64,000 nucleotides of DNA, taken from positions 134,280,587 through 134,344,586 of the forward strand of contig OX578276.1 of the NCBI GenBank assembly GCA_951217055.1. Direction: 5' to 3'. Below, piece after piece: positions 1 to 64,000 of the stretch. Below the pieces are notes generated by a model. That model ran no database searches. It was not told where the DNA came from and saw nothing but the letters and a program-made list of their open reading frames with translations. Position 1 is the stretch's first letter, and every line of letters begins with the position of its first letter. A program made the position numbers and the translations under genes. Source of the stretch: Gerris lacustris (Eukaryota; Arthropoda; Insecta; Hemiptera; Gerridae).

Positions 1-309
1 AGAACTTCAGGAGAAGTCCAAGGAAGCATACTCGCTTTTTTCTTGTACAATGTTTTCAACAACGATTTTCCTTAACACCCAGCCACTATGGTTGCTTCCT
101 TTGCAGAAGATCCACTCATAGAAATTTCCATACAGCTGCTGATCTAGTTCAGGAACACATCATCGATGAAAGTAAAACTGAACATATGACCTTTTTCGAA
201 ATTCAATTTTTAAGTTTTTGGTAGTTTTCATACTACGGAAAGTTAAATTTTAATTTAAATCAAATTATAATTATTATTAACTACGGGAAACAGACAGTGA
301 AAAATACAC

Positions 310-381
310 TCCTGTGCCGGGATTTGAACCACGGGCCTCTATATTTCCAGTATAGCGCTCTTCCATCTAAGCTACGCAGGA
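310..381 (-). tRNA. tRNA-like sequence, left copy (probable pseudogene, GGA anticodon)
   Basis: Reverse-strand copy of the cloverleaf-like sequence at 806-877. It differs by at least one base in the A-box region (GTAGCTTAG here, GTGGCTTAG there). It has a 7-bp acceptor stem with one C-A mismatch, a D arm with GG in the loop, a 5-bp anticodon stem and a T arm of the B-box type. It lacks the long variable arm expected of a true tRNA-Ser, so it is more likely part of a tRNA-derived repeat than a working gene. Confidence 0.4.
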
Positions 382-805
382 GAATGATTTTTCACTACCG
401 TAATCGATAACTAGTCCCGAATCCAAGCTTTCAATATTCATATACATTTAGACAGTCAATATTTATGACATTAGAACTAAATCAAGAATTAACGCTTATA
501 ATTAATTATACACTCCTTATAAATAAGGAGTGTATTTTTCACTGTCTGTTTCCCGTAGTTAATAATAATTATAATTTGATTTAAATTAAAATGTAACTTT
601 CCGTAGTATGAAAACTACCAAAAACTTAAAAATTGAATTTCGAATTGATTGTACAAGGTACAGGTACTAATTGAGTACTTTATAATTATAAGCGTTAATT
701 CTTGATTTAGTTCTAATGTCATAAATATTGACTGTCTAAATGTATATGAATATTGAAAGCTTGGATTCGGGACTAGTTATCGATTACGGTAGTGAAAAAT
801 CATTC

Positions 806-877
806 TCCTGCGTGGCTTAGATGGAAGAGCGCTATACTGGAAATATAGAGGCCCGTGGTTCAAATCCCGGCACAGGA
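806..877 (+). tRNA. tRNA-like sequence, right copy (probable pseudogene, GGA anticodon)
   Basis: Acceptor strands TCCTGCG/CACAGGA; D arm 815-830; anticodon stem CTATA/TATAG at 832-836/844-848 with loop CTGGAAA, giving anticodon GGA at 839-841. The T arm has loop TTCAAAT and a stem that pairs only if T856 is bulged. Near-consensus pol III boxes are present (TGGCTTAGATGG and GGTTCAAATCC). GGA would be serine, but the long variable arm is absent. The flanks AGTGAAAAAT (791-800) and ATTTTTCACT are complementary and would lengthen the acceptor stem. Confidence 0.4.
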
Positions 878-948
878 GTGTATTTTTCACTGTCTGTTTC
901 CCGTAGTTAATAATAATTATAATTTGATTTAAATTAAAATGACCTTTT

Positions 949-3080
949 TCTTAAGACATGGAAACTATGAACATATTTTCCTCAACCAAATCCTTATCCC
1001 ACACTCTATTACAACACGCTACCTGTGGAGATCGTAGACCTACATCGAAGGCTCGCATTGGCACACCACACATCAAGACTATGCAAACGCATCTACCCAC
1101 GGTGTACTCTCTCTCTTTTACAGAGCCTCCTTAACAAAAAATGAAAACTCAAACCCACTCAACCAAGTTCCCTTATTCAACACAATACTCAGACCTGCAT
1201 TAACATATCGCATTGAGATATAGAGCTACTCCTAACATTCCAACTCCTACTGCTTCCAATCCATACTATCAAAGATCCTCAGAACCATAGTAAATGAACC
1301 TTATTGCATCTTCAACAAAACATTACACAACTATCTGAACGTCTCATTCGTCAGAGACCTAGCTATTTCCCGCTACTGATTCTTAAACCAGTCAGTTTCT
1401 TTCTACATAAGTCCCTTTATTCCTATTAATCCTCCTAGGCACCTAAGTGGCAATGACCTTGCGACTTATAACCTAATTACTATAATTTAAAAATTAAATA
1501 AAACAACATAACCTAAAACATTTTAATCACAGCCATGTCACTGGACAGCTATCTTGTGTCTGTCATTATCAAGCCAATAGTATACACTAAATTATCATTA
1601 TTGTTTATAATAATTAAATTGCCATTAAAAGATAAAAAAGTGTTTTCCATCTGCTAGTTGTTTCGGGTGTTCGTGAATTCATGTCATTATTATTTAACAT
1701 TTCGAAAATCGAACTCGATCTTTAACCCTTTTTAAGTATCGTGGCATACCACGATTATTGTGGTATTTCCAGTAAAACGACTTTATTAATTGAATTAGTA
1801 TTTAAAGGAAAAATAGAATTGTTCTTGTTAGTCGTCTCTATACCATTTTTGTGATTTTTTTTTTTTATTAATTCTTTTGTTTTGGCTTCTCCAATTAGTC
1901 TGCAGGGTTAAAAAACAATAATATTTTTTTAATTAAATTTAATTGATCAAACAATATTTCTGCTTTTTCTCCTAATTAGCTCTTATCGACCTGCTATTTT
2001 CTTGTTTTCTAATCTTCAGTTTAATCCCTTTTTTTTTGTTAATTTTTTGAAGAAATATTATCTGACGAATTAAAACAATACTGGATTTGAATTATCCTTA
2101 CTCCCTCCTGGATTTGAATTTCCTTGAATTAGCCCATTTTTATTTTTTTGGAGGAGGGGGTTAACCACGATTTGTCATTGTTATTATTTTATTATTTTTA
2201 GGGGGGAGGCTACCCAAATTTAGAATAAAAATAATTTCTTTGATTTTGCCTTGAGGGAAGATTTTTCATGAACTCTAAGCTTGCATGTAGTTTTAATATC
2301 AGTATAGTTAAATAGTTAAACGGTCACGCGACTCCTCAGACGGCAGACGCCACACAGAATTTTTTAAAATCCCTTTTTTGTACTCCCCCTCCCCCATATA
2401 CTTTCTATACAGGGAAAGTATGTGGCCCATACTTTCCCTTTATATATACGTAGTATATAAGAAAGTAAAAAGGAACTATTCTCTTTTAAAGATTGTTATT
2501 AAAATATTGGAATCTTTATTTTTCATTAATAGCTGTGGTTACTTGTGAATACATTTTCTCCCAACATTTTAGTAAATATGAATGGAAAGTAAGCATAGTT
2601 TACGTGGAGTACGCAATTTAAAATCTTTTAGTAAGACTTCATTTATTTATAGTGGTACTGATGAAGCCATTTTAGTGCTATATTATAGACAAAACCCCAC
2701 CTCAGGTGTCAGTTTATTTATTATGCATGCACAGCCTTAGGCTTGAAGAAACCCATCTCCGCTTACAGTGGCCGTTCTGCAGAGTGATAATCTAAGCTAT
2801 GCACTAGATATTTTAACCATGTACTTAGATGCAAAATGATGTTTTGCTTATATGCAGAAGATACACCTTTTATTTTTTCAAGTACAGAAAATACATCATG
2901 AATCATTACATGGATGTCATTACGAAGGATTCACTAACACATTCTCTCGACGTGATCAATATGTTTAAAAAATGTCACAATCCTCAGAGAATTATTACAG
3001 AAAAGTAGATGTTAAGAAGGTGACTTCAGATGATTGCAAGACCACTAAAAAAAAAGTGAAATGTCAGAGACAAACAAACT
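949..3080. other. AT-rich stretch with no recognisable gene
   Basis: I find no open frame with family resemblance, no tRNA and no clear terminal repeats. It has homopolymer T/A runs and a GC-richer patch near 2,320-2,350. Parts may be decayed repeats. Confidence 0.5.
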
Positions 3081-3084
3081 AATA

Positions 3085-3300
3085 AAAGACGTTTGCCAAT
3101 TAGTGTGCCACATAGCTTCCTCGCGTTCTATAACACACTTACATGATGTTATGTTTTTACAAACTATTATCACCTAATTTATTAAATTTTCCCCGCCTTT
3201 TATTTTAAATCTGTCAAAATTGTTTTGATTTTTACTACGTTGTTATTAGCTTGCTTTCTTGTTTGTTTGTTTGTCCAGTACAAATCTTGCAATCGATTTT
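3085..3300 (+). repeat. Partial copy of the ~590-bp dispersed repeat
   Basis: The sequence from GCCAATTAGTGTGCCACATAGC onward, followed by the segment around ATCTGTCAAAATTGTTTT, matches 11,287-11,430 and the reverse strand of 60,200-60,412. The copy fades out after about 3,300. Confidence 0.6.
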
Positions 3301-4142
3301 TAACTAATTTCCCGAGTAGCTAGACATTTGAAACTTTTAGAATAGCTCAGAACACGATGACAATGCAATATTTTAATACTTTTAGACATCTTTCAGCAGA
3401 AGTTAATTCGTTTTCAGCAAATTTTGCTGTATGGAAAGTTAGTTCGGAAAAAATCCGCAAGTTATTTTATTTGTTTCGACATGTCCCATATTTACAATCT
3501 TCATTTTGATGGGTTTCAAATTTGTGATTTTTTATTTTTGTTAAGAGATAAACATTGAATGACAGCAAAAAAGAAAAAGTAAAAAAACAAATTAATTAAT
3601 TGACTGTGACAACCAGGTTGTTTACATTTGTGTCCTAGGTATAGGTTTATTTTTTCTGCATCTGTACTTCTTTACTAGTCCACATTTTTCTTTTTCTTCT
3701 CTTACAGAATGCATTATCCTCTTACACAAACAGAGCCGCTTACTTTCCTCAACCGATTGAATTAAAATTTTGCATACTCGTTTAGTTTGGGTGACTATGC
3801 ATGGTTTGCTAAGTGACATCATTCTAAATCCAATAAGGCAGACAGCCCAAGAGGGCGGATTAGTTATTTTTTAAGCACGCCCTTGATATGGGTATCAAAT
3901 GAAAGGGTTAGCTGAAAAGGATACGAAAAATAAAATGACTTCACTCTAAATCCAATATGGTGGATGGCCCAAGATAAAAGCTTGTTTTTAAAAGTTGTTT
4001 TTTTTTTTTTATAATTAATTTATTTAAATGAATAAATGTATTAATTTAGAAAAAGAGCTCAGGTGGTTGAAAAATATGGGGCTACGTTTGAGATACCATC
4101 CAAATTTCTTAAATATAAGATGATTACATCTAAGTACCAGTG

Positions 4143-4552
4143 AGGCATATTGCTTCTTCGCTCCTTTTTTCGTATAATTGTATGCTTTTACAACCTATTA
4201 CCTATTATTATCCAATTTATTTCATTTAGCCCTTTTTTTAAAATCTGTCAAAATTATTTTTATTTTTTATTTGAATTATAGTATCAATTTAGTAAAATTT
4301 AAAGAGCGCAGACGATTAAAATTAATCTGGGGCTGTCTGCGGGCTACTTTCGACGAACCATCAAAATTTCATAAAAATCAGATGAGTACTTTTTAAGATA
4401 TAGATGTAAATAAACGTATGTTTGTGCGCATGTGGAAAATTAACAAATGGGCACAGATGGTTTTAAATTTTATAGCACAATGGGCTTATTAAGATCTTCC
4501 ATCCAAATGAACGATCTCATAGCTTCTGTTACCTTCGGTAAGCTTGGAAGCA
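4143..4552 (+). repeat. Second, diverged copy of the ~590-bp dispersed repeat
   Basis: Alignable by eye with 11,320-11,876: ATCTGTCAAAAT, the AAAGAGCG(C/T)AGACG segment, the CAGATGAGTAC/CAGACAAGTAC segment, and the shared end GTTACCTTCGGTAAGCT(T/C)GGAAGC. Its 5' end is degraded. Confidence 0.65.
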
Positions 4553-4559
4553 TAATTCC

Positions 4560-5118
4560 TCTATCAAAATCAAATTGACTTTTACTATCCCACTCCCCCA
4601 TGTTGTGTAGCTTTAGTTATTTTTAAGTGTGGGTTGAGAGACAAAAAGTAGTTAACTGTTAAAAAAAAAAACAGCTAAAAATGTAATTACATGAGATATT
4701 GAAATGTATATAATAAATATTACTAATTACAACATTACAATGTACACACATAACATTGCAGTATAATATTATGATAGAGAACAATGAATAAAAATCTAAA
4801 CAAATATTTCAAGGGAATGTCGATAATAATTTAATCTCATGGGAATTTCTAAGTTTAAACTAATTTCCAGTATTCTTAACTTTCAAGGGTCGAAAAATAT
4901 AGAAAGTTTTTAATGACATCAGATAAAAGTATAAAATAAAAACTAACTTTTCTGCATCACAAAGTTCTTCATAGCGACTAATTTAATTAGATTTTTGGTA
5001 ACTTATAAAAATATACAAATTGTATTTAATATCAAAAGAGTATTTTGTTTAAGAAAGTTTTTATTTAATTAATCATAATCTTTATATACATATATACGAA
5101 ATGGGTATATACATTTAA

Positions 5119-5156
<38 letters not shown>

Positions 5157-8100
5157 ACGAGTTATAAGTAGATTAGTTTTTTTTCTTTTAAATTACCAGA
5201 TGAAATTAACCACAGCTATTGAAAAAAATGAATAGGGTTTGTAATAAGTTAAATATTAAATTAACTAAGAAGAGTTTTGTAAGGATCAAAGAGTGGTACT
5301 TAGTCTTGAGAAATAAACTCTTTTGTTTTATTGTTAAAGGTCCTTACGAGCTTAAGTTTCTACCAAAGGGTCTTACTCTGAGTTCTCGCTTTGTGTACAA
5401 ACTTTATTTGTTGAATACTAACTGCTTTAAACTTCTCTCTTCTCAGGCCTTTCAAATAACTTTTCCACCTAAATCAATTTTAAAATATTTTTTTTTTTTA
5501 ATTTTTAAAAATATATCTTTTTTAAATTTAAAATATATATATATTTTTTTAATTTTAAAATATATATATATTTTTTTAAAATACCGATTATTAGCGTTCG
5601 TCATTGACAGTGTCTCTACTATAGGTTGCCAAATGTTGCAATACTTTATAGGAAAATGGTTTAATTACACAAGTTTCCATAGAAACGTTATTATTCTTAT
5701 TGTTAAATGTTAAAGTAAAAATATATTAAAAGGGAGTAGTCATGTGCGTGAATCCGATGTGTTCATTATATGTATTGAGTTATCTTAATGTTAGATCATA
5801 GATTATAAATCGGTAACATCAAGTGTCAATAAAAGGTATTAAAAATGCCAGCGCGATTAAAAGAATGACTGTTTAAAAATGCCAAACTACCAATTATTAA
5901 TCGTGCATGGTTCGTTACCGAGTTTTCTTGTTCCAATATACTAAGTTCTTTTAGACGTTACTGAGTGATCTTTCATGTTATTGTCGTTGCAATGTGTGGC
6001 TGCAAAGCAGCAAGAGAGGCCACTTTAGTGACCTTCAATGTGAGGGAAAGTTCCGAGGTACCCCGTACCCGATTGTTTTTAAATTAATTATTAAAAATGG
6101 CTTTTTAAATTTTATCAGGGTCGCGGGTCACTTGGGTTTTATAAAATGGGGTCGCCAAACGAAAAAGGTTGGGAACCACTGGTTTAGAGTCGTAACTGAT
6201 GGCCTATTGTTCAAACCATAGTAATAGTAAATAACCAGAGTAATAAAACAACTATTCTTTCTTAAACAAACCTTTCATTAAAACTAAAACTACAATAACA
6301 AACTTCTTCTTTACAGAGGAGTAATAAGAAGCAACTTACTAGTAATTAATTACCTCAGAGTAATTTAATAATAATATCAAAGGCATGTTGGCAATTCTGA
6401 TGTAGTAATAAATATGTTTTGTGTAATTATCAATTAAATTGGGCTTTTGCTATCCCACCACTTCAGACACAATCTAGTGGAGATTGATAGAGGTGGGAGA
6501 TTTCTAAGAGGAGTATTCTAAGATGTGTAGTGAGGCGAATTTGTGTGGACAGTTCACTCGTCATTCGCCTCGTCACTCGTGGCGCTCGCGCCGGGACGAT
6601 CAAAGCCTTGTATCGACGAGGCAAACACTTGGTGAATGTGTAAACGGCCATTCACGTTGTAGGGACAAAGGTACGAATACCACTCGCTAATGTCATCTAT
6701 TGACGAGATGAAAAGCACGAGTGAATGTGCATTATAAGCGCTATAAGATGTTACTTTCAGTCCATTACCGGGGTTTTAAAGTAGGTGGAGGGGATAAAAG
6801 GATTTTGGAAATTTAGCCCCCCCCCCCCCTAGAAGGTAAAACGTCAATGTTTGTTTACATCTGTCAAAATTCAAGTAATTATATAAATGAAAATAATCAT
6901 AGTAAATCATAGTAAATAAATCAGTTAGTTCAAAACGGTCACCTATCCAAGTACTGACCACACCCAATGCTACTTCCTCCTGCTGTGAAGCAGCATGGGC
7001 AGCGTTTTACAAACTAGTGCTGCTCTATTTCATGATCACTTTCCTGCTCACTTCCACGGAAGTGGGCTGAATGTAAACGAGGCATAAGGCATAGCTAAAG
7101 TAAATAACATTAATTGTGAAAGAAAAATCATTAATTTTTAGAAAATTATTTATAGCATTTGTATTTTATAAGATGAAAATATTAACTATATTCATTTCTT
7201 TGATAAAACTAGTTGAAGCAAAAAATGTTATCTTTTTTTGTCATAATCATTAAAAAGTTTTCTTTTATTAAAGGAAAGAATATAGTAAAAATAAATCACG
7301 ATGAAAGAGAGTCTAAAAAGAAAAAACTAGTCAAGATTAATTTGTATAAGATGGTTCTTTTTCTTTCAAACTCTAAAAACTTTGTTAAGTATTGACAGGA
7401 AAGAGAGGGGAGCCCATAATTTATGAAATTGATCTGAAACTTTAGGAATGGACATTTGATTTTTTTTTTCTTTTTACATAATAATAAGAAAAAAAATCAG
7501 AAGTAATAACTTAGCTTACTAAACTAAAGACATGATGAAAACCTAGATTAATAACTAATCAAACTTCCGGGCGGCATCAGGAATTAGAAGTTATCAAACT
7601 CTAAATTATGGAGTGGAAATAAAAGAATCACATAAACGGGCTGTTATCATTTAAATTGGTTATTTTTGTCTCCAAAGGCTTGATTTTTTTTTTGAGAAAA
7701 AACCATCGACGACTTTATTTAAATAAAGTATTTTTAACCTTTGAATAGTTCATCAAAAGAACCAAACCTGAAGATGTAGAAGGCGTCTATGCTTGCCTTA
7801 TTTACCTGAGTGCTTTCCTAAGGTATTTTATAAACGTATAAAAGGTACTACAAATTGTTAATTTAAATATATAAGGACTAGGTGAGCTGTGCAATCTTTA
7901 ACTTTGATTTAAGTTTAACTTAAGAAGCGAACAATGTGAATTCTACAAAATCTCCTAAAGAACAGTTTACAGAGTAAAAGTTTAAACTCACAGGTATTAG
8001 AGTTAGACAAGAATCTAATGATGTATCCGGGGTGACAAGTTGCCCAAGCAATTCCTAACTAATTTATATTCTTCAGCTTAGTTGCCTTCTATTCAAGCTT

Positions 8101-11010
8101 GGTTTATCATCTACCCCATCTCTTCTGATTCAGCACAATCTTCTAACGACATTTGGGGTGTAAAATCTGACACTTGGAGTTAACAAAAGTCTGTTTAAGT
8201 CGTTCAAAGTTTCTTCTGAGACTTCAGACTTGAGTTAAATTAAAAGAGCACTTACTTCGTCTCTGTATACTGAATAAAAAGCGATCGATTTGTTAATTTA
8301 ACTTTGATTTATTTTTTTTCTTTACTAAGTACTTACAGAGTATTGTAAAGTGACAAGTCATGGTGTTAGAATACAGAAATTCTGTGAACCTGCTACTCTT
8401 AGTAGCAATGTAGAACCAATTAGAGTAAATACATTTGATTGAGGTTGGTAACACAAAACAGGAGTCATAGGTAACTGTCTATAGAACTAAAAGAAGTTTT
8501 CACCAAAATTCAGAAAAAAAGTAAAGTTTTTTTTATTTAATGTTCGATAACATTTAAAATGAATACGTTGATATAGTTCACATTTGAAAGCGAGTTGATT
8601 TAAGCTCGGTTATTTACTCTTTTGAACACAAATTTCAATTTGTGAAAATTCATTTAAACAAATAAAGTTGTAAAAACAGACCTAGTAGTAGTAGTCTAGT
8701 TCTTCCTACTAGAACGGGTAGGACGAACCACTTGTTCAAACCTTGCAATTAGGTCATCTTTTAGACTCTTTTTACGCAGTTCCAGCTACTTCACACATCA
8801 TACATTTGTACATTGTAACGCCGAAGCGAGTATGGTGTGGTCATTAGTAAGCTTATGACCACAAACCAAACCTAAGTAAGCTCTACGGATTCTATTCCTA
8901 TTCGAACGAAAATGGAGATTAATTTTAGAATCCATAAGTTCATTTTAGTATTGTTCTCATATCTAATATGGGATAATTGGAAGAAAACTGTAAATGAGAG
9001 ACGAGAGATTTAAGCTTAGTACATTATACATGTCAAATGATATTTAAGTTGTCTGATGGAAGGCACCTAGTTGGGATAATTTTCATTTCTCCATGATGGG
9101 ACATATAAACAACTCAATGGGTTAGCTTACCTATTTTAACCTTATCTTAGGTATCTGGAAGCCCCTTTTTACTAAGGGAAAGACTTGATCTTGATTTTCC
9201 AATTAATATAATGACCTCTAATAATAACATATTGTTTACATCAATACCCGATGATCACGGCAGAGTGTAAGGGGCCCGCAGACGACCATTATTGATCAGG
9301 TTGTTGGTCCAATTTGATTATATCAGCTGAAAAATCAGATGGCATGAAGCCAGAGCCAGAGCTAACCTGACCGCCAGATCAGAAGTTTGTTGGCCTAGCA
9401 ACCAAACCGAGCCTTGATCAGGTGTCAGATGCACTGCCTGATACATCATAGTATCAACTGAACAATCTATTCGTTTGAGAGCATCCTTACAGGATCAGGA
9501 CCTGATTTGGTCAGGCCGATTCAGTCAGCTCGTTGTGGCGCTCTTTCCTTAGCGGAATTACACTATGACACTAAACAAACCAAATATCAGTATTTAAAAT
9601 ATAAATATAAGTGAATATTGAACATCTTTCAAATAAAAAAGAAAAAAATAAGGCAAAACGTTTTGGTTAACCCAACAGGACCTTGATATGCGGGTTTAAC
9701 ATAACCCAAACTTTATTTACACTGCCTGAATTCGTGTGGAATTACTATAGACTTGGTCATGTATTTACGTTTTAAATATTAGTTTATAACCAATAAAAAT
9801 GTACTACCATTAAAATGATTGTACTAAGGCCATATTATCTATACTTAATCGTTTTTACTAAATATTTCAGTTAAATAATTATATAGGGTGTTACGCTCTT
9901 AGAGAGTCAAAATATTTTGGCTGAAACTGTCATAAAAACAAACAATGCGTAGCAAGATATGGTATCGTGTCATCTTGGATTATTCGGAGATATGAATTTT
10001 ACAGTGCTTTTTAAAACGCAGGGCGAAAATGAGTTTTCCACTTGCTAACCCCATATCTATATTTTATTCGGTGTTTTTCTCATACCCCAAAGTTACACAC
10101 ATTTTTATATTCCTATTTTGTCTTGTATTGAACTGACCACTCCAAATAAATTAAATCTAATATACGGGTGGGAAAGTTTATAAATGCTAAAGTTTTTATA
10201 AGTTTGACGGGCTCTAGGTAATTATTATAAGCTTGACAATTATTATTTAAATACACAATATAATTTATTTTTGACAGCTTGAACTTAAAGAAGAGAATAT
10301 TATTTAAAAATTTCAATGCTTATAATAATTAACTAAAGACAGTCCAACTTCATAAAAAAACTAAAATTTATTAAGATTAAGATTTCCGACCATATTATAT
10401 TGGATTTTAATTAACTTTTAGTGATCAGAACAAAGGCAAAATAAGGAAGCAACTTTTATTAACCTCAATATTCCACCAGTTTTTTCGCCTAGCACAGGCG
10501 TTCAAGATCCTGGGGCCGAGAGCAAGGAAAAAAATGTTGTTTCGATTCAGCTCCTCAAATCCTATTTTGCCTTATACATAACAGTCGTTTAGGGGCCAAG
10601 AATCCAATAAGGATTCTTGAATCGCAATCAGCTCTTCAACCCCCCTCCAAAAAACCCACAATATTTCACCACTTTTTATTTGTTGGCAATTTCTGGCAAG
10701 TTTCGTTTAATTCCACGTGTTATAAAAAGTCCATGCAAAATGCCCCAAAAATGGTCAAAAAATACAAATTAATGAAACATGGCTTACATCTTTTAGGAAT
10801 AAAGAACTGATTGCGAATAAAGTTTCCTTTATAAACCCTCTGTACACCACTGGATCCTATTACAGCTTACATTATTTATTAAAATAAAAAAAATAGACAT
10901 ACCATGAGAGGTTTTATTGGGTGAAGAAATAGTAATTTTTATTTTTTAATAAATTTGTTTGACTTTAAACACATACTATTAGAGAAAATCATAGCATATC
11001 TATGGAACTT
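4560..11010. other. Long AT-rich interval without a recognisable gene
   Basis: I see no coding sequence I would defend. Visible items are a poly(A) run at about 5,127-5,152, AT palindromic runs near 5,520-5,580, a possible hAT-like end at 6,150-6,195, a GC-richer unknown patch at 6,460-6,740 with repeated CACTCGT words, a C-tract at about 6,820, and a GATCAGG-rich patch of balanced base composition at 9,245-9,545 that stands out from its surroundings. None could be assigned. Confidence 0.5.
6150..6195. repeat. Possible hAT-type transposon end remnant
   Basis: The string GGTTGGGAACCACTGG, preceded by GTCGCCAAAC, resembles the ends of hAT-superfamily elements, where GGTTGGGAACCACTG-like termini are common. 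The other end was not found. Confidence 0.3.
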
Positions 11011-11014
11011 TAGA

Positions 11015-11147
11015 AAAATACATCCCAAACTATTGACAATAGTCACCTAGGTTAGAGGAAAATACATCCCAAACTATTGACAATAGTCACCTAGGTTAGA
11101 GGAAAATACATCCCAAACTATTGACAATAGTCACCTAGGTTAGAGGA
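11015..11147. repeat. Tandem array, three 44-bp units
   Basis: Three head-to-tail copies of a 44-bp unit, marked by CATCCCAAACTATTGACAAT at 11,021, 11,065 and 11,109. Each ends CACCTAGGTTAGAGG. The copies look identical, so the amplification is recent. Confidence 0.9.
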
Positions 11148-11282
11148 AAATTAATAATTTAGAAACAACAGGATAAAAAAAATAGTAAGCTTCTAGTCAG
11201 CCTGAAGATGACCCAAAGAGGGGTCGAAATATCGCAAAAGTGAGCTTTAAATTTTTCCTTTAGACCCTACTTATCAATAAAA

Positions 11283-11876
11283 TAGACTGCCAATTGGTGT
11301 GGCACATAGCTTCCACGCATCCTATCCACGTACTGTATTGGTTTATAATACAATAATTACAAGCCATTATTGTCTAATTTGTTTAATTGTTTCCCCGTTT
11401 TTTAATCTGTCAAAATTGTTTTAATTTTTTTACATGAATTAAACTATCAATTTAGCAAAAGTTAAAGAGCGTAGACGGTTCAAATTAATCTTGGGATATC
11501 TGAGGGTTACTTGCGATGAACTGTAAAAGTTTCATACAAATCAGACAAGTACTTTTGAAGCTATAGGTGTATATAGATGTGTGCATGTGGAAGAGAAACA
11601 AATAAGCGCAGAAGTTTGAAACTTATATGGGACCAACAATGGGTTAATTATGACCTACCACCTAAATTTCATTAAAATCGGACGTGCAGTTTTTAAGATA
11701 TGTTGGTTCGCAAAAATCGAACGACAGACCGACAGACAGACACGGAACCAAAAATGTTCCCTGATGTCTGAAACGGATTTTTTGGAATTTTTGAAATCTG
11801 AGACCTAATATATTTTCGTTCTTCGAAACGATCACATAGCTTTCGTTACCTTCGGTAAGCTCGGAAGCAAAATGAG
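11283..11876 (+). repeat. Full copy of an unclassified ~590-bp dispersed repeat
   Basis: Begins near TGCCAATTGGTGTGGCACATAGC and ends GTTACCTTCGGTAAGCTCGGAAGC. A copy of the same length lies inverted at 59,821-60,412, which defines both ends. It contains a GACAGACCGACAGACAGACAC tract near 11,720-11,745. No open frame, no tRNA boxes and no inverted ends were recognised, so the class is unknown. Confidence 0.7.
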
Positions 11877-11879
11877 TTT

Positions 11880-13545
11880 AGTACATAATTTAAAATAAAA
11901 ATGTTATATGCCAATTACCCCAGAACAGTTCAAAGAGTCACAGTTTTGTACAAACTTTTTGGCTGATTATTATGCACCTTATAAATTATTTTTCAAATTA
12001 TGATGCAGAACAACCTGTATAATTATTTTAAATTAGATTAGAGATTCATATAGTTAAATAAAAGGGGTTTAAATGGAATAATGTAATCATTGTTATGTTA
12101 TTATTTCAGCAGGCTGTGGGTTGTTTAGACTACTGTGGTTTGTTGATGAAATTTAAGAGAATCGTAGCATGGAAAAGAAGTGAATAGAAGAGAAATTTTA
12201 ACACAGGATGTAGTGGTAATTCAGCCTGGGGTTTCCTTCCTTAAAAACAGCACGGCGTCCTTTAACTGTAGCAAAATACATGAATTATTATTCCCTGTAG
12301 GGCTGTTAAACGGCTGGAGAGGCACGTAACCTCTCTCCCAGTATAGGAATTGTGGATTTATTCTTCATCCTGTACCTGTTTCCAGACCCTAATATAGTAT
12401 TCCATGGTTACTAACTATTTTACTCCCAATTCTCAATATAAAAACAATACCACTCTCTGTATAATCATTCTTGCACTCCTTATATTCTCTTACGCATTCC
12501 CCCGCTGCTTTTTATTTCCTAAGCACAAAACAACTTTGTTCAATTCAAATTGTAAAACAAAAAGAAATTCAATTGCTCTGAATGGTTTTTAGATTAAATG
12601 AAATTGAATAAACTGAGTTAGCATTAGAACATAAAATAACCTTTGTGATTTTAATTGGGAATTACTCTGAGTGACCCTAAATTTGAGTCTATTGTTGATT
12701 TTACTCTTTACTCGATTTATTTATTTAAGTCTATAGTATTTTATTTATACGAAAATTCACTTGTTGGATACGGCAATTTTACTGATCTACTTTCAACAAG
12801 TAAACACATTCAACTTACGGACTTCATCAGCCGTATATATGCGATTATATGGCACCCTCAACCACTTAACATGATTTATCGAGACCTAATGCTAGCACAA
12901 GATAAATTATAATGTTCAACTAATAGAATATATGTAATAGAAAGTTAGATACGAATTATTTAGGAACGCAGTAGCGTTCCGCCCCGCCAAGTCAAAAAGA
13001 CAAAATTTCACAAAAGCTGCCAGTGTATATATACTGTAGGTGACAAACTAGGGTTTTTGAGGGTTTGCAGCGTGGAATACGTACAAGCTACCTAAATAAC
13101 TTTTATCTCCAGTAGGGATAAAAAGTTATGATTTTAAATTAGTTTAGAGGGACTAAAACAGGTCTTTTCATCCCTGAACTCAAAAAGTAGGGAGAAAAAG
13201 TAAAAGTAGGGCGAAAATGTAAAGTAGGGCAAAAAAGTAAAGATTGCAACTTAATTATTTTCTAAATAGTAGAAAATGAATGGCTAATGTTATGAAGTTG
13301 TTGAAATCAGGTTGGCGGCACTGCGCTTTTTTGACCATGTTTATGTTTGTTTATATTGTTTATAACCTGCATCTAAATAACCTTCTATTTGAGTTTAATT
13401 CCAATTCTTATTTGTTTTTCATATTGAATCTCTTATATCGGCTATTAAAAGTGCTAATAATTATTGTTATTTATTAAAATAATAAATAAAAACTGTGCAA
13501 TGGACGAAAATGTGTATTTTCTTCCTACTGGAGATAAAATATTGT
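11880..13545. other. Interval without a recognisable gene
   Basis: Short open frames near 12,400 and 12,655 have no ATG-supported structure or family resemblance. Nothing else was identified. Confidence 0.45.
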
Positions 13546-13547
13546 AT

Positions 13548-13733
13548 GTACCTCGTGAGTAAAGTGTCATTATTCCCCTCGCGATAATTATCTCCATCGG
13601 CTGCGCCGCGGGAGCTAATTAGAGTTATTCCCTCGGCTGAGCCTCGGGAGCTAAAGAGTCTAATTCCCTCGGCTTCGCCTCGGGATAATCTTACTCGCTC
13701 AGGGAATAATGGCTTACTTTACTCCCTAGGTGC
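13548..13733. mobile_element. MITE-like element with short inverted ends and GC-rich core
   Basis: The left end ACCTCGTGAGTAAAGT followed by GTCATTATTCCC is mirrored by a right end whose reverse complement reads ACCTAGGGAGTAAAGT, then a short gap and CATTATTCCC. The core repeats CCCTCGGCT..GCCTCGGGA three times and is far GC-richer than its surroundings. No coding capacity. A flanking duplication was not resolved. Confidence 0.55.
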
Positions 13734-13888
13734 ATAAATAACTATTTAATATCTTTGAAGGCCGTGTCCTGTAGATCAAAATAAAAAAAAGAGAAGTCGA
13801 AATCGGTCAATAGAAGTAGAGAAAAATAGGTTTGAAAATGGTAGTTTTGATGACTTCTTATTCTTATTCTTATTTTTCCTTCATTTTA

Positions 13889-14660
13889 CGTTGACGCACC
13901 TACAGCCTAAACTACTGAACCGATTTTAATGAATGAGGGCTTTTTGGATTCGTCTAGGGCCCTAGTGCAAAATTAGAGAACTCATTCCTACGCTGAACGC
14001 GGAGCGAGAAACCAAGCTAGCGAACAGTCACTTTAACAATGACGCACCTACAGCCTAAACTACTGAACTGATTTTAATGAATTAGGGCTTTTTGTATTCT
14101 TCTAGGGATTTACTGCAAAATTAGAGAACTCATTCCTACGCTGAACGCGGAGCGAGAAACCAAGCTAGCGAACAGTCACTTTAACGTTGACGCACCTACA
14201 GCCTAAACTACTGAACTGATTTTAATGAATTAGGGCTTTTTGTATTCTTCTAGGGATCTAGTGCAAAATTAGAGAACTCATTCCTACGCTGAACGCGGAG
14301 CGAGAAACCAAGCTAGCGAACAGTCACTTTAACAATGACGCACCTACAGCCTAAACTACTGAACTGATTTTAATGAATTAGGGCTTTTTGTATTCTTCTA
14401 GGGATTTACTGCAAAATTAGAGAACTCATTCCTACGCTGAACGCGGAGCGAGAAACCAAGCTAGCGAACAGTCACTTTAACGTTGACGCACCTACAGCCT
14501 AAATTACTGAACTGATTTTAATGAATTAGGGCTTTTGTATTCTTCTAGGGATCTAGTGCATCCCCCCCCCTCCCTATCAACCCCTCAACTCATTCCTACG
14601 CTGAATGTGGAGCGAGAAACCAAGGTAGCGATTAGCGAACAGTCTAAAATGGGTAGAAAC
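13889..14660. repeat. Tandem array of 148-bp units
   Basis: GACGCACCTACAGCC recurs at 13,893, 14,041, 14,189, 14,337 and 14,485, a spacing of exactly 148 bp each time. Units contain GAACGCGGAGCGAGAAACCA. The junctions alternate between CGTTGACG and CAATGACG, suggesting a higher-order two-unit repeat. The last unit is diverged and carries a C-rich insertion at about 14,562. No coding sequence. Confidence 0.9.
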
Positions 14661-15099
14661 CAAGTAAGCGTCATACGAAGTGGTTAGCCTGACAATTATA
14701 AGGAGGTACACCAGTGTGTTGTATAGTAGTTTCGTGCTTGTCACATGACGTTTGAATTACTTCTATTTACGAGTTCATCTTTTGAACCTTTTGAACTTAG
14801 TATTATAGGTTTAGTTCAACCTTACTCTCTTGAGTTCAAGGGAGAGTAATTTGTTTATTAATACATATTTCTGTTTTCTATGATTTTATTTTATTATAAT
14901 TATTATTTATTATTATTTTATTATTATTATTTTCTATGCTTCTACTATCAGAATGTTGAGACCTTTCAATGTCATAGGTCTCGTAGTTCTCCAATCTCCA
15001 TAGACCTTGTCAAGCTCTTAACTTCATTTTTATTTGACTCTAATGTGGGAATAAACAGTTTAGAGAATCCTTCCTTAGGAACCTTACAAAAAGTCATGA

Positions 15100-15796
15100 A
15101 ATCTGACCAAAAACCACTTGTGTGGTAAAAAGAACACCCCGCCACGTCTGTGGTCCAAAAAAGTTGTGAAATCAACTTTCTGTCCCGCCAAGTGATGTTG
15201 GCACTTTCTCCTGACCCAACACTGTCAACTTAGATACTTATCAGCTTCTTCTCCTTGGCGGTGTGGCTGCAGTATTCCACGCATCCTCTGCAAAGAAAGT
15301 AGTAGTTGCATGGGGTCATTCCTTGAAAGCTTAATTTGTATATTACTTTTTTCAATTTTATTTGCTTTTTGATAATGGGAAAGATTTACAGCAATGATCA
15401 TTGTGGCATCGAGAAGGCTCTTTTAACTCGATGCCACTTTTAAGAACACTGTTAAAAGGCTTTCATCTCCAATATGTGCCTGCATATATTAGATCTAGTT
15501 GTCTAGAATTAAGACTATGAGGTGAAAAACTATCTTTCCACACAAACCTCATATGGCAAACGTGAAGGTGAAACAAGAAATTGTATTGGTGTTTGAAGAA
15601 TATTAAATTCCAGTTTCTGGAAATGGCAAGGCACACCACCAAGGAGAAGAAGCTGTTAAGTATCTAAGTTGACAGTGTTGGGTCAGGAGAAAGTGCTAAC
15701 ATCACTTGGCGGGACAGAAAGTTGATTTCACAACTTTTTTGGACCACAGACTTGGCGGGGTGTTCTTTTTACCACACAAGTGGTTTTTGGTCAGAT
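15100..15796. mobile_element. Unclassified element with ~160-bp inverted ends
   Basis: 15,100-15,260 (TCTGACCAAAAACCACTTG... to ...CTTCTCCTTGG) is nearly the exact reverse complement of 15,640-15,796. The interior of about 380 bp has no recognisable protein. The structure fits a non-autonomous TIR transposon. Target duplications could not be fixed by eye. Confidence 0.65.
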
Positions 15797-15814
15797 ACTT
15801 ATATATATAAAAGG

Positions 15815-16652
15815 TTAATATTTGTAGGGATGTGTGATGGACCACTTAGGTGTAAAAAATTACAATTAAATAATTTTAGTGAGACGTTTCGACCCTTATT
15901 TGAAAGGTCATACTCAGTCACAGCTTTATTTATTTACATGTTGGTACTGAAATCACATACTTCTTTATCTCCATAAGAGAAAGTCATAATTTAAAAAACC
16001 GATTGTTAACAATTACATTTATTCTTCGTCAAACACAAATCAGTCTTAATGAAGTTAAAATTTAAAAAAAAACAAAAAAATATATTAACATCATAATCAT
16101 AATACATAACGAATTTACGGTTAATTAATAATTAATTAAATTTATATAAAATTAAAATCTAACAAATAACATATAACATTAACATGGCTTATAAAACCAA
16201 AATTTTTTAAAAGAGAATCACCATGGCATTGTTATCATTGTTATTTGCACCAGAATGCCATGGTGATTCTCTTTTAAAAAATTTTGGTTTTATAAGCCAT
16301 GTTAATGTTATATGTTATTTGTTAGATTTTAATTTTATATAAATTTAATTAATTATTAATTAACCGTAAATTCGTTATGTATTATATTTTTTTGTTTTTT
16401 TTTAAATTTTAACTTCATTAAGACTGATTTGTGTTTGACGAAGAATAAATGTAATTGTTAACAATCGGTTTTTTAAATTATGACTTTCTCTTATGGAGAT
16501 AAAGAAGTATGTGATTTCAGTACCAACATGTAAATAAATAAAGCTGTGACTGAGGATAACCTTTCAAATAAGGGTCGAAACGTCTCACTAAAATTATTTA
16601 ATTGTAATTTTTTACACCTAAGTGGTCCATCACACATCCCTACAAATATTAA
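15815..16652. repeat. 838-bp near-perfect palindrome
   Basis: Starting at TTAATATTTGTAGGGATGTG (15,815), the sequence reads inward and returns as its reverse complement ending at 16,652. The arms are about 400 bp, with a hinge near 16,236 (GGCATT...AATGCC). The main asymmetry is about 18 extra bases in the left arm near 16,085-16,105. The arm carries GAGACGTTTCGACCC, reminiscent of non-coding ends of Penelope-like elements. No open frame. The near-identity of the arms implies recent inverted duplication or ongoing conversion. Confidence 0.9.
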
Positions 16653-17109
16653 TCGTTAAAAAGGTGTCGATCTCAATATATCTTATAAAAGGTTAGTGTT
16701 TACATTTCATTTTCGATTTTCAGAAAAATCGTATTTATTTTCATCAAAATCTCGGAAACTGAATTATTTCCGAAAAAAATAGTGTTTTGGCACTGGCTTG
16801 TTGGACATGCAGACATAATTTCACTATACCATAGTTTTCTTAAATACTAATAATTTCTATATTATTTAGGCAGGCTTACAAAATTTTATATAAAAGGGGG
16901 GGGGGGGGGGGGATACTTCATATACTAGATGAAATATATCAATAGTTAAATGGAAAATCGATAGATTTTGAGTTAAACATTAGTGTCTCTCTCTGGCCAG
17001 AACATTTATTGCAAAACATAATTATTTGTTCAAGGACTTCTTCTATATTGTTACCCTGTACCCCTGGGTACCAAAAATTAAATTTCGAAAATTCATGTAG
17101 ACAGTGACC
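16653..17109. other. Short unassigned interval with a G17 tract
   Basis: Contains a run of 17 G at 16,896-16,912 and otherwise AT-rich DNA leading to the Ty3/Gypsy insertion. The bases ACCT at 17,107-17,110 recur at 26,342-26,345, after the far LTR. Confidence 0.6.
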
Positions 17110-18493
17110 TGTAGCCCCAAATTTAATGGGCTCTACCACGTTAATTAAAATAATAACCCAACTCAGTCGGTTGTAAAATGGGCAGGTTCTTACGGCTGGT
17201 CTGACTGCTGGACAACTACTTAGTTAAGTAAAATGAAAATTGGACGCCACCTCATTCAAATGAGAAAAAAAAATATGCTAACAAAGGACCAGGAACTAGG
17301 AAGTTTAAGCACTACTGGAGTAACTTAAAAGGGACAAGAAGGAAGGGAAAAATGGACTAAAAGGGAAACTGGAGAATGAGGAATCCAGGGAAAATAAATT
17401 ATAAGGTGAGATATTATAAAATAAAAAGACATAAATCGAACTAATGAATTAAATAAAGAACACTCTTTATTGTGCCAGTTAACCGCACTCTTTGCTTTGC
17501 CCAGTAAAAGAATAATAAAATAATTAATAAAAGATCTGTAAAGAAAAAATAAAACGAATTGAGTAATCTCCTGTGGAAAAAAAAATTAACTGAATACACA
17601 AAATAAGAAATAACTCTCCAGGCAATCCTGGGAGGTCAAGTGGCAACTGAAACCTGTATTATATACATATATATTAGTTCTTATAAATCAAACTTGGTGC
17701 ACCTTAGGGCCCTATCACAAACACCTCCTACAAGCAGTCCTCTGCTTGGATAAAATATTAATAATAACCATTGATTGTTTTAGTCTATTTAACGGATAGG
17801 GCTATTGCAAGGTGATGAAATAATAATTGGTTTATACAATAGAAAATAAAAATGTAATTATGGAGTGAAGGCAGGGTGGTGTGTGGGAGTGAAGGTGGGA
17901 GACCCTAGATGAAGTGGGGGAAGGGGTCGAAGCCTATGATGATTAAGTAAAATTCGTCGACCTTACTTGAGAGAGAGTGATGGAGAGGGTATGGGTGATC
18001 ACGATCACAATCGGATTTGAAACTTCGATGCTGGCTATTTGAGGGTGGCACAGGTCCTACTTCCAGAGAGTCGTCGGTACAGGTGTTTTGGCCCGGAAAC
18101 AGTCACTAGCGCCTCCAACAGGGGAAACCTAGAAGAATCCACGATTATCGTGTTCTGCTCCCTAAATCCTGGTCCAAAGTTGCCAAAAACCTCTAACTCT
18201 AACTAAACTGAACTTATGAACTTCACATAGTCATCAGCTAACAATGTCCTCTCGCATCACGAGATCACAGAGACACCTAACCTCTCAGGATCACCCAGTG
18301 TACCCAAAAAAAAGAAAAAGAAGAACAAAACAAAAGAACTACCAAAGAAAGAATACTAACTAATCAGCGACTGCCCTAAAATAATAAATAAAAAGACCTC
18401 CTAACCATTCACCAGAACATCGATCCGCCCCTAAATTTTTCTTAAACAGAAATTTTACCGGGTGGATAATAAACTAAAAATAATATCGTTACA
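17110..18493 (-). repeat. 3' LTR of the Ty3/Gypsy element
   Basis: 1384-bp direct repeat of 24,958-26,341. On the minus strand it is preceded by the purine-rich ACGAGGGGAACTCG (about 18,495-18,510), a plausible polypurine tract. A second similar tract lies near 18,650-18,660. Confidence 0.95.
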
Positions 18494-18780
18494 AACGAGT
18501 TCCCCTCGTAAAAAAAAACACTTTATAAAAATAAAAATAAGTTCCAAAAAAAAAATTACCCCTTAAGAGGACGTAAGTTCTCTAAGACTTCCGAAAAGAA
18601 AATGCTAAACCAATGTAAAATCATAAAATGAACATGAACATCATAAACTGAGTTCCCCTCAAAAAAAATTGAAAAGAAAAGTCTAAAACATTCACTCTTT
18701 TTTTTTAAAAAAAAAATAAATGAAAATCGTACTCATAGAAAATTATATCTATCGGTGAGACAATTTTCTGACAGCTGCAT

Positions 18781-21700
18781 TCAAGGAGGTTCTGGTTTTA
18801 GCTCACTCACATGCCAACGCCCGAGTCTTTTGCCCTGCTCATCCTCTACCTCGTACACAAGAGGGGTTATCTTGGCTACTATGCGACATCGGACAAACTT
18901 CGGTGCGAGCTTAGCAGAGAAGTCTTTCGAGGCGTCTGAAAGGAAATGCGTCTTCTTCCACACCACATCTCCAACTTGAAACTCTAGTGGTCGTCTCCTC
19001 AAGTTATAGGTATGAGCATTCCTTTCATGAACCTTCTTTAGATTTTCTCTGACTCGATGGATGGTCTCTTGCAGCTTCTTCAGATTCCTTGCAGTCTGCT
19101 CAGCGATCGGATCTGGAGGTTTCACTAGAGGGTCTGCGGCGTCCGGTACTCGTTCTCCTGTCGGGTGAAGTAGACTTCCGAAGGTTAAGTACGAAGGTGA
19201 GAATCCCGTTGACTCATTCACGGCCGTCCTCAGAGCAAATCCAAGCTGGGGAAGATATTTGTCCCAGTGCTTATGGTTCTCTTTTACGTACGCACAAATC
19301 ATCGTTTTGATGGTGCGGTTGTAACGCTCAGTTGGATTGCTCTGGGCGTGATATAAAGGATTGAACAATATTCTCACCTTGTAGTCAGCCATCTTACTTT
19401 GGAATTCGTTGCTACGCCACTGTGGACCGTTGTCTGTTATAAAATATTGAGGAACTCCAAACATCATGAACACCTTTTCCTCAATATACTTGCTCACTGC
19501 TTTTGCATCTGCTTTTCGAAGAGGATGGAGCAAAGCGTACTTAGTAAAACAGTCAACGACCACAAGTAGATAACAATTCTGATTGGAGGAACGAGGAAAC
19601 GGACCCATCAGATCTCCGCTGATCATTCGCCATGGCGCTCCAGGGTCTCTCTGGTGGCCCATCAAACCTGCTGGTTTCTTTGTCTCACTCTTCGTGGCCA
19701 AACACGTGTGACATTTCTTCACATGTGAGGAGATGTCGGCTGCCATACCCGGCCAGTAATACCTCTCCATCACCCTCTTCTTCGTTTTAAAAGAACCCAG
19801 ATGTCCCGCCATTGGTGAGTCGTGATTCTCCGCTATCACCTCCTTCCGTCGCTCCTTTGGTACCACGATCTTCCACATAGCCTCTTCACCAACATTCTTC
19901 TTTCCGGACCTATTAGCGTACAACTTCTCTTCGCTAATAGCCCAAAGAGGATACTTGTCGGGTGCGAGCTTCACCTTTTCAAGCATTCCTAGGTACCACT
20001 TGTCTGTCACCTTGGTCTCTTCAACGGTAACCGCATCTACAGGAGCTCTAGAAAGGGCATCCGCTGCAACGTGTAACTTTCCTGGACGATGTGTTATCTG
20101 GAAGTCGTATTGTTGTAGACGGAGAACCCACCTGGCTAATCTTCCCTTTGGTTCCTTTAAGTCCATTAACCACTTAAGAGCCATGTGGTCCGTCACAACC
20201 AAGAACTTCTGACCTTCCAGATAGGACCTGAACTTTTCTACGGCCCAAAGTACAGCCAACGCTTCCAACTCCGTTGCACAGTACTTCCTTTCAAGCTTGT
20301 TCAGCGACCTGCTGGCGAAAGCTATAACCTTTTCTCCTTCGGGAAACTCCTGGGACAGAATAGCACCTAACCCTACTTCACTGGCATCCGTTTGGACAAT
20401 AAAGGGCTTGTCAAAGTCGGGACAAGTCAATACTGGTGCTGAGATTAGCTGTTCCTTTAGTTGTCTGAACGCCTGTACACATTCCTCAGACCAGTTCCAA
20501 CGACAACTTTTCTTCAGAAGAGACGTCAGCGGTGACGTTATGGTCGAAAAGTCTGGCACGAAACGTCGGTACCATGACGCCATTCCCAAGAAACGTCGAA
20601 GCTGTTTAGGGGTCTTTGGAGCTGGATATTGAGTGATCGCGCTGATCTTATCGGGATCGACTCTTAAGCCACAGTGATCAACGACGTAGCCCAAGTACTT
20701 TAACTGTGACACGCAAAACTTGCACTTCTCCCGATTTAGGGTTAACCCTGCTTTATGCAACCTTGATAGAACAAGGGCTAAGACACGCGTGTGAGTCTCG
20801 AAGTCTGAGGTACAAATGATGATATCATCGAGATAGACAAACACGTATACCTCGAGATCTGCACCTAGCACCCTGTCTATCAAGCGTTGCCACGTTGCAG
20901 GACTATTGTGGAGTCCAAAGGGCATCCTCGTGAATTGAAATAGGCCCCGACTCGGTACAGTGAAGGCCGTCTTTTCCCTAGACGCTTCAGCTACAGGTAC
21001 TTGCCAATAGGCTGACTTGATGTCCAGGCTGGAAATGTACCTGGCATTCTTCAACCTGTCTAAGATGTGTGACACATAGGGTAACGGATAGGCATCCTTT
21101 TTAGTGACGGCGTTGACCTTCCGGAAGTCCACACAAAAGCGATAGGTTCCATCAGGTTTAAGCACCATTACAATCGGAGAAGACCATGGGGAGTTCGAGG
21201 GTTCGACGATTCCTTGACTCAACATTTGCTCTAACTCGGCGTTCATCTTCTCCTGAACTTTGGGTGAAACAGGGTAGTAACGCTGTTTGATGGGAGCAGC
21301 GTCGCCGGTATCGATGACGTGCTCCACCAAATCAGTGCAACCTATCTCAGCTCCCATCTGTGCGAAGAAATCGTCCGTGACTCGCTTAAGAAGCTCCCTC
21401 TCTTCCTGTGTTAAATGGTCTTGTGAAACCACGACTTCGGAAAGGTAAACCTTATCGGAGAATTGGAACTTGTGGTTGATCAAATCCGGGATAATTTCCA
21501 TGGTTTTCCAGAAGTCCAATCCTAATATAAGAGTGGAGGGAATCGCTGGAACAACCAGGGTTTGGATCACCTTCAGCTTACCGTCCAGTGTCATGGGGAC
21601 GTCTACACTACCAATGATCTTACATTGTCGTCCATCCGCGACCGTACACTTAAAATCTGTCGACGCTTCAAGCTCGAAACCTAAACTTTGTAATATCTCC

Positions 21701-22023
21701 CATCCATTTCCGCCAACTAGAGTCTTTGAGGCACCGGAATCCAGCAGTCCAAGCATCGGAAACCCTAGAACCGATATTTCGAGGTAAGGTCTGGGATCAC
21801 CATGAGTAGAGGTTATCAATCCACTAACGTGTTCGTTTCTACAAAACTTACTTACAACCTCTAACCAATGTGACCTCTCCTTATCTTGAGACTTCCTAGC
21901 TACGAGAGGAAGACGAAGCCGTCTCTCTACTTTCGTCTTCCGTGGTCGTTTCCCTCTGCCGATGTTCGAGGACAACGTGGACAACTTGGTTTGGAAAAGT
22001 CCTTGTTTCCACATCTTCCACAA
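18781..22023 (-). CDS. Ty3/Gypsy Pol polyprotein (PR-RT-RNase H-integrase)
   Basis: Open for 1080 codons in the -1 frame relative to gag. The first triplet listed is TTG, so the protein is expected as a Gag-Pol frameshift product, not from its own start. Domains in order: aspartic protease with LLDSGASKT (catalytic D95); reverse transcriptase with YLDD at 397-400; RNase H with QTDAS (D546); integrase HHCC zinc finger starting near H734 and ending KKCHTC; integrase catalytic triad D804, D864, E899 with 34 residues between the last two (DD35E); then a basic C-terminal tail with a chromo-like/GPY-type stretch (GDVVWKK..., RWHVSELKP). Every catalytic residue I can check is present and there are no stops. 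It copies element RNA to DNA and inserts it. Confidence 0.95.
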   Translation of the reverse strand: MWKMWKQGLFQTKLSTLSSNIGRGKRPRKTKVERRLRLPLVARKSQDKERSHWLEVVSKFCRNEHVSGLITSTHGDPRPYLEISVLGFPMLGLLDSGASKTLVGGNGWEILQSLGFELEASTDFKCTVADGRQCKIIGSVDVPMTLDGKLKVIQTLVVPAIPSTLILGLDFWKTMEIIPDLINHKFQFSDKVYLSEVVVSQDHLTQEERELLKRVTDDFFAQMGAEIGCTDLVEHVIDTGDAAPIKQRYYPVSPKVQEKMNAELEQMLSQGIVEPSNSPWSSPIVMVLKPDGTYRFCVDFRKVNAVTKKDAYPLPYVSHILDRLKNARYISSLDIKSAYWQVPVAEASREKTAFTVPSRGLFQFTRMPFGLHNSPATWQRLIDRVLGADLEVYVFVYLDDIIICTSDFETHTRVLALVLSRLHKAGLTLNREKCKFCVSQLKYLGYVVDHCGLRVDPDKISAITQYPAPKTPKQLRRFLGMASWYRRFVPDFSTITSPLTSLLKKSCRWNWSEECVQAFRQLKEQLISAPVLTCPDFDKPFIVQTDASEVGLGAILSQEFPEGEKVIAFASRSLNKLERKYCATELEALAVLWAVEKFRSYLEGQKFLVVTDHMALKWLMDLKEPKGRLARWVLRLQQYDFQITHRPGKLHVAADALSRAPVDAVTVEETKVTDKWYLGMLEKVKLAPDKYPLWAISEEKLYANRSGKKNVGEEAMWKIVVPKERRKEVIAENHDSPMAGHLGSFKTKKRVMERYYWPGMAADISSHVKKCHTCLATKSETKKPAGLMGHQRDPGAPWRMISGDLMGPFPRSSNQNCYLLVVVDCFTKYALLHPLRKADAKAVSKYIEEKVFMMFGVPQYFITDNGPQWRSNEFQSKMADYKVRILFNPLYHAQSNPTERYNRTIKTMICAYVKENHKHWDKYLPQLGFALRTAVNESTGFSPSYLTFGSLLHPTGERVPDAADPLVKPPDPIAEQTARNLKKLQETIHRVRENLKKVHERNAHTYNLRRRPLEFQVGDVVWKKTHFLSDASKDFSAKLAPKFVRCRIVAKITPLVYEVEDEQGKRLGRWHVSELKPEPP

Positions 22024-23432
22024 AACCCTAACTTAGGACAGCGATAAAAGAAATGTCCTTCCACTCCGCAATTGTAGCACTGTCGATGACGTTGTGTAGA
22101 CTGGCTATGGTTCGGACCACTTTTCGGAAATACCGAACTTTTGCTCGGTCGCGAGTAGTTGCTCCGGGGATTGTAGCGTTCAGGGGCAGGCTTATCCACA
22201 CGAACTTCACTGCAGCTCGCGGTTTTACCAGTAGAACCGCCTGCATAAGCAAGGTTTGGCTCAAGCAAAGTTTTCCTTGCAGAAGGTAGAGGTTTATATT
22301 TTTCCATGTGGGCCTTGTCACCCTGGATTCGCCGACCTAACCTTACAAAACCCGCTACACTCTCAACAGAGTATTGACGCAGGCGGTCATAGAAATAGGG
22401 GGTTACGTTTCGTTGTAAGACACGAAGCTGTTCCTCTTCACCAAGTTCTAGCCTCGAAAAATAGGTCTTCATTATGGCTATGAAGTCCCCAAATTTCTCT
22501 TCTTGACCTTGGGTCCGACTTAACATCTCGGCGGTAAGCTCCACAGTGTAGTCTTCGTCTTCATATTCTTCCTTTAGGAGCCACACTAACTCCGGCCAGG
22601 AAGAAATGTCGCGGAAGACTGACTTAAACCACTGAAGCGCTGGACCTTCAAAAAAGTCAAGTGCCCCGCTCCATAGGTCGCGATGTGTAGCATTGCGGGC
22701 TCGGCTGTACACCTCGATGTCTTCTAGAAAGGACCGAAGAGATTTTCCCTTCCCGTCGCCTGAAAACTTAATTCCCCACTTGCTTGTGGGTACTACTTTC
22801 CGGTTCCCGTCAGTCGTTCGAGGAGCAACGTTTAATGATCTTAAGAGGTCCTCCAAAGTTAAAGGATTAGTGGGTACTGGTTCGGGTGTTTCTGTGCTTT
22901 TCTCTTCGGGTACCAAACATTTCTTAACTCCAGAAGTACTCGGTGGAGGGACAAGGAGAGAACGAGTCGTCTTCTTAGCTGGTTCTGAAGGAACTTCTAA
23001 CTCAGATCTTACCTCTTCTTCCTCCATTTTTAGTTTAGAGTCAAACTGACTCTTAAGTGCTACCATCTTATTCGCCAGTTCCACTCTATCCGTTAGTAAT
23101 GGAGATTCATCGGGGATGTGGCATCTATTTAATCGGGACATCATGTGAGCAAAAAGGGTCATTATCTTTTTGTACTCGTTGTCCAGGGTTTGTCCTTTAA
23201 AGCAAGAGATCCTTGATTCCAATTTAGGGATCTTAGTCTGCAGAACTTCAATTTCAACGGCAGGGTCTCTTTTCTTCAAAGGCGATTCCGGAATCGTCGC
23301 CATATGTTCTCGCTCCATCTTAAATAATGTGCGAAGGGCTTGGCGCATACTTTCGACAGTAGTATGACCGGTAACACCACGTATTTCCAGTTCATACTCC
23401 AATTCATCTTTTTGTAGACGATCTACATCCAT
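21927..23432 (-). CDS. Ty3/Gypsy Gag polyprotein
   Basis: 501 residues from an ATG at 23,432. The N-terminal third is charged and probably helical (MDVDRLQKDELEYELEIRG...). The middle (about 215-370) has the Gag capsid pattern, with a WSGALDFFEGPALQWF-like stretch and a following FGDFI segment. The C-terminus carries a CCHC zinc knuckle (CYNCGVEGHFFYRC) followed by further Cys pairs (CGRCGNK, CPRC). It would form the particle and bind element RNA. The 3' end overlaps pol, which lies in the -1 frame. A plausible slip site T-GGA-AAC is at about 22,005-22,011, but it is not a perfect heptamer. Start chosen as the only ATG giving the full N-terminus. Confidence 0.93.
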   Translation of the reverse strand: MDVDRLQKDELEYELEIRGVTGHTTVESMRQALRTLFKMEREHMATIPESPLKKRDPAVEIEVLQTKIPKLESRISCFKGQTLDNEYKKIMTLFAHMMSRLNRCHIPDESPLLTDRVELANKMVALKSQFDSKLKMEEEEVRSELEVPSEPAKKTTRSLLVPPPSTSGVKKCLVPEEKSTETPEPVPTNPLTLEDLLRSLNVAPRTTDGNRKVVPTSKWGIKFSGDGKGKSLRSFLEDIEVYSRARNATHRDLWSGALDFFEGPALQWFKSVFRDISSWPELVWLLKEEYEDEDYTVELTAEMLSRTQGQEEKFGDFIAIMKTYFSRLELGEEEQLRVLQRNVTPYFYDRLRQYSVESVAGFVRLGRRIQGDKAHMEKYKPLPSARKTLLEPNLAYAGGSTGKTASCSEVRVDKPAPERYNPRSNYSRPSKSSVFPKSGPNHSQSTQRHRQCYNCGVEGHFFYRCPKLGFCGRCGNKDFSKPSCPRCPRTSAEGNDHGRRK

Positions 23433-24929
23433 CTTGAAGAAGGAAAAAAAATATAATTGTAAAATAAAAAGGCTAAATTATAACTGACAATATAACAAAT
23501 GATAAATTGAATTTCAGAAAATCAAAACTCGAATTAATAATGAATTTAGGATGGGTAAAGTAATTACCTATTAAAACAATCAAATTAAAAAAATCGAAAA
23601 AAATATTTAAAATAAAAATTACAATTGAGTTCTAATAAGTCGTTGACCTAAAATTAAACTTAAAATCTAAAATTTATTTACCCCAATGGCTAAATACCAC
23701 CAATAATATTAAAATTAGTAAAAGAAAAATTGAAATGACAAAGTATAAACAAAGGAAAATAATTGTATGTCTGAAAATGATGTAAACAAAGAATATATTC
23801 AAGTACTCTCGACTCACAAAGAGAAATACTTAAAAAAAAAATTAATAACAGATTTTAAAATTAAATTATAAGTTAATTTATGTTATATTTAGTTTTAAGT
23901 TTTATTTTTGTATAATTAAGTTGTAATTAAGTTATTATTAGGTTTCGTTATTTATAAGTATTGTAGAAGTTAATTTTATTAAAGTTAAGTTTGTCAAATA
24001 AAATATAATTAGTTATGTAATTAAATAATACATTCCAGTAAAAAAACAAAGAAACTATGTGTTATAAATTTGTATTTGGCGGTACCGCCCCCTTTTCCTA
24101 ACAATTCCTTAAAATTAATTCTAAGAACTAAAAATTCACACTCTCATTCATACCTTAAATTTAAAATTAAACCTAAACCCCGTTAAAACTAAAGATTAAC
24201 CTAATTCGTCTGACTCAGAGCAGAAAATAAAAAATGTCAGCAGAAATTAATATAAAATAATAAAATACAAAAACTTCTTCATTAAAGATGCTATCCAAAA
24301 TCCTCCAAACAGAGTAAAACAAATAAAACCCCAAAAATTATGGGCAAAAATATATAGAGACGTAGGTCTTCGTATAGATCTTTCAGCGCTCCAGTGCGAT
24401 AAAGGCCTGGCAACCCTGACTTCTTCTCTACCGGTGAAAAAGAAAAAGAATAAAACCACGCTATTACCTCTCCGATGTAAACAAACCTCAAGCCGTTACT
24501 GACTCCTCAAACTGTCTTCTTCTACAGATTTTTCTTCTATTAAATAAATAAATATGTGATATTACAGAACTACCTTATTTAAACCCTACTACAATACCTA
24601 CAGATAGAAGAGAAAATGTAGATGGCACCGCAACTGATCCAGAAACCTCGTAAAAGAATAACTGAAGATAGTGTAAATTAAATACCAGATAAGGATAAAT
24701 GAAAATATGTTAAAGTGATACAAAATTATATTTATATGGATACTAAATACCAATAAGGTAAGATATGAGATATATATAAATAAATAATGATATATTTTTG
24801 TTATTTTTACCTTATACGGGCCCAGTAATCACTGTGATAACTCATACATTTAACTCAAAATAAAAATAACAAAACAGACAAAATACCTTGCAGACAAAAT
24901 AAATGGTAATAAAAAGACCAACTTTTTCC
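23433..24929 (-). other. Untranslated leader of the Ty3/Gypsy element
   Basis: About 1.5 kb of very AT-rich DNA between the 5' LTR and gag. No convincing reading frame; short frames near 24,250-24,490 have no family resemblance. Long leaders of this kind usually hold packaging signals, which I cannot locate here. Confidence 0.7.
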
Positions 24930-24957
24930 AAGCCCCACGTTCCTGGGCGCTAATTTA
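24930..24957 (-). promoter_or_regulatory. Probable primer-binding site of the Ty3/Gypsy element
   Basis: Immediately inside the 5' LTR the minus strand reads TAAAT then TAGCGCCCAGGAACGTGGGG. This resembles the TGGCGCCCAACGTGGGG tRNA-Lys-type site seen intact at 59,348, with one substitution and a small insertion. Confidence 0.5.
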
Positions 24958-26341
24958 TGTAGCCCCAAATTTAATGGGCTCTACCACGTTAATTAAAATA
25001 ATAACCCAACTCAGTCGGTTGTAAAATGGGCAGGTTCTTACGGCTGGTCTGACTGCTGGACAACTACTTAGTTAAGTAAAATGAAAATTGGACGCCACCT
25101 CATTCAAATGAGAAAAAAAAATATGCTAACAAAGGACCAGGAACTAGGAAGTTTAAGCACTACTGGAGTAACTTAAAAGGGACAAGAAGGAAGGGAAAAA
25201 TGGACTAAAAGGGAAACTGGAGAATGAGGAATCCAGGGAAAATAAATTATAAGGTGAGATATTATAAAATAAAAAGACATAAATCGAACTAATGAATTAA
25301 ATAAAGAACACTCTTTATTGTGCCAGTTAACCGCACTCTTTGCTTTGCCCAGTAAAAGAATAATAAAATAATTAATAAAAGATCTGTAAAGAAAAAATAA
25401 AACGAATTGAGTAATCTCCTGTGGAAAAAAAAATTAACTGAATACACAAAATAAGAAATAACTCTCCAGGCAATCCTGGGAGGTCAAGTGGCAACTGAAA
25501 CCTGTATTATATACATATATATTAGTTCTTATAAATCAAACTTGGTGCACCTTAGGGCCCTATCACAAACACCTCCTACAAGCAGTCCTCTGCTCGGATA
25601 AAATATTAATAATAACCATTGATTGTTTTAGTCTATTTAACGGATAGGGCTATTGCAAGGTGATGAAATAATAATTGGTTTATACAATAGAAAATAAAAA
25701 TGTAATTATGGAGTGAAGGCAGGGTGGTGTGTGGGAGTGAAGGTGGGAGACCCTAGATGAAGTGGGGGAAGGGGTCGAAGCCTATGATGATTAAGTAAAA
25801 TTCGTCGACCTTACTTGAGAGAGAGTGATGGAGAGGGTATGGGTGATCACGATCACAATCGGATTTGAAACTTCGATGCTGGCTATTTGAGGGTGGCACA
25901 GGTCCTACTTCCAGAGAGTCGTCGGTACAGGTGTTTTGGCCCGGAAACAGTCACTAGCGCCTCCAACAGGGGAAACCTAGAAGAATCCACGATTATCGTG
26001 TTCTGCTCCCTAAATCCTGGTCCAAAGTTGCCAAAAACCTCTAACTCTAACTAAACTGAACTTATGAACTTCACATAGTCATCAGCTAACAATGTCCTCT
26101 CGCATCACGAGATCACAGAGACACCTAACCTCTCAGGATCACCCAGTGTACCCAAAAAAAAGAAAAAGAAGAACAAAACAAAAGAACTACCAAAGAAAGA
26201 ATACTAACTAATCAGCGACTGCCCTAAAATAATAAATAAAAAGACCTCCTAACCATTCACCAGAACATCGATCCGCCCCTAAATTTTTCTTAAACAGAAA
26301 TTTTACCGGGTGGATAATAAACTAAAAATAATATCGTTACA
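24958..26341 (-). repeat. 5' LTR of the Ty3/Gypsy element
   Basis: 1384-bp direct repeat of 17,110-18,493. On the minus strand it starts TGTAACG and ends GGGGCTACA. It contains no open frame of note. Confidence 0.95.
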
Positions 26342-26450
26342 ACCTTCCTCTTGCTTTGAAGGTCAAGTGTGCAAATTTTCATCGAGATCGGAATAAAACT
26401 GTAGATTTGTATAAAGGACATACTCACATACCCACAGACTTTCTTCTTTA

Positions 26451-27497
26451 TACAGGGTGGTCCAAAAGTCTCCCCCCCCCCTCTTAACTTTTGAACGGGT
26501 AGAGATAAATTAATGAAACTTGGGGGATCTCTACCATGCAAAGGGAAGTTTGTTTTCATGCACTCGCCCACTAGGGGCAACCACCCACTTTGCCCCCAGG
26601 CCACCCAACTTCAAAATTTCAAATTGGAATGTATATTTTTGATAGCATATTTGGATTCTACGGTGAAAAATAATAAACTTTTACTTGAAACTATTTTTTC
26701 TATCTCCAATATTTTCCCCCCTACAGGGGGTGCAAAGATAGCAAAATAACCCTTCCGAAATAGTAATAAAATAACACTTACATCGGTGTAAAATCTAAAC
26801 CGTTAGAAATAAAGTAATGAAACTTGGGGGATCTGTACCATGTAAAGGGAAGTGTGTATTCATCCACTCGTGTATTAGGGGCAACCACCATTTTGCCCCC
26901 AGGCACTGAAATTTACCATTTTTATACCTTTGTCCCCCTATAGGGGGCAAAATATTGGAGATATAAAAAAAAGTTTGAAGTAAAATATTTTTATTTTTCG
27001 CCGTAGAATCTAAATCTGCTATCAAAAATATACACTCTAGGTTAAAATTTTAAAGTATGGTAGCCTGGGGGCAAAATGGGTGGTTGCCCCTACTGTACGA
27101 TTGCATGAAAACAAACTCCCTTTACATGGTACAGATCCCCCAAGTTTCATTAATTTATCTCTAACCGTTTAGATTTTACAACGTATTATCAGAAGGGTTA
27201 TTTTGCTATCTTTGCCCCCCTATAAGGGGCAAAATATTGGAAATTGGAAAAAAAGTTTCAAGTAAAAGTTTATTATTTTTCACCGTAGAATCAAAATATG
27301 CTATCAAAAATATACATTCCAATTTGAAATTTTAAAGTTAGGTGGCCTGGGGGCAAAGTGGGTGGTTGCCCCTAGTGGGCGATTGCATGAAAACAAACTT
27401 CCCTTTGCATGGTAGAGATCCCCCAAGTTTCATTAATTTATCGCAACCCGTTCAAAAGTTAAGAGGGGGGGGGGGGAGACTTTTGGACCACCCTGTA
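26451..27497. mobile_element. Foldback TIR element (TA target), copy 1
   Basis: Ends TACAGGGTGGTCCAAAAGTC and its reverse complement GACTTTTGGACCACCCTGTA, flanked by TA on both sides (26,449-26,450 and 27,498-27,499). Nearly the whole element is two inverted arms of about 500 bp, each made of two related sub-units recognisable by CTTGGGGGATCT(C/G)TACCATG and CACCGTAGAATC. No transposase. TA duplication and CAGGG ends fit a non-autonomous Tc1/mariner-type element. A shorter relative lies at 52,025-52,650. Confidence 0.8.
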
Positions 27498-27499
27498 TA

Positions 27500-28650
27500 T
27501 ATAGATAGATTAGAGATAAGTTTGACTCAGCACTGTTTATTTTTTACAATGTAAATTACAAATACCCTAGTTAAATATTAATTTATAAACTGCTTGTTGA
27601 TCTCTTCTTTGAACCAATGCCTTGCTCCTACCTCAAGTTGTAGTTGTTCGCTATAACTCTCCTTACTGCGTGTTTTCTTGCCAGTGAATCCATATATAAT
27701 TTGATAACTTATCAATCTTCTTGTAAATATCCCTCACTTGGACTTTGTAACTAGATTCGAGCAGAATCACCAACTCATCATCTAAACTACTTAAATTTGC
27801 TATCCATGGAAAATTCCTCAGCAGACTCACATAACCTCCTAACAGTAAGACCTAACAGCCCACACTTGAACCTTTAACCAAACTAATATTACAGAATTCC
27901 CTCTATATTTTAAAAGATAAAAGTGTTTTATAATAAGAGACAAAATAATTATTGAGTACAAAAGAAGTTCTGTGATTTAATGTTCTGAGCGAACTCAGGT
28001 TATCTTTAAATATGACAAATTAAAATAGATTTTAATGCTTCTAAGATAGGCTCACTTCACCTCAAAGTCATCAGTTCTGCAAATAAACTGGAACAGAAAT
28101 TTTTAATTTACGACCGAAGGAATCTAGGCCAGAATAGTGAATGAACGAACTGCCAGTATTCTTTTGAGTCTTGGAAGCGTCGTTAAAATTTAACGAAGTT
28201 AAAATTTTACATTTAATGTAATAGTTATAACCGGCCTTCCGTATTTTACCGTCGTCCCGGATCACTCGGTTACTTGGCCACAAAGTAAATATCGCTACTT
28301 TGATAGGCTGACTTTTTTTGTGGGGGACTGAAACGTGGCCTCTTTTAACGGTTAGGTTCAACTGAAGATATAATTTGCAAAAATCCCTTATTCACCTTCA
28401 TTTTAAATTAAAATACCCGATTGAAAGACCCTTTCACAAAACCTGTTTATATCGTACAAAATGGAATGTACCTTTAGGGATATAAATTTGGCTACTTTAT
28501 AGAAAATTAAAATAAGCCTTAAACATGATAATATTATTAATATTGATTATTCTGACACATCAGGGACTTAAGATGACATTTTCATTCAAGAAAAGTCAGT
28601 TTTCAAATTCATTTACATAAATATGAACATATATACATAAAAAATCAAAT
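27500..28650. other. Interval without a recognisable gene
   Basis: One minus-strand open frame at 28,071-28,361 has no recognisable family. Nothing else identified. Confidence 0.45.
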
Positions 28651-28931
28651 TTTTGTCGTAATGAGTGTTACTATCATAAAAACGATATTTTTTTAGATTT
28701 TATTTCTCTGTTTTTATGAAACGTTACTAAATTGTATATATGACGTAAATATTCTCTTCCATCCTACCAGAAATATTTTTTAGATCTAAAACATGTGCAA
28801 TTTTTTAAAAACGTAATGAGTGTTACATTAATTATTTTTTAATGTTTCCTCAAAGCTTCAAAAATGTAAAGGATACGTTTTCAGTGTATTGTAATAAAAG
28901 TTTTTATTATAAAGAAGAAGAAAAAAATAAT

Positions 28932-29047
28932 TTTTATTTATTAAAAAATAGTTGCACACGGCTACTCATAAGACTTTATTTTATTCAAGTATAACACTCA
29001 TTACATTTTGGTAACACTCATCACACATTTATATATTGGACCTAGAA
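28932..29047 (+). repeat. 116-bp direct repeat, copy 1
   Basis: TTTTATTTATTAAAAAATAG through the words GACACGGCTAC (GCACACGGCTAC here), two CACTCAT motifs and TTGGACCTAGAAA recurs at 29,597-29,713 with a few changes. Confidence 0.8.
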
Positions 29048-29596
29048 AAAATTAAATTTTAACACAAACTTTAAACTTTTATTTACAATTTTTTTTACAT
29101 ACTGCAAATTTAATTTTTGTAAAAACATTAAATTAAATTTTTTTTTTAAGTTTTAGAATATGTAGTATTGTAACAATCATTGCAGGTAACACTCATTACA
29201 TTTTTAACTTTAAAAAATCTTTCCTCAGAAATTATGTTTCTTAATTACACCAATTTAATGTGTACTGATTATATTAATTAATAACTACTAAATCATATTA
29301 ATGACATAAATAAATTTTGAGTACAACAACAAAAAATGCTAGTAACACTCATTACAATGAATAAAAATACTCACCATTTTTTTTTAGTGAAATATTAATT
29401 GTAGAGAAGAATAAAGTGCTATCGATCCAAAAAGTCGTTTATTACTGACTTAAATGTCTTCTTAATATAAACAAACCCTAATCCCTCCTTCTTTCTTTCA
29501 TACTCACCCTCTAATTCTGCCAATTTCTTATCAGTAACAGTCATTACTAAACCCTTGGGACATACATAAAGAAAATGTTCTTTTATGAAAATATCA

Positions 29597-29713
29597 TTTT
29601 TATTTATTAAAAAAATAGTTGGACACGGCTACCCATAAGACTTTATTTTATTCAAGTAACACTCATTACATTTTGGTGAAACTCATCACACATTTATATA
29701 TTGGACCTAGAAA
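29597..29713 (+). repeat. 116-bp direct repeat, copy 2
   Basis: Second copy of 28,932-29,047. Downstream (29,900-30,150) lies a unique-looking segment with GACGGACGGACAGACACACG and GGGTCCTTGGTTTTGCC, reminiscent of insect dispersed-repeat tails. Confidence 0.8.
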
Positions 29714-30359
29714 TAAACAGGTCAAGTGTGTGCTAGTCAGCACACAGCGAGGATCCGTAGGCCACACTATAAAGTGTTTAACTGTAAAGTGTATAAACAC
29801 GTATCACATCCACTTCAAACTTGCCTACGCTCGCCCTATCAAAGTTATATCCAAAGAATTATATATTTTTGTAATCAGCTCTACGTACCCTTTCATATGA
29901 TACCCCTCACGGTGTCGAAAAAAAAATAAAAAAAAGTTCAACCCTTAAGGTTTTTTACCCTAATTTTTTTGAAAAATATTTTTTTTAAGTCGCTATATTT
30001 TTAAAATATATGGGTAGGTGCAAGACACATACATGCCAAATTTCAAAGTGATCGGACGAAAGGTGTAGCCGTGAGAGAATGCGACAGGACGGACGGACAG
30101 ACACACGCAGGAAAATATAAGGGTCCTTGGTTTTGCCTACGGACCCTAAAAAATAAATTTTAACACAAACTGGTTGTTTAATGATATATTTGTTTCGTTT
30201 TTACTAAAGTTTTATTTCTTCCCATCCCATTTATATAAACTTGGATATTTTATTGGTTAAAAAAAATATAATAAAAAAAAAAACTTTTGAAAAAAATGAA
30301 TAATAATAATCACATTACATGGTTATCAAAACTACTGTGGGACGTAACACTCAATACGA

Positions 30360-31425
30360 TTTTTAATATCAAAATTTTATGAAGCAAGAAATGTTCACCT
30401 TTCAAGCCATAAAATGACCCTGATTCACACAATAATAGACAGACGTCTGATCAATAAACCTAAAGATAATTTTATTTTATTTTTCATTAATATGAATTTT
30501 TTCAGTTACAATAAAATTGTAAAATCTTGGGACAGAAATGGTACATTTTATTTGAAAATAAACTAACTACCAAATTTTAAGTTTCTAGTCCAATTGCTTC
30601 TAGATATATTGTCATTTCGAATTCTGCATATATGCGAAGATGGGGGATCGTAAAAATATCGTAATGTCATAGTTATAATAGGTCCAGTAGTTACTCTGAT
30701 GGATGAGTGAGTGGAATAAAGTTTTTATATATATATAAAATCAACGCAACATTTATAAATAACATAGTAAGTATGTAACATATAAAGAGAAAGTATTGTG
30801 ATGGTGCAAATATTTGATTTTTAGATATTGGTGAATTGAAACGTTTTGAGGTATCCTGAGTTCAAAAATGTGGTTATTATTTTTTTTTTTTGTCTGTAGT
30901 CTATAGTCTGTGGAGTGCGTGGAGCCTTAAGTACTGGTCCGATTTTAATGATATTTGGCATATAATGTTAAAAAAAAATCATTCCCTGAGGTGGAATTTA
31001 GAAATTAATTATACCTTCATATTTAGGGTCGCTGACCCCCAAAAATGATAAATAACGTGAAATAAAATCATGCTTATTCTTTGGAAAAAAAGAAAGGGGT
31101 TTAAGGAATTTTTAATAAGTGTTCATACACACACGCAATATTTTGTGGATCCAAAACTTGGTAGAGATCAGAGCTTAAACTAGTCGGACTTCAGGAAAAG
31201 CTTCCTTATTTACTAACGTTTCGATCAATATTAATATTATTACCGATTTATAAGGCGGAATTTTTAGTAGAATTTTTAGTAAAAGTAACGTGTTTATTGT
31301 TGCTATTGTTGACTTAAAGATGATTAAATAATTAAAAGCATATTAAAAGAAGCAAGATTGATGTCGTAGGCGGATCCTTTAAGGGTAATGTGTAAGAAGA
31401 AATTAATATACTCTAATTCATGTTT
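30360..31425. other. Interval without a recognisable gene
   Basis: AT-rich DNA with a dispersed-repeat-like patch at about 30,890-31,080 (TACTGGTCCGATTTTAATG, GGGTCGCTGACCCCC). No coding sequence. Confidence 0.5.
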
Positions 31426-32211
31426 ACTCTGGCAACGTTTCGGCTATTACCAGCCATTTTCGAGCCTAAAAATAACAATTAATTTATTGCAAGCATGACA
31501 AAATAACAATGATTAACAGTCAAAATTCACAAGAAAAACACTACAAAATAATACCTGTCTAGTCTAATTGAGCCCTCAGGCTAACGAGTCAAAAATATGG
31601 AAATAATTTCCTCTAACGTCATAGATTTTTGAAAAGGATTTGGGAACTGGTAGTTCACCACGTCTAATCCTAGAACCATGAAAGCACATATGGTAGTTAC
31701 TATGCTAGTCCTAATTAGTGAAGTATATCAGAGTAAAAAACAAAGTATAATTCCCAATATGAAGTGATAGATAATTAATGTTAAAGTATAAGGTGTGTGT
31801 TTACCATATGTAAGAACTAATCCTATAATTAACCTTGGTTAAAAAACGCATATCACAGCCACAATAATTAACATTAAAAGCTAAAAATAACAATGATAAC
31901 AACAAATTAACTAACAGCAATATCACAGTGAGAACTAATGGTTAAAAACAAACTAAAAATTGTAAAAAAATAAGTCCCAGTATCATTGGTACTGTACAAA
32001 AATGGACTCTGATAACATAACTGTCTTATCAGTGATAATATTAGTAAACAGTTAAAAATTAAATGTAGTGGTAACAATCTTTAATATTAAAATTGTAATT
32101 TAGTAGAAGACCTAGAAATTAATTATCTAATAATATTTTTAATACGAGTGATCTAATCTATTGTAACTGTGTAGTGTTGCGTGGCGGGAGATTCGAATAT
32201 GAATGGTAAAC

Positions 32212-32525
32212 TCAACTGGTAAGTGATCTCGAATCAGTTTTTAGGTTGACTGATTTGTCTATATTAATGGCGATGTTTAGTGCTTCTAGCATCTTTCTTC
32301 TATTTGTTTTATTTTCTCTCCCTAAGATTTTAATATCCTCAAACTTAAAAGAGTGATGGGTAGCTAGGGCGTGACTGGAGAGAGCAGTGTTGGAGTTGCC
32401 TTTCAATTGGTCATAGCGGTGTTGCTCAAGCCTGTTTTTAAGTAGTTAGCTGCTTTCTCCGATGTAGCTTTTAGGGCAATCTCCACAGGGAATCTGATAG
32501 ATGGTACCTATTGAATTGCCGATGG
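32212..32525 (-). pseudogene. GIY-YIG endonuclease domain of the Penelope-like element (broken)
   Basis: On the minus strand near 32,440-32,515 the sequence reads GTIYQIPCGDCPKSYIGESS, the GIY-YIG signature with the Cys pair typical of Penelope endonucleases. An in-frame stop follows, then RLEQHRYDQLKGNSNTALSS and a conserved HALATHH-type segment. It would nick target DNA; here it is inactivated by the stop. Confidence 0.8.
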
Positions 32526-32629
32526 GGATTTTGTCTTTGAGATTGTGAAAAAACTTGTCTGTTTTGTTGCCGGTTTGTGTCCAATTATAATGTTTCCACA
32601 ATCAAATTTGTGTAAGAGTTTTTGCGTAG

Positions 32630-33830
32630 TTTCAGAAAGGCCTTTTATGTAGGTTAACCCTACAAATTTTTTGTTGGTATCTACTGTTAGTCTGTAAGTG
32701 ATCGTTTCTCGTAATAGTATTTGGATACGTGTTTTTGTACCACAATTTTTTAATTACATGCAGCGGAAAAAAGTTTTCTTTAAGTTTGATAAAAACCTTG
32801 GACCGGGTATAGTTAATGTGGCATTTGTCAGTAAGGGAGAGGGCTTTGGTAATTAGGTTATTGGCACTATTGATAATTTGGTGGGTGGGGTGACATGATC
32901 TGTAATTGATAAACCTATTGCTTTTTATAGCTTTTTCGTACCATGATGTAGTGATTTTTCCTTCTTTACCTCTGAAAATAGTCATATCAAGGTATTTCTG
33001 TTTCTACAGTGAACTGGAGTCGTTGATGGAAATTATTTAGTTTATTTAGGATGGAGTCTACTTCGCCTTTCTTCACTATCAGAAACAGGTCATCAATAAT
33101 TTGGTGATGATTAAGGGTTTAAAATATTTTAAGGTGTTTACAAGTATATGGTTAAGGACTATTCCACTGACGTTAACTGAGATAGCTCCCCCTATAGGTA
33201 TACCGTGTTTTTGTGCATAAAATTGGGAATTGAAATGAAAAGTACCATTGTTAAGAATAAGCTTCAAGCACTCAATGAAAAGGTTTACATCTTTAATTGA
33301 GGTGTGCGGTAAGATTTGTTCCCATACTGATCTGATTATTTTATAGAAAATCTCTAATGGTACATTTGTGAATAAAGATGTAACATCAATTGAGATCATG
33401 ATGTCATCTGGTTGGATATACAGGTTGGCTAGCTTTTCTTTTAGTTGGTGTGAATTGGCTATGTCAAACGGATTGTTGTTATTAAGGAAATTTAAGTCAG
33501 GGTTACAGAATTTCGCTAATTTCTTTAAAATGGAATTAATTTGGTTAATGATAGGTCTCAACGGTAAATTTGGTTTATGGGTTTTAATAAGGCCATAAAT
33601 CCTGGGGCAATAGGTGTTATTGGCATTAAGGGACGATTTTTCTGTTTGTTGATAAATTTCTTTTCATATAGTTTGTTTAAAAGTGATTTATATTGCTTTT
33701 TAATATTTTCGGTGGGGTCGGATCTGAGGTGTCTGTAAGTAAGTTTGTCATTGAGGAGTTCTTCCATTTTGGACTGGTGTAAGTTCTTTTCAATAATGAC
33801 AGTGGTATTAGCTTTATCTGATTTAGTGAT
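32630..33830 (-). pseudogene. Penelope-like reverse transcriptase (broken)
   Basis: Pieces in order on the minus strand: a DPTENIKKQYKSLLNKLYEKK helix region (33,558-33,767); in another frame CPRIYGLIKTHKPNLPLRPI (about 33,550-33,610), the hallmark of this family; then SIDVTSLFTNVPLE and YAQKHGIPIGGAIS (33,079-33,561); then IIDDLFLIV near 33,070-33,100, where the first residue replaces the usual aromatic of the YxDD box; then a YLDMTIF...YRSCHPTH stretch (32,632-32,985). At least three frame changes separate the pieces, so it is non-functional. Confidence 0.85.
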
Positions 33831-34050
33831 AATTAATTAGGGGTTATTACGTAAGAAGTGTTTAGTTTGGGAGATATCTGTGAGAATTTGTTTCTCCAAG
33901 GTACTGTTAGGGTAATAGGTCTTATGTCTAATTTATTTTGAAAAAGTATAATTTTATTTATAATGTGGCTTCTCAATGCACAAATGTGGTTGTCTGAAGT
34001 ATTAACGTTATTCAGCATTAATTCTATATCGACTATAAGAAGCAAAATTG

Positions 34051-34422
34051 GTTTGGTATACTCACCTACATGTCAATTTAAAAAAAAAAAATTGTACAAA
34101 TGTTTTGTCATATACTTTGAGGGCATGGAAATTAATATTACATTTTTCTTGTAAGAAATGTTGTCAGCTTTTCAACGAAACCAAAAATTTTGTTTTAGCT
34201 TTTATAATTTTGGAGCAATAAGTAATTTTTATGGACAATGGTAAAAAAAAATCTTAAAACGATCTTAAAAAAATAATAAATTTTGACCTGGTGGTAAAAT
34301 GGTTGAAATGGTTTTTTATATGACGTTATTTGGAGCCAATGATGTTTATAATCACACTTTTAATTTTTTAGATATATCACCAATCACCCTGTACACACAC
34401 ACACACACACATATATATATAT
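34051..34422. other. Short unassigned interval ending in CA/TA microsatellite
   Basis: AT-rich DNA with (AC)n then (AT)n at about 34,392-34,422, directly abutting an LTR. Confidence 0.6.
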
Positions 34423-34661
34423 TGTTAGCTATGCTACCCAGAGAGAGTGCACTGAGGCCGCTGCTGAGTGTGGACAGGCGTCGCTAGGAAGCGCCACCGT
34501 CGTTAAGAGCGACAGGCAATCAGTCGGCACTGGGCTTCTGGAGTGTACGCATCGAGTCGTGTTTAAGCGCTTCTCCACAACCAGGGTTCAGGCCGCCTCA
34601 ATCTTGTATTGTTTTTCAATAAATTACTGAAAGATTAAACCCATTTTTGGTGTTTTTATTA
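34423..34661 (+). repeat. 5' LTR of the second retrotransposon
   Basis: 239 bp, starts TGTTAGCTATGCTACCC and contains AATAAA near its end (34,618-34,623). It differs from the 3' copy by two substitutions and one indel. Confidence 0.95.
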
Positions 34662-35567
34662 TCAGAAGTGGGATAGAACGTTACAGTGCCACGGAATTTA
34701 GTGTTTAGTTGTTAACGTCAGTGTAGAGGGAAGAAGTAGAAGTGTAGGGATTGTAGAGTTCTTTTTTAAGTGGTGGAAGGCCATGAAGGAAGACCCTTGA
34801 CCTCGAGCTCGCAACCCCGGAGTCTTTGCCCTCAGCGGTGCAACCTTCGCTTGGTTCAGCCTTCACTCTTCACAGTTTGGACATGTTTTATTTTTATTAA
34901 ACAAAAATTACGGTACTCTGGACAATTGTAAGTAACGTTTAATTTTTATCACATTGCTTGGATTCGAAATTGTTTTAGCCTGTATGGTATCGTTTATTTA
35001 TTTGTTTTTCTTTATTATTTCGTTTGGTTCAGAATTGTTTTACGTAAGAAGACGTAAAGAGGAAGAAAAAAGAGAGGAAAAAAGAGCAAGGAAGACCAGC
35101 TCTGTTGTCAAATAATTTATAAGTTAGACATTTATTTTATTGTATTGGAGCAAACCTTATAATCACTTCTTTTACTTAGTCCTTTAATTTTTTATTTTTA
35201 TTATTAATAATAAAAACATTTATTTCGTCGTGTTAAAGCAAACCTTGTAATTACTTATTTTTACTCATTTATATGATTTTATTTATTATTAACGATAAGT
35301 TTTATATTAATGGTTTAAATTTAAGGGAAAATTCTTATTTGTTATTTCCTTTTACTTTTACGAGAAATACAAGCAGTCAAGATTAATTTGTATCATTATT
35401 GCGATCATTATTGAGGTGGTTTAATCGAATAAATTGTGTTAAGTCTAGTTGCTTATTTATTTAGCAAATTCATTTGTTTTTACTTGATCATTATAAACTC
35501 TGACCAATCATACTGATTTAGCTCAAGATTTGCGAGAAGAATTAAGTTTTGTTAGCTTTTTTTTACT
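34662..35567 (+). other. Leader of the second retrotransposon
   Basis: Begins TCAGAAGTGGGATAGAACG right after the LTR, the position of the primer-binding site, although I could not assign a tRNA. A GC-richer patch lies at 34,780-34,880. No open frame. Confidence 0.55.
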
Positions 35568-36908
35568 GGTCTTATATTACTTTGCTTTGTAAGTTTCATC
35601 GCACATTTCCGTTTCCCCAATTTTAAACCAATTTTTACTGGTCTTATATTACTTTGCTTTGTAAGTTTCATCGCACATTTCCGTTTCCCCAATTTTGAAC
35701 CACTTCCCGTGATTCAATCTTCCCTAAATTTTGCACAAAGATACAACTTAGGTGAAGAATACAGAAACCAAAAAAAAATAAAAAAAAAAAACAAAATGGC
35801 GTCAAATTTATTTGCTTTTTAAGTTTCATCGCACACCTATTACCCCAATTTTAAACCACTTACCGCGATTCAATCTTCCCCAAATTTTGCACATAAATAA
35901 AACTACGGTGAAGAATACAGAAACCAAAAAAAATAAAAACAAAAACAAAATGGCGTTAAATTTATTTGCTTTTTAAGTTTCATCACACACCTATTACCCC
36001 AATTTTAAACCACTTACCGCGATTCAATCTTCCCCAAATTTTGCACATAGATACAACTAAGGTGAAGAATACAGAAACCAAAAAAACAAAAAATAAAAAC
36101 AAAATGGCGTCAAATTTATTTGCTTCTTAAGTTTCATCGCACACCTATTACCCCAATTTTGAACCACTTACCGTCATTCAATCTTCCCCAAATTTTGCAC
36201 ATAGATACAACTAAGGTGAAAAATACAGAAACCAAAAAAACAAAAAATAAAAACAAAATGGCGTCAAATTTATTTGCTTTTTAAGTTTCATCGCACACCT
36301 ATTACCCCAATTTTGAACCACTTACCGTCATTCAATCTTCCCCAAATTTTGCACATAGATACAACTAAGGTGAAAAATACAGAAACCAAAAAAAAAATTA
36401 AAATAAGACCAGTTTTGAAAAATGGCATTTTTATATTAATTATTAAACCAAAAACCAAAAAACAAAAAACAAAATGGCGTCAATTTTATTTGCTTTTTAA
36501 GTTTCATCGCACACCTATTACCCCAATTTTAAACCACTTACCGCGATTCAATCTTCCCCAAATTTTGCACATAAATAAAACTACGGTGAAGAATACAGAA
36601 ACCAAAAAAAATAAAAACAAAAACAAAATGGCGTTAAATTTATTTGCTTTTTAAGTTTCATCACACACCTATTACCCCAATTTTAAACCACTTACCGCGA
36701 TTCAATCTTCCCCAAATTTTGCACATAGATACAACTAAGGTGAAGAATACAGAAACCAAAAAAAACAAAAAATAAAAACAAAATGGCGTCAAATTTATTT
36801 GCTTTTTAAGTTTCATCGCACACCTATTACCCCAATTTTGAACCACTTACCGTCATTCAATCTTCCCCAAATTTTGCACATAGATACAACTAAGGTGAAG
36901 AATACAGA

Positions 36909-36967
<59 letters not shown>
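35568..36967 (+). repeat. Tandem array of ~155-bp units in the retrotransposon leader
   Basis: The marker AAGTTTCATC(G/A)CACA recurs at about 35,593, 35,664, 35,823, 35,976, 36,130, 36,284, 36,501, 36,655 and 36,808. The usual spacing is 152-158 bp, with one short (72) and one long (215) interval. Each unit contains CAAATTTTGCACATA and an A-rich stretch before AAAATGGCGTC. The last unit ends in a long pure A run (36,910-36,967). Confidence 0.9.
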
Positions 36968-36969
<2 letters not shown>

Positions 36970-37160
36970 CTAGTTTTGAAAAATGGCATTTTTATATTAA
37001 TTATTAATTATTATTTTCGATAGACAACAAAAATGATTTGCTCTACATCCTCAAAGAAGAACTAAGAGAGAATAAGAAGAAAGGATACGTACAGTTTGTT
37101 TTGCAGCCCTTATCTTTCATTTCCAAATTATTTAATACATTATTTTTATTTTTATTTTTT

Positions 37161-37282
37161 TTTAATTTGAATATAGGAAATAACAATTCTTACTAAACCT
37201 CTTTATTTACAGATTTTTTTGATGTGTTTAGTCAACTTAATAAGAGCGATTACTACTTAGAGTGAAATTTATATACTTGTTG
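37161..37282 (+). repeat. 122-bp direct repeat flanking the polymerase element (left)
   Basis: From TTTAATTTGAATATAGG to ATATACTTGTTG, identical base for base to 48,062-48,183 by eye. It abuts the left inverted repeat directly and reads like a target-site duplication of retrotransposon leader DNA. Confidence 0.9.
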
Positions 37283-38019
37283 AGTAGTATGAATTGGAGA
37301 GTTCTGGCCCCAGGATATCGATTCGATAATATATTGATTTTGTATTGCATGTTTAGTCTAACCACCTGTCGTCTACTTGTACGAGGGTGTGGAACCACCA
37401 CCCCCACCCTTCCGATATGTTTTCGATAGCCTCACCTGTACACCTGTACACGTGTAACGATGTATGTTGAAGAAGTCGAAGCTCGTTCTTGTGAAACGTT
37501 GTACGCGGGGCGTTTCGAGAGGAGCCTATAAAAAATCTCGTGTTCCGACTGGTAATCGAACCCCCAATGTCTCGAGCGTGAATACTTTGACTAAACGATC
37601 TCGGACACAGAGCCAATATGGAGGGGGAGGTCGAGAGTCGGTACATAAGGCTCGGTCATGAATAATATTTTTTTAAATTAATTCTAAAAATTTGTTTCGC
37701 CCCCCTCCCCTCGGGGGGCTCTTTTTGTTGTAATAAAGTGAGCCCCCTTTATAAAATAATCTTCTCCGGATTGTTTCGGCCCCCTTTGTCGGGGCTCTGT
37801 TTGTTGTAAAAATAATTTCGGGCCCCCCCCCTTTATAAAATAATTTTCTCTATTCAAAAATTTAAATCGGGGCTCGGGCTATGTTTCCCGCTTAAATAAA
37901 TAAACAGAGGGCGGTCTCATCTCATGGTCTAATGGGGTATATACGGGGGGTGTCCCCCTGCCGAAAAAAAAAAATATTTCGCAGCCCCCCTTTGCGAAAA
38001 AAAAATTATTCGGGGCTCG
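37283..38019 (+). repeat. Left terminal inverted repeat
   Basis: 737 bp matching the reverse complement of 47,310-48,061. The outer about 590 bp is essentially identical. Inward there is one replacement near 37,885 and small indels in C/A runs. The inner part is a chain of GGGGCTC / CCCCCTTT blocks. Confidence 0.93.
37540..37608 (-). other. tRNA-like segment in left TIR
   Basis: Mirror of 47,736-47,804. See that entry. Confidence 0.3.
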
Positions 38020-38374
38020 TTATCTGGGTCGATCCTCTCCCAGACTTGTATTTAATATTATTATTTCTTTTAACGTATTGTTTTAAAAGTTGATAACGAG
38101 AACAGGATGTTCTCTGCGGTCGCAGACTTCCCTCTTAAAAATGTAATCTATAATAATTATTGTATACGGGTAGATTAAAAAAGAAATACAATTTATTTAA
38201 ACATATTTTATTATAATAATCACAATTCAATTATTACATCCGATTGAAAAAAGGAATTTATGTTAACATAAGTTTTAAATCAAAATATCAACACTGACCG
38301 TACACTCAAGGCGAACCGCATTGTACTTTTATATCTATTACCGACCAATAGAAACGTTTCTAACATCCTCATTG

Positions 38375-38410
38375 ATTATATTGACACCGAGTTTAACGGA
38401 AATATCAGTC
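38375..38410 (+). promoter_or_regulatory. TATA-like box and initiator of the first gene
   Basis: ATTATATT at 38,375-38,382 lies about 30 bp before the initiator match TCAGTC (38,405-38,410). The ATG follows at 38,442. The same spacing appears at the other two genes of the element. Confidence 0.6.
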
Positions 38411-38441
38411 GCTTTCAGACCTTAGTGAGGTACGGATCGTT

Positions 38442-39042
38442 ATGGATTTGTTATATCAATCAGTCATTACACGTTTCAGTTCGAAGAAATGTATTATCGT
38501 CGGATTGAATGCTATCGACGGCGAACCTACATTGAGAATCCAACAAGGCAGAGTTAGTGTAGACGTCGGTGAATACATCTTGAAAGTAATAAAGATTAAT
38601 CAACAGACGATAAACAATTTTTTTATGGAAAAGAACAGTGAAGAGACGTTATACTTGGACAGGAAAACAACTAATGATGTGTACTTGGAGAAACAAAAAA
38701 AGAAGAAAACCGCTTTAATTTTCTCAGAATTGAATGCATGGCAGTTAGTAACAGATAACGTTTTACAAAGCATAAAACTACACAAGAAAGAGGTTATTCA
38801 ACTTCTTTCAAACCTTCACAAGATCGAAGAATACATCGAAACTTTAAAGAAAATATGGAGTAAGTTTTTTTTTTTTTTTTTTTAAATAATTTTATTTTAT
38901 TATTTATCTTTCTTCTTATTAGTTAATTTCAATTATTTATTTTATAGACACCAACGAAGGAGCTGAACTTCCTGAAGTTTACTTTGACGTAGATGAGCGC
39001 CTCAAGGAAATACGAATGAACCAAACATTTTCCGAGGAATAA
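38442..39042 (+). CDS. Spliced small protein of unknown function in the polymerase element
   Basis: Two exons: 38,442-38,859 and 38,948-39,042. The donor A|GTAAGT and acceptor TTTTATAG|A join in frame (Asn codon across the junction), giving 170 residues ending FSEE and a stop. AATAAA follows at once. Unspliced, the frame runs into poly-T (poly-Phe). The N-terminal half has a strand-rich stretch (PTLRIQQGRVSVDVGEYIL); the middle is lysine-rich; then an amphipathic helix around NAWQLVTDNVLQSI and an acidic C-terminus. I cannot name it. The strand pattern followed by a Trp-containing helix is loosely like PC4-type single-strand DNA-binding domains, which would suit a replicating element, but that is only a suggestion. 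Confidence 0.75.
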
Positions 39043-39494
39043 AAATAAAAACACAGATTTGTAATTTTTTGTACAATTTTTATTTTACAAAATAAACAAA
39101 TTTAAAAAAAAAATTAAATGTCTTTTTGTTATTTATCCACTTGCTCTTTTCATTCAGCCCTAAATAATTTACATAGAATTTATTATTTTTTTCTCTGTAG
39201 AATGTTTATTAACAAATAATACAAAGTTTTTTAGTTACGTTTATTTTGTACAAAAATGTCCACATTTTGACGCTTTAAGAACTAATAAAGTTAAAAGTAC
39301 AAACATCTGCTTTACAAAAGAAATCTCTAAGATAATAAAAATAGAATACAAAAATCTTAGTTGTTTTCACTACTCACAATTCTATGACCACAACTATAAC
39401 CTAGTATATGGTTTATTAATTTACAATTGCCATTGCAGCAAACATATATAAAGGATTTTAATAATATATGACAGTCTCAAAGAAGTAATCATAT
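39043..39494. other. Convergent 3' regions
   Basis: AT-rich DNA between the ends of two convergent genes, with polyadenylation-type AATAAA words on both strands (plus near 39,037; minus near 39,411-39,418). No gene. Confidence 0.6.
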
Positions 39495-40799
39495 TTATAT
39501 CTTATGAAGTAATTTATTGTATCTGCTTTGTCTTTTAGTTTCCCAACTCCGTCTAAGCTTATTTAGCATGGCTATATAATTGATTGAGCATGGTTCGTTT
39601 TCTCTTAACCCTGGCATTCTATATTTGGTAACCTCAGAGGAGTCGTAACTCCCAATTGAATTAGGTGATTCATCAACGCTACATGTTTTATAGTTGTTTA
39701 AGTCATATTTCTTTTTGTGTAAATCTCGTGACTGTACTTTATCCATATCGGAATCATCAGAAATATATCTATTTAAAAATGTTAACTGGGCGTGACTATA
39801 TTTCGGAGCCTTAGAGGATTCGTAGCTCATAGGAGATTTATCAACGCTACATGTTTTATAGTTGTTAAAATCATATTTAGAATTAACAATTTTTTGACAT
39901 TTATTTTGGTATATGTCTCCTGACTCTACCTCATCCATGTCGGGGAGTGATGAATTATCAGAAATAACACTATTTAGAAATGTTAACTGTGGGTGATTAT
40001 ATTTCGGAGCCTTAGAGGAATCATAGCTCCTATTTGAATTAATTTTTGTATCAAAACTGCATGTTTTATTTAAGTCATAATTAGAATTATCAATTTTTAG
40101 ATAATTCTTTGAGTGCGAATCTCCTAAATTTATCCCCTCAATTTCGGAGATTGATGAATCTTCAGAATCAACATCAATAGTTAGGTTTGTCTTTCCTGGA
40201 CTGGTTTCTGTGTCTTTACAAGAACCCAGATCTGGCTCCTTATCCAACTCTTCTTGCTTGCTTTCTTCAACATGTTTATTAAATTTACCACCTGGTTGCT
40301 TAATTACTTCCAGTGGTTGCTGGAGATTAAAACATTTCGATACAGTTTCAGTTGTAAAAGAATCCATTGGTTCTTTTACCGGTGGATTCTGGTTATCTAT
40401 AGCTTCTTTTTGCTTAGTTAAAGTTTTAAATTCAACACCGTCTATTGCGGAAGCTTGCTGTGTTAGAACCTCTGGACCTCGCAGAAAATCTATATCGGTG
40501 AAATACCACAAACTAGGAGTATGAAGATCTACAGTGTCTTTATACGTTTTTTCTTTGGTATTAATTTTCTTCAGTTGCCTACGGTACGCAGTACGCAGAA
40601 TATTAATTTTTCTACGTACCAGACCCCTATCAGCTTTGGGTTCAATTTCTTTCATCTTTTCCACCAGTTTTTCGTACGCCATGTCCTTCTTATTCCTATT
40701 TTTATATGCTTTACTTTTTATGTCCCACAGTGCTGGTAAGTTGTGGTATAAAATTATAAACTCACGCCAGAATTTCTTATTACTCTTTGGTAATGTCAT
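39495..40799 (-). CDS. MADF-domain DNA-binding protein
   Basis: 434 residues from the ATG at 40,799. An upstream in-frame TTG at 40,868 is not a credible start and lies almost at the predicted transcription start. Residues about 8-95 match the MADF (Myb/SANT-like) pattern: FWREFIILYHNLPALWDI, then KNRNKKDMAYEKLV and RRKINILRTAYRRQLKK, then LWYFTDIDFL. MADF domains bind DNA in insect regulators. The rest is acidic, probably disordered, with three copies of a unit around NNYKTCSVD...SYDSSKAPKY and QLTFLN. A basic Arg/Lys tail ends the protein (SWETKRQSRYNKLLHKI). The gene is divergent from the polymerase gene, and its promoter faces the iteron array, making it the natural candidate to bind those sites. 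Confidence 0.85.
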   Translation of the reverse strand: MTLPKSNKKFWREFIILYHNLPALWDIKSKAYKNRNKKDMAYEKLVEKMKEIEPKADRGLVRRKINILRTAYRRQLKKINTKEKTYKDTVDLHTPSLWYFTDIDFLRGPEVLTQQASAIDGVEFKTLTKQKEAIDNQNPPVKEPMDSFTTETVSKCFNLQQPLEVIKQPGGKFNKHVEESKQEELDKEPDLGSCKDTETSPGKTNLTIDVDSEDSSISEIEGINLGDSHSKNYLKIDNSNYDLNKTCSFDTKINSNRSYDSSKAPKYNHPQLTFLNSVISDNSSLPDMDEVESGDIYQNKCQKIVNSKYDFNNYKTCSVDKSPMSYESSKAPKYSHAQLTFLNRYISDDSDMDKVQSRDLHKKKYDLNNYKTCSVDESPNSIGSYDSSEVTKYRMPGLRENEPCSINYIAMLNKLRRSWETKRQSRYNKLLHKI

Positions 40800-40872
40800 A
40801 ATAATAACAATTAAAACACAGTGAGAGAATGAACAGGATAAGGTCTTTCCTCGATCAACTATCGCCAAACAC

Positions 40873-40906
40873 TGTCATAAACAGATTGGGAAAAATCCCT
40901 TTTATA
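40873..40906 (-). promoter_or_regulatory. TATA box and start region of the MADF gene
   Basis: TATAAAAG on the minus strand (40,899-40,906), with ACAGTG starting at about 40,873, roughly 31-33 bp downstream. The ATG is at 40,799. The first iteron begins only about 90 bp upstream of the TATA box. Confidence 0.7.
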
Positions 40907-40995
40907 CAATTAGTTTGCACAAAACATGACACATATAATACTATTTGCTCGGAAATGTTAACTTAATTGACTATATGTGTAATATAAGGCTTTGA

Positions 40996-41783
40996 TGTTT
41001 CCGCAAACATCAAACAGTCCCATTCATAGTTAGGATGATTTGATTGCGCTAATGTTTGCGCAAACATCAAACAGCCCCATTTAAAATTAATATGATTGTG
41101 CTAGTGTTTGCGCAAACATCAAACAGCCCCAATCATAGTTAGGATGATTGCCCATTTGTTTGCGCAAACATCAAACAGCCCCATTCATAGTTAGGATAAT
41201 TGCCCATTTGTTTGCGCAAACATCAAACAGCCCCATTCATAGTTAGGATGATTGCCCATTTGTTTGCGCAAACATCAAACAGCCCCATTTAAAATTAATA
41301 TGATTGTGCTAGTGTTTGCGCAAACATCAAACAGCCCCATTCATAGTTAGGATGATTGCCCATTTGTTTGCGCAAACATCAAACAGCCCCATTCATAGTT
41401 AGGATAATTACCCATTTGTTTGCGCAAACATCAAACAGCCCCAATCATAGTTAGGATGATTGCCCATTTGTTTGCGCAAACAATCTTTGTTTACGTGTTT
41501 GCGCAAACATCAAACAGCCCTATTCATAGTTAGGATGATTGCCCATTTGTTTGCGCAAACATCAAACAGCCCCATTCATAGTTAGGATAATTACCCATTT
41601 GTTTGCGCAAACATCAAACAGCTCCATTTAAAGTTAATATGTTTGCGCAAACAATCTTTGTTTACGTGTTTGCGCAAACATCAAACAGCCCTATTCATAG
41701 TTAGGATGATTGCCCATTTGTTTGCGCAAACATTAAACAGCCCCAATCATAGTTAGGATGATTATCCATTTGTTGGCGCAATC
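40996..41783. repeat. Iteron array: 15 perfect TGTTTGCGCAAACA palindromes
   Basis: Perfect 14-bp palindromes start at 41,053, 41,105, 41,157, 41,209, 41,261, 41,313, 41,365, 41,417, 41,469, 41,496, 41,548, 41,600, 41,640, 41,667 and 41,719. Degenerate copies lie at 40,996 and about 41,770. Eleven of the fourteen intervals are exactly 52 bp; the others are 27, 40 and 27. Most units continue TCAAACAGCCCCATTCATAG. The array fills the space between two divergent promoters. 52 bp is five turns of B-DNA, so bound proteins would sit on one face. Confidence 0.95.
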
Positions 41784-41956
41784 ATCAAACAGCTCCAGAT
41801 GAGTATTTAAAAACCGTTACAGGTATAGTAAATAATCCTTTGCTTCTATTCAACATAACCTGTGTTGAAGATACCATTGTAAAAAAATTACACGATTTAA
41901 CGTCAAATCTTATATTGCTTAAAAGTAATTGAGAATAATAATAATAGTTATTATAA

Positions 41957-42256
41957 AAAGAAATAAAAATTTAATTCGTTTATTTTAATTTAGTTATCAG
42001 TTATCAGTATAGAGTTGGCTTTACTTCCTTTCTCATCAAGAAACCACATCCGAGTCAATACAATACAATTAACCGCAATCTATCACTGAATTGATAAAAA
42101 CTCGAAGAAATATAAATTTAATTTTATTCGTTTATTTTAATTTAGCTATTAGGTATCAGAGAGTTGACCTTATTTCCTTTCACAACAAGAAACCACATCC
42201 GAGTCAATACAATACAATTAACCGCAAACTAACACTGAATTGATAAAAACTCAACC
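41957..42256. repeat. Tandem duplication of ~150 bp upstream of the polymerase promoter
   Basis: 41,957-42,105 and 42,108-42,256 share AGAAACCACATCCGAGTCAA, TACAATACAATTAACCGCAA and TGAATTGATAAAAACTC. The copies have diverged by several substitutions and small indels. Confidence 0.85.
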
Positions 42257-42309
42257 GTGTGAAAAACCGTTAGCGATATTATTTGCCCCCTTCTTCCGGA
42301 GTAATTGAG

Positions 42310-42345
42310 TATAAATAGACGAATTATCTAGATATTGATTCATTC
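42310..42345 (+). promoter_or_regulatory. TATA box and initiator of the polymerase gene
   Basis: TATAAATA at 42,310-42,317 and initiator TCATTC at 42,340-42,345 place the start at about 42,342. A 5' untranslated exon runs to 42,408 (AAG|GTAATT donor), followed by an intron with a long T tract ending TTATAG at 42,542, directly before the ATG. Confidence 0.75.
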
Positions 42346-42542
42346 GCATTTTGGATCTCTCAGCGAGCACACAAGTACGATTTCTTCTTCCTCCAACAGC
42401 CAATTAAGGTAATTACTTTTTTTTTTTTTTTTTTTTTTTCTTTTTTTTTTTTTTGTTTAAATTCTGTTCAATTAATTTATTTTCATTTAATTTTTTATTT
42501 ATCATTTTTATAAATAGTTAATTTCAATGATTTAATTTATAG

Positions 42543-45500
42543 ATGACTTCACTAGCTGACAAATTAAACGGTGCTACAAGACGTTACCTAAAAGTAACAG
42601 AGTTGGAAGTAAATAAGAGGTATAAAATCATTGGATTTAGCACAGTGAATGGAAAGTATGGCAAAACTCTAGTGGCGGAAATCAATAATGAGGGAGGAGA
42701 GAGATTACATATATTTTTACCGACGAGATTCCAATCGATGATGTCGGACGAGGAGATTAATTCATACAACGGTTAGTTAATAAAAATTTATTATTAATAT
42801 TATTTTCTTTGTTAAATTATTATTTAATTTTTTATTAATTTTACTCATTTATGTTCGTATAGGAAATCTTGATATGGTCTTCGAGGGGATAGAGAAGACT
42901 ACACATCTAGTTAAATTTATTGATGTAAACAAAGAAAAGAAGGCGGAGGAGGAACACCAAACCAAGGAGAGAAAACTACAGAAATGTGAGTTGTGTAACA
43001 TTTCATTTTTTTCATCACATAGGTGTTTGCATTGTACCAAATGTGACATTAGCTTCTTATCACCTTTGCATTTTAAACTTCATACATGTACTAAAAAATA
43101 TCAATGCGATCACTGTAAGAAAATGTTTTTTCTCTATTCCGAAATGAAACATCATGTTAATAGATGTTTTACTTCAAACGGAAAGAGAAAAAACATTTTC
43201 AAACAGCGATCCATGAGTAAAAAACAGAGACTCTACTGCGTTCCGGACCAAGCTGGTACCGTAACTTCGATGAATGGAAACGCTGTAGACATCTTTGTAA
43301 AAAATATGAATAATAACTCTGACCCGGCCTTGTTTTTTGAAGAAACTCGACAGACTATAAAGACGATACTTAGGGACTACATTGAAAAATGGCATAATCT
43401 GAAAACTAATACAATGTTTGAGTGTGAATACATTAAGGATGAGGGGACTGTGACCGAAACAATGACTGATGCTAACTTTAAAACAAAAACGGAAAGACTA
43501 GACTTATCTACAGACTTTGACAATTACATTGACACTGTTATAGAAAAATTAATTAGGGAAATTGAGACGTTTGTTTCAATGGGTTCTGGCTGGAAACTTT
43601 TCCGTGTCAACGGACTTTTAATCAGAATGTCTAAATACAAACCTTTGAAGGGGGGATGTAGATTTATTTTGCCTAAAAAAATTGCAAATACAAAATCCGT
43701 AATAAATATAAATAATTCTGACGAGTACTGTTTTAAGTACTCGATACTTTCGTCCATGTTAGACCATCATTACGAAAAACTTGGAAATTATAAACTTATT
43801 AATCACAATTATTCTTTTTCGGGAATTTCATTTCCCACGTCTTTAAAAGATGTGGAGAAATTTGAAAAAATTAATAATGTAAGTATAAACATTTATGCCT
43901 TGGACAAGGATAATATCGTTTATCCGCGTCAAATTTCTAAATTTATTAGATCGAGTGTTCAGCATTTCGATCTATTATACTTACAAAATGAGTCACATGG
44001 ACATTTTTGTTTGATAAAAAATTTTTCGCGTCTCGTCTCCTCACAATTGAATAAACGTAATGGTAAACAATTAATTTGCAAAATGTGTTTCAAAACATAT
44101 CGAAATGATTACATATCCGTTGAGGGTAAGTTACCCTCTCAACGTTTAAGTGAACATGAAACTCTATGTTCACAACACCGCGCTAGTAGGGTTTTAATGC
44201 CAAAGCCCGAAAAGGCGTTTATAAAATTTAAAAATATCAATAATAAAATGCGCGTACCGGTTGTAGTGTACGCGGATTTCGAATCCTTACTGAGACCTGT
44301 AGAAACAAATAGCGAAACAAATTGTAATAAATCTTGGACTAAAAAGACCCACGTTCACGAAATTTGTAGTGTCGGCGCTTATGTGAAATCGAGCGTAGAT
44401 ACATTTACAAAACCCGTTTTTACTTATACAGGTCCTGACGCGGTTGATAAATTTTTCACATACCTACGCGATCTGTGTAGGGAAGTGGAATCACTTTACA
44501 GTAAAGTCGTCCCGATGGAACCTCTAACCGCAGAAGAGAGTAAACGTTTTGACGACGCTACACATTGCGGTATTTGTAGTCAGGTGATCACAATGACCGA
44601 TACGAAGTGTCGTGACCATGATCACCTTTCCGGAAAATTCAGATTCGCTACTCACGTTGCGTGTAATCTGAATTTTAATCTTCCCGAATTCATTCCCGTT
44701 ATGATTCACAACCTTTCGGGCTATGATGGACATCCGCTTGTTTTGGGTATATCGAGCCTCCCTGGTGAGGTGACTGTAATACCCAACACAACGGAAAAAT
44801 ACATCACCTTCACAAAGGCTTTTGACGACATTAAAATAAAAATAAAGTTCGTCGACACGTATAGGTTTCTAAATACCAGCCTGGAGAAACAAATCTCCAA
44901 CATGCCTCAATTTCCCGAAATGAGTCGAATTTTTACAGACGATACGAAACGACAATTACTGTTAAGGAAGGGGGTCTATCCGTATTCATACATGACCGAT
45001 TGGGACAAAATGACAGAGTCTCGTTTACCTGACAAACAGTACTTTTACAACGACTTGACTGACAAACATATTAGTGACGAGGATTATGCCCACGCACAGA
45101 CAGTATGGACTTCATTTAATTTACAATCAATGACCGATTACTGCGAACTGTACATGTTAACTGACGTTATTTTGCTATGTGATGTCTTTGAACAGTTTCG
45201 AAACGTTTGCTATTCCGTTTACGGCCTCGATCCCGCTTGGTACTTTACAGCCCCAAGTCTATCTTTCGACGCGATGTTGTTATACACGGGTGTAACACTC
45301 GACCTATTAACCGATTACGATATGTATTTGATGTTGGAAAGCGGTATTCGAGGAGGTATTACGACGTGCGTGACACGGGAAGCAACCGCAAACAACCCGT
45401 ATATGAAAAATTTCGACCCCTCGAAACCCGTAAGTTATATTTCGTACATAGACGCGAATAACCTTTACGGTTATGCTCAATCCGATGTCCTGCCGCATTC

Positions 45501-46677
45501 TAATTTCCAATGGTCCGCTACGGACTTGGACGTGATGAATGTTCCCGACGATTCTCCCGTCGGTTACATTTTAGACGTCGATGTAAGTGTTCCCACCGAC
45601 AAGTCTTTTCACGACCGATTCGATCAGTTACCTCTTTTGGCGGAAAATAAATTACCCCCCGGTGGAAAACACGTCAAACTTATCGCGACCCTAAATGATA
45701 AAACCCGCTATGTGATCCATTACCGGAGTCTAAAACAGGCTTTGGTAATGGGTTATAAACTGAAAAAAATCCACCGCGTAATTAGTTTCGATCAATCGCC
45801 CTGGTTAAAGGGGTACATTGATCTAAACACTCGCATGCGTCAGTCTGCGAAAAACAATTTCGAGAAAGATTTTTATAAATTAATGGTAAATTCTACTTAC
45901 GGCAGATTCCTTATGAATAAGCGTAAACGAGTAAACATGCAGTTGTGTACAGACGAGACCAGTTTCATGAAACTGGTCTCAAAGGCCAACTTTAAAGACC
46001 GGATAATATTTAACGAGAATGTCACGGCTGTGACATTGTACAAAGAGTCAATCCTTTTCGATTCCCCCATCCAAATAGGCTTTACCGTTTTGGAACTGTC
46101 AAAGACATTAATGTACGATTTTAATTACAACATTATGCTCGACAATTACGGTGACAGACTGACTTTACTCTATATGGACACGGACAGTTTTATATATAAA
46201 ATCGAAACAGAGGACATTTATGACGATTATCTTAGTTTGAGGAATCATTTCGATTTCTCAAACTTTCCGACAGAACACAAATGCTATTCGATTGAAAACA
46301 AGGCCGTGGTTGGAAAATTTAAAGATGAAACTCCGGGTAAAATTATAACCGATTTTGTAGCGTTAAGACCAAAAATGTATTCTTATAGAACAGACGATTA
46401 TAAGGAAGTAAAGAAATGCAAAGGTGTTAAAAAGTCCTCAGTAGACAAACAACTGACTTTTAACGAGTACAGACGGATACTACATACTAATAAACAGATG
46501 TACTGCACTTACAAGAATATAATATCAAAACGACATAGACTATTCACTTGCGCTTACAACAAATTAGCACTGACAAACAATGACGACAAACGAAAAATTT
46601 TACAAGACGGAATACATACAGTAGCATTTGGTAACTGTAACATTATCAGTGAGGATGAAAATGAAACTGATGCATAA
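42543..46677 (+). CDS. Protein-primed-type family B DNA polymerase with N-terminal extension and zinc fingers
   Basis: Two coding exons: 42,543-42,771 and 42,863-46,677. Donor G|GTTAGT and acceptor CGTATAG|G join in frame, making ATG 42,874 an internal Met. The total is about 1,347 residues. Exon 1 encodes a compact domain (KVTELEVNKRYKIIGF, KYGKTLVAEI, IFLPTRF), probably a small beta barrel. Positions below are counted from Met 42,874. Cys/His fingers start at C38/C41. A region common to this polymerase group includes HFDLLYLQ and HGHFCLIKNFSRLVSSQ. Exonuclease motifs: YADFES (D468, E470), HNLSGYDGH (D618), YCELYMLTDVILL. Polymerase motif A: IDANNLYG (D860). Motif B: KLMVNSTYG (K1002, Y1009). 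Motif C: YMDTDSF (D1102, D1104). All catalytic residues are intact. It should replicate the element from its ends. Confidence 0.92.
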
Positions 46678-47309
46678 CTCTCATTCATTTTAAGTTATTT
46701 TTTATTAATCAATTTTTTTTGTTTGTTTTCTATTTCAGTTTAATAAAAGAAGTATTCGTTATCCTACTCGATGTAATTATTTTTCATTGTTTAAAAAATA
46801 AAACAGATTATAATGTACATATGTTTTTTATTGTAAATAAAGTGAATGTAATATATTTTGTTGACGTTTTTATCGCTTATCAAATTTCCTTTTCCTCTAA
46901 CATTATCAAAATAGTTTGTAAGTACAAATGAAAAGAATGTTTTACTACAATGAACTACAACTCGTAGGAATGTTTACTACATCGTAAAAGATAAACTCTT
47001 TGATAATTTTAATATGTGGAATTCATAATAATGTGGGCGGTCAGAGGAGATTACGAGTTCGAATACCAGAGAAGTAAGTATGATTATTTTTATATAAACT
47101 CATAGGGAAACTTTGAAATAAGAGGCCGTTAACAGAAACGAGCCCCGAATAAATTTTTTCACAAAGGGGGGCTAATATTTTTTCGATAGGGGGACACCAC
47201 CCGTTTACACGGGAAAGGAACCGTCAACAGAAACGAGCTCCGAAGTAAGTATAATTATTTTTATATAAACTCATAGGGAAACTTTGAAATAAGAGGCCGT
47301 TAACAGAGA
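46678..47309 (+). other. 3' region of the polymerase gene and subterminal repeats
   Basis: AATAAA at about 46,797 is the likely polyadenylation signal. From 47,060 inward-facing copies of GGCCGT(T/C)AACAG and ACGAGC(C/T)CCGAA form a partial tandem duplication of about 180 bp before the TIR proper. Confidence 0.6.
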
Positions 47310-48061
47310 CGAGCCCCGAATAAATTTTTTCGCAAAGGGGGGCATATTTTTTCCGACAGGGGGGGGGGGGCACCCTCCGTATATACCCCATTAGAGCATG
47401 AGATGAGACCGCCCTCTGTTTATTTATTTAAGCGGGAAACTTTGAAAAAGGGGGCCGTCAACAGAAACGAGCCCCGATTTAAATTTTTGAATAGAGAAAA
47501 TTATTTTATAAAGGGGGGGGGCCCGAAATTATTTTTACAACAAACAGAGCCCCGACAAAGGGGGCCGAAACAATCCGGAGAAGATTATTTTATAAAGGGG
47601 GCTCACTTTATTACAACAAAAAGAGCCCCCCGAGGGGAGGGGGGCGAAACAAATTTTTAGAATTAATTTAAAAAAATATTATTCATGACCGAGCCTTATG
47701 TACCGACTCTCGACCTCCCCCTCCATATTGGCTCTGTGTCCGAGATCGTTTAGTCAAAGTATTCACGCTCGAGACATTGGGGGTTCGATTACCAGTCGGA
47801 ACACGAGATTTTTTATAGGCTCCTCTCGAAACGCCCCGCGTACAACGTTTCACAAGAACGAGCTTCGACTTCTTCAACATACATCGTTACACGTGTACAG
47901 GTGTACAGGTGAGGCTATCGAAAACATATCGGAAGGGTGGGGGTGGTGGTTCCACACCCTCGTACAAGTAGACGACAGGTGGTTAGACTAAACATGCAAT
48001 ACAAAATCAATATATTATCGAATCGATATCCTGGGGCCAGAACTCTCCAATTCATACTACT
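47310..48061 (-). repeat. Right terminal inverted repeat
   Basis: 752 bp, mirror of the left repeat and ending ...CATACTACT. Just inside it (47,060-47,310) the motif GAAACTTTGAAATAAGAGGCCGT plus ACGAGCCCCGAATAAA is present as a partial tandem duplication not seen on the left. Confidence 0.93.
47736..47804 (+). other. tRNA-like segment in right TIR
   Basis: GTGTCCG (47,736-47,742) pairs with CGGAACAC (47,797-47,804) with one bulge. Between them are TTTAGT in D-arm position, TTCAC in anticodon-loop position as in tRNA-Glu, and GGGGGTTCGATTACC like a B-box/T-arm. D and anticodon stems are weak and the segment is a few bases short, so it would be a degenerate tRNA-Glu-like relic or a coincidence. 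Confidence 0.3.
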
Positions 48062-48183
48062 TTTAATTTGAATATAGGAAATAACAATTCTTACTAAACC
48101 TCTTTATTTACAGATTTTTTTGATGTGTTTAGTCAACTTAATAAGAGCGATTACTACTTAGAGTGAAATTTATATACTTGTTG
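48062..48183 (+). repeat. 122-bp direct repeat flanking the polymerase element (right)
   Basis: Second copy of 37,161-37,282, abutting the right inverted repeat. After it the retrotransposon leader continues (TCTTTTATTATT) towards gag. Confidence 0.9.
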
Positions 48184-48377
48184 TCTTTTATTATTTAATT
48201 ATATCACTGGGAATAATTTATTCACCTTATATTTCTTTACCAGAGTTGTTTCTTTATAAATTCTATTTAATTAATTTTGTATGTTTTATATTATAATATT
48301 TAATAACCCTGTTTCCGTATTGCAGGCATTAATCATTTTCCTATTTTAATTATTACTGGCATATTTAGAATTGCATC

Positions 48378-49262
48378 ATGTCTGATAACGAAACGGGAAG
48401 TATAGAAGAAGGAAAGACTCACGATAGAGTAGAAGAGCGGGATGATCCGCGTCGATGCAGCGATATACTCGAAGGACTGTTAAGGTACAGGCGCCCCGAG
48501 TTATTCCAGAACAGGTGAGCTTGCCACCGTTTCGACCGGACTCGGATGATCCTCTAAAGTGGATAGAACTTGTTGAGAGTTGCCGACAGGAATTTGGTTG
48601 GAGTGACCTCCAAATATTGATCTGTATTGGCAAGTTTCTTTTACACAACGCCAGGGGGTGGTTCGAACATTGGTGCCCGGACGTTCGCGACTGGCCGACA
48701 TTTCGTAAAGATTTTTTAGAGGCGTTCCCTAACAAACGGAATTTGGGAAAACTTCTTGAGGATGTCGCTAATTACAATAGCTCTAAGGTGAACACATATG
48801 AGACCTACATTCACGAGAAGTCGTCCATGTTAAGAAACTTAAGAGCCGCGTGGAAAGAGAAAGATTTGGTTGAGATTATCGTGTACGGAATAACCGAATC
48901 GGACGTACGGAACGCAGTTATAAATCGAGCTGCTCTCTTTCATATCGGCCTTCAAGAAGACCCCAAAGAGACTACAAGCTGAGGATTTCCATACGACGTG
49001 GCCTAAGAAAAGACATACCGACAGTAGGCCTAGTACATCTTCCCAGTCACATTCGGGGCCGAAATGTTTTCGATGTGGTCGGTTGGGCCACATTCAGGTT
49101 AATTGTCATGCTCAGTTGCATAAACCCTCCAAGTTTTCGGCAACGCCAGTTGTAGTGGGCCACAAGGGCTTCGAATTAAAATGCGACTTTTGTTTTAAAA
49201 AGGGCCATTCTGAGGCCAACTGTTTCACCAAGGCTGGGATTGAAAATAGACGTGATTCGTAA
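48378..49262 (+). pseudogene. Gag of the second retrotransposon (frameshifted)
   Basis: ATG at 48,378 opens MSDNETGSIEEGKTHD. A frame change near 48,440-48,460 moves to the frame carrying the capsid-like part (DPLKWIELVESC, LHNARGWFEHW, FRKDFLEAFP, 48,500-48,980), a Ty3/Gypsy Gag pattern. After a stop at 48,982 another frame carries two CCHC knuckles: CFRCGRLGHIQVNC (about 49,064-49,106) and CDFCFKKGHSEANC (about 49,178-49,219). At least two frameshifts are needed, so it cannot make a normal Gag. Confidence 0.8.
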
Positions 49263-49267
49263 CGCCA

Positions 49268-50380
49268 GGTGGGCCTTACGAATACTTGCGGATGGCTTTT
49301 GGATTGCGCCAGCCGTTTTTCAGCGAGCTTTGAACAAATCGTTAGGCTCATTGTGTTAAACGATAGCCTTAGTCTACATGGACGATATTTTGAAAAAAAA
49401 AACCAGAACAGGGACTCCAACATTTAATTCAAGGGTAATTTCAGGAAGCTTATGCCTGAATTTGCAACGAGGACAGCATGTATCACAAAACTGACGAAAC
49501 AGAATGTTACTTTTGAGTGGGCTCAAAACCAAGATGCCGCTCGTGATTACGTAATTTACTGTCTTTGACCCTAACCTCCCTACGGAACTGCATACCGACG
49601 TCAACAGTATCGGTTATGTTGCTATTCCCTTCCAGCGTCTTGATGGTCAGCTCAGGTTAGTCGCTTTTTAGTAGACGTGCGACCATAGAAGAAGCACGTC
49701 ACTATTCGTATGAGTTGGAGACGTTGGCGATCGTTCTCGCCCTCAAATACTTTATAACATTGCTATTAAATTCACCTTAGTCACAGACTGCAATGCAGTA
49801 ATGTCAACTGCTCAGAAGAAAGGGTTGGTTCCCCGTATTTGCAAGATTTTGATTTCGATATACCTTAAGGGAAGCTCATTACCTCATATGGATTTCCTAA
49901 GCCGCAATCCAGTTAAAGTTGTTCATCGAGTTAGCCATAACAATTGGCTCTGCGTAGAGCAAAAAGGTAATGCTGAAGTTCGCGAAATGCTTGAGGCGTT
50001 GAAAGAAGGGTTGCCTTGATGGAAATCAGTATGCAGAAAAGAATGGTCTTTAGTACCACAAGTTTAATAATTATGACGGTACTGAAAATTTACAGTGGTT
50101 CGTTCCACACCAAAGCCGCCTAGGTCTTTTACGACTATTCCACGACAAACAATGCCATGCTGGAGTTGACAAAACTTTATTATCAATCACCGGAACAATT
50201 TTGGTTCCCTAGGATGAGAAATTTCGTCCGCAATTACGTTCGTAACTGCTTGGTGTATTCAGAATAGAAAACACGAACTGATCCTCTACAGGGTTCATTT
50301 AGCCTATGGAGAAACCTGGTGAGGAGAATGGTCAAGTCGAGAGACACATGAGAACAATTATGAACCTTATCCGAATTGAA
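49268..50380 (+). pseudogene. Pol remnants (RT, RNase H, integrase) of the second retrotransposon
   Basis: Much shorter than a full pol, so large parts are deleted. Recognisable scraps: VFQRALNKSLG and VYMDDI (RT, about 49,315-49,390); KLMPEFATRTA and NVTFEWAQNQDA (49,450-49,540); ELHTDVNSIGYVAI (RNase H, about 49,577-49,625); RHYSYELETLAIVLALKYF (about 49,695-49,755); HMDFLSRNPV (49,885); FHDKQCHAGVDKTLL (integrase finger, about 50,140-50,175); then a piece resembling the integrase end at 50,306-50,390. Many frameshifts and stops. Confidence 0.75.
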
Positions 50381-50429
50381 ACAAAGGTAAGGTCAGAATG
50401 GTCGAGCGCGTATATTTATTTTATTTTTG

Positions 50430-51215
50430 AATCTTATGTTGATGTTTATGGGGCTGATGTTTATGATGTTGGTGATTATGATGATGATGATTATGATGTG
50501 GATGTTTATAATGTTGATGATTATGATGTGGATTTTTATGATGTTTATGTTTATGATGTAGATGTTTATGATGTTGATGATTATGATGATGATGATTATG
50601 ATGTGGATTTTTATGATGTTGATGTTTATGATGTGGAGTTTTATAATGTTGATGCTTATAATGCAGATGCTTATGATGTTGATGTTTGTGAGGTTGATGT
50701 TTATGATGTTGGTGATTACGATGATGATGATTATGATGTGGATTTTTTTTGTTGATGTTTATGTTTATGATGTAGATGATTATGATGTTGATGCTTATGA
50801 TGTTGATGTTTGTGAGGTTGATGTTTATGATGTTGGTGATTACGATGATGATGATTATGATGTGGATTTTTATGATATTGATGCTTATGATGCAAATGCT
50901 TATGATGTTGATGTTTATGATGTGGATGCTTATGATGTTCATGATTATGATGTTGATGTTTATGATGTGGATTTTTATGATATTGATGCTTATGATGCAA
51001 ATGCTTATGATGTTGATGTTTATAATGTGGATGCTTATGATGTTCATGATTATGATGTTGATGTTTATGATGTGGATTTTTATGATATTGATGCTTATGA
51101 TGCAAATGCTTATGCTGTTGATGTTTATGACGTTGATTTTTATGATGCTGTTGTTTATGGTGTTGATGTTTATGGTGATGTTTATGATGTTAATGTTTAT
51201 GATTATATCATGGCT
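50430..51215 (+). repeat. Degenerate GATGTTTAT-type minisatellite
   Basis: Nearly 800 bp built from 9- and 12-bp words such as GATGTTTAT, GATGATTAT, GATGTGGAT and GATGCTTAT, with larger repeated blocks (for example about 50,870-50,935, 50,965-51,030 and 51,065-51,110). All three frames stay open for long stretches only because the repeat lacks stops. I do not regard the Asp/Val/Tyr or His-rich frames as genes. Confidence 0.9.
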
Positions 51216-51225
51216 ATGTTGGTGG

Positions 51226-51461
51226 CTCGCTCATTTTCGGTTGACGAGCCAGAGGTGTGAGCTGTGGTCTCACTGATTTTTTTTTTGTCTCGATCTTTCG
51301 TATGACGAGGCGGAGGTGTAGACAGAGGTCTCACCTGGTATTTTATGTTTGTGGCTCGCTCATTTTCGGTTGACGAGCCAGAGGTGTGAGCTGTGGTCTC
51401 ACTGGTTATTTTGTCTCGATCTTTCGTATGACGAGGCGGAGGTGTAGACAGAGGTCTCACC
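51226..51461 (+). repeat. Two-copy tandem duplication
   Basis: A unit with GGCTCGCTCATTTTCGGTTG and TCTTTCGTATGACGAGGCGG is present twice (51,226-51,340 and 51,352-51,461). Both halves share a GAGGTGT..(A/T)GAGGTCTCAC-like ending. A (TG)n run follows at 51,462-51,482. Confidence 0.8.
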
Positions 51462-51698
51462 TGTGTGTGTGTGTGTGTGTGTGGTTTTTCTTTATGTTTG
51501 TGCATGTGGCTCGAACATGTTGAATTTGTCGAGGCAGCGGTGATGACTGAAGTCACACCAGATAAAATTATCAGTTGTTGGTGTTTAGAAGATCGATCTG
51601 AGGTGTTCTTTTTTTTTACATGTTTGGTAATGATAATTTTGTATGTGTTGATCAGATCCTCCCAGCTTCGAGAGCGAAGCTCCGGTCAGGGTTGGCCG

Positions 51699-51931
51699 TG
51701 TTAGCTATGCTACCCAGAGAGAGTAGCACTGAGGCCGCTGCTGAGTGTGGAGAGGCGTCGCTAGGAAGCGCCACCGTCGTTAAGAGCGACAGGCAGTCAG
51801 TCGGCACTGGGCTTCTGGAGTGTACGCATCGAGTCGTGTTTAAGCGCTTCTCCACAACCAGGGTTCAGGCCGCCTCAATCTTGTATTGTTTTTCAATAAA
51901 TTACTGAAAGATTAAACCCATTTTTGGTGTT

Positions 51932-51938
<7 letters not shown>
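51699..51938 (+). repeat. 3' LTR of the second retrotransposon
   Basis: 240 bp and about 99% identical by eye to the 5' LTR. It is followed directly by a TA microsatellite. Confidence 0.95.

Positions 51939-52024
<86 letters not shown>
51939..52024. repeat. TA microsatellite
   Basis: Nearly pure TA dinucleotides between the 3' LTR and the second foldback element. Confidence 0.95.
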
Positions 52025-52026
<2 letters not shown>

Positions 52027-52650
52027 CAGGGTGGTCCAAAAGTCTCCCCCCTCTTAACTTTTGAACGGTTTGAGATAAATTAATTAAACTTGGGGGAGTA
52101 GATAGAAAAAAAAGTTTGAAATAAAATATTTTTATTTTTTGCCGTAGAATCTAAATCTGCTATTAAAAATATACACTCTAAGGTAAAATTTTGAAGTTAG
52201 GTGGCCTGGGGGCAAAATGGGTGGTTGCCCTACTGCGCGATCGCATGAAAACAAACTTCCCTTTACATGGTACGGATCCCCCAAGTTTATTTAATTTATC
52301 TCTAATCGTTTAGATTTTACAACGTATTATCGGAAGGGTTATTTTGCTATCATTGCCCCCCTGTAGGGGGCAAAATATTGGAGATAGTTACAAAAAATAG
52401 TTACAAGTAAAAGTTTATTATTTTTCACCGTAGAATCCAAATATGCTATCAAAAATATACATTCCAATTTGAAATTTTGAAGTTGGGTGGCCTGGGGGCA
52501 AAGTGGGTGGTTTCCCCTAGTGGGCGATTGCATGAAAACAAACTTAACTTTGCATGGTAGAGATCCCACAAGTTTAATTAATTTATCTCAAACCGTTCAA
52601 AAGTTAAGAGGGGGGGGGGGGGGGGGGGAGACTTTTGGACCACCCTTTAC
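52025..52650. mobile_element. Foldback TIR element, copy 2 (internally deleted)
   Basis: Same ends as 26,451-27,497 (TACAGGGTGGTCCAAAAGTC and its mirror, the right end decayed to CCCTTTAC) and the same internal words, but about 420 bp shorter. A poly-G run of about 20 sits at 52,611-52,629 and TA repeats flank both sides. Confidence 0.8.
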
Positions 52651-52678
52651 ATATATATATTATATATATATATATATA

Positions 52679-52733
<55 letters not shown>

Positions 52734-52757
52734 TATATATATATATATATATATAAC
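52651..52757. repeat. TA microsatellite
   Basis: Interrupted TA repeat following foldback copy 2. Confidence 0.9.
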
Positions 52758-52759
52758 AT

Positions 52760-54578
52760 ATATTTATATAAATTCAATTTCTTTTGAATAAATAAAAGCT
52801 TTGTTCCGGTGTGTCAGTCTCACTTCACACAAGAAGGTTGCCGGACAGGTCTGCAAAAATACACAAATCTGTCCACCGTGAAGTGCCCTTCAATATCAAT
52901 CGGGCGGCAAGATCGAGTTGCCGCGGCAACAGACTGTACAGCAGAGCTGGCCATACGGCTTGCCGTTGTATGTGTGGATGTGTGGACGCTTATCCAGTAA
53001 CAGTGCAGTGACTGTATTGTGTTTAGGAACCATTACTCTTTTAATGATCCATCATTATTATAATCGAGTAGTGTTGTTCAAGTGTAATTGATTTGTTGGT
53101 TTTCAAATAATTTAAGATACAATAACTTATCTAAATAGGTATCTAAATTAATTTACTTAAATTCCTTTTTTTCTAAATATCCAATTAAGCCCGTGGCAAT
53201 GGGCTTAATGTTATTGAACGGGCTCATTGTTATTGAATTTTTTGTTTAAATATATTTAAACTGTGGCTAATTTGATTTAATTGTTTTCAAATAAAAAAAC
53301 ACACCCTCCCCCCCCCCCCCCAAAAAAAATATATATGTATATATTGTAAATATTATGGTAATATAATAACATATACATAGTAAGCCGTAATAACAGCTTG
53401 TTTACGAGGAAAATTTTACCCTGCCATATATTCACCCCGTCATGTCGTTCTATTGTTATAGCATGTAGAAGGGTCCAGACTCTTTGTGGGGGAGTTCTGA
53501 AACTCCCACAGCATGGACCCTCATTCAATAACATTGTCCTAAAGCACAAAGTAGAGTAATTCACGCGATAGAAGAAGAAGACTGATTGCCTTCAATCCAA
53601 TTAATAGGTGATGTTTGAATATTTGCTAAATTAATTTACCCCAATAAAGTGGAAAATAAAGTTATAACATATTTACTCTCCATTAAAATTGCAGGGTGGA
53701 TGCAGAATCAGAATAAAAGTAATTATTGTAAGTAAATAAAAAATATTTATTTGTTTTAAATCGGATTTATTCGGTTAATCCAATCTATTCGGTTTTTTAG
53801 AGTAGTTAAAATTCAATTACACAGGCAGACGGCAGACTTTCATATTTCACAATAGGTAAATATGATTTGAATTGAAACATATTGTAACGTTCCCAAAACT
53901 TAGGGCAAAAAAAAGAGCTACCCTTCCCGGGTTGGTGGTAGCACCTCCTAGCTCAGTGGAGTGGGGATGGGACTTACTTGTTCCAAAATTTAATTCGTAA
54001 AAGGGCGCCACGTTATATTTATGAAAATAACGAAAAAATAATAAAAAAGAAAATTTATAAAAAAATTATAAGTATATTAAAGACGAATGTAACAAAAATT
54101 AATTCCTACTAAGTGGCTTGGGATATTCTGATCAGGAATATCCCAAGATCAAATTATATAAAATAAAAAAAACTATCTTACTTGAGATATCAAAAAAAAA
54201 AAAAGTATAGTAAAGTTTGTTAGTAACTCCTCTAATATGATAAATAAATATAATAATTACGATATGCTGACGTTTGTTATGTCTAAATAATATCTAGATG
54301 ACTAAATAATAGATATATTAGCTATTACTACTAAATAATAGATATTAGCTATTACTACTAAATAATAATTTCCAAATAAATAAGCTATTAATTATCAAAA
54401 CACATCATTAGCTACATGCTATCTATCTTTTGGGGCTGATTAATCCCGATCATATCGATAAATCTAGCGTTTTGCGATGTATTGAATATAAATCATAATA
54501 GATAACCTCAACTAAGTAAGCAATAAAATATATAAACTAACATCTAATGGAGCAAAATATTTCTATACATTAATAAAC

Positions 54579-54580
<2 letters not shown>
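52760..54580. other. Interval without a recognisable gene
   Basis: A GC-richer patch at 52,800-53,010 and a promoter-less open frame there have no family resemblance. A poly-C run lies at about 53,308. At 53,885-53,990 the reverse strand carries CCACTCCACTGAGCTAGG, resembling CCGTCTCCACTGAGCTATTC in the LTR at 59,285, so a relic of a related LTR is possible. Confidence 0.45.

Positions 54581-54582
<2 letters not shown>

Positions 54583-54650
<68 letters not shown>
54583..54650. repeat. TA microsatellite
   Basis: Pure TA repeat of about 68 bp. Confidence 0.95.
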
Positions 54651-54651
<1 letters not shown>

Positions 54652-55555
54652 GTAGCAATTTAATGCTAAACTTATGTTTAAGCAGATTGGATTTTTAGAG
54701 CAAGTATGTTTAAACAGAATATACAGCATGATTGTTTAATAATTACATTATGAATCAATACTACATAATACGTAGCAATAACATTATGCTGTAGAAAATT
54801 GGCTACATAATATAACAGCATCCTTTTAAACCTAAATGTTAAAACTCGATACAACACCTCTTGTTTTAAATTACATGGCTATAAGTGGAAATGGCCTAAA
54901 AGGGTAAAATCGCCATTAACTTAGTTAGTTTGAGAATACCCTATCGTTGTGCTTCAACCAATTTCCTTTGGGCCCTGTTCCAGCAGCTCGAAATACTAAA
55001 ATAATAACCCTTTATACAAACCAAATTATAACAACACCTGCTTCATTTGATTTCAGCCCTCTCAAAGATTCACGTTTTATTTTTTTTACGCCGATGAAAA
55101 GTTTTCGTTTCAGGTGCTTCAGCTATTTCATGTTATTACAAATTAAAATTATTACATTAATAATTCTCCAGACCCAACTGCGGGTTCTCGTCGATATTTT
55201 TGTTGTCCTGTACAATTATTTTTCTTGAACAAAAAGTAATATTGCTTTACTGGTCGATTCATATTTCATTTTACATATTATATTTAAATATCACAACAAT
55301 CAAGCTTCCTAGAACTTTATCAATTACATCCTTCGAGACAACGTCACCACCGAAAAAAAACGTTGATTGAAATGATGACACTAGCTATGGAAGAAGAAGA
55401 AAAAGAGAATACATTTATTGATATATAACAGAAATAAGTACAAACAAACTGCCAGAACTCCACTGCATCGTGCTTCGAGGAGGGAGGGAGTGCCGCTTTA
55501 GGATATTTAAAAATCGAAATCTGTCTTTAATAAAAAGTATATAAATATTATTTAT
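54651..55555. other. Interval without a recognisable gene
   Basis: AT-rich, with no family-like reading frame or terminal repeats seen. Confidence 0.5.
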
Positions 55556-55559
55556 TTAT

Positions 55560-56000
55560 ATAATTTATTTGTTTATTTATTTATTAGATTTATTGGATAT
55601 ATTGGATTTATTGGATTTATAGGATATATTGAATATATTGGATTTATTAAATTTATTGGATTGTAACACTACAATCTACATGTAGCACTACAAGACACCC
55701 AATAACAAAATCCCAAAGTTTCGTTAAATTCGAAATTTTTTTAAGGTACTAAGTATGTACATGGCAAATAGGGAGGCCTCAAAAAAATCTTGATGTGATC
55801 GATTGGATCGATTGGATTACTGATCTACTTATCTATTTATCTCTTTATCTATTTATATATTTATTTATTGGATTTATTGGATTTATTGGATATATTAAAT
55901 TTATTGGATATATTGAATATATTGGATTTATTGGATTTATTTGATCGGTTGGATCGGTTGGATCTGATGGCTCGGTTGGATCGGTTCGATTGGATTGATA
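55560..56000. repeat. GGATTTATT minisatellite (two blocks)
   Basis: 55,585-55,665 and 55,795-55,998 are built from the words GGATTTATT, GGATATATT and later GGATCGGTT. A unique segment separates the blocks. The apparent Leu/Asp-rich frame is a by-product of the repeat. Confidence 0.85.
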
Positions 56001-56048
56001 TCTATGGTGAATTTAAGAACATTATTTTTTGCTTAAACATATTTCTCT

Positions 56049-56148
<100 letters not shown>

Positions 56149-56189
56149 AGCAATGTATAATACCGTGTTTTTGCACACTGCAATAAGGT

Positions 56190-56219
56190 CCATCCAACTC
56201 ATCAGGGGCCCGACGATGC
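56190..56219 (-). ncRNA. Inverted hammerhead 5' half
   Basis: On the minus strand: GCATCGTC, GGGCCC, CTGATGAG, then TTGGATG; the GAAAC part is missing. A broken copy created by the inversion. Confidence 0.65.
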
Positions 56220-56248
56220 CCACCCAACTCTGGACCTATATACCAAAT

Positions 56249-56277
56249 CTGATGAGTCAGATGCGACGAAACGATGC
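56249..56277 (+). ncRNA. Hammerhead ribozyme core lacking its substrate strand
   Basis: CTGATGA (56,249-56,255), stem II GTC/GAC with one mismatch relative to the full copy, GAAAC and GATGC. The GCATCGTC cleavage strand is not directly upstream, because that part of the repeat is inverted (56,190-56,219 on the minus strand). It could not cleave in cis. Confidence 0.75.
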
Positions 56278-56545
56278 AGGACATGGCGTAATGCCGAGCC
56301 AACATCTTTGTGACGTAATGTCTGGTGTTGGAACAGTTCCTATGTGACACGCTTGCGTGGCACATCCCTTGCTGTCTCTCACTAACACAAATTGTGTACC
56401 TTATTGCAGTGTGCAAAAACACGGTATTATACATTGCTGATGTGTTTTGCCAGCCAAGCAAGAATGGCGGTGTGAGAGCACGCTCGTCTCTGATAAAGCC
56501 CTATATCTGATCTTCTTGATTTGGTATAGGTCCAGAGTTGGGTGG

Positions 56546-56588
56546 GCATCGTCGGGCCCCTGATGAGTCGGATGCGACGAAACGATGC
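56546..56588 (+). ncRNA. Hammerhead ribozyme (type III arrangement), complete
   Basis: Stem III strand GCATCGT (56,546-56,552) pairs perfectly with ACGATGC (56,582-56,588). The cleavage triplet GTC is at 56,551-56,553. Then GGGCCC (56,554-56,559) is the whole stem I segment. The conserved CTGATGA is at 56,560-56,566. Stem II GTCG/CGAC (56,567-56,570 and 56,575-56,578) closes on a GATG loop, and GAA is at 56,579-56,581. Every core nucleotide is present. Self-cleavage would occur after C56,553. Such ribozymes are known from animal satellite repeats, retrozymes and Penelope-like elements. Stem I is unusually short. Confidence 0.88.
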
Positions 56589-56662
56589 AGGACATGGCGT
56601 AATGCCGAGCCAACATCTTTGTGACGTAATGTCTGGTGTTGGAACAGTTCCTATGTGCAAAT

Positions 56663-56928
<266 letters not shown>

Positions 56929-56929
56929 A

Positions 56930-57960
56930 TTATATATATTATATTATAACCTTATCACGACAACAAAACCTCCCCTGCCTTCTGATTGGTCGAACAGAGC
57001 TCACCCCATCAAAATGGCGTTACTCCCACCATGACTCCGACCTACTCCGGCATCGCCATCGTTTAAAAAACTCTTCTACCTAACTCTCGAAGCACGAGCA
57101 CGTATCACGCCTAGCTGACGTTCTACTCGTCCTAGGCTGGCCGGCCGATTCCGTTTCTGTTATATTATGTTTTCCCGCAGTTAATTCAATCCCTTTTAAT
57201 TTATGAGCGCGATCGCGTCATTTTGTTTTGGCTCTGTTAACATAAAATTTTAAAGACCGGTAACATCAAAATCGCCATGGCATCCTCACCGACTCTTCTC
57301 TGCTAGCCTCCAAACTCCAAGCCGCCACCATCTAAAGCCTTACAACCAACAGGTGATACAGTTGCAAGCTATCTTTTATCTAACTTATATATGTATTTTT
57401 TACTATACAAAATAACATTTATTTCATTCTGAGTTCACCATATGTTCCCCGCCTTTTTGTATAGCGTGCTCTATTGGCAGGCAAAATTCTAACCATTAGG
57501 ATTGCCCCAATTATACATAAAATGGTCCTTTGAGCTGAGATATTGCATTACAATTGTTTTCTGTTTAATTTTGGTTTTTCCCCGCAAAAATTTAGTTCAG
57601 GTTTTACGTAATTTCTTTCGTTTTTGGTTAGAGTCGAGAGTCCAAAGCGTCAAAGCGTCTTTTTGTTACTAGGTTACCCACATGGTTGGCTTTTCCCCTT
57701 TCGTATTTTTTACGCAATCTGGTTTTTTCACACCTGTATTTAATCGCATAAGCTTATTTATCGCAGTTATAAATAATCCTTTATATTTTTTTATTGTTTG
57801 TTTTGCTCCCCGCGTAATTATTTTCGTAGTTCATTTTCTTACGTGTTTCTAACCACCGGCCTAATCTTTGCTTCCGTTTTCATATCATTTTGTTTTATTA
57901 TAATTTTGTTTTATTCTTCTTCTTCTTTTATTACTGTTTTCCCGCGTTTGTGATCTTTCC
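56930..57960. other. Probable 5' non-coding part of a BEL/Pao element, unresolved
   Basis: No open frame. Position directly upstream of a BEL/Pao gag fragment suggests LTR/leader, but the LTR ends were not located. The patch at 56,965-57,130 is richer in G+C. Confidence 0.35.
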
Positions 57961-57965
57961 AAGGC

Positions 57966-58529
57966 TTAAGCTATGGAAAAGACAGATTAGACCCGGAATA
58001 TGTACCTTGTTATGAGGCCTTAAGTTCCTATGATGCTATTAATGGTGCCATAATGGTTGCCTTGGACAAAATACAGGCCCAGGATGATTTAACTAATGAT
58101 AATAACACCAGTGGTTCTAAAACCAACCACGAGTCTCATTGGATTCCCTTAGACTTTTTAATTATTTACCCTCTTTAGAAATCCAAAAGTTTTCTGGCAA
58201 AATTACCGACTGGCCCCGGTATAGAGACCTCTTTTCGAGCATCATATCAAATAACCCGAGGCTTGCAGGCGTGGAGAAGTTGCATTACCTTAAAACTACC
58301 CTTTCGGGTCAGGCTAGCGACATTATTAAAGATTTTACCCTTTCCAATGCAAATTTTGTTCCCGCATGGAATCAATTGGTGGAAAGGTATGATTGTGAAC
58401 GCATGTTGGCCACTAGTTACGTAGATGAACTTATTAAAACTCATTCGATACCCGATAAACCCAACCTAGATCATCTACAAAATTTCGTCACCAGAGTTAC
58501 AAGTAACATCCACGCCTTGAAAAGCATGA
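57966..58529 (+). pseudogene. BEL/Pao-type Gag fragment (DUF1759-like, frameshifted and truncated)
   Basis: The first part, in one frame, is acidic and helical (RLDPEYVPCYEAL, GAIMVALDKIQAQDDL, about 57,985-58,100). After a frame change near 58,140 comes the family signature: LPSLEIQKFSGKITDWPRY, FSSIISNNPRLAGVEKLHYL, LSGQASDIIKDFTL, WNQLVERYDCERMLA and a later LQNFVTRVTSNI. This matches the DUF1759 segment of BEL/Pao Gag. The frame ends abruptly at 58,529, where a different LTR begins, so the rest was lost or displaced. Confidence 0.85.
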
Positions 58530-59344
58530 TGTAGCGGTTTACTTGCGAAATCGCTACATTGGTTTTATTGTGGTTAAAGGTGGACGCATCTTTAACAACA
58601 ATAAACAGAGATATGCTGAAGCTTCGGAGTGATGGGACGCCTGATCTCAGTTGCTTTGATTGGAAAGTGTTCTTTTGTTTGTTTTGAGGAGTCGTAGTCC
58701 AGAGGGAACGTTGTTGTTGTTGATAAGGGAAGCGTAGTCCGGAGGTCTAGTCGGGGGAGTGAGAGTCAGAGTCAGGTAGTGGTGAGTGTTGAGTGGTCAG
58801 GTGTGGTGGTGATGTGTATCGTGGGAGTTTGGGCTGACCCGTTTCCTTGCCTTTAAACTATATGGCTCGTGCCACTGCCGATATTTTCTTTATCTTATAT
58901 GTTTGACTTAATTGCCATCTTTATCTTTTTTTTGGTGATTCTTTTGTGAATAAATTTATCTTTTTATATTAAATTTTTCTTTAGTTCGCAACGATATTTC
59001 TTTTAATTAGTTAATTATTATTTTTATTTCTCAAGGACTGGAAACCATTTTAATTTTATTAATATATATAACTGGAAGCCGAAGGTGTTACACTTTGTTT
59101 TATTTGTTTAAATTTTATTTTCCTACGTTTCTTTGGGTTGGGCTTTCGTTATTTCAACCACCCAAAGTTTCCTGACATACGAAATAACGTGGCACCTAGA
59201 GATACCATTGACAGAAGGTAAAAACTAGAATGTATATGATTTATTTTTTGGTCTGGATAAAAAAATATGAAGTTAAACCCACCCCGTCTCCACTGAGCTA
59301 TTCCTCGGGGCAGGCTGCTAGATTAACTGCAGCAAACGGCTGCA
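58530..59344 (+). repeat. Putative LTR of another retroelement inserted into the BEL/Pao gag
   Basis: Starts TGTAGCGGTTTACTTGCG, ends CGGCTGCA, contains AATAAA at about 58,948, and is followed after AAC by a perfect-looking primer-binding site. The boundary coincides exactly with loss of the BEL reading frame. No partner LTR occurs in the window, so the element is truncated soon after the primer site. Confidence 0.65.
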
Positions 59345-59347
59345 AAC

Positions 59348-59364
59348 TGGCGCCCAACGTGGGG
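59348..59364 (+). promoter_or_regulatory. Primer-binding site, tRNA-Lys type
   Basis: TGGCGCCCAACGTGGGG, three bases after the LTR end CTGCA. This sequence complements the 3' end of a lysine tRNA and is a standard retroelement priming site. Confidence 0.75.
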
Positions 59365-59820
59365 CCTTGTGAGTAATTTTTAAATTTTCATGTTATTTTT
59401 ATGAACATTTGAGTTGATCATTTTGAGTTCGAGAGTTTTTTTATATACTAATAATTTGGTTATTTGAAATTTCAAAACTTCGTAGTTTTATAGTTTGAAC
59501 TATTAAATATAAAATTATATTCCGGTAGACATTACGGTCTCTTAACAGCAAGTTTTATTAATTTGATTTCTACTTGCATTGCTGAACATCCTTGAACATC
59601 ACATTCTTCAAACATTTTTCATCTTAAAATAAGCATATTTCTACTGGTCTACTATTTCTACGATTTGAACTTAAATTTATACTATTTTAATTAAATGCAG
59701 AAAATAACAACTACATAATTGATTATTTTATTATTAGGTATAGGTTATACTATCAAATTTTTTTTTATTTATTATTTATGCCGGGCATTATTTTGTTGTG
59801 ACATTAATTATTATATATTA
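59365..59820. other. Remnant leader or flanking DNA
   Basis: AT-rich; no gag or pol follows the primer-binding site. The junction between element and flank was not resolved. Confidence 0.45.
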
Positions 59821-59949
59821 CTTCCGAGCTTACCGAAGGTAACGGAAGTATTGTGTTCACTTTTGAGAACAAAAAAGTTTTGTGCCTCCGATTTTAAAAA
59901 TTCCAAGACAGAAATCCATTTCAGACATCAGGGAACATTTTTGGTTTCG

Positions 59950-59985
<36 letters not shown>

Positions 59986-60412
59986 GGTCTGTGTGTCCGC
60001 GAATCCTGAAACGTGCGACGATAACTTGAGTAAATGTCGTCCGATTTTGATAAAATTTGGTATACATGTTCATTTTACCAATGCCCAGGACGAATTCGTT
60101 GGACAACGTTATCCGTTCAAGCGTTCACGCGCAACGTTCGCGTAAACGTGAGCTTCAAATTTAAAATTGGAATTTTAGGTTGGGGAAAAAACCAAACTTC
60201 ATCTATTCAATGAGACAAACATTTTTTTCAAGTACAATTCTTTAGTAAAACCAACAGCGACACAGCTATGAAGTGTTAAAGATCACAAAAAACTATTAAT
60301 AATAAACAATATAACAATAAATTAATATAACGATAATGTTAATATAACAATAAAGTACATGATAGGATGCGAGGAAGTTATGTGCCACACCAATTGGCAG
60401 TCTATTTTTTTT
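59821..60412 (-). repeat. Full inverted copy of the ~590-bp dispersed repeat
   Basis: Starts (plus strand) TTCCGAGCTTACCGAAGGTAAC, the mirror of the end at 11,876, and ends ACACCAATTGGCAGTCTA, the mirror of the start at 11,283. A (GTCT)n tract sits at 59,951-59,985. A long T tract lies just inside the far end. Confidence 0.7.
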
Positions 60413-60549
60413 TTTTTATTATTATTTTTATTTATTTATTTTTTTTTTAATTTATTTTTTTTATTATTATTATCATTATTATTATTCCTAAAGAAGAAAA
60501 AAAAATTGTTTGATAATTTTTTTTACTGCTTGTATGACGTGATAATTAT

Positions 60550-60678
60550 ACGTAAACTAAGAACAGGAGGAGACTCTCACCACAGCTCAGGGCTTACTGT
60601 TGCATATATTTTATTTAATACATGACATTTGACAAAAGCAAAATATAAAAACAAAACAAATCAAAATACAAGTTAACA
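60550..60678 (-). repeat. Probable 3' LTR start of the Copia element
   Basis: On the minus strand, directly after the purine-rich CGAGGGGGAGC, the sequence TGTTAACTTGTATTTTG begins. An AATAAA lies about 65 bp further. The far end of the LTR was not defined and no 5' LTR is present. Confidence 0.5.
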
Positions 60679-63015
60679 AGCTCCCCCTCGAAGAGTAGAC
60701 TCGTCTTCTCTTCGTCTTAACACTAATTTTGAGCTGTGCTTTTGATGAGCAGTCAAACTTAGCGGTTTCGTCATGACATCAGCAGTATTATCACTAGAGG
60801 GAACATACTTGAGTTCTACCACCTTTTCTGCGACCTTTTCCCTAACGAAATGGTACTTGATAGATATGTGCTTTGTTTTTGATTTATCAATAAAACTTTT
60901 CGCATGGGCTATGGCTGATTGGCTATCGCAATACATTACCGTAGGTTCCTTGATCAGCTCCGGGGAATTAATTTGAGATAGTATTTCCCTGATCCAAGTT
61001 ATATCTCTGGCACAACTAGCCATAGCAACGTATTCCGCCTCCATTGTACTTAATGCTGTAGTACTCTGTTTAGCGGTTTTCCACACGATAGGTGTTCCAG
61101 CTAACATTATGACGTACCCACTGGTGCTCCTTCGTGTTTCAATACAACTTGCCCAATCCGCATCTGTGAATGCCAACAGTGGCTCGTTACTTTTCTGAAC
61201 CAAGATACCCAAATCCTTTGAGCAGACTAGATATTTGAGTACTCTTTTTGCGGCCACCCAATGAACTTTCCTATATCGTGAACAGTATTGAGCAAGCTTG
61301 CATACAGCAAACGTAATATCTGGTCTAGTCCTGTATGCGAGGTACAACAAGGCTCCTATCAGCTCCCTGAAGGGGTAATTCTCCTCATCTTCGTCACACT
61401 GGCGGTTCTCCTCCAGGAACATTGGCTTAACTTCCATCGGAGTGGATGCTCCTTTTGCATCGGTGACTCCATAACGTTTGGCCAACTCATTTATATAATT
61501 CTCTTGTGTCAATAGTACACTCCCATCATCGAAGTGCTCGAATTTTACTCCCAGAAGATAACTAGCACGCCCTTAGTATTTACATTCAAAATGACTTTCT
61601 AAACCTTTCTTTACAATCTTCCTGATAACTTCATTTTCAGAGAGGCATTGTATGTCATCTACATAAACTGATAAAATCGCTGATCCCTCCTTTCTTTCTA
61701 ATTTATACACGCATGGGTCAACTGGACATCTCTGAAATCCTAAAACATCGAGTTTTTTATTTAGGTACTCATTCCAACATCTTTCACTTTGTTTCAAGCC
61801 ATAGAGGGATTTAATCAAACGACAATACCGTTCTCCTTGTTCTTTACATCCTTCTGGTAACTCCATATATATATCCTCTTCCAATTCCCCGTACAAGTAT
61901 GCACACTTTATATCGTATTGCTCAAAGGACCAACCTCTCTGAACTGCAACTGCCAAAAGAGTTCGGATGACTTCAAACCCAGACACAGGCGAGTAAACTT
62001 CTTCATAATCAACTCCTTTCACTTGTGAGAACCCTTTTGCGACCAGCCGGGCCTTATATCGAACAACTTCACCTCTTTCATATGTTTTCTTTGTGAACAC
62101 CCACTTACTCTTAATTGGAGTTTTCCCTTTAGGTAATTCACAAACTTGCCAAACGTTCCTATCTTTTAAAGATTGAACTTCTTCTTCAATTGCTTCTAGC
62201 CACTTGTTACTCTCAGGCCCTTCAACAGCTTCAGAGTAGGTTTTGGGATATTTTGACGTATCTGTTACAACTGAATTCACCTTGGGTATTCTGCACTTTT
62301 ATAGAAAAGGGCCCCCCACTTTTTTTTTAATCTAATATACCTTCTGACAACCGAATACACACTTTTTTTATGCAAAAGTGTGATATTCCTTTGTCCAAAA
62401 GCATATTGGACTGAATATCCCTTTGTCTTAATAGGTAGTTAGACTAAGGGATATAAACTCTTCTGTATAAAAACAAAAAGGGGGGCCCTTTTCTATAAGA
62501 GTACCGGGTATTCTAGGTCTCAACACCATTGGGTGCTTCTTACTCGGTGACTCACTCTTCTTTTCAGGTTCCAGTTCAGGTTCCTCATTGTCAATATCTT
62601 CATTTGTGTACTCAACAATCTCTTGCACTTGGTCATTCAATTTCGTACTTTTATTTTGTTCCCTCATACTCAAGCTGTTTGTTTCAATAAAGGTACAGTC
62701 CCTGGACTCGATAATTTTTCTTGATTGATTCAGCCAAATTCTCCAACCCTTTCCGTGCAAGGCGTACCCAACCAGGGTCCCTTTTACAGCTCGTTCATTT
62801 AATTTGGAATGTCTCCTTTGTTTTGGTATGTGGACTACCACCTGGCAACCACAAGCCCTAAGATGTCTTACACTGGGTTTTCTTCCGAATAATAATTCAT
62901 AAGGTGTAATGCGGCCATTATGGTCATTTACCACTCTGTTCCTCAAGTAGGCAGCTGTTTTTACCAATTCAGCCCAAGCTTCTTTGGCAGGATTACACGC
63001 TACGATAAATCGCAA
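60673..63015 (-). pseudogene. Ty1/Copia Pol fragment (integrase C-term, RT, RNase H)
   Basis: One reading frame runs throughout. From 63,015: the integrase tail (AYLRNRVVNDHNGRITPYEL, LFGRKPSVRHLRACGC, KGTLVGY); then reverse transcriptase (SNKWLEAIEEEVQSL, NVWQVCELPKGK, the DIKCAYLYGELEEDIYM block, SLYGLKQSERCWNEYL and the catalytic YVDDIQCL); then RNase H (FRELIGALLYLAYRTRPDI, AFTDADWASC, TALSTMEAEYVAM, KTKHISIKYHFV). It is disabled by a TAA at 61,573-61,575 and by a 213-bp insertion at 62,293-62,505. The N-terminal half (gag, protease, most of integrase) is missing beyond 63,015, where a tandem repeat begins. Confidence 0.92.
62293..62505. mobile_element. 213-bp TIR element inserted in the Copia pol
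   Basis: The 9-bp direct repeat GGGTATTCT flanks it (62,284-62,292 and 62,506-62,514). Its ends share CTTATAGAAAAGGGCCCCCC as an imperfect inverted repeat. Removing the element plus one 9-bp copy (222 bp) restores the flanking reading frame. A 9-bp duplication fits Mutator-like elements best; the short length makes it a MITE. Confidence 0.85.
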
Positions 63016-63225
63016 CGATTTGATTGTAACAATTTATTGTTATAAATAAATCGAAAGTGTGAGTACTGATTACACGCTACGATAAATCGCAACGATTTGA
63101 TTGTAACAATTTATTGTTACAAATAAATCGAAAAAGAGAGTACCAATTACACGCTGCGATAAATCGTGACGATGTGATTGTTACAATTTATTGTTATAAA
63201 TAAAATCATTTACATGCAACGATTT
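62991..63225. repeat. Three-copy 77-bp tandem repeat at the Copia truncation point
   Basis: ATTACACGCT(A/G)CGATAAATCG recurs at 62,991, 63,068 and 63,145, each followed by GTAACAATTTATTGTTA-like sequence, itself partly palindromic. The third copy is diverged. It replaces the 5' part of the Copia element. Confidence 0.85.
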
Positions 63226-63229
63226 CTTG

Positions 63230-64000
63230 TCAAATTTTTATTGTCGACCACGGTACAACTCACTCAGTTGCTGTTGAGATGGAGGAAGTACTGTTGTGGT
63301 CTGCGTATGTGATCGTTATAGCGAGAAAAGTGAAAAAGTGGCCAAGACCAAGAAGAAAGTGGAGTCGTCAGTGGTTGTTAAAGAGTCTGATAATTAAAAT
63401 AATTTAAAAAATAATTCAAATTACTGTACTCTTAAAGAGCTTTTCAACGATATGCATCATGAAGGGTATTCATCACTTTGACCCCGTATTCATTATTTGT
63501 ACCCCGAAATTTCAATTTTGGTAAACAGGGGTACGAGGTACAAGTAATAAATACGGGGTCAAAGTAATGAAGACTACTGGGCCGAATTTGACGAAATTTG
63601 GCATACATGTTCAGAAAAATCATACCCCGAGGCGAAATCGAGAAATGAATTTTAGCTCCGAATTTCGGGGCGCTACCCCCCCAAAACTCTGAAAAAAAAA
63701 AAATTATTTCTCGAAAACGGTTCCGACGATTTTTATTAAAAAATTCTAAAATGTAGCCCATTTAAATACGAATCCAAAGATATAAGCCGTTTTCCCGGGA
63801 AAAATCTAGTTCCTGAGAAAAAAGCTTAAAACGCGGACCGAGAGAGCCCGGGTTCGATTCTCCACCCGGGAGAAGTTATTTTTATGATAAATTTTGATGA
63901 AATGCTCAATAATAATTAAATGTACATACGAAAACTAATAAATGGAAAACACTGGGTTAAATAATTATAATTATTAATTCGTATATGAGAAAGTTTGTCT
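63230..64000. other. Unassigned right edge
   Basis: Contains a hairpin-forming inverted repeat at 63,471-63,567, a dispersed-repeat-like patch at 63,580-63,690 (GACGAAATTTGGCATACATG) and a short CCCGGGTTCGATTCTCC at about 63,848, which looks like an isolated tRNA B-box. No coding sequence. Confidence 0.5.

What the first reader, a model, noticed from the sequence alone, without database searches (positions are those of the whole stretch)
37283..48061. A compact polymerase-iteron-MADF element that lacks integrase and capsid genes
The sequence shows a 10.8-kb unit with inverted repeats of about 740 bp, a complete family B DNA polymerase of the protein-primed group, a DNA-binding MADF protein, one small spliced protein and an iteron array. 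Polintons and related elements are known to pair this polymerase with an integrase, protease, packaging ATPase and capsid genes. None is recognisable here and there is no room for them. Inference: a self-contained replicon or minimal transposon that keeps only replication functions, either depending on another element for insertion or using its own unknown route.
Basis: partly seen in the sequence, partly recalled or inferred. Interest (0 to 1): 0.93.

Follow-up and report, generated by a model that had tools for sequence, protein, structure and literature searches.

The report
Polymerase-bearing satellite of a Polinton
This 10.8-kb stretch of a (probably insect) genome is a hybrid mobile element that lacks the integrase and capsid genes carried by its full-length relatives in the same genome, and it likely spreads by borrowing them, much as satellite viruses borrow from helper viruses.

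Summary
In detail: 37283-48061 has perfect 594-bp inverted ends (similarity to ~740 bp), a spliced small gene, a MADF gene, an iteron array and a 1,267-aa PolB; no integrase or capsid was recognised. Yet this is no plain deletion. About 2.6 kb of MADF-iteron DNA, unmatched in those helpers, replaces the missing block and marks a family: 17 full-length MADF genes, 16 without stops, 14 near a RING-WWE gene, 2 near a listed PolB, none with its own cognate integrase or capsid. The window copy is a chimera: its array runs into the 3' end of a helper metalloprotease gene, bringing PolB. Ends are shared; 15 of 17 paired copies fit 6-bp target duplications, the window copy has 122 bp. I read it as a helper-dependent Polinton satellite; trans-mobilisation is inferred. 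The MADF protein's C-terminal domain also occurs fused to a psq domain beside another palindromic array, suggesting a swappable iteron-binding module.

The parts
37161..37282 (.). left copy of a 122-bp target duplication
   Evidence: identical to 48062-48183; single copy in paralogous sites L049-L051
37283..37876 (+). left terminal inverted repeat, perfect part (similarity continues to 38020); starts AGTAGT
38442..38859 (+). small gene, exon 1 (139 full codons); intron 38860-38947 (GT..AG) predicted
   Evidence: same exon 1/intron/exon 2 layout in helper copies; dN 0.21, dS 0.89
38948..39042 (+). small gene, exon 2 (predicted)
   Evidence: homologous peptide in helper, ending at a stop
39495..40799 (-). 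MADF protein gene, 434 aa: MADF DNA-binding domain + C-terminal domain shared with other Polinton-linked proteins
   Evidence: PF10545 1.9e-15; 17 full-length genomic copies; C-terminal similarity to L055 and L064 proteins
40989..41797 (.). iteron array, ~52-bp period, 15 exact TGTTTGCGCAAACA palindromes
41797..41798 (.). recombination junction: satellite array fused to helper DNA
   Evidence: in 6 of 6 helper copies fetched, the match to the right half starts at element position 4516; the same junction is read in L040
41798..41929 (+). leftover 3' end of the helper metalloprotease (matrixin) ORF; right limit approximate
   Evidence: helper match starts at L032:2551, inside ORF L032:913-2682, Peptidase_M10 1e-24
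41968..42252 (+). 149-bp direct repeats, shared with helpers
42874..46677 (+). family B DNA polymerase, 1,267 aa; Cys/His-rich N-terminal region seen by eye only
   Evidence: PF03175 4.6e-22; 96-99% aa to helper copies; dS 0.023-0.025, dN 0.007-0.008 to three helpers
47468..48061 (-). right terminal inverted repeat, perfect part
48062..48183 (.). right copy of the 122-bp target duplication

Best explanation
The 10.8-kb unit is a chimeric member of a MADF-carrying family of Polinton-derived elements in which no integrase or capsid gene was found, and it is likely inserted, and perhaps packaged, by proteins that full-length Polintons of the same genome supply in trans. Shown: its left half (TIR, small gene, MADF gene, iteron array) belongs to a multi-copy family found mostly without a nearby PolB; its right half (PolB and TIR) is 93-98% identical in DNA to helper Polintons and is joined to the array at one point inside the helper's metalloprotease ORF; helpers, satellites and this copy have the same (AGT)2 ends. 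Inferred: (1) helper integrase recognises the shared ends and makes the 6-bp duplications; (2) helper PolB copies the PolB-less members from their TIRs, which would explain why arms of one element are more alike than arms of different elements, while this copy would use its own PolB; (3) the MADF protein binds the palindromic array between its own gene and the divergent downstream gene and acts there as a regulator or initiator; (4) this copy's 122-bp duplication arose when its two ends joined target strands 122 bp apart, by an aberrant integrase reaction or by end-joining of linear element DNA.
For: Helpers: integrase PF00665 1e-12, capsid PF21738 3e-103, ATPase PF04665 1e-5 in one copy; seven cognate integrases (97-100%), each with one of seven cognate full-length capsid genes within 8 kb. 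Family: of 17 full-length MADF genes 17 have the small gene nearby, 14 RING-WWE, 2 a listed PolB, 0 a cognate integrase or capsid. Chimerism: PolB dS to three helpers 0.023-0.025 but small-gene dS to helpers 0.89; junction read in two copies. Shared mobility: AGTAGT ends in 17 of 17 pairs; 15 of 17 fit an exact 6-bp TSD. Replication signature: arms 98.6-100% identical within 11 of 13 elements, among them the window copy and four satellites without listed PolB, against at most 98.0% between elements; satellite arms' best matches include helper arms. Selection: small gene dN/dS 0.24; MADF region dN 0.125, dS 0.497 against an older lineage. Array and protein: TGTTTG-n-CAAACA 15, 21 and 29 times in three MADF-linked arrays, 0 in 132 kb of seven other Polinton copies; a psq-domain relative sits beside 31 copies of CCAATTATTGG.
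Against: No expression, protein, episome or particle was observed. The window copy is the one insertion of 17 with a 122-bp duplication, so helper integrase is not shown to have inserted it. The PolB of the other copy with the same junction (L040) is further from the window's (dS 0.034) than three helper PolBs are (0.023-0.025), so a single junction event needs later exchange with helpers. Outside its MADF region the MADF protein is less constrained (dN 0.373, dS 0.665). 99% identity of MADF copies reflects recent spread, not selection. Only 2 of 17 full-length MADF loci have PolB, so the chimera may be a minor by-product. Arm homogenisation could also come from gene conversion in the chromosome, and 2 of 13 elements have unlike arms (92.5, 92.8%). 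Helpers carry a different inverted-repeat array, so the MADF protein may not act on helpers. Genome searches scored only part of the candidates (PolB 37 of 513, integrase 124 of 2,757, capsid 103 of 277).
Confidence: 0.74

Rival explanations
1. A self-sufficient minimal replicon that replicates with its own PolB and inserts by its own unknown, integrase-free route.
For: The window copy carries PolB, TIRs and a DNA-binding protein, lacks an integrase, and has a 122-bp rather than a 6-bp target duplication.
Against: The other chimera with the same junction (C1:20804089) has flanks compatible with 6 bp, though in an AT run, and six paired MADF copies without listed PolB have 5-6-bp duplications like the helpers'. 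PolB is close to helper PolB.
Confidence: 0.1
2. A dead internal-deletion derivative of a full-length Polinton, carried along passively.
For: Right half 93-98% identical to full-length copies, ends shared, capsid and integrase missing.
Against: ~2.6 kb of MADF and array DNA finds no match in the helper pieces; 16 of 17 full-length MADF ORFs have no stop; the small gene shows dN/dS 0.24 against helpers at dS 0.89.
Confidence: 0.1
3. The chimera arose on the chromosome by recombination between a satellite and a helper insertion and is not itself a mobile unit.
For: Helpers and a chimera lie close together at C1:20.40-20.84 Mb.
Against: In the window copy the arms are 100% identical and the target duplication is intact (0 of 122 differences, against 6-7 mismatches plus gaps to each of three paralogs); a copy with the same junction lies at another site with other flanks.
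Confidence: 0.06

Closest known systems
Polinton/Maverick elements (adintovirus-like), e.g. intact vertebrate Mavericks, PMC8097293
   Same: family B DNA polymerase, long TIRs with (AGT)2 ends, 6-bp TSDs in the family (ends, TSDs and ~17 kb size read in passages)
   Different: window copy lacks integrase, capsid, ATPase and protease; 10.8 kb against ~17 kb; 122-bp duplication; MADF-iteron cassette
Phage satellites (P4, PICI) and their helpers (recalled; abstracts seen in the listing)
   Same: smaller element sharing mobility signals with a helper, lacking structural genes, carrying its own regulator and accessory genes (8.7-10.8 kb against 16.6-17.5 kb here; one helper copy is 24.5 kb)
   Different: this one is integrated in a eukaryotic genome; packaging in helper capsids is not shown
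Virophages and transpovirons (recalled; reviews seen in the listing)
   Same: hyperparasite logic; transpovirons are linear DNA with TIRs (recalled)
   Different: those depend on giant viruses; here the putative helper is a Polinton of the same genome
Non-autonomous DNA transposons with captured genes (Pack-type, recalled)
   Same: ends recognised in trans by an autonomous relative
   Different: keeps several conserved genes, at least one under purifying selection, and a DNA-binding protein with an adjacent array
Plasmid Rep/iteron or partition systems (recalled)
   Same: DNA-binding protein gene next to an array of palindromic sites
   Different: binding not tested; the DNA-binding domain differs between lineages (MADF or psq) on a shared C-terminal domain

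Membership tests
[quoted passage not shown]
   PF03175 4.6e-22; protein priming itself was not testable
Polinton/Maverick | rve (retroviral-type) integrase | tested here: not met
   none among the element's ORFs of 80 aa or more; cognate integrases listed only in helpers
Polinton/Maverick | DJR capsid, packaging ATPase, cysteine protease | tested here: not met
   not found in the element; in a helper copy capsid and ATPase are clear, the protease only a weak hit, E 0.2
Polinton/Maverick | TIRs with (AGT)2 / (AG)3-type ends | tested here: met
   AGTAGT...ACTACT at both ends
Polinton/Maverick | 6-bp target site duplication | tested here: not met
   122 bp in the window copy; over all 17 pairs 15 fit exact 6 bp, one has 5
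Satellite of a helper element | lacks structural and mobility genes that a co-resident relative encodes | tested here: met
   0 of 17 full-length MADF loci with a cognate integrase or capsid within 12 kb; seven helpers with both
Satellite of a helper element | shares cis-acting ends with the helper | tested here: met
   outer 440 nt of arms intermixed between helper and satellite copies; that they act in cis is inferred
Satellite of a helper element | own genes not derived from the current helper | tested here: met
   MADF and array unmatched in pieces of six helper copies; no listed RING-WWE within 15 kb of the seven cognate integrases
Satellite of a helper element | replication, integration or packaging demonstrably supplied by the helper | not testable with these tools
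   needs experiment; inferred from TSDs and arm similarity

The most novel reading that the evidence does not exclude
An animal genome houses a helper-satellite system built on Polintons: a long-lived satellite lineage without integrase, capsid or (mostly) polymerase rides full-length Polintons, controls itself with a DNA-binding protein whose DNA-reading domain (MADF or psq) is swapped together with its cognate palindromic iteron array, and can turn into a polymerase-bearing form by capturing a helper's PolB.
Probability: 0.55. Interest if true: 0.88.

Novelty: new variant of a known kind. Interest (0 to 1): 0.77.

Why it matters
Satellites that parasitise mobile viruses are well known for phages and giant viruses. 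If Polintons of animals have them too, one genome offers helper and satellite copies whose divergence can be measured, a visible conversion event (satellite gaining PolB) and a testable regulator-iteron pair. It also bears on whether animal Polintons still replicate as linear DNA and package: a capsid-less lineage that stays young and keeps its ends in step with helpers would need helpers that are, or recently were, active.

Tried and rejected
Viral contigs: no relative of PolB, with a single-protein query that reaches close relatives only. Homologs of the small gene in the large protein database: none at E 1e-3. AlphaFold of small-gene exon 1: mean pLDDT 37.6, not used. MADF protein homologs in that database: 7, matching over 23-39% of the query, so no other species was shown to have the cassette. 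PHROGs gave nothing for MADF or the small gene. First idea that a long duplication is the rule for integrase-less copies: rejected, the other 16 pairs fit 5-6 bp. Idea that the MADF gene is simply a captured host gene: weakened, since its C-terminal domain is shared with 19 listed ORFs, 16 of them within 4 kb of an rve integrase. Ectopic recombination between two targets as source of the 122-bp repeat: disfavoured. Whether the older MADF lineage (C2:29.45 Mb) is itself a satellite stays open: it has a truncated rve fragment, and its further flanks could not be fetched.

Not in print, as far as searched: 0 papers for non-autonomous Polinton/Maverick or Polinton satellite; 2 papers holding both polinton and iteron, neither opened, judged off topic from the listing; 0 for MADF with polinton. 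Only CC-licensed PMC papers are held; PMC1450207 and PMC5898198 were not; Repbase entries were not searchable.
Full report
What is there. The element 37283-48061 has perfect 594-nt inverted arms; the similarity extends to about 740 nt at 94% overall. Between them lie a small gene with a predicted intron, a MADF gene on the minus strand (PF10545, E 1.9e-15), an array of the palindrome TGTTTGCGCAAACA, and a 1,267-aa family B polymerase (PF03175, E 4.6e-22). Of the 16 stop-to-stop ORFs of 80 aa or more inside the element, 15 were scanned and the last repeats one of them in the other arm; no integrase, capsid, ATPase or protease family appeared.

The element is flanked by a perfect 122-bp direct repeat. 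Three paralogous sites elsewhere in the genome hold this segment once, continuous with both flanks, so the repeat was most simply made at insertion. The target is a repeat family with a Ty3-capsid-like ORF at 48446 (E 2.1e-4, below the curated cut-off).

Other copies. The window lies in contig C1 of a 937-Mb, 69-contig assembly. A search with the left arm gave 64 matches, 40 of 222 candidates scored. They form 17 pairs whose ends I examined (13, four). Thirteen pairs have one exact 6-bp duplication (one of these, C3, also fits 4 bp), two lie in TA runs where 6 bp fits among other lengths, one (C8) has 5 bp, and the window copy has 122 bp. All 17 start AGTAGT. Three of the pairs (C10:37.9, C10:40.8, C1:20.63 Mb) hold an integrase only 47% identical to the helpers', so they are another lineage with similar ends. 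PMC8097293 (passages read) uses (AG)3 or (AGT)2 ends and perfect 6-bp duplications to find intact vertebrate Mavericks.

Helpers. One 17.3-kb copy, read in two separate pieces, encodes an rve integrase (1e-12), a double-jelly-roll capsid protein (3e-103), a Pox_A32-type ATPase (1e-5), a BIR-RING protein, a matrixin-type metalloprotease and PolB; an adenoviral-type protease is only hinted at (E 0.2). In the genome there are seven cognate integrases at 97-100% identity (124 of 2,757 candidates scored) and seven cognate full-length capsid genes at 99-100%, plus one degraded match at 90% (103 of 277 scored); each integrase has one of the capsid genes within 8 kb. Pieces of six of the seven were fetched. 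Some helper copies carry interrupted genes.

Not a simple deletion. Element positions 4516-10779 match the six helper copies in blocks of 93-98% DNA identity, while positions ~1938-4515 (MADF and array) find no match in helper pieces. Positions 1-1010 match at ~86-92% and 1123-1937 (small gene) at ~75%. At 41797/41798 the array runs straight into helper sequence, at a point inside the 3' end of the helper metalloprotease ORF; the same junction is present in the copy at C1:20804089. Divergence tells a similar story: PolB differs from three helpers by dS 0.023-0.025 and dN 0.007-0.008, but the small gene by dS 0.89 and dN 0.21. The two halves have different ages relative to helpers. Against a simple history, the PolB of the second junction copy is dS 0.034 from the window's, further than the helpers'; later exchange with helpers would be needed.

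The MADF family. A protein search found 17 MADF genes over the full 434 aa, 16 without stops, plus partial copies (97 of 531 scored). Matching listed coordinates: 17 of 17 have the small gene within 3 kb, 14 of 17 a RING-WWE gene within 12 kb (WWE 6.6e-10; positions), 2 of 17 a PolB within 9 kb (the window copy and C1:20806417; PolB search scored 37 of 513), 0 of 17 a cognate integrase or capsid within 12 kb. One of 17 (C9:58.3 Mb) has neither PolB nor RING-WWE by this test. Of the eight partial MADF loci, six have the small gene, four RING-WWE and three PolB; one has a cognate integrase within 12 kb, which lies in the adjacent helper. The C6 member was read in pieces: apart from TIRs it has BIR-RING, small gene, MADF, array, a second BIR protein and RING-WWE, and no PolB, integrase or capsid was found. 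Six paired members measure 8.7-10.7 kb; C9 and C8 have too little room beyond MADF and TIR for a 3.8-kb PolB gene.

Why I think helpers move it. First, ends and target duplications are shared. Second, over the outer 440 nt (gaps ignored) the two arms of one element agree at 98.6-100% in 11 of 13 pairs, including the window copy and four members without listed PolB (C6 98.6, C2 99.5, C3 99.5, C10 100), whereas the best match to any other element is at most 98.0%; two pairs are hybrids at 92.5 and 92.8. Protein-primed copying of linear DNA with TIRs would homogenise arms in this way (recalled from adenovirus-like replication; applied here by inference); gene conversion in the chromosome is an alternative. 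Third, satellite arms find their nearest relatives among helper arms as well as satellite arms, for example the C10:8.20-Mb arm with a C9 helper arm at 97.9%, while the internal small genes are far apart. So ends are exchanged or kept in step while interiors are not. None of this shows supply of proteins in trans directly.

The MADF-array pair. The array lies between the MADF gene and a divergent gene: PolB in the window copy, a BIR gene in the C6 member. An older lineage at C2:29.45 Mb, with a PolB about 42% identical, has a MADF gene beside an array with 29 copies of TGTTTGACAAACA; the half-sites are those of the window array (15 copies) and the C6 array (21, of which 20 with spacer CG), with spacer A instead of CG. 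Between window and older MADF proteins dN and dS are 0.125 and 0.497 in the first 110 alignment columns, 0.373 and 0.665 in the rest. Repeat units within one array are not independent, and the arrays may share ancestry. A third locus (L064, next to an rve integrase listed) has a related C-terminal domain fused to an HTH_psq domain (1.3e-9) and a neighbouring array with 31 copies of CCAATTATTGG; its last 82 residues are 96% identical to those of the older MADF protein, although no similarity was found between the N-terminal parts. Nineteen ORFs with that C-terminal part are listed, 16 of them within 4 kb of an integrase; only one was read. Helpers have yet another inverted-repeat array, CCGTTCAAAC-n4-GTTTGAACGG, near the metalloprotease ORF; exact matches were found in three of six helper copies and half-sites in all six. 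I infer that the protein binds the adjacent array and that binding domain and sites are exchanged together. What binding does (transcription control, replication initiation, incompatibility) is open; divergent placement makes autoregulation the first guess.

The 122-bp duplication. Both ends of the element are canonical and complete, so the termini were joined precisely; only the distance between the two strand joins is odd. Uncoupled integrase strand transfers, or end-joining of linear element DNA at a break with far-apart nicks, would both give it. It is one event of 17.

Limits. Genome searches score only part of the candidates, so counts are lower bounds, and 'none' means none among those listed; of the satellites only C6 was read right through. 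No transcript or particle evidence exists here.

Literature. Passages were read in PMC6431247, PMC4028283, PMC8504770, PMC8097293 and PMC12220804; others were seen only as listings. No paper on Polinton satellites, Polinton iterons tied to a DNA-binding protein, or MADF in Polintons turned up. PMC8504770 reports Hessian fly Maverick consensuses with only the polymerase or the integrase domain and reads them as fragmented copies.

Noticed in passing
G000: C1:122341775-/122351187+, C11:27016052-/27024788+, C2:18695636-/18704409+, C1:154533617-/154542017+: Pairs of PolB genes of the ~42% lineage with equal scores in opposite orientation about 9 kb apart, as if PolB lay inside very long inverted repeats.
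   Followed up: no
G000: The genome is very rich in Polintons: 2,757 first-look integrase candidates (124 scored) and 277 capsid candidates (103 scored), most of the listed ones without stops.
   Followed up: no
window 17110-26342: Ty3/gypsy-like element with long terminal repeats 99.93% identical over 1,385 bp, hence probably young.
   Followed up: no
window 247-940, 15815-16652, 26449-27499, 52011-52659: Long self-complementary stretches (the first three 83-93%); 26449-27499 and 52011-52659 are related to each other, up to 91%.
   Followed up: no
window 35653-36967: 154-bp tandem array ending in a run of 56 A just left of the element.
   Followed up: no
window 50436-51203: 15-bp unit repeated about 51 times, with open frames on both strands.
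   Followed up: no
C1:34162912, C3:70734046, C6:22809411: Homologs of the satellite RING-WWE gene (87%) lie near integrases of a different Polinton lineage, so satellites seem to assemble genes from several lineages.
   Followed up: partly
L046/L047 (C1:20633625-20646804): A 13.2-kb Polinton of another lineage (integrase 47% to the helpers') with a phospholipase A2-like protein (PF08398 8.3e-15), whose PolB fragment and TIRs resemble the helper family.
   Followed up: partly
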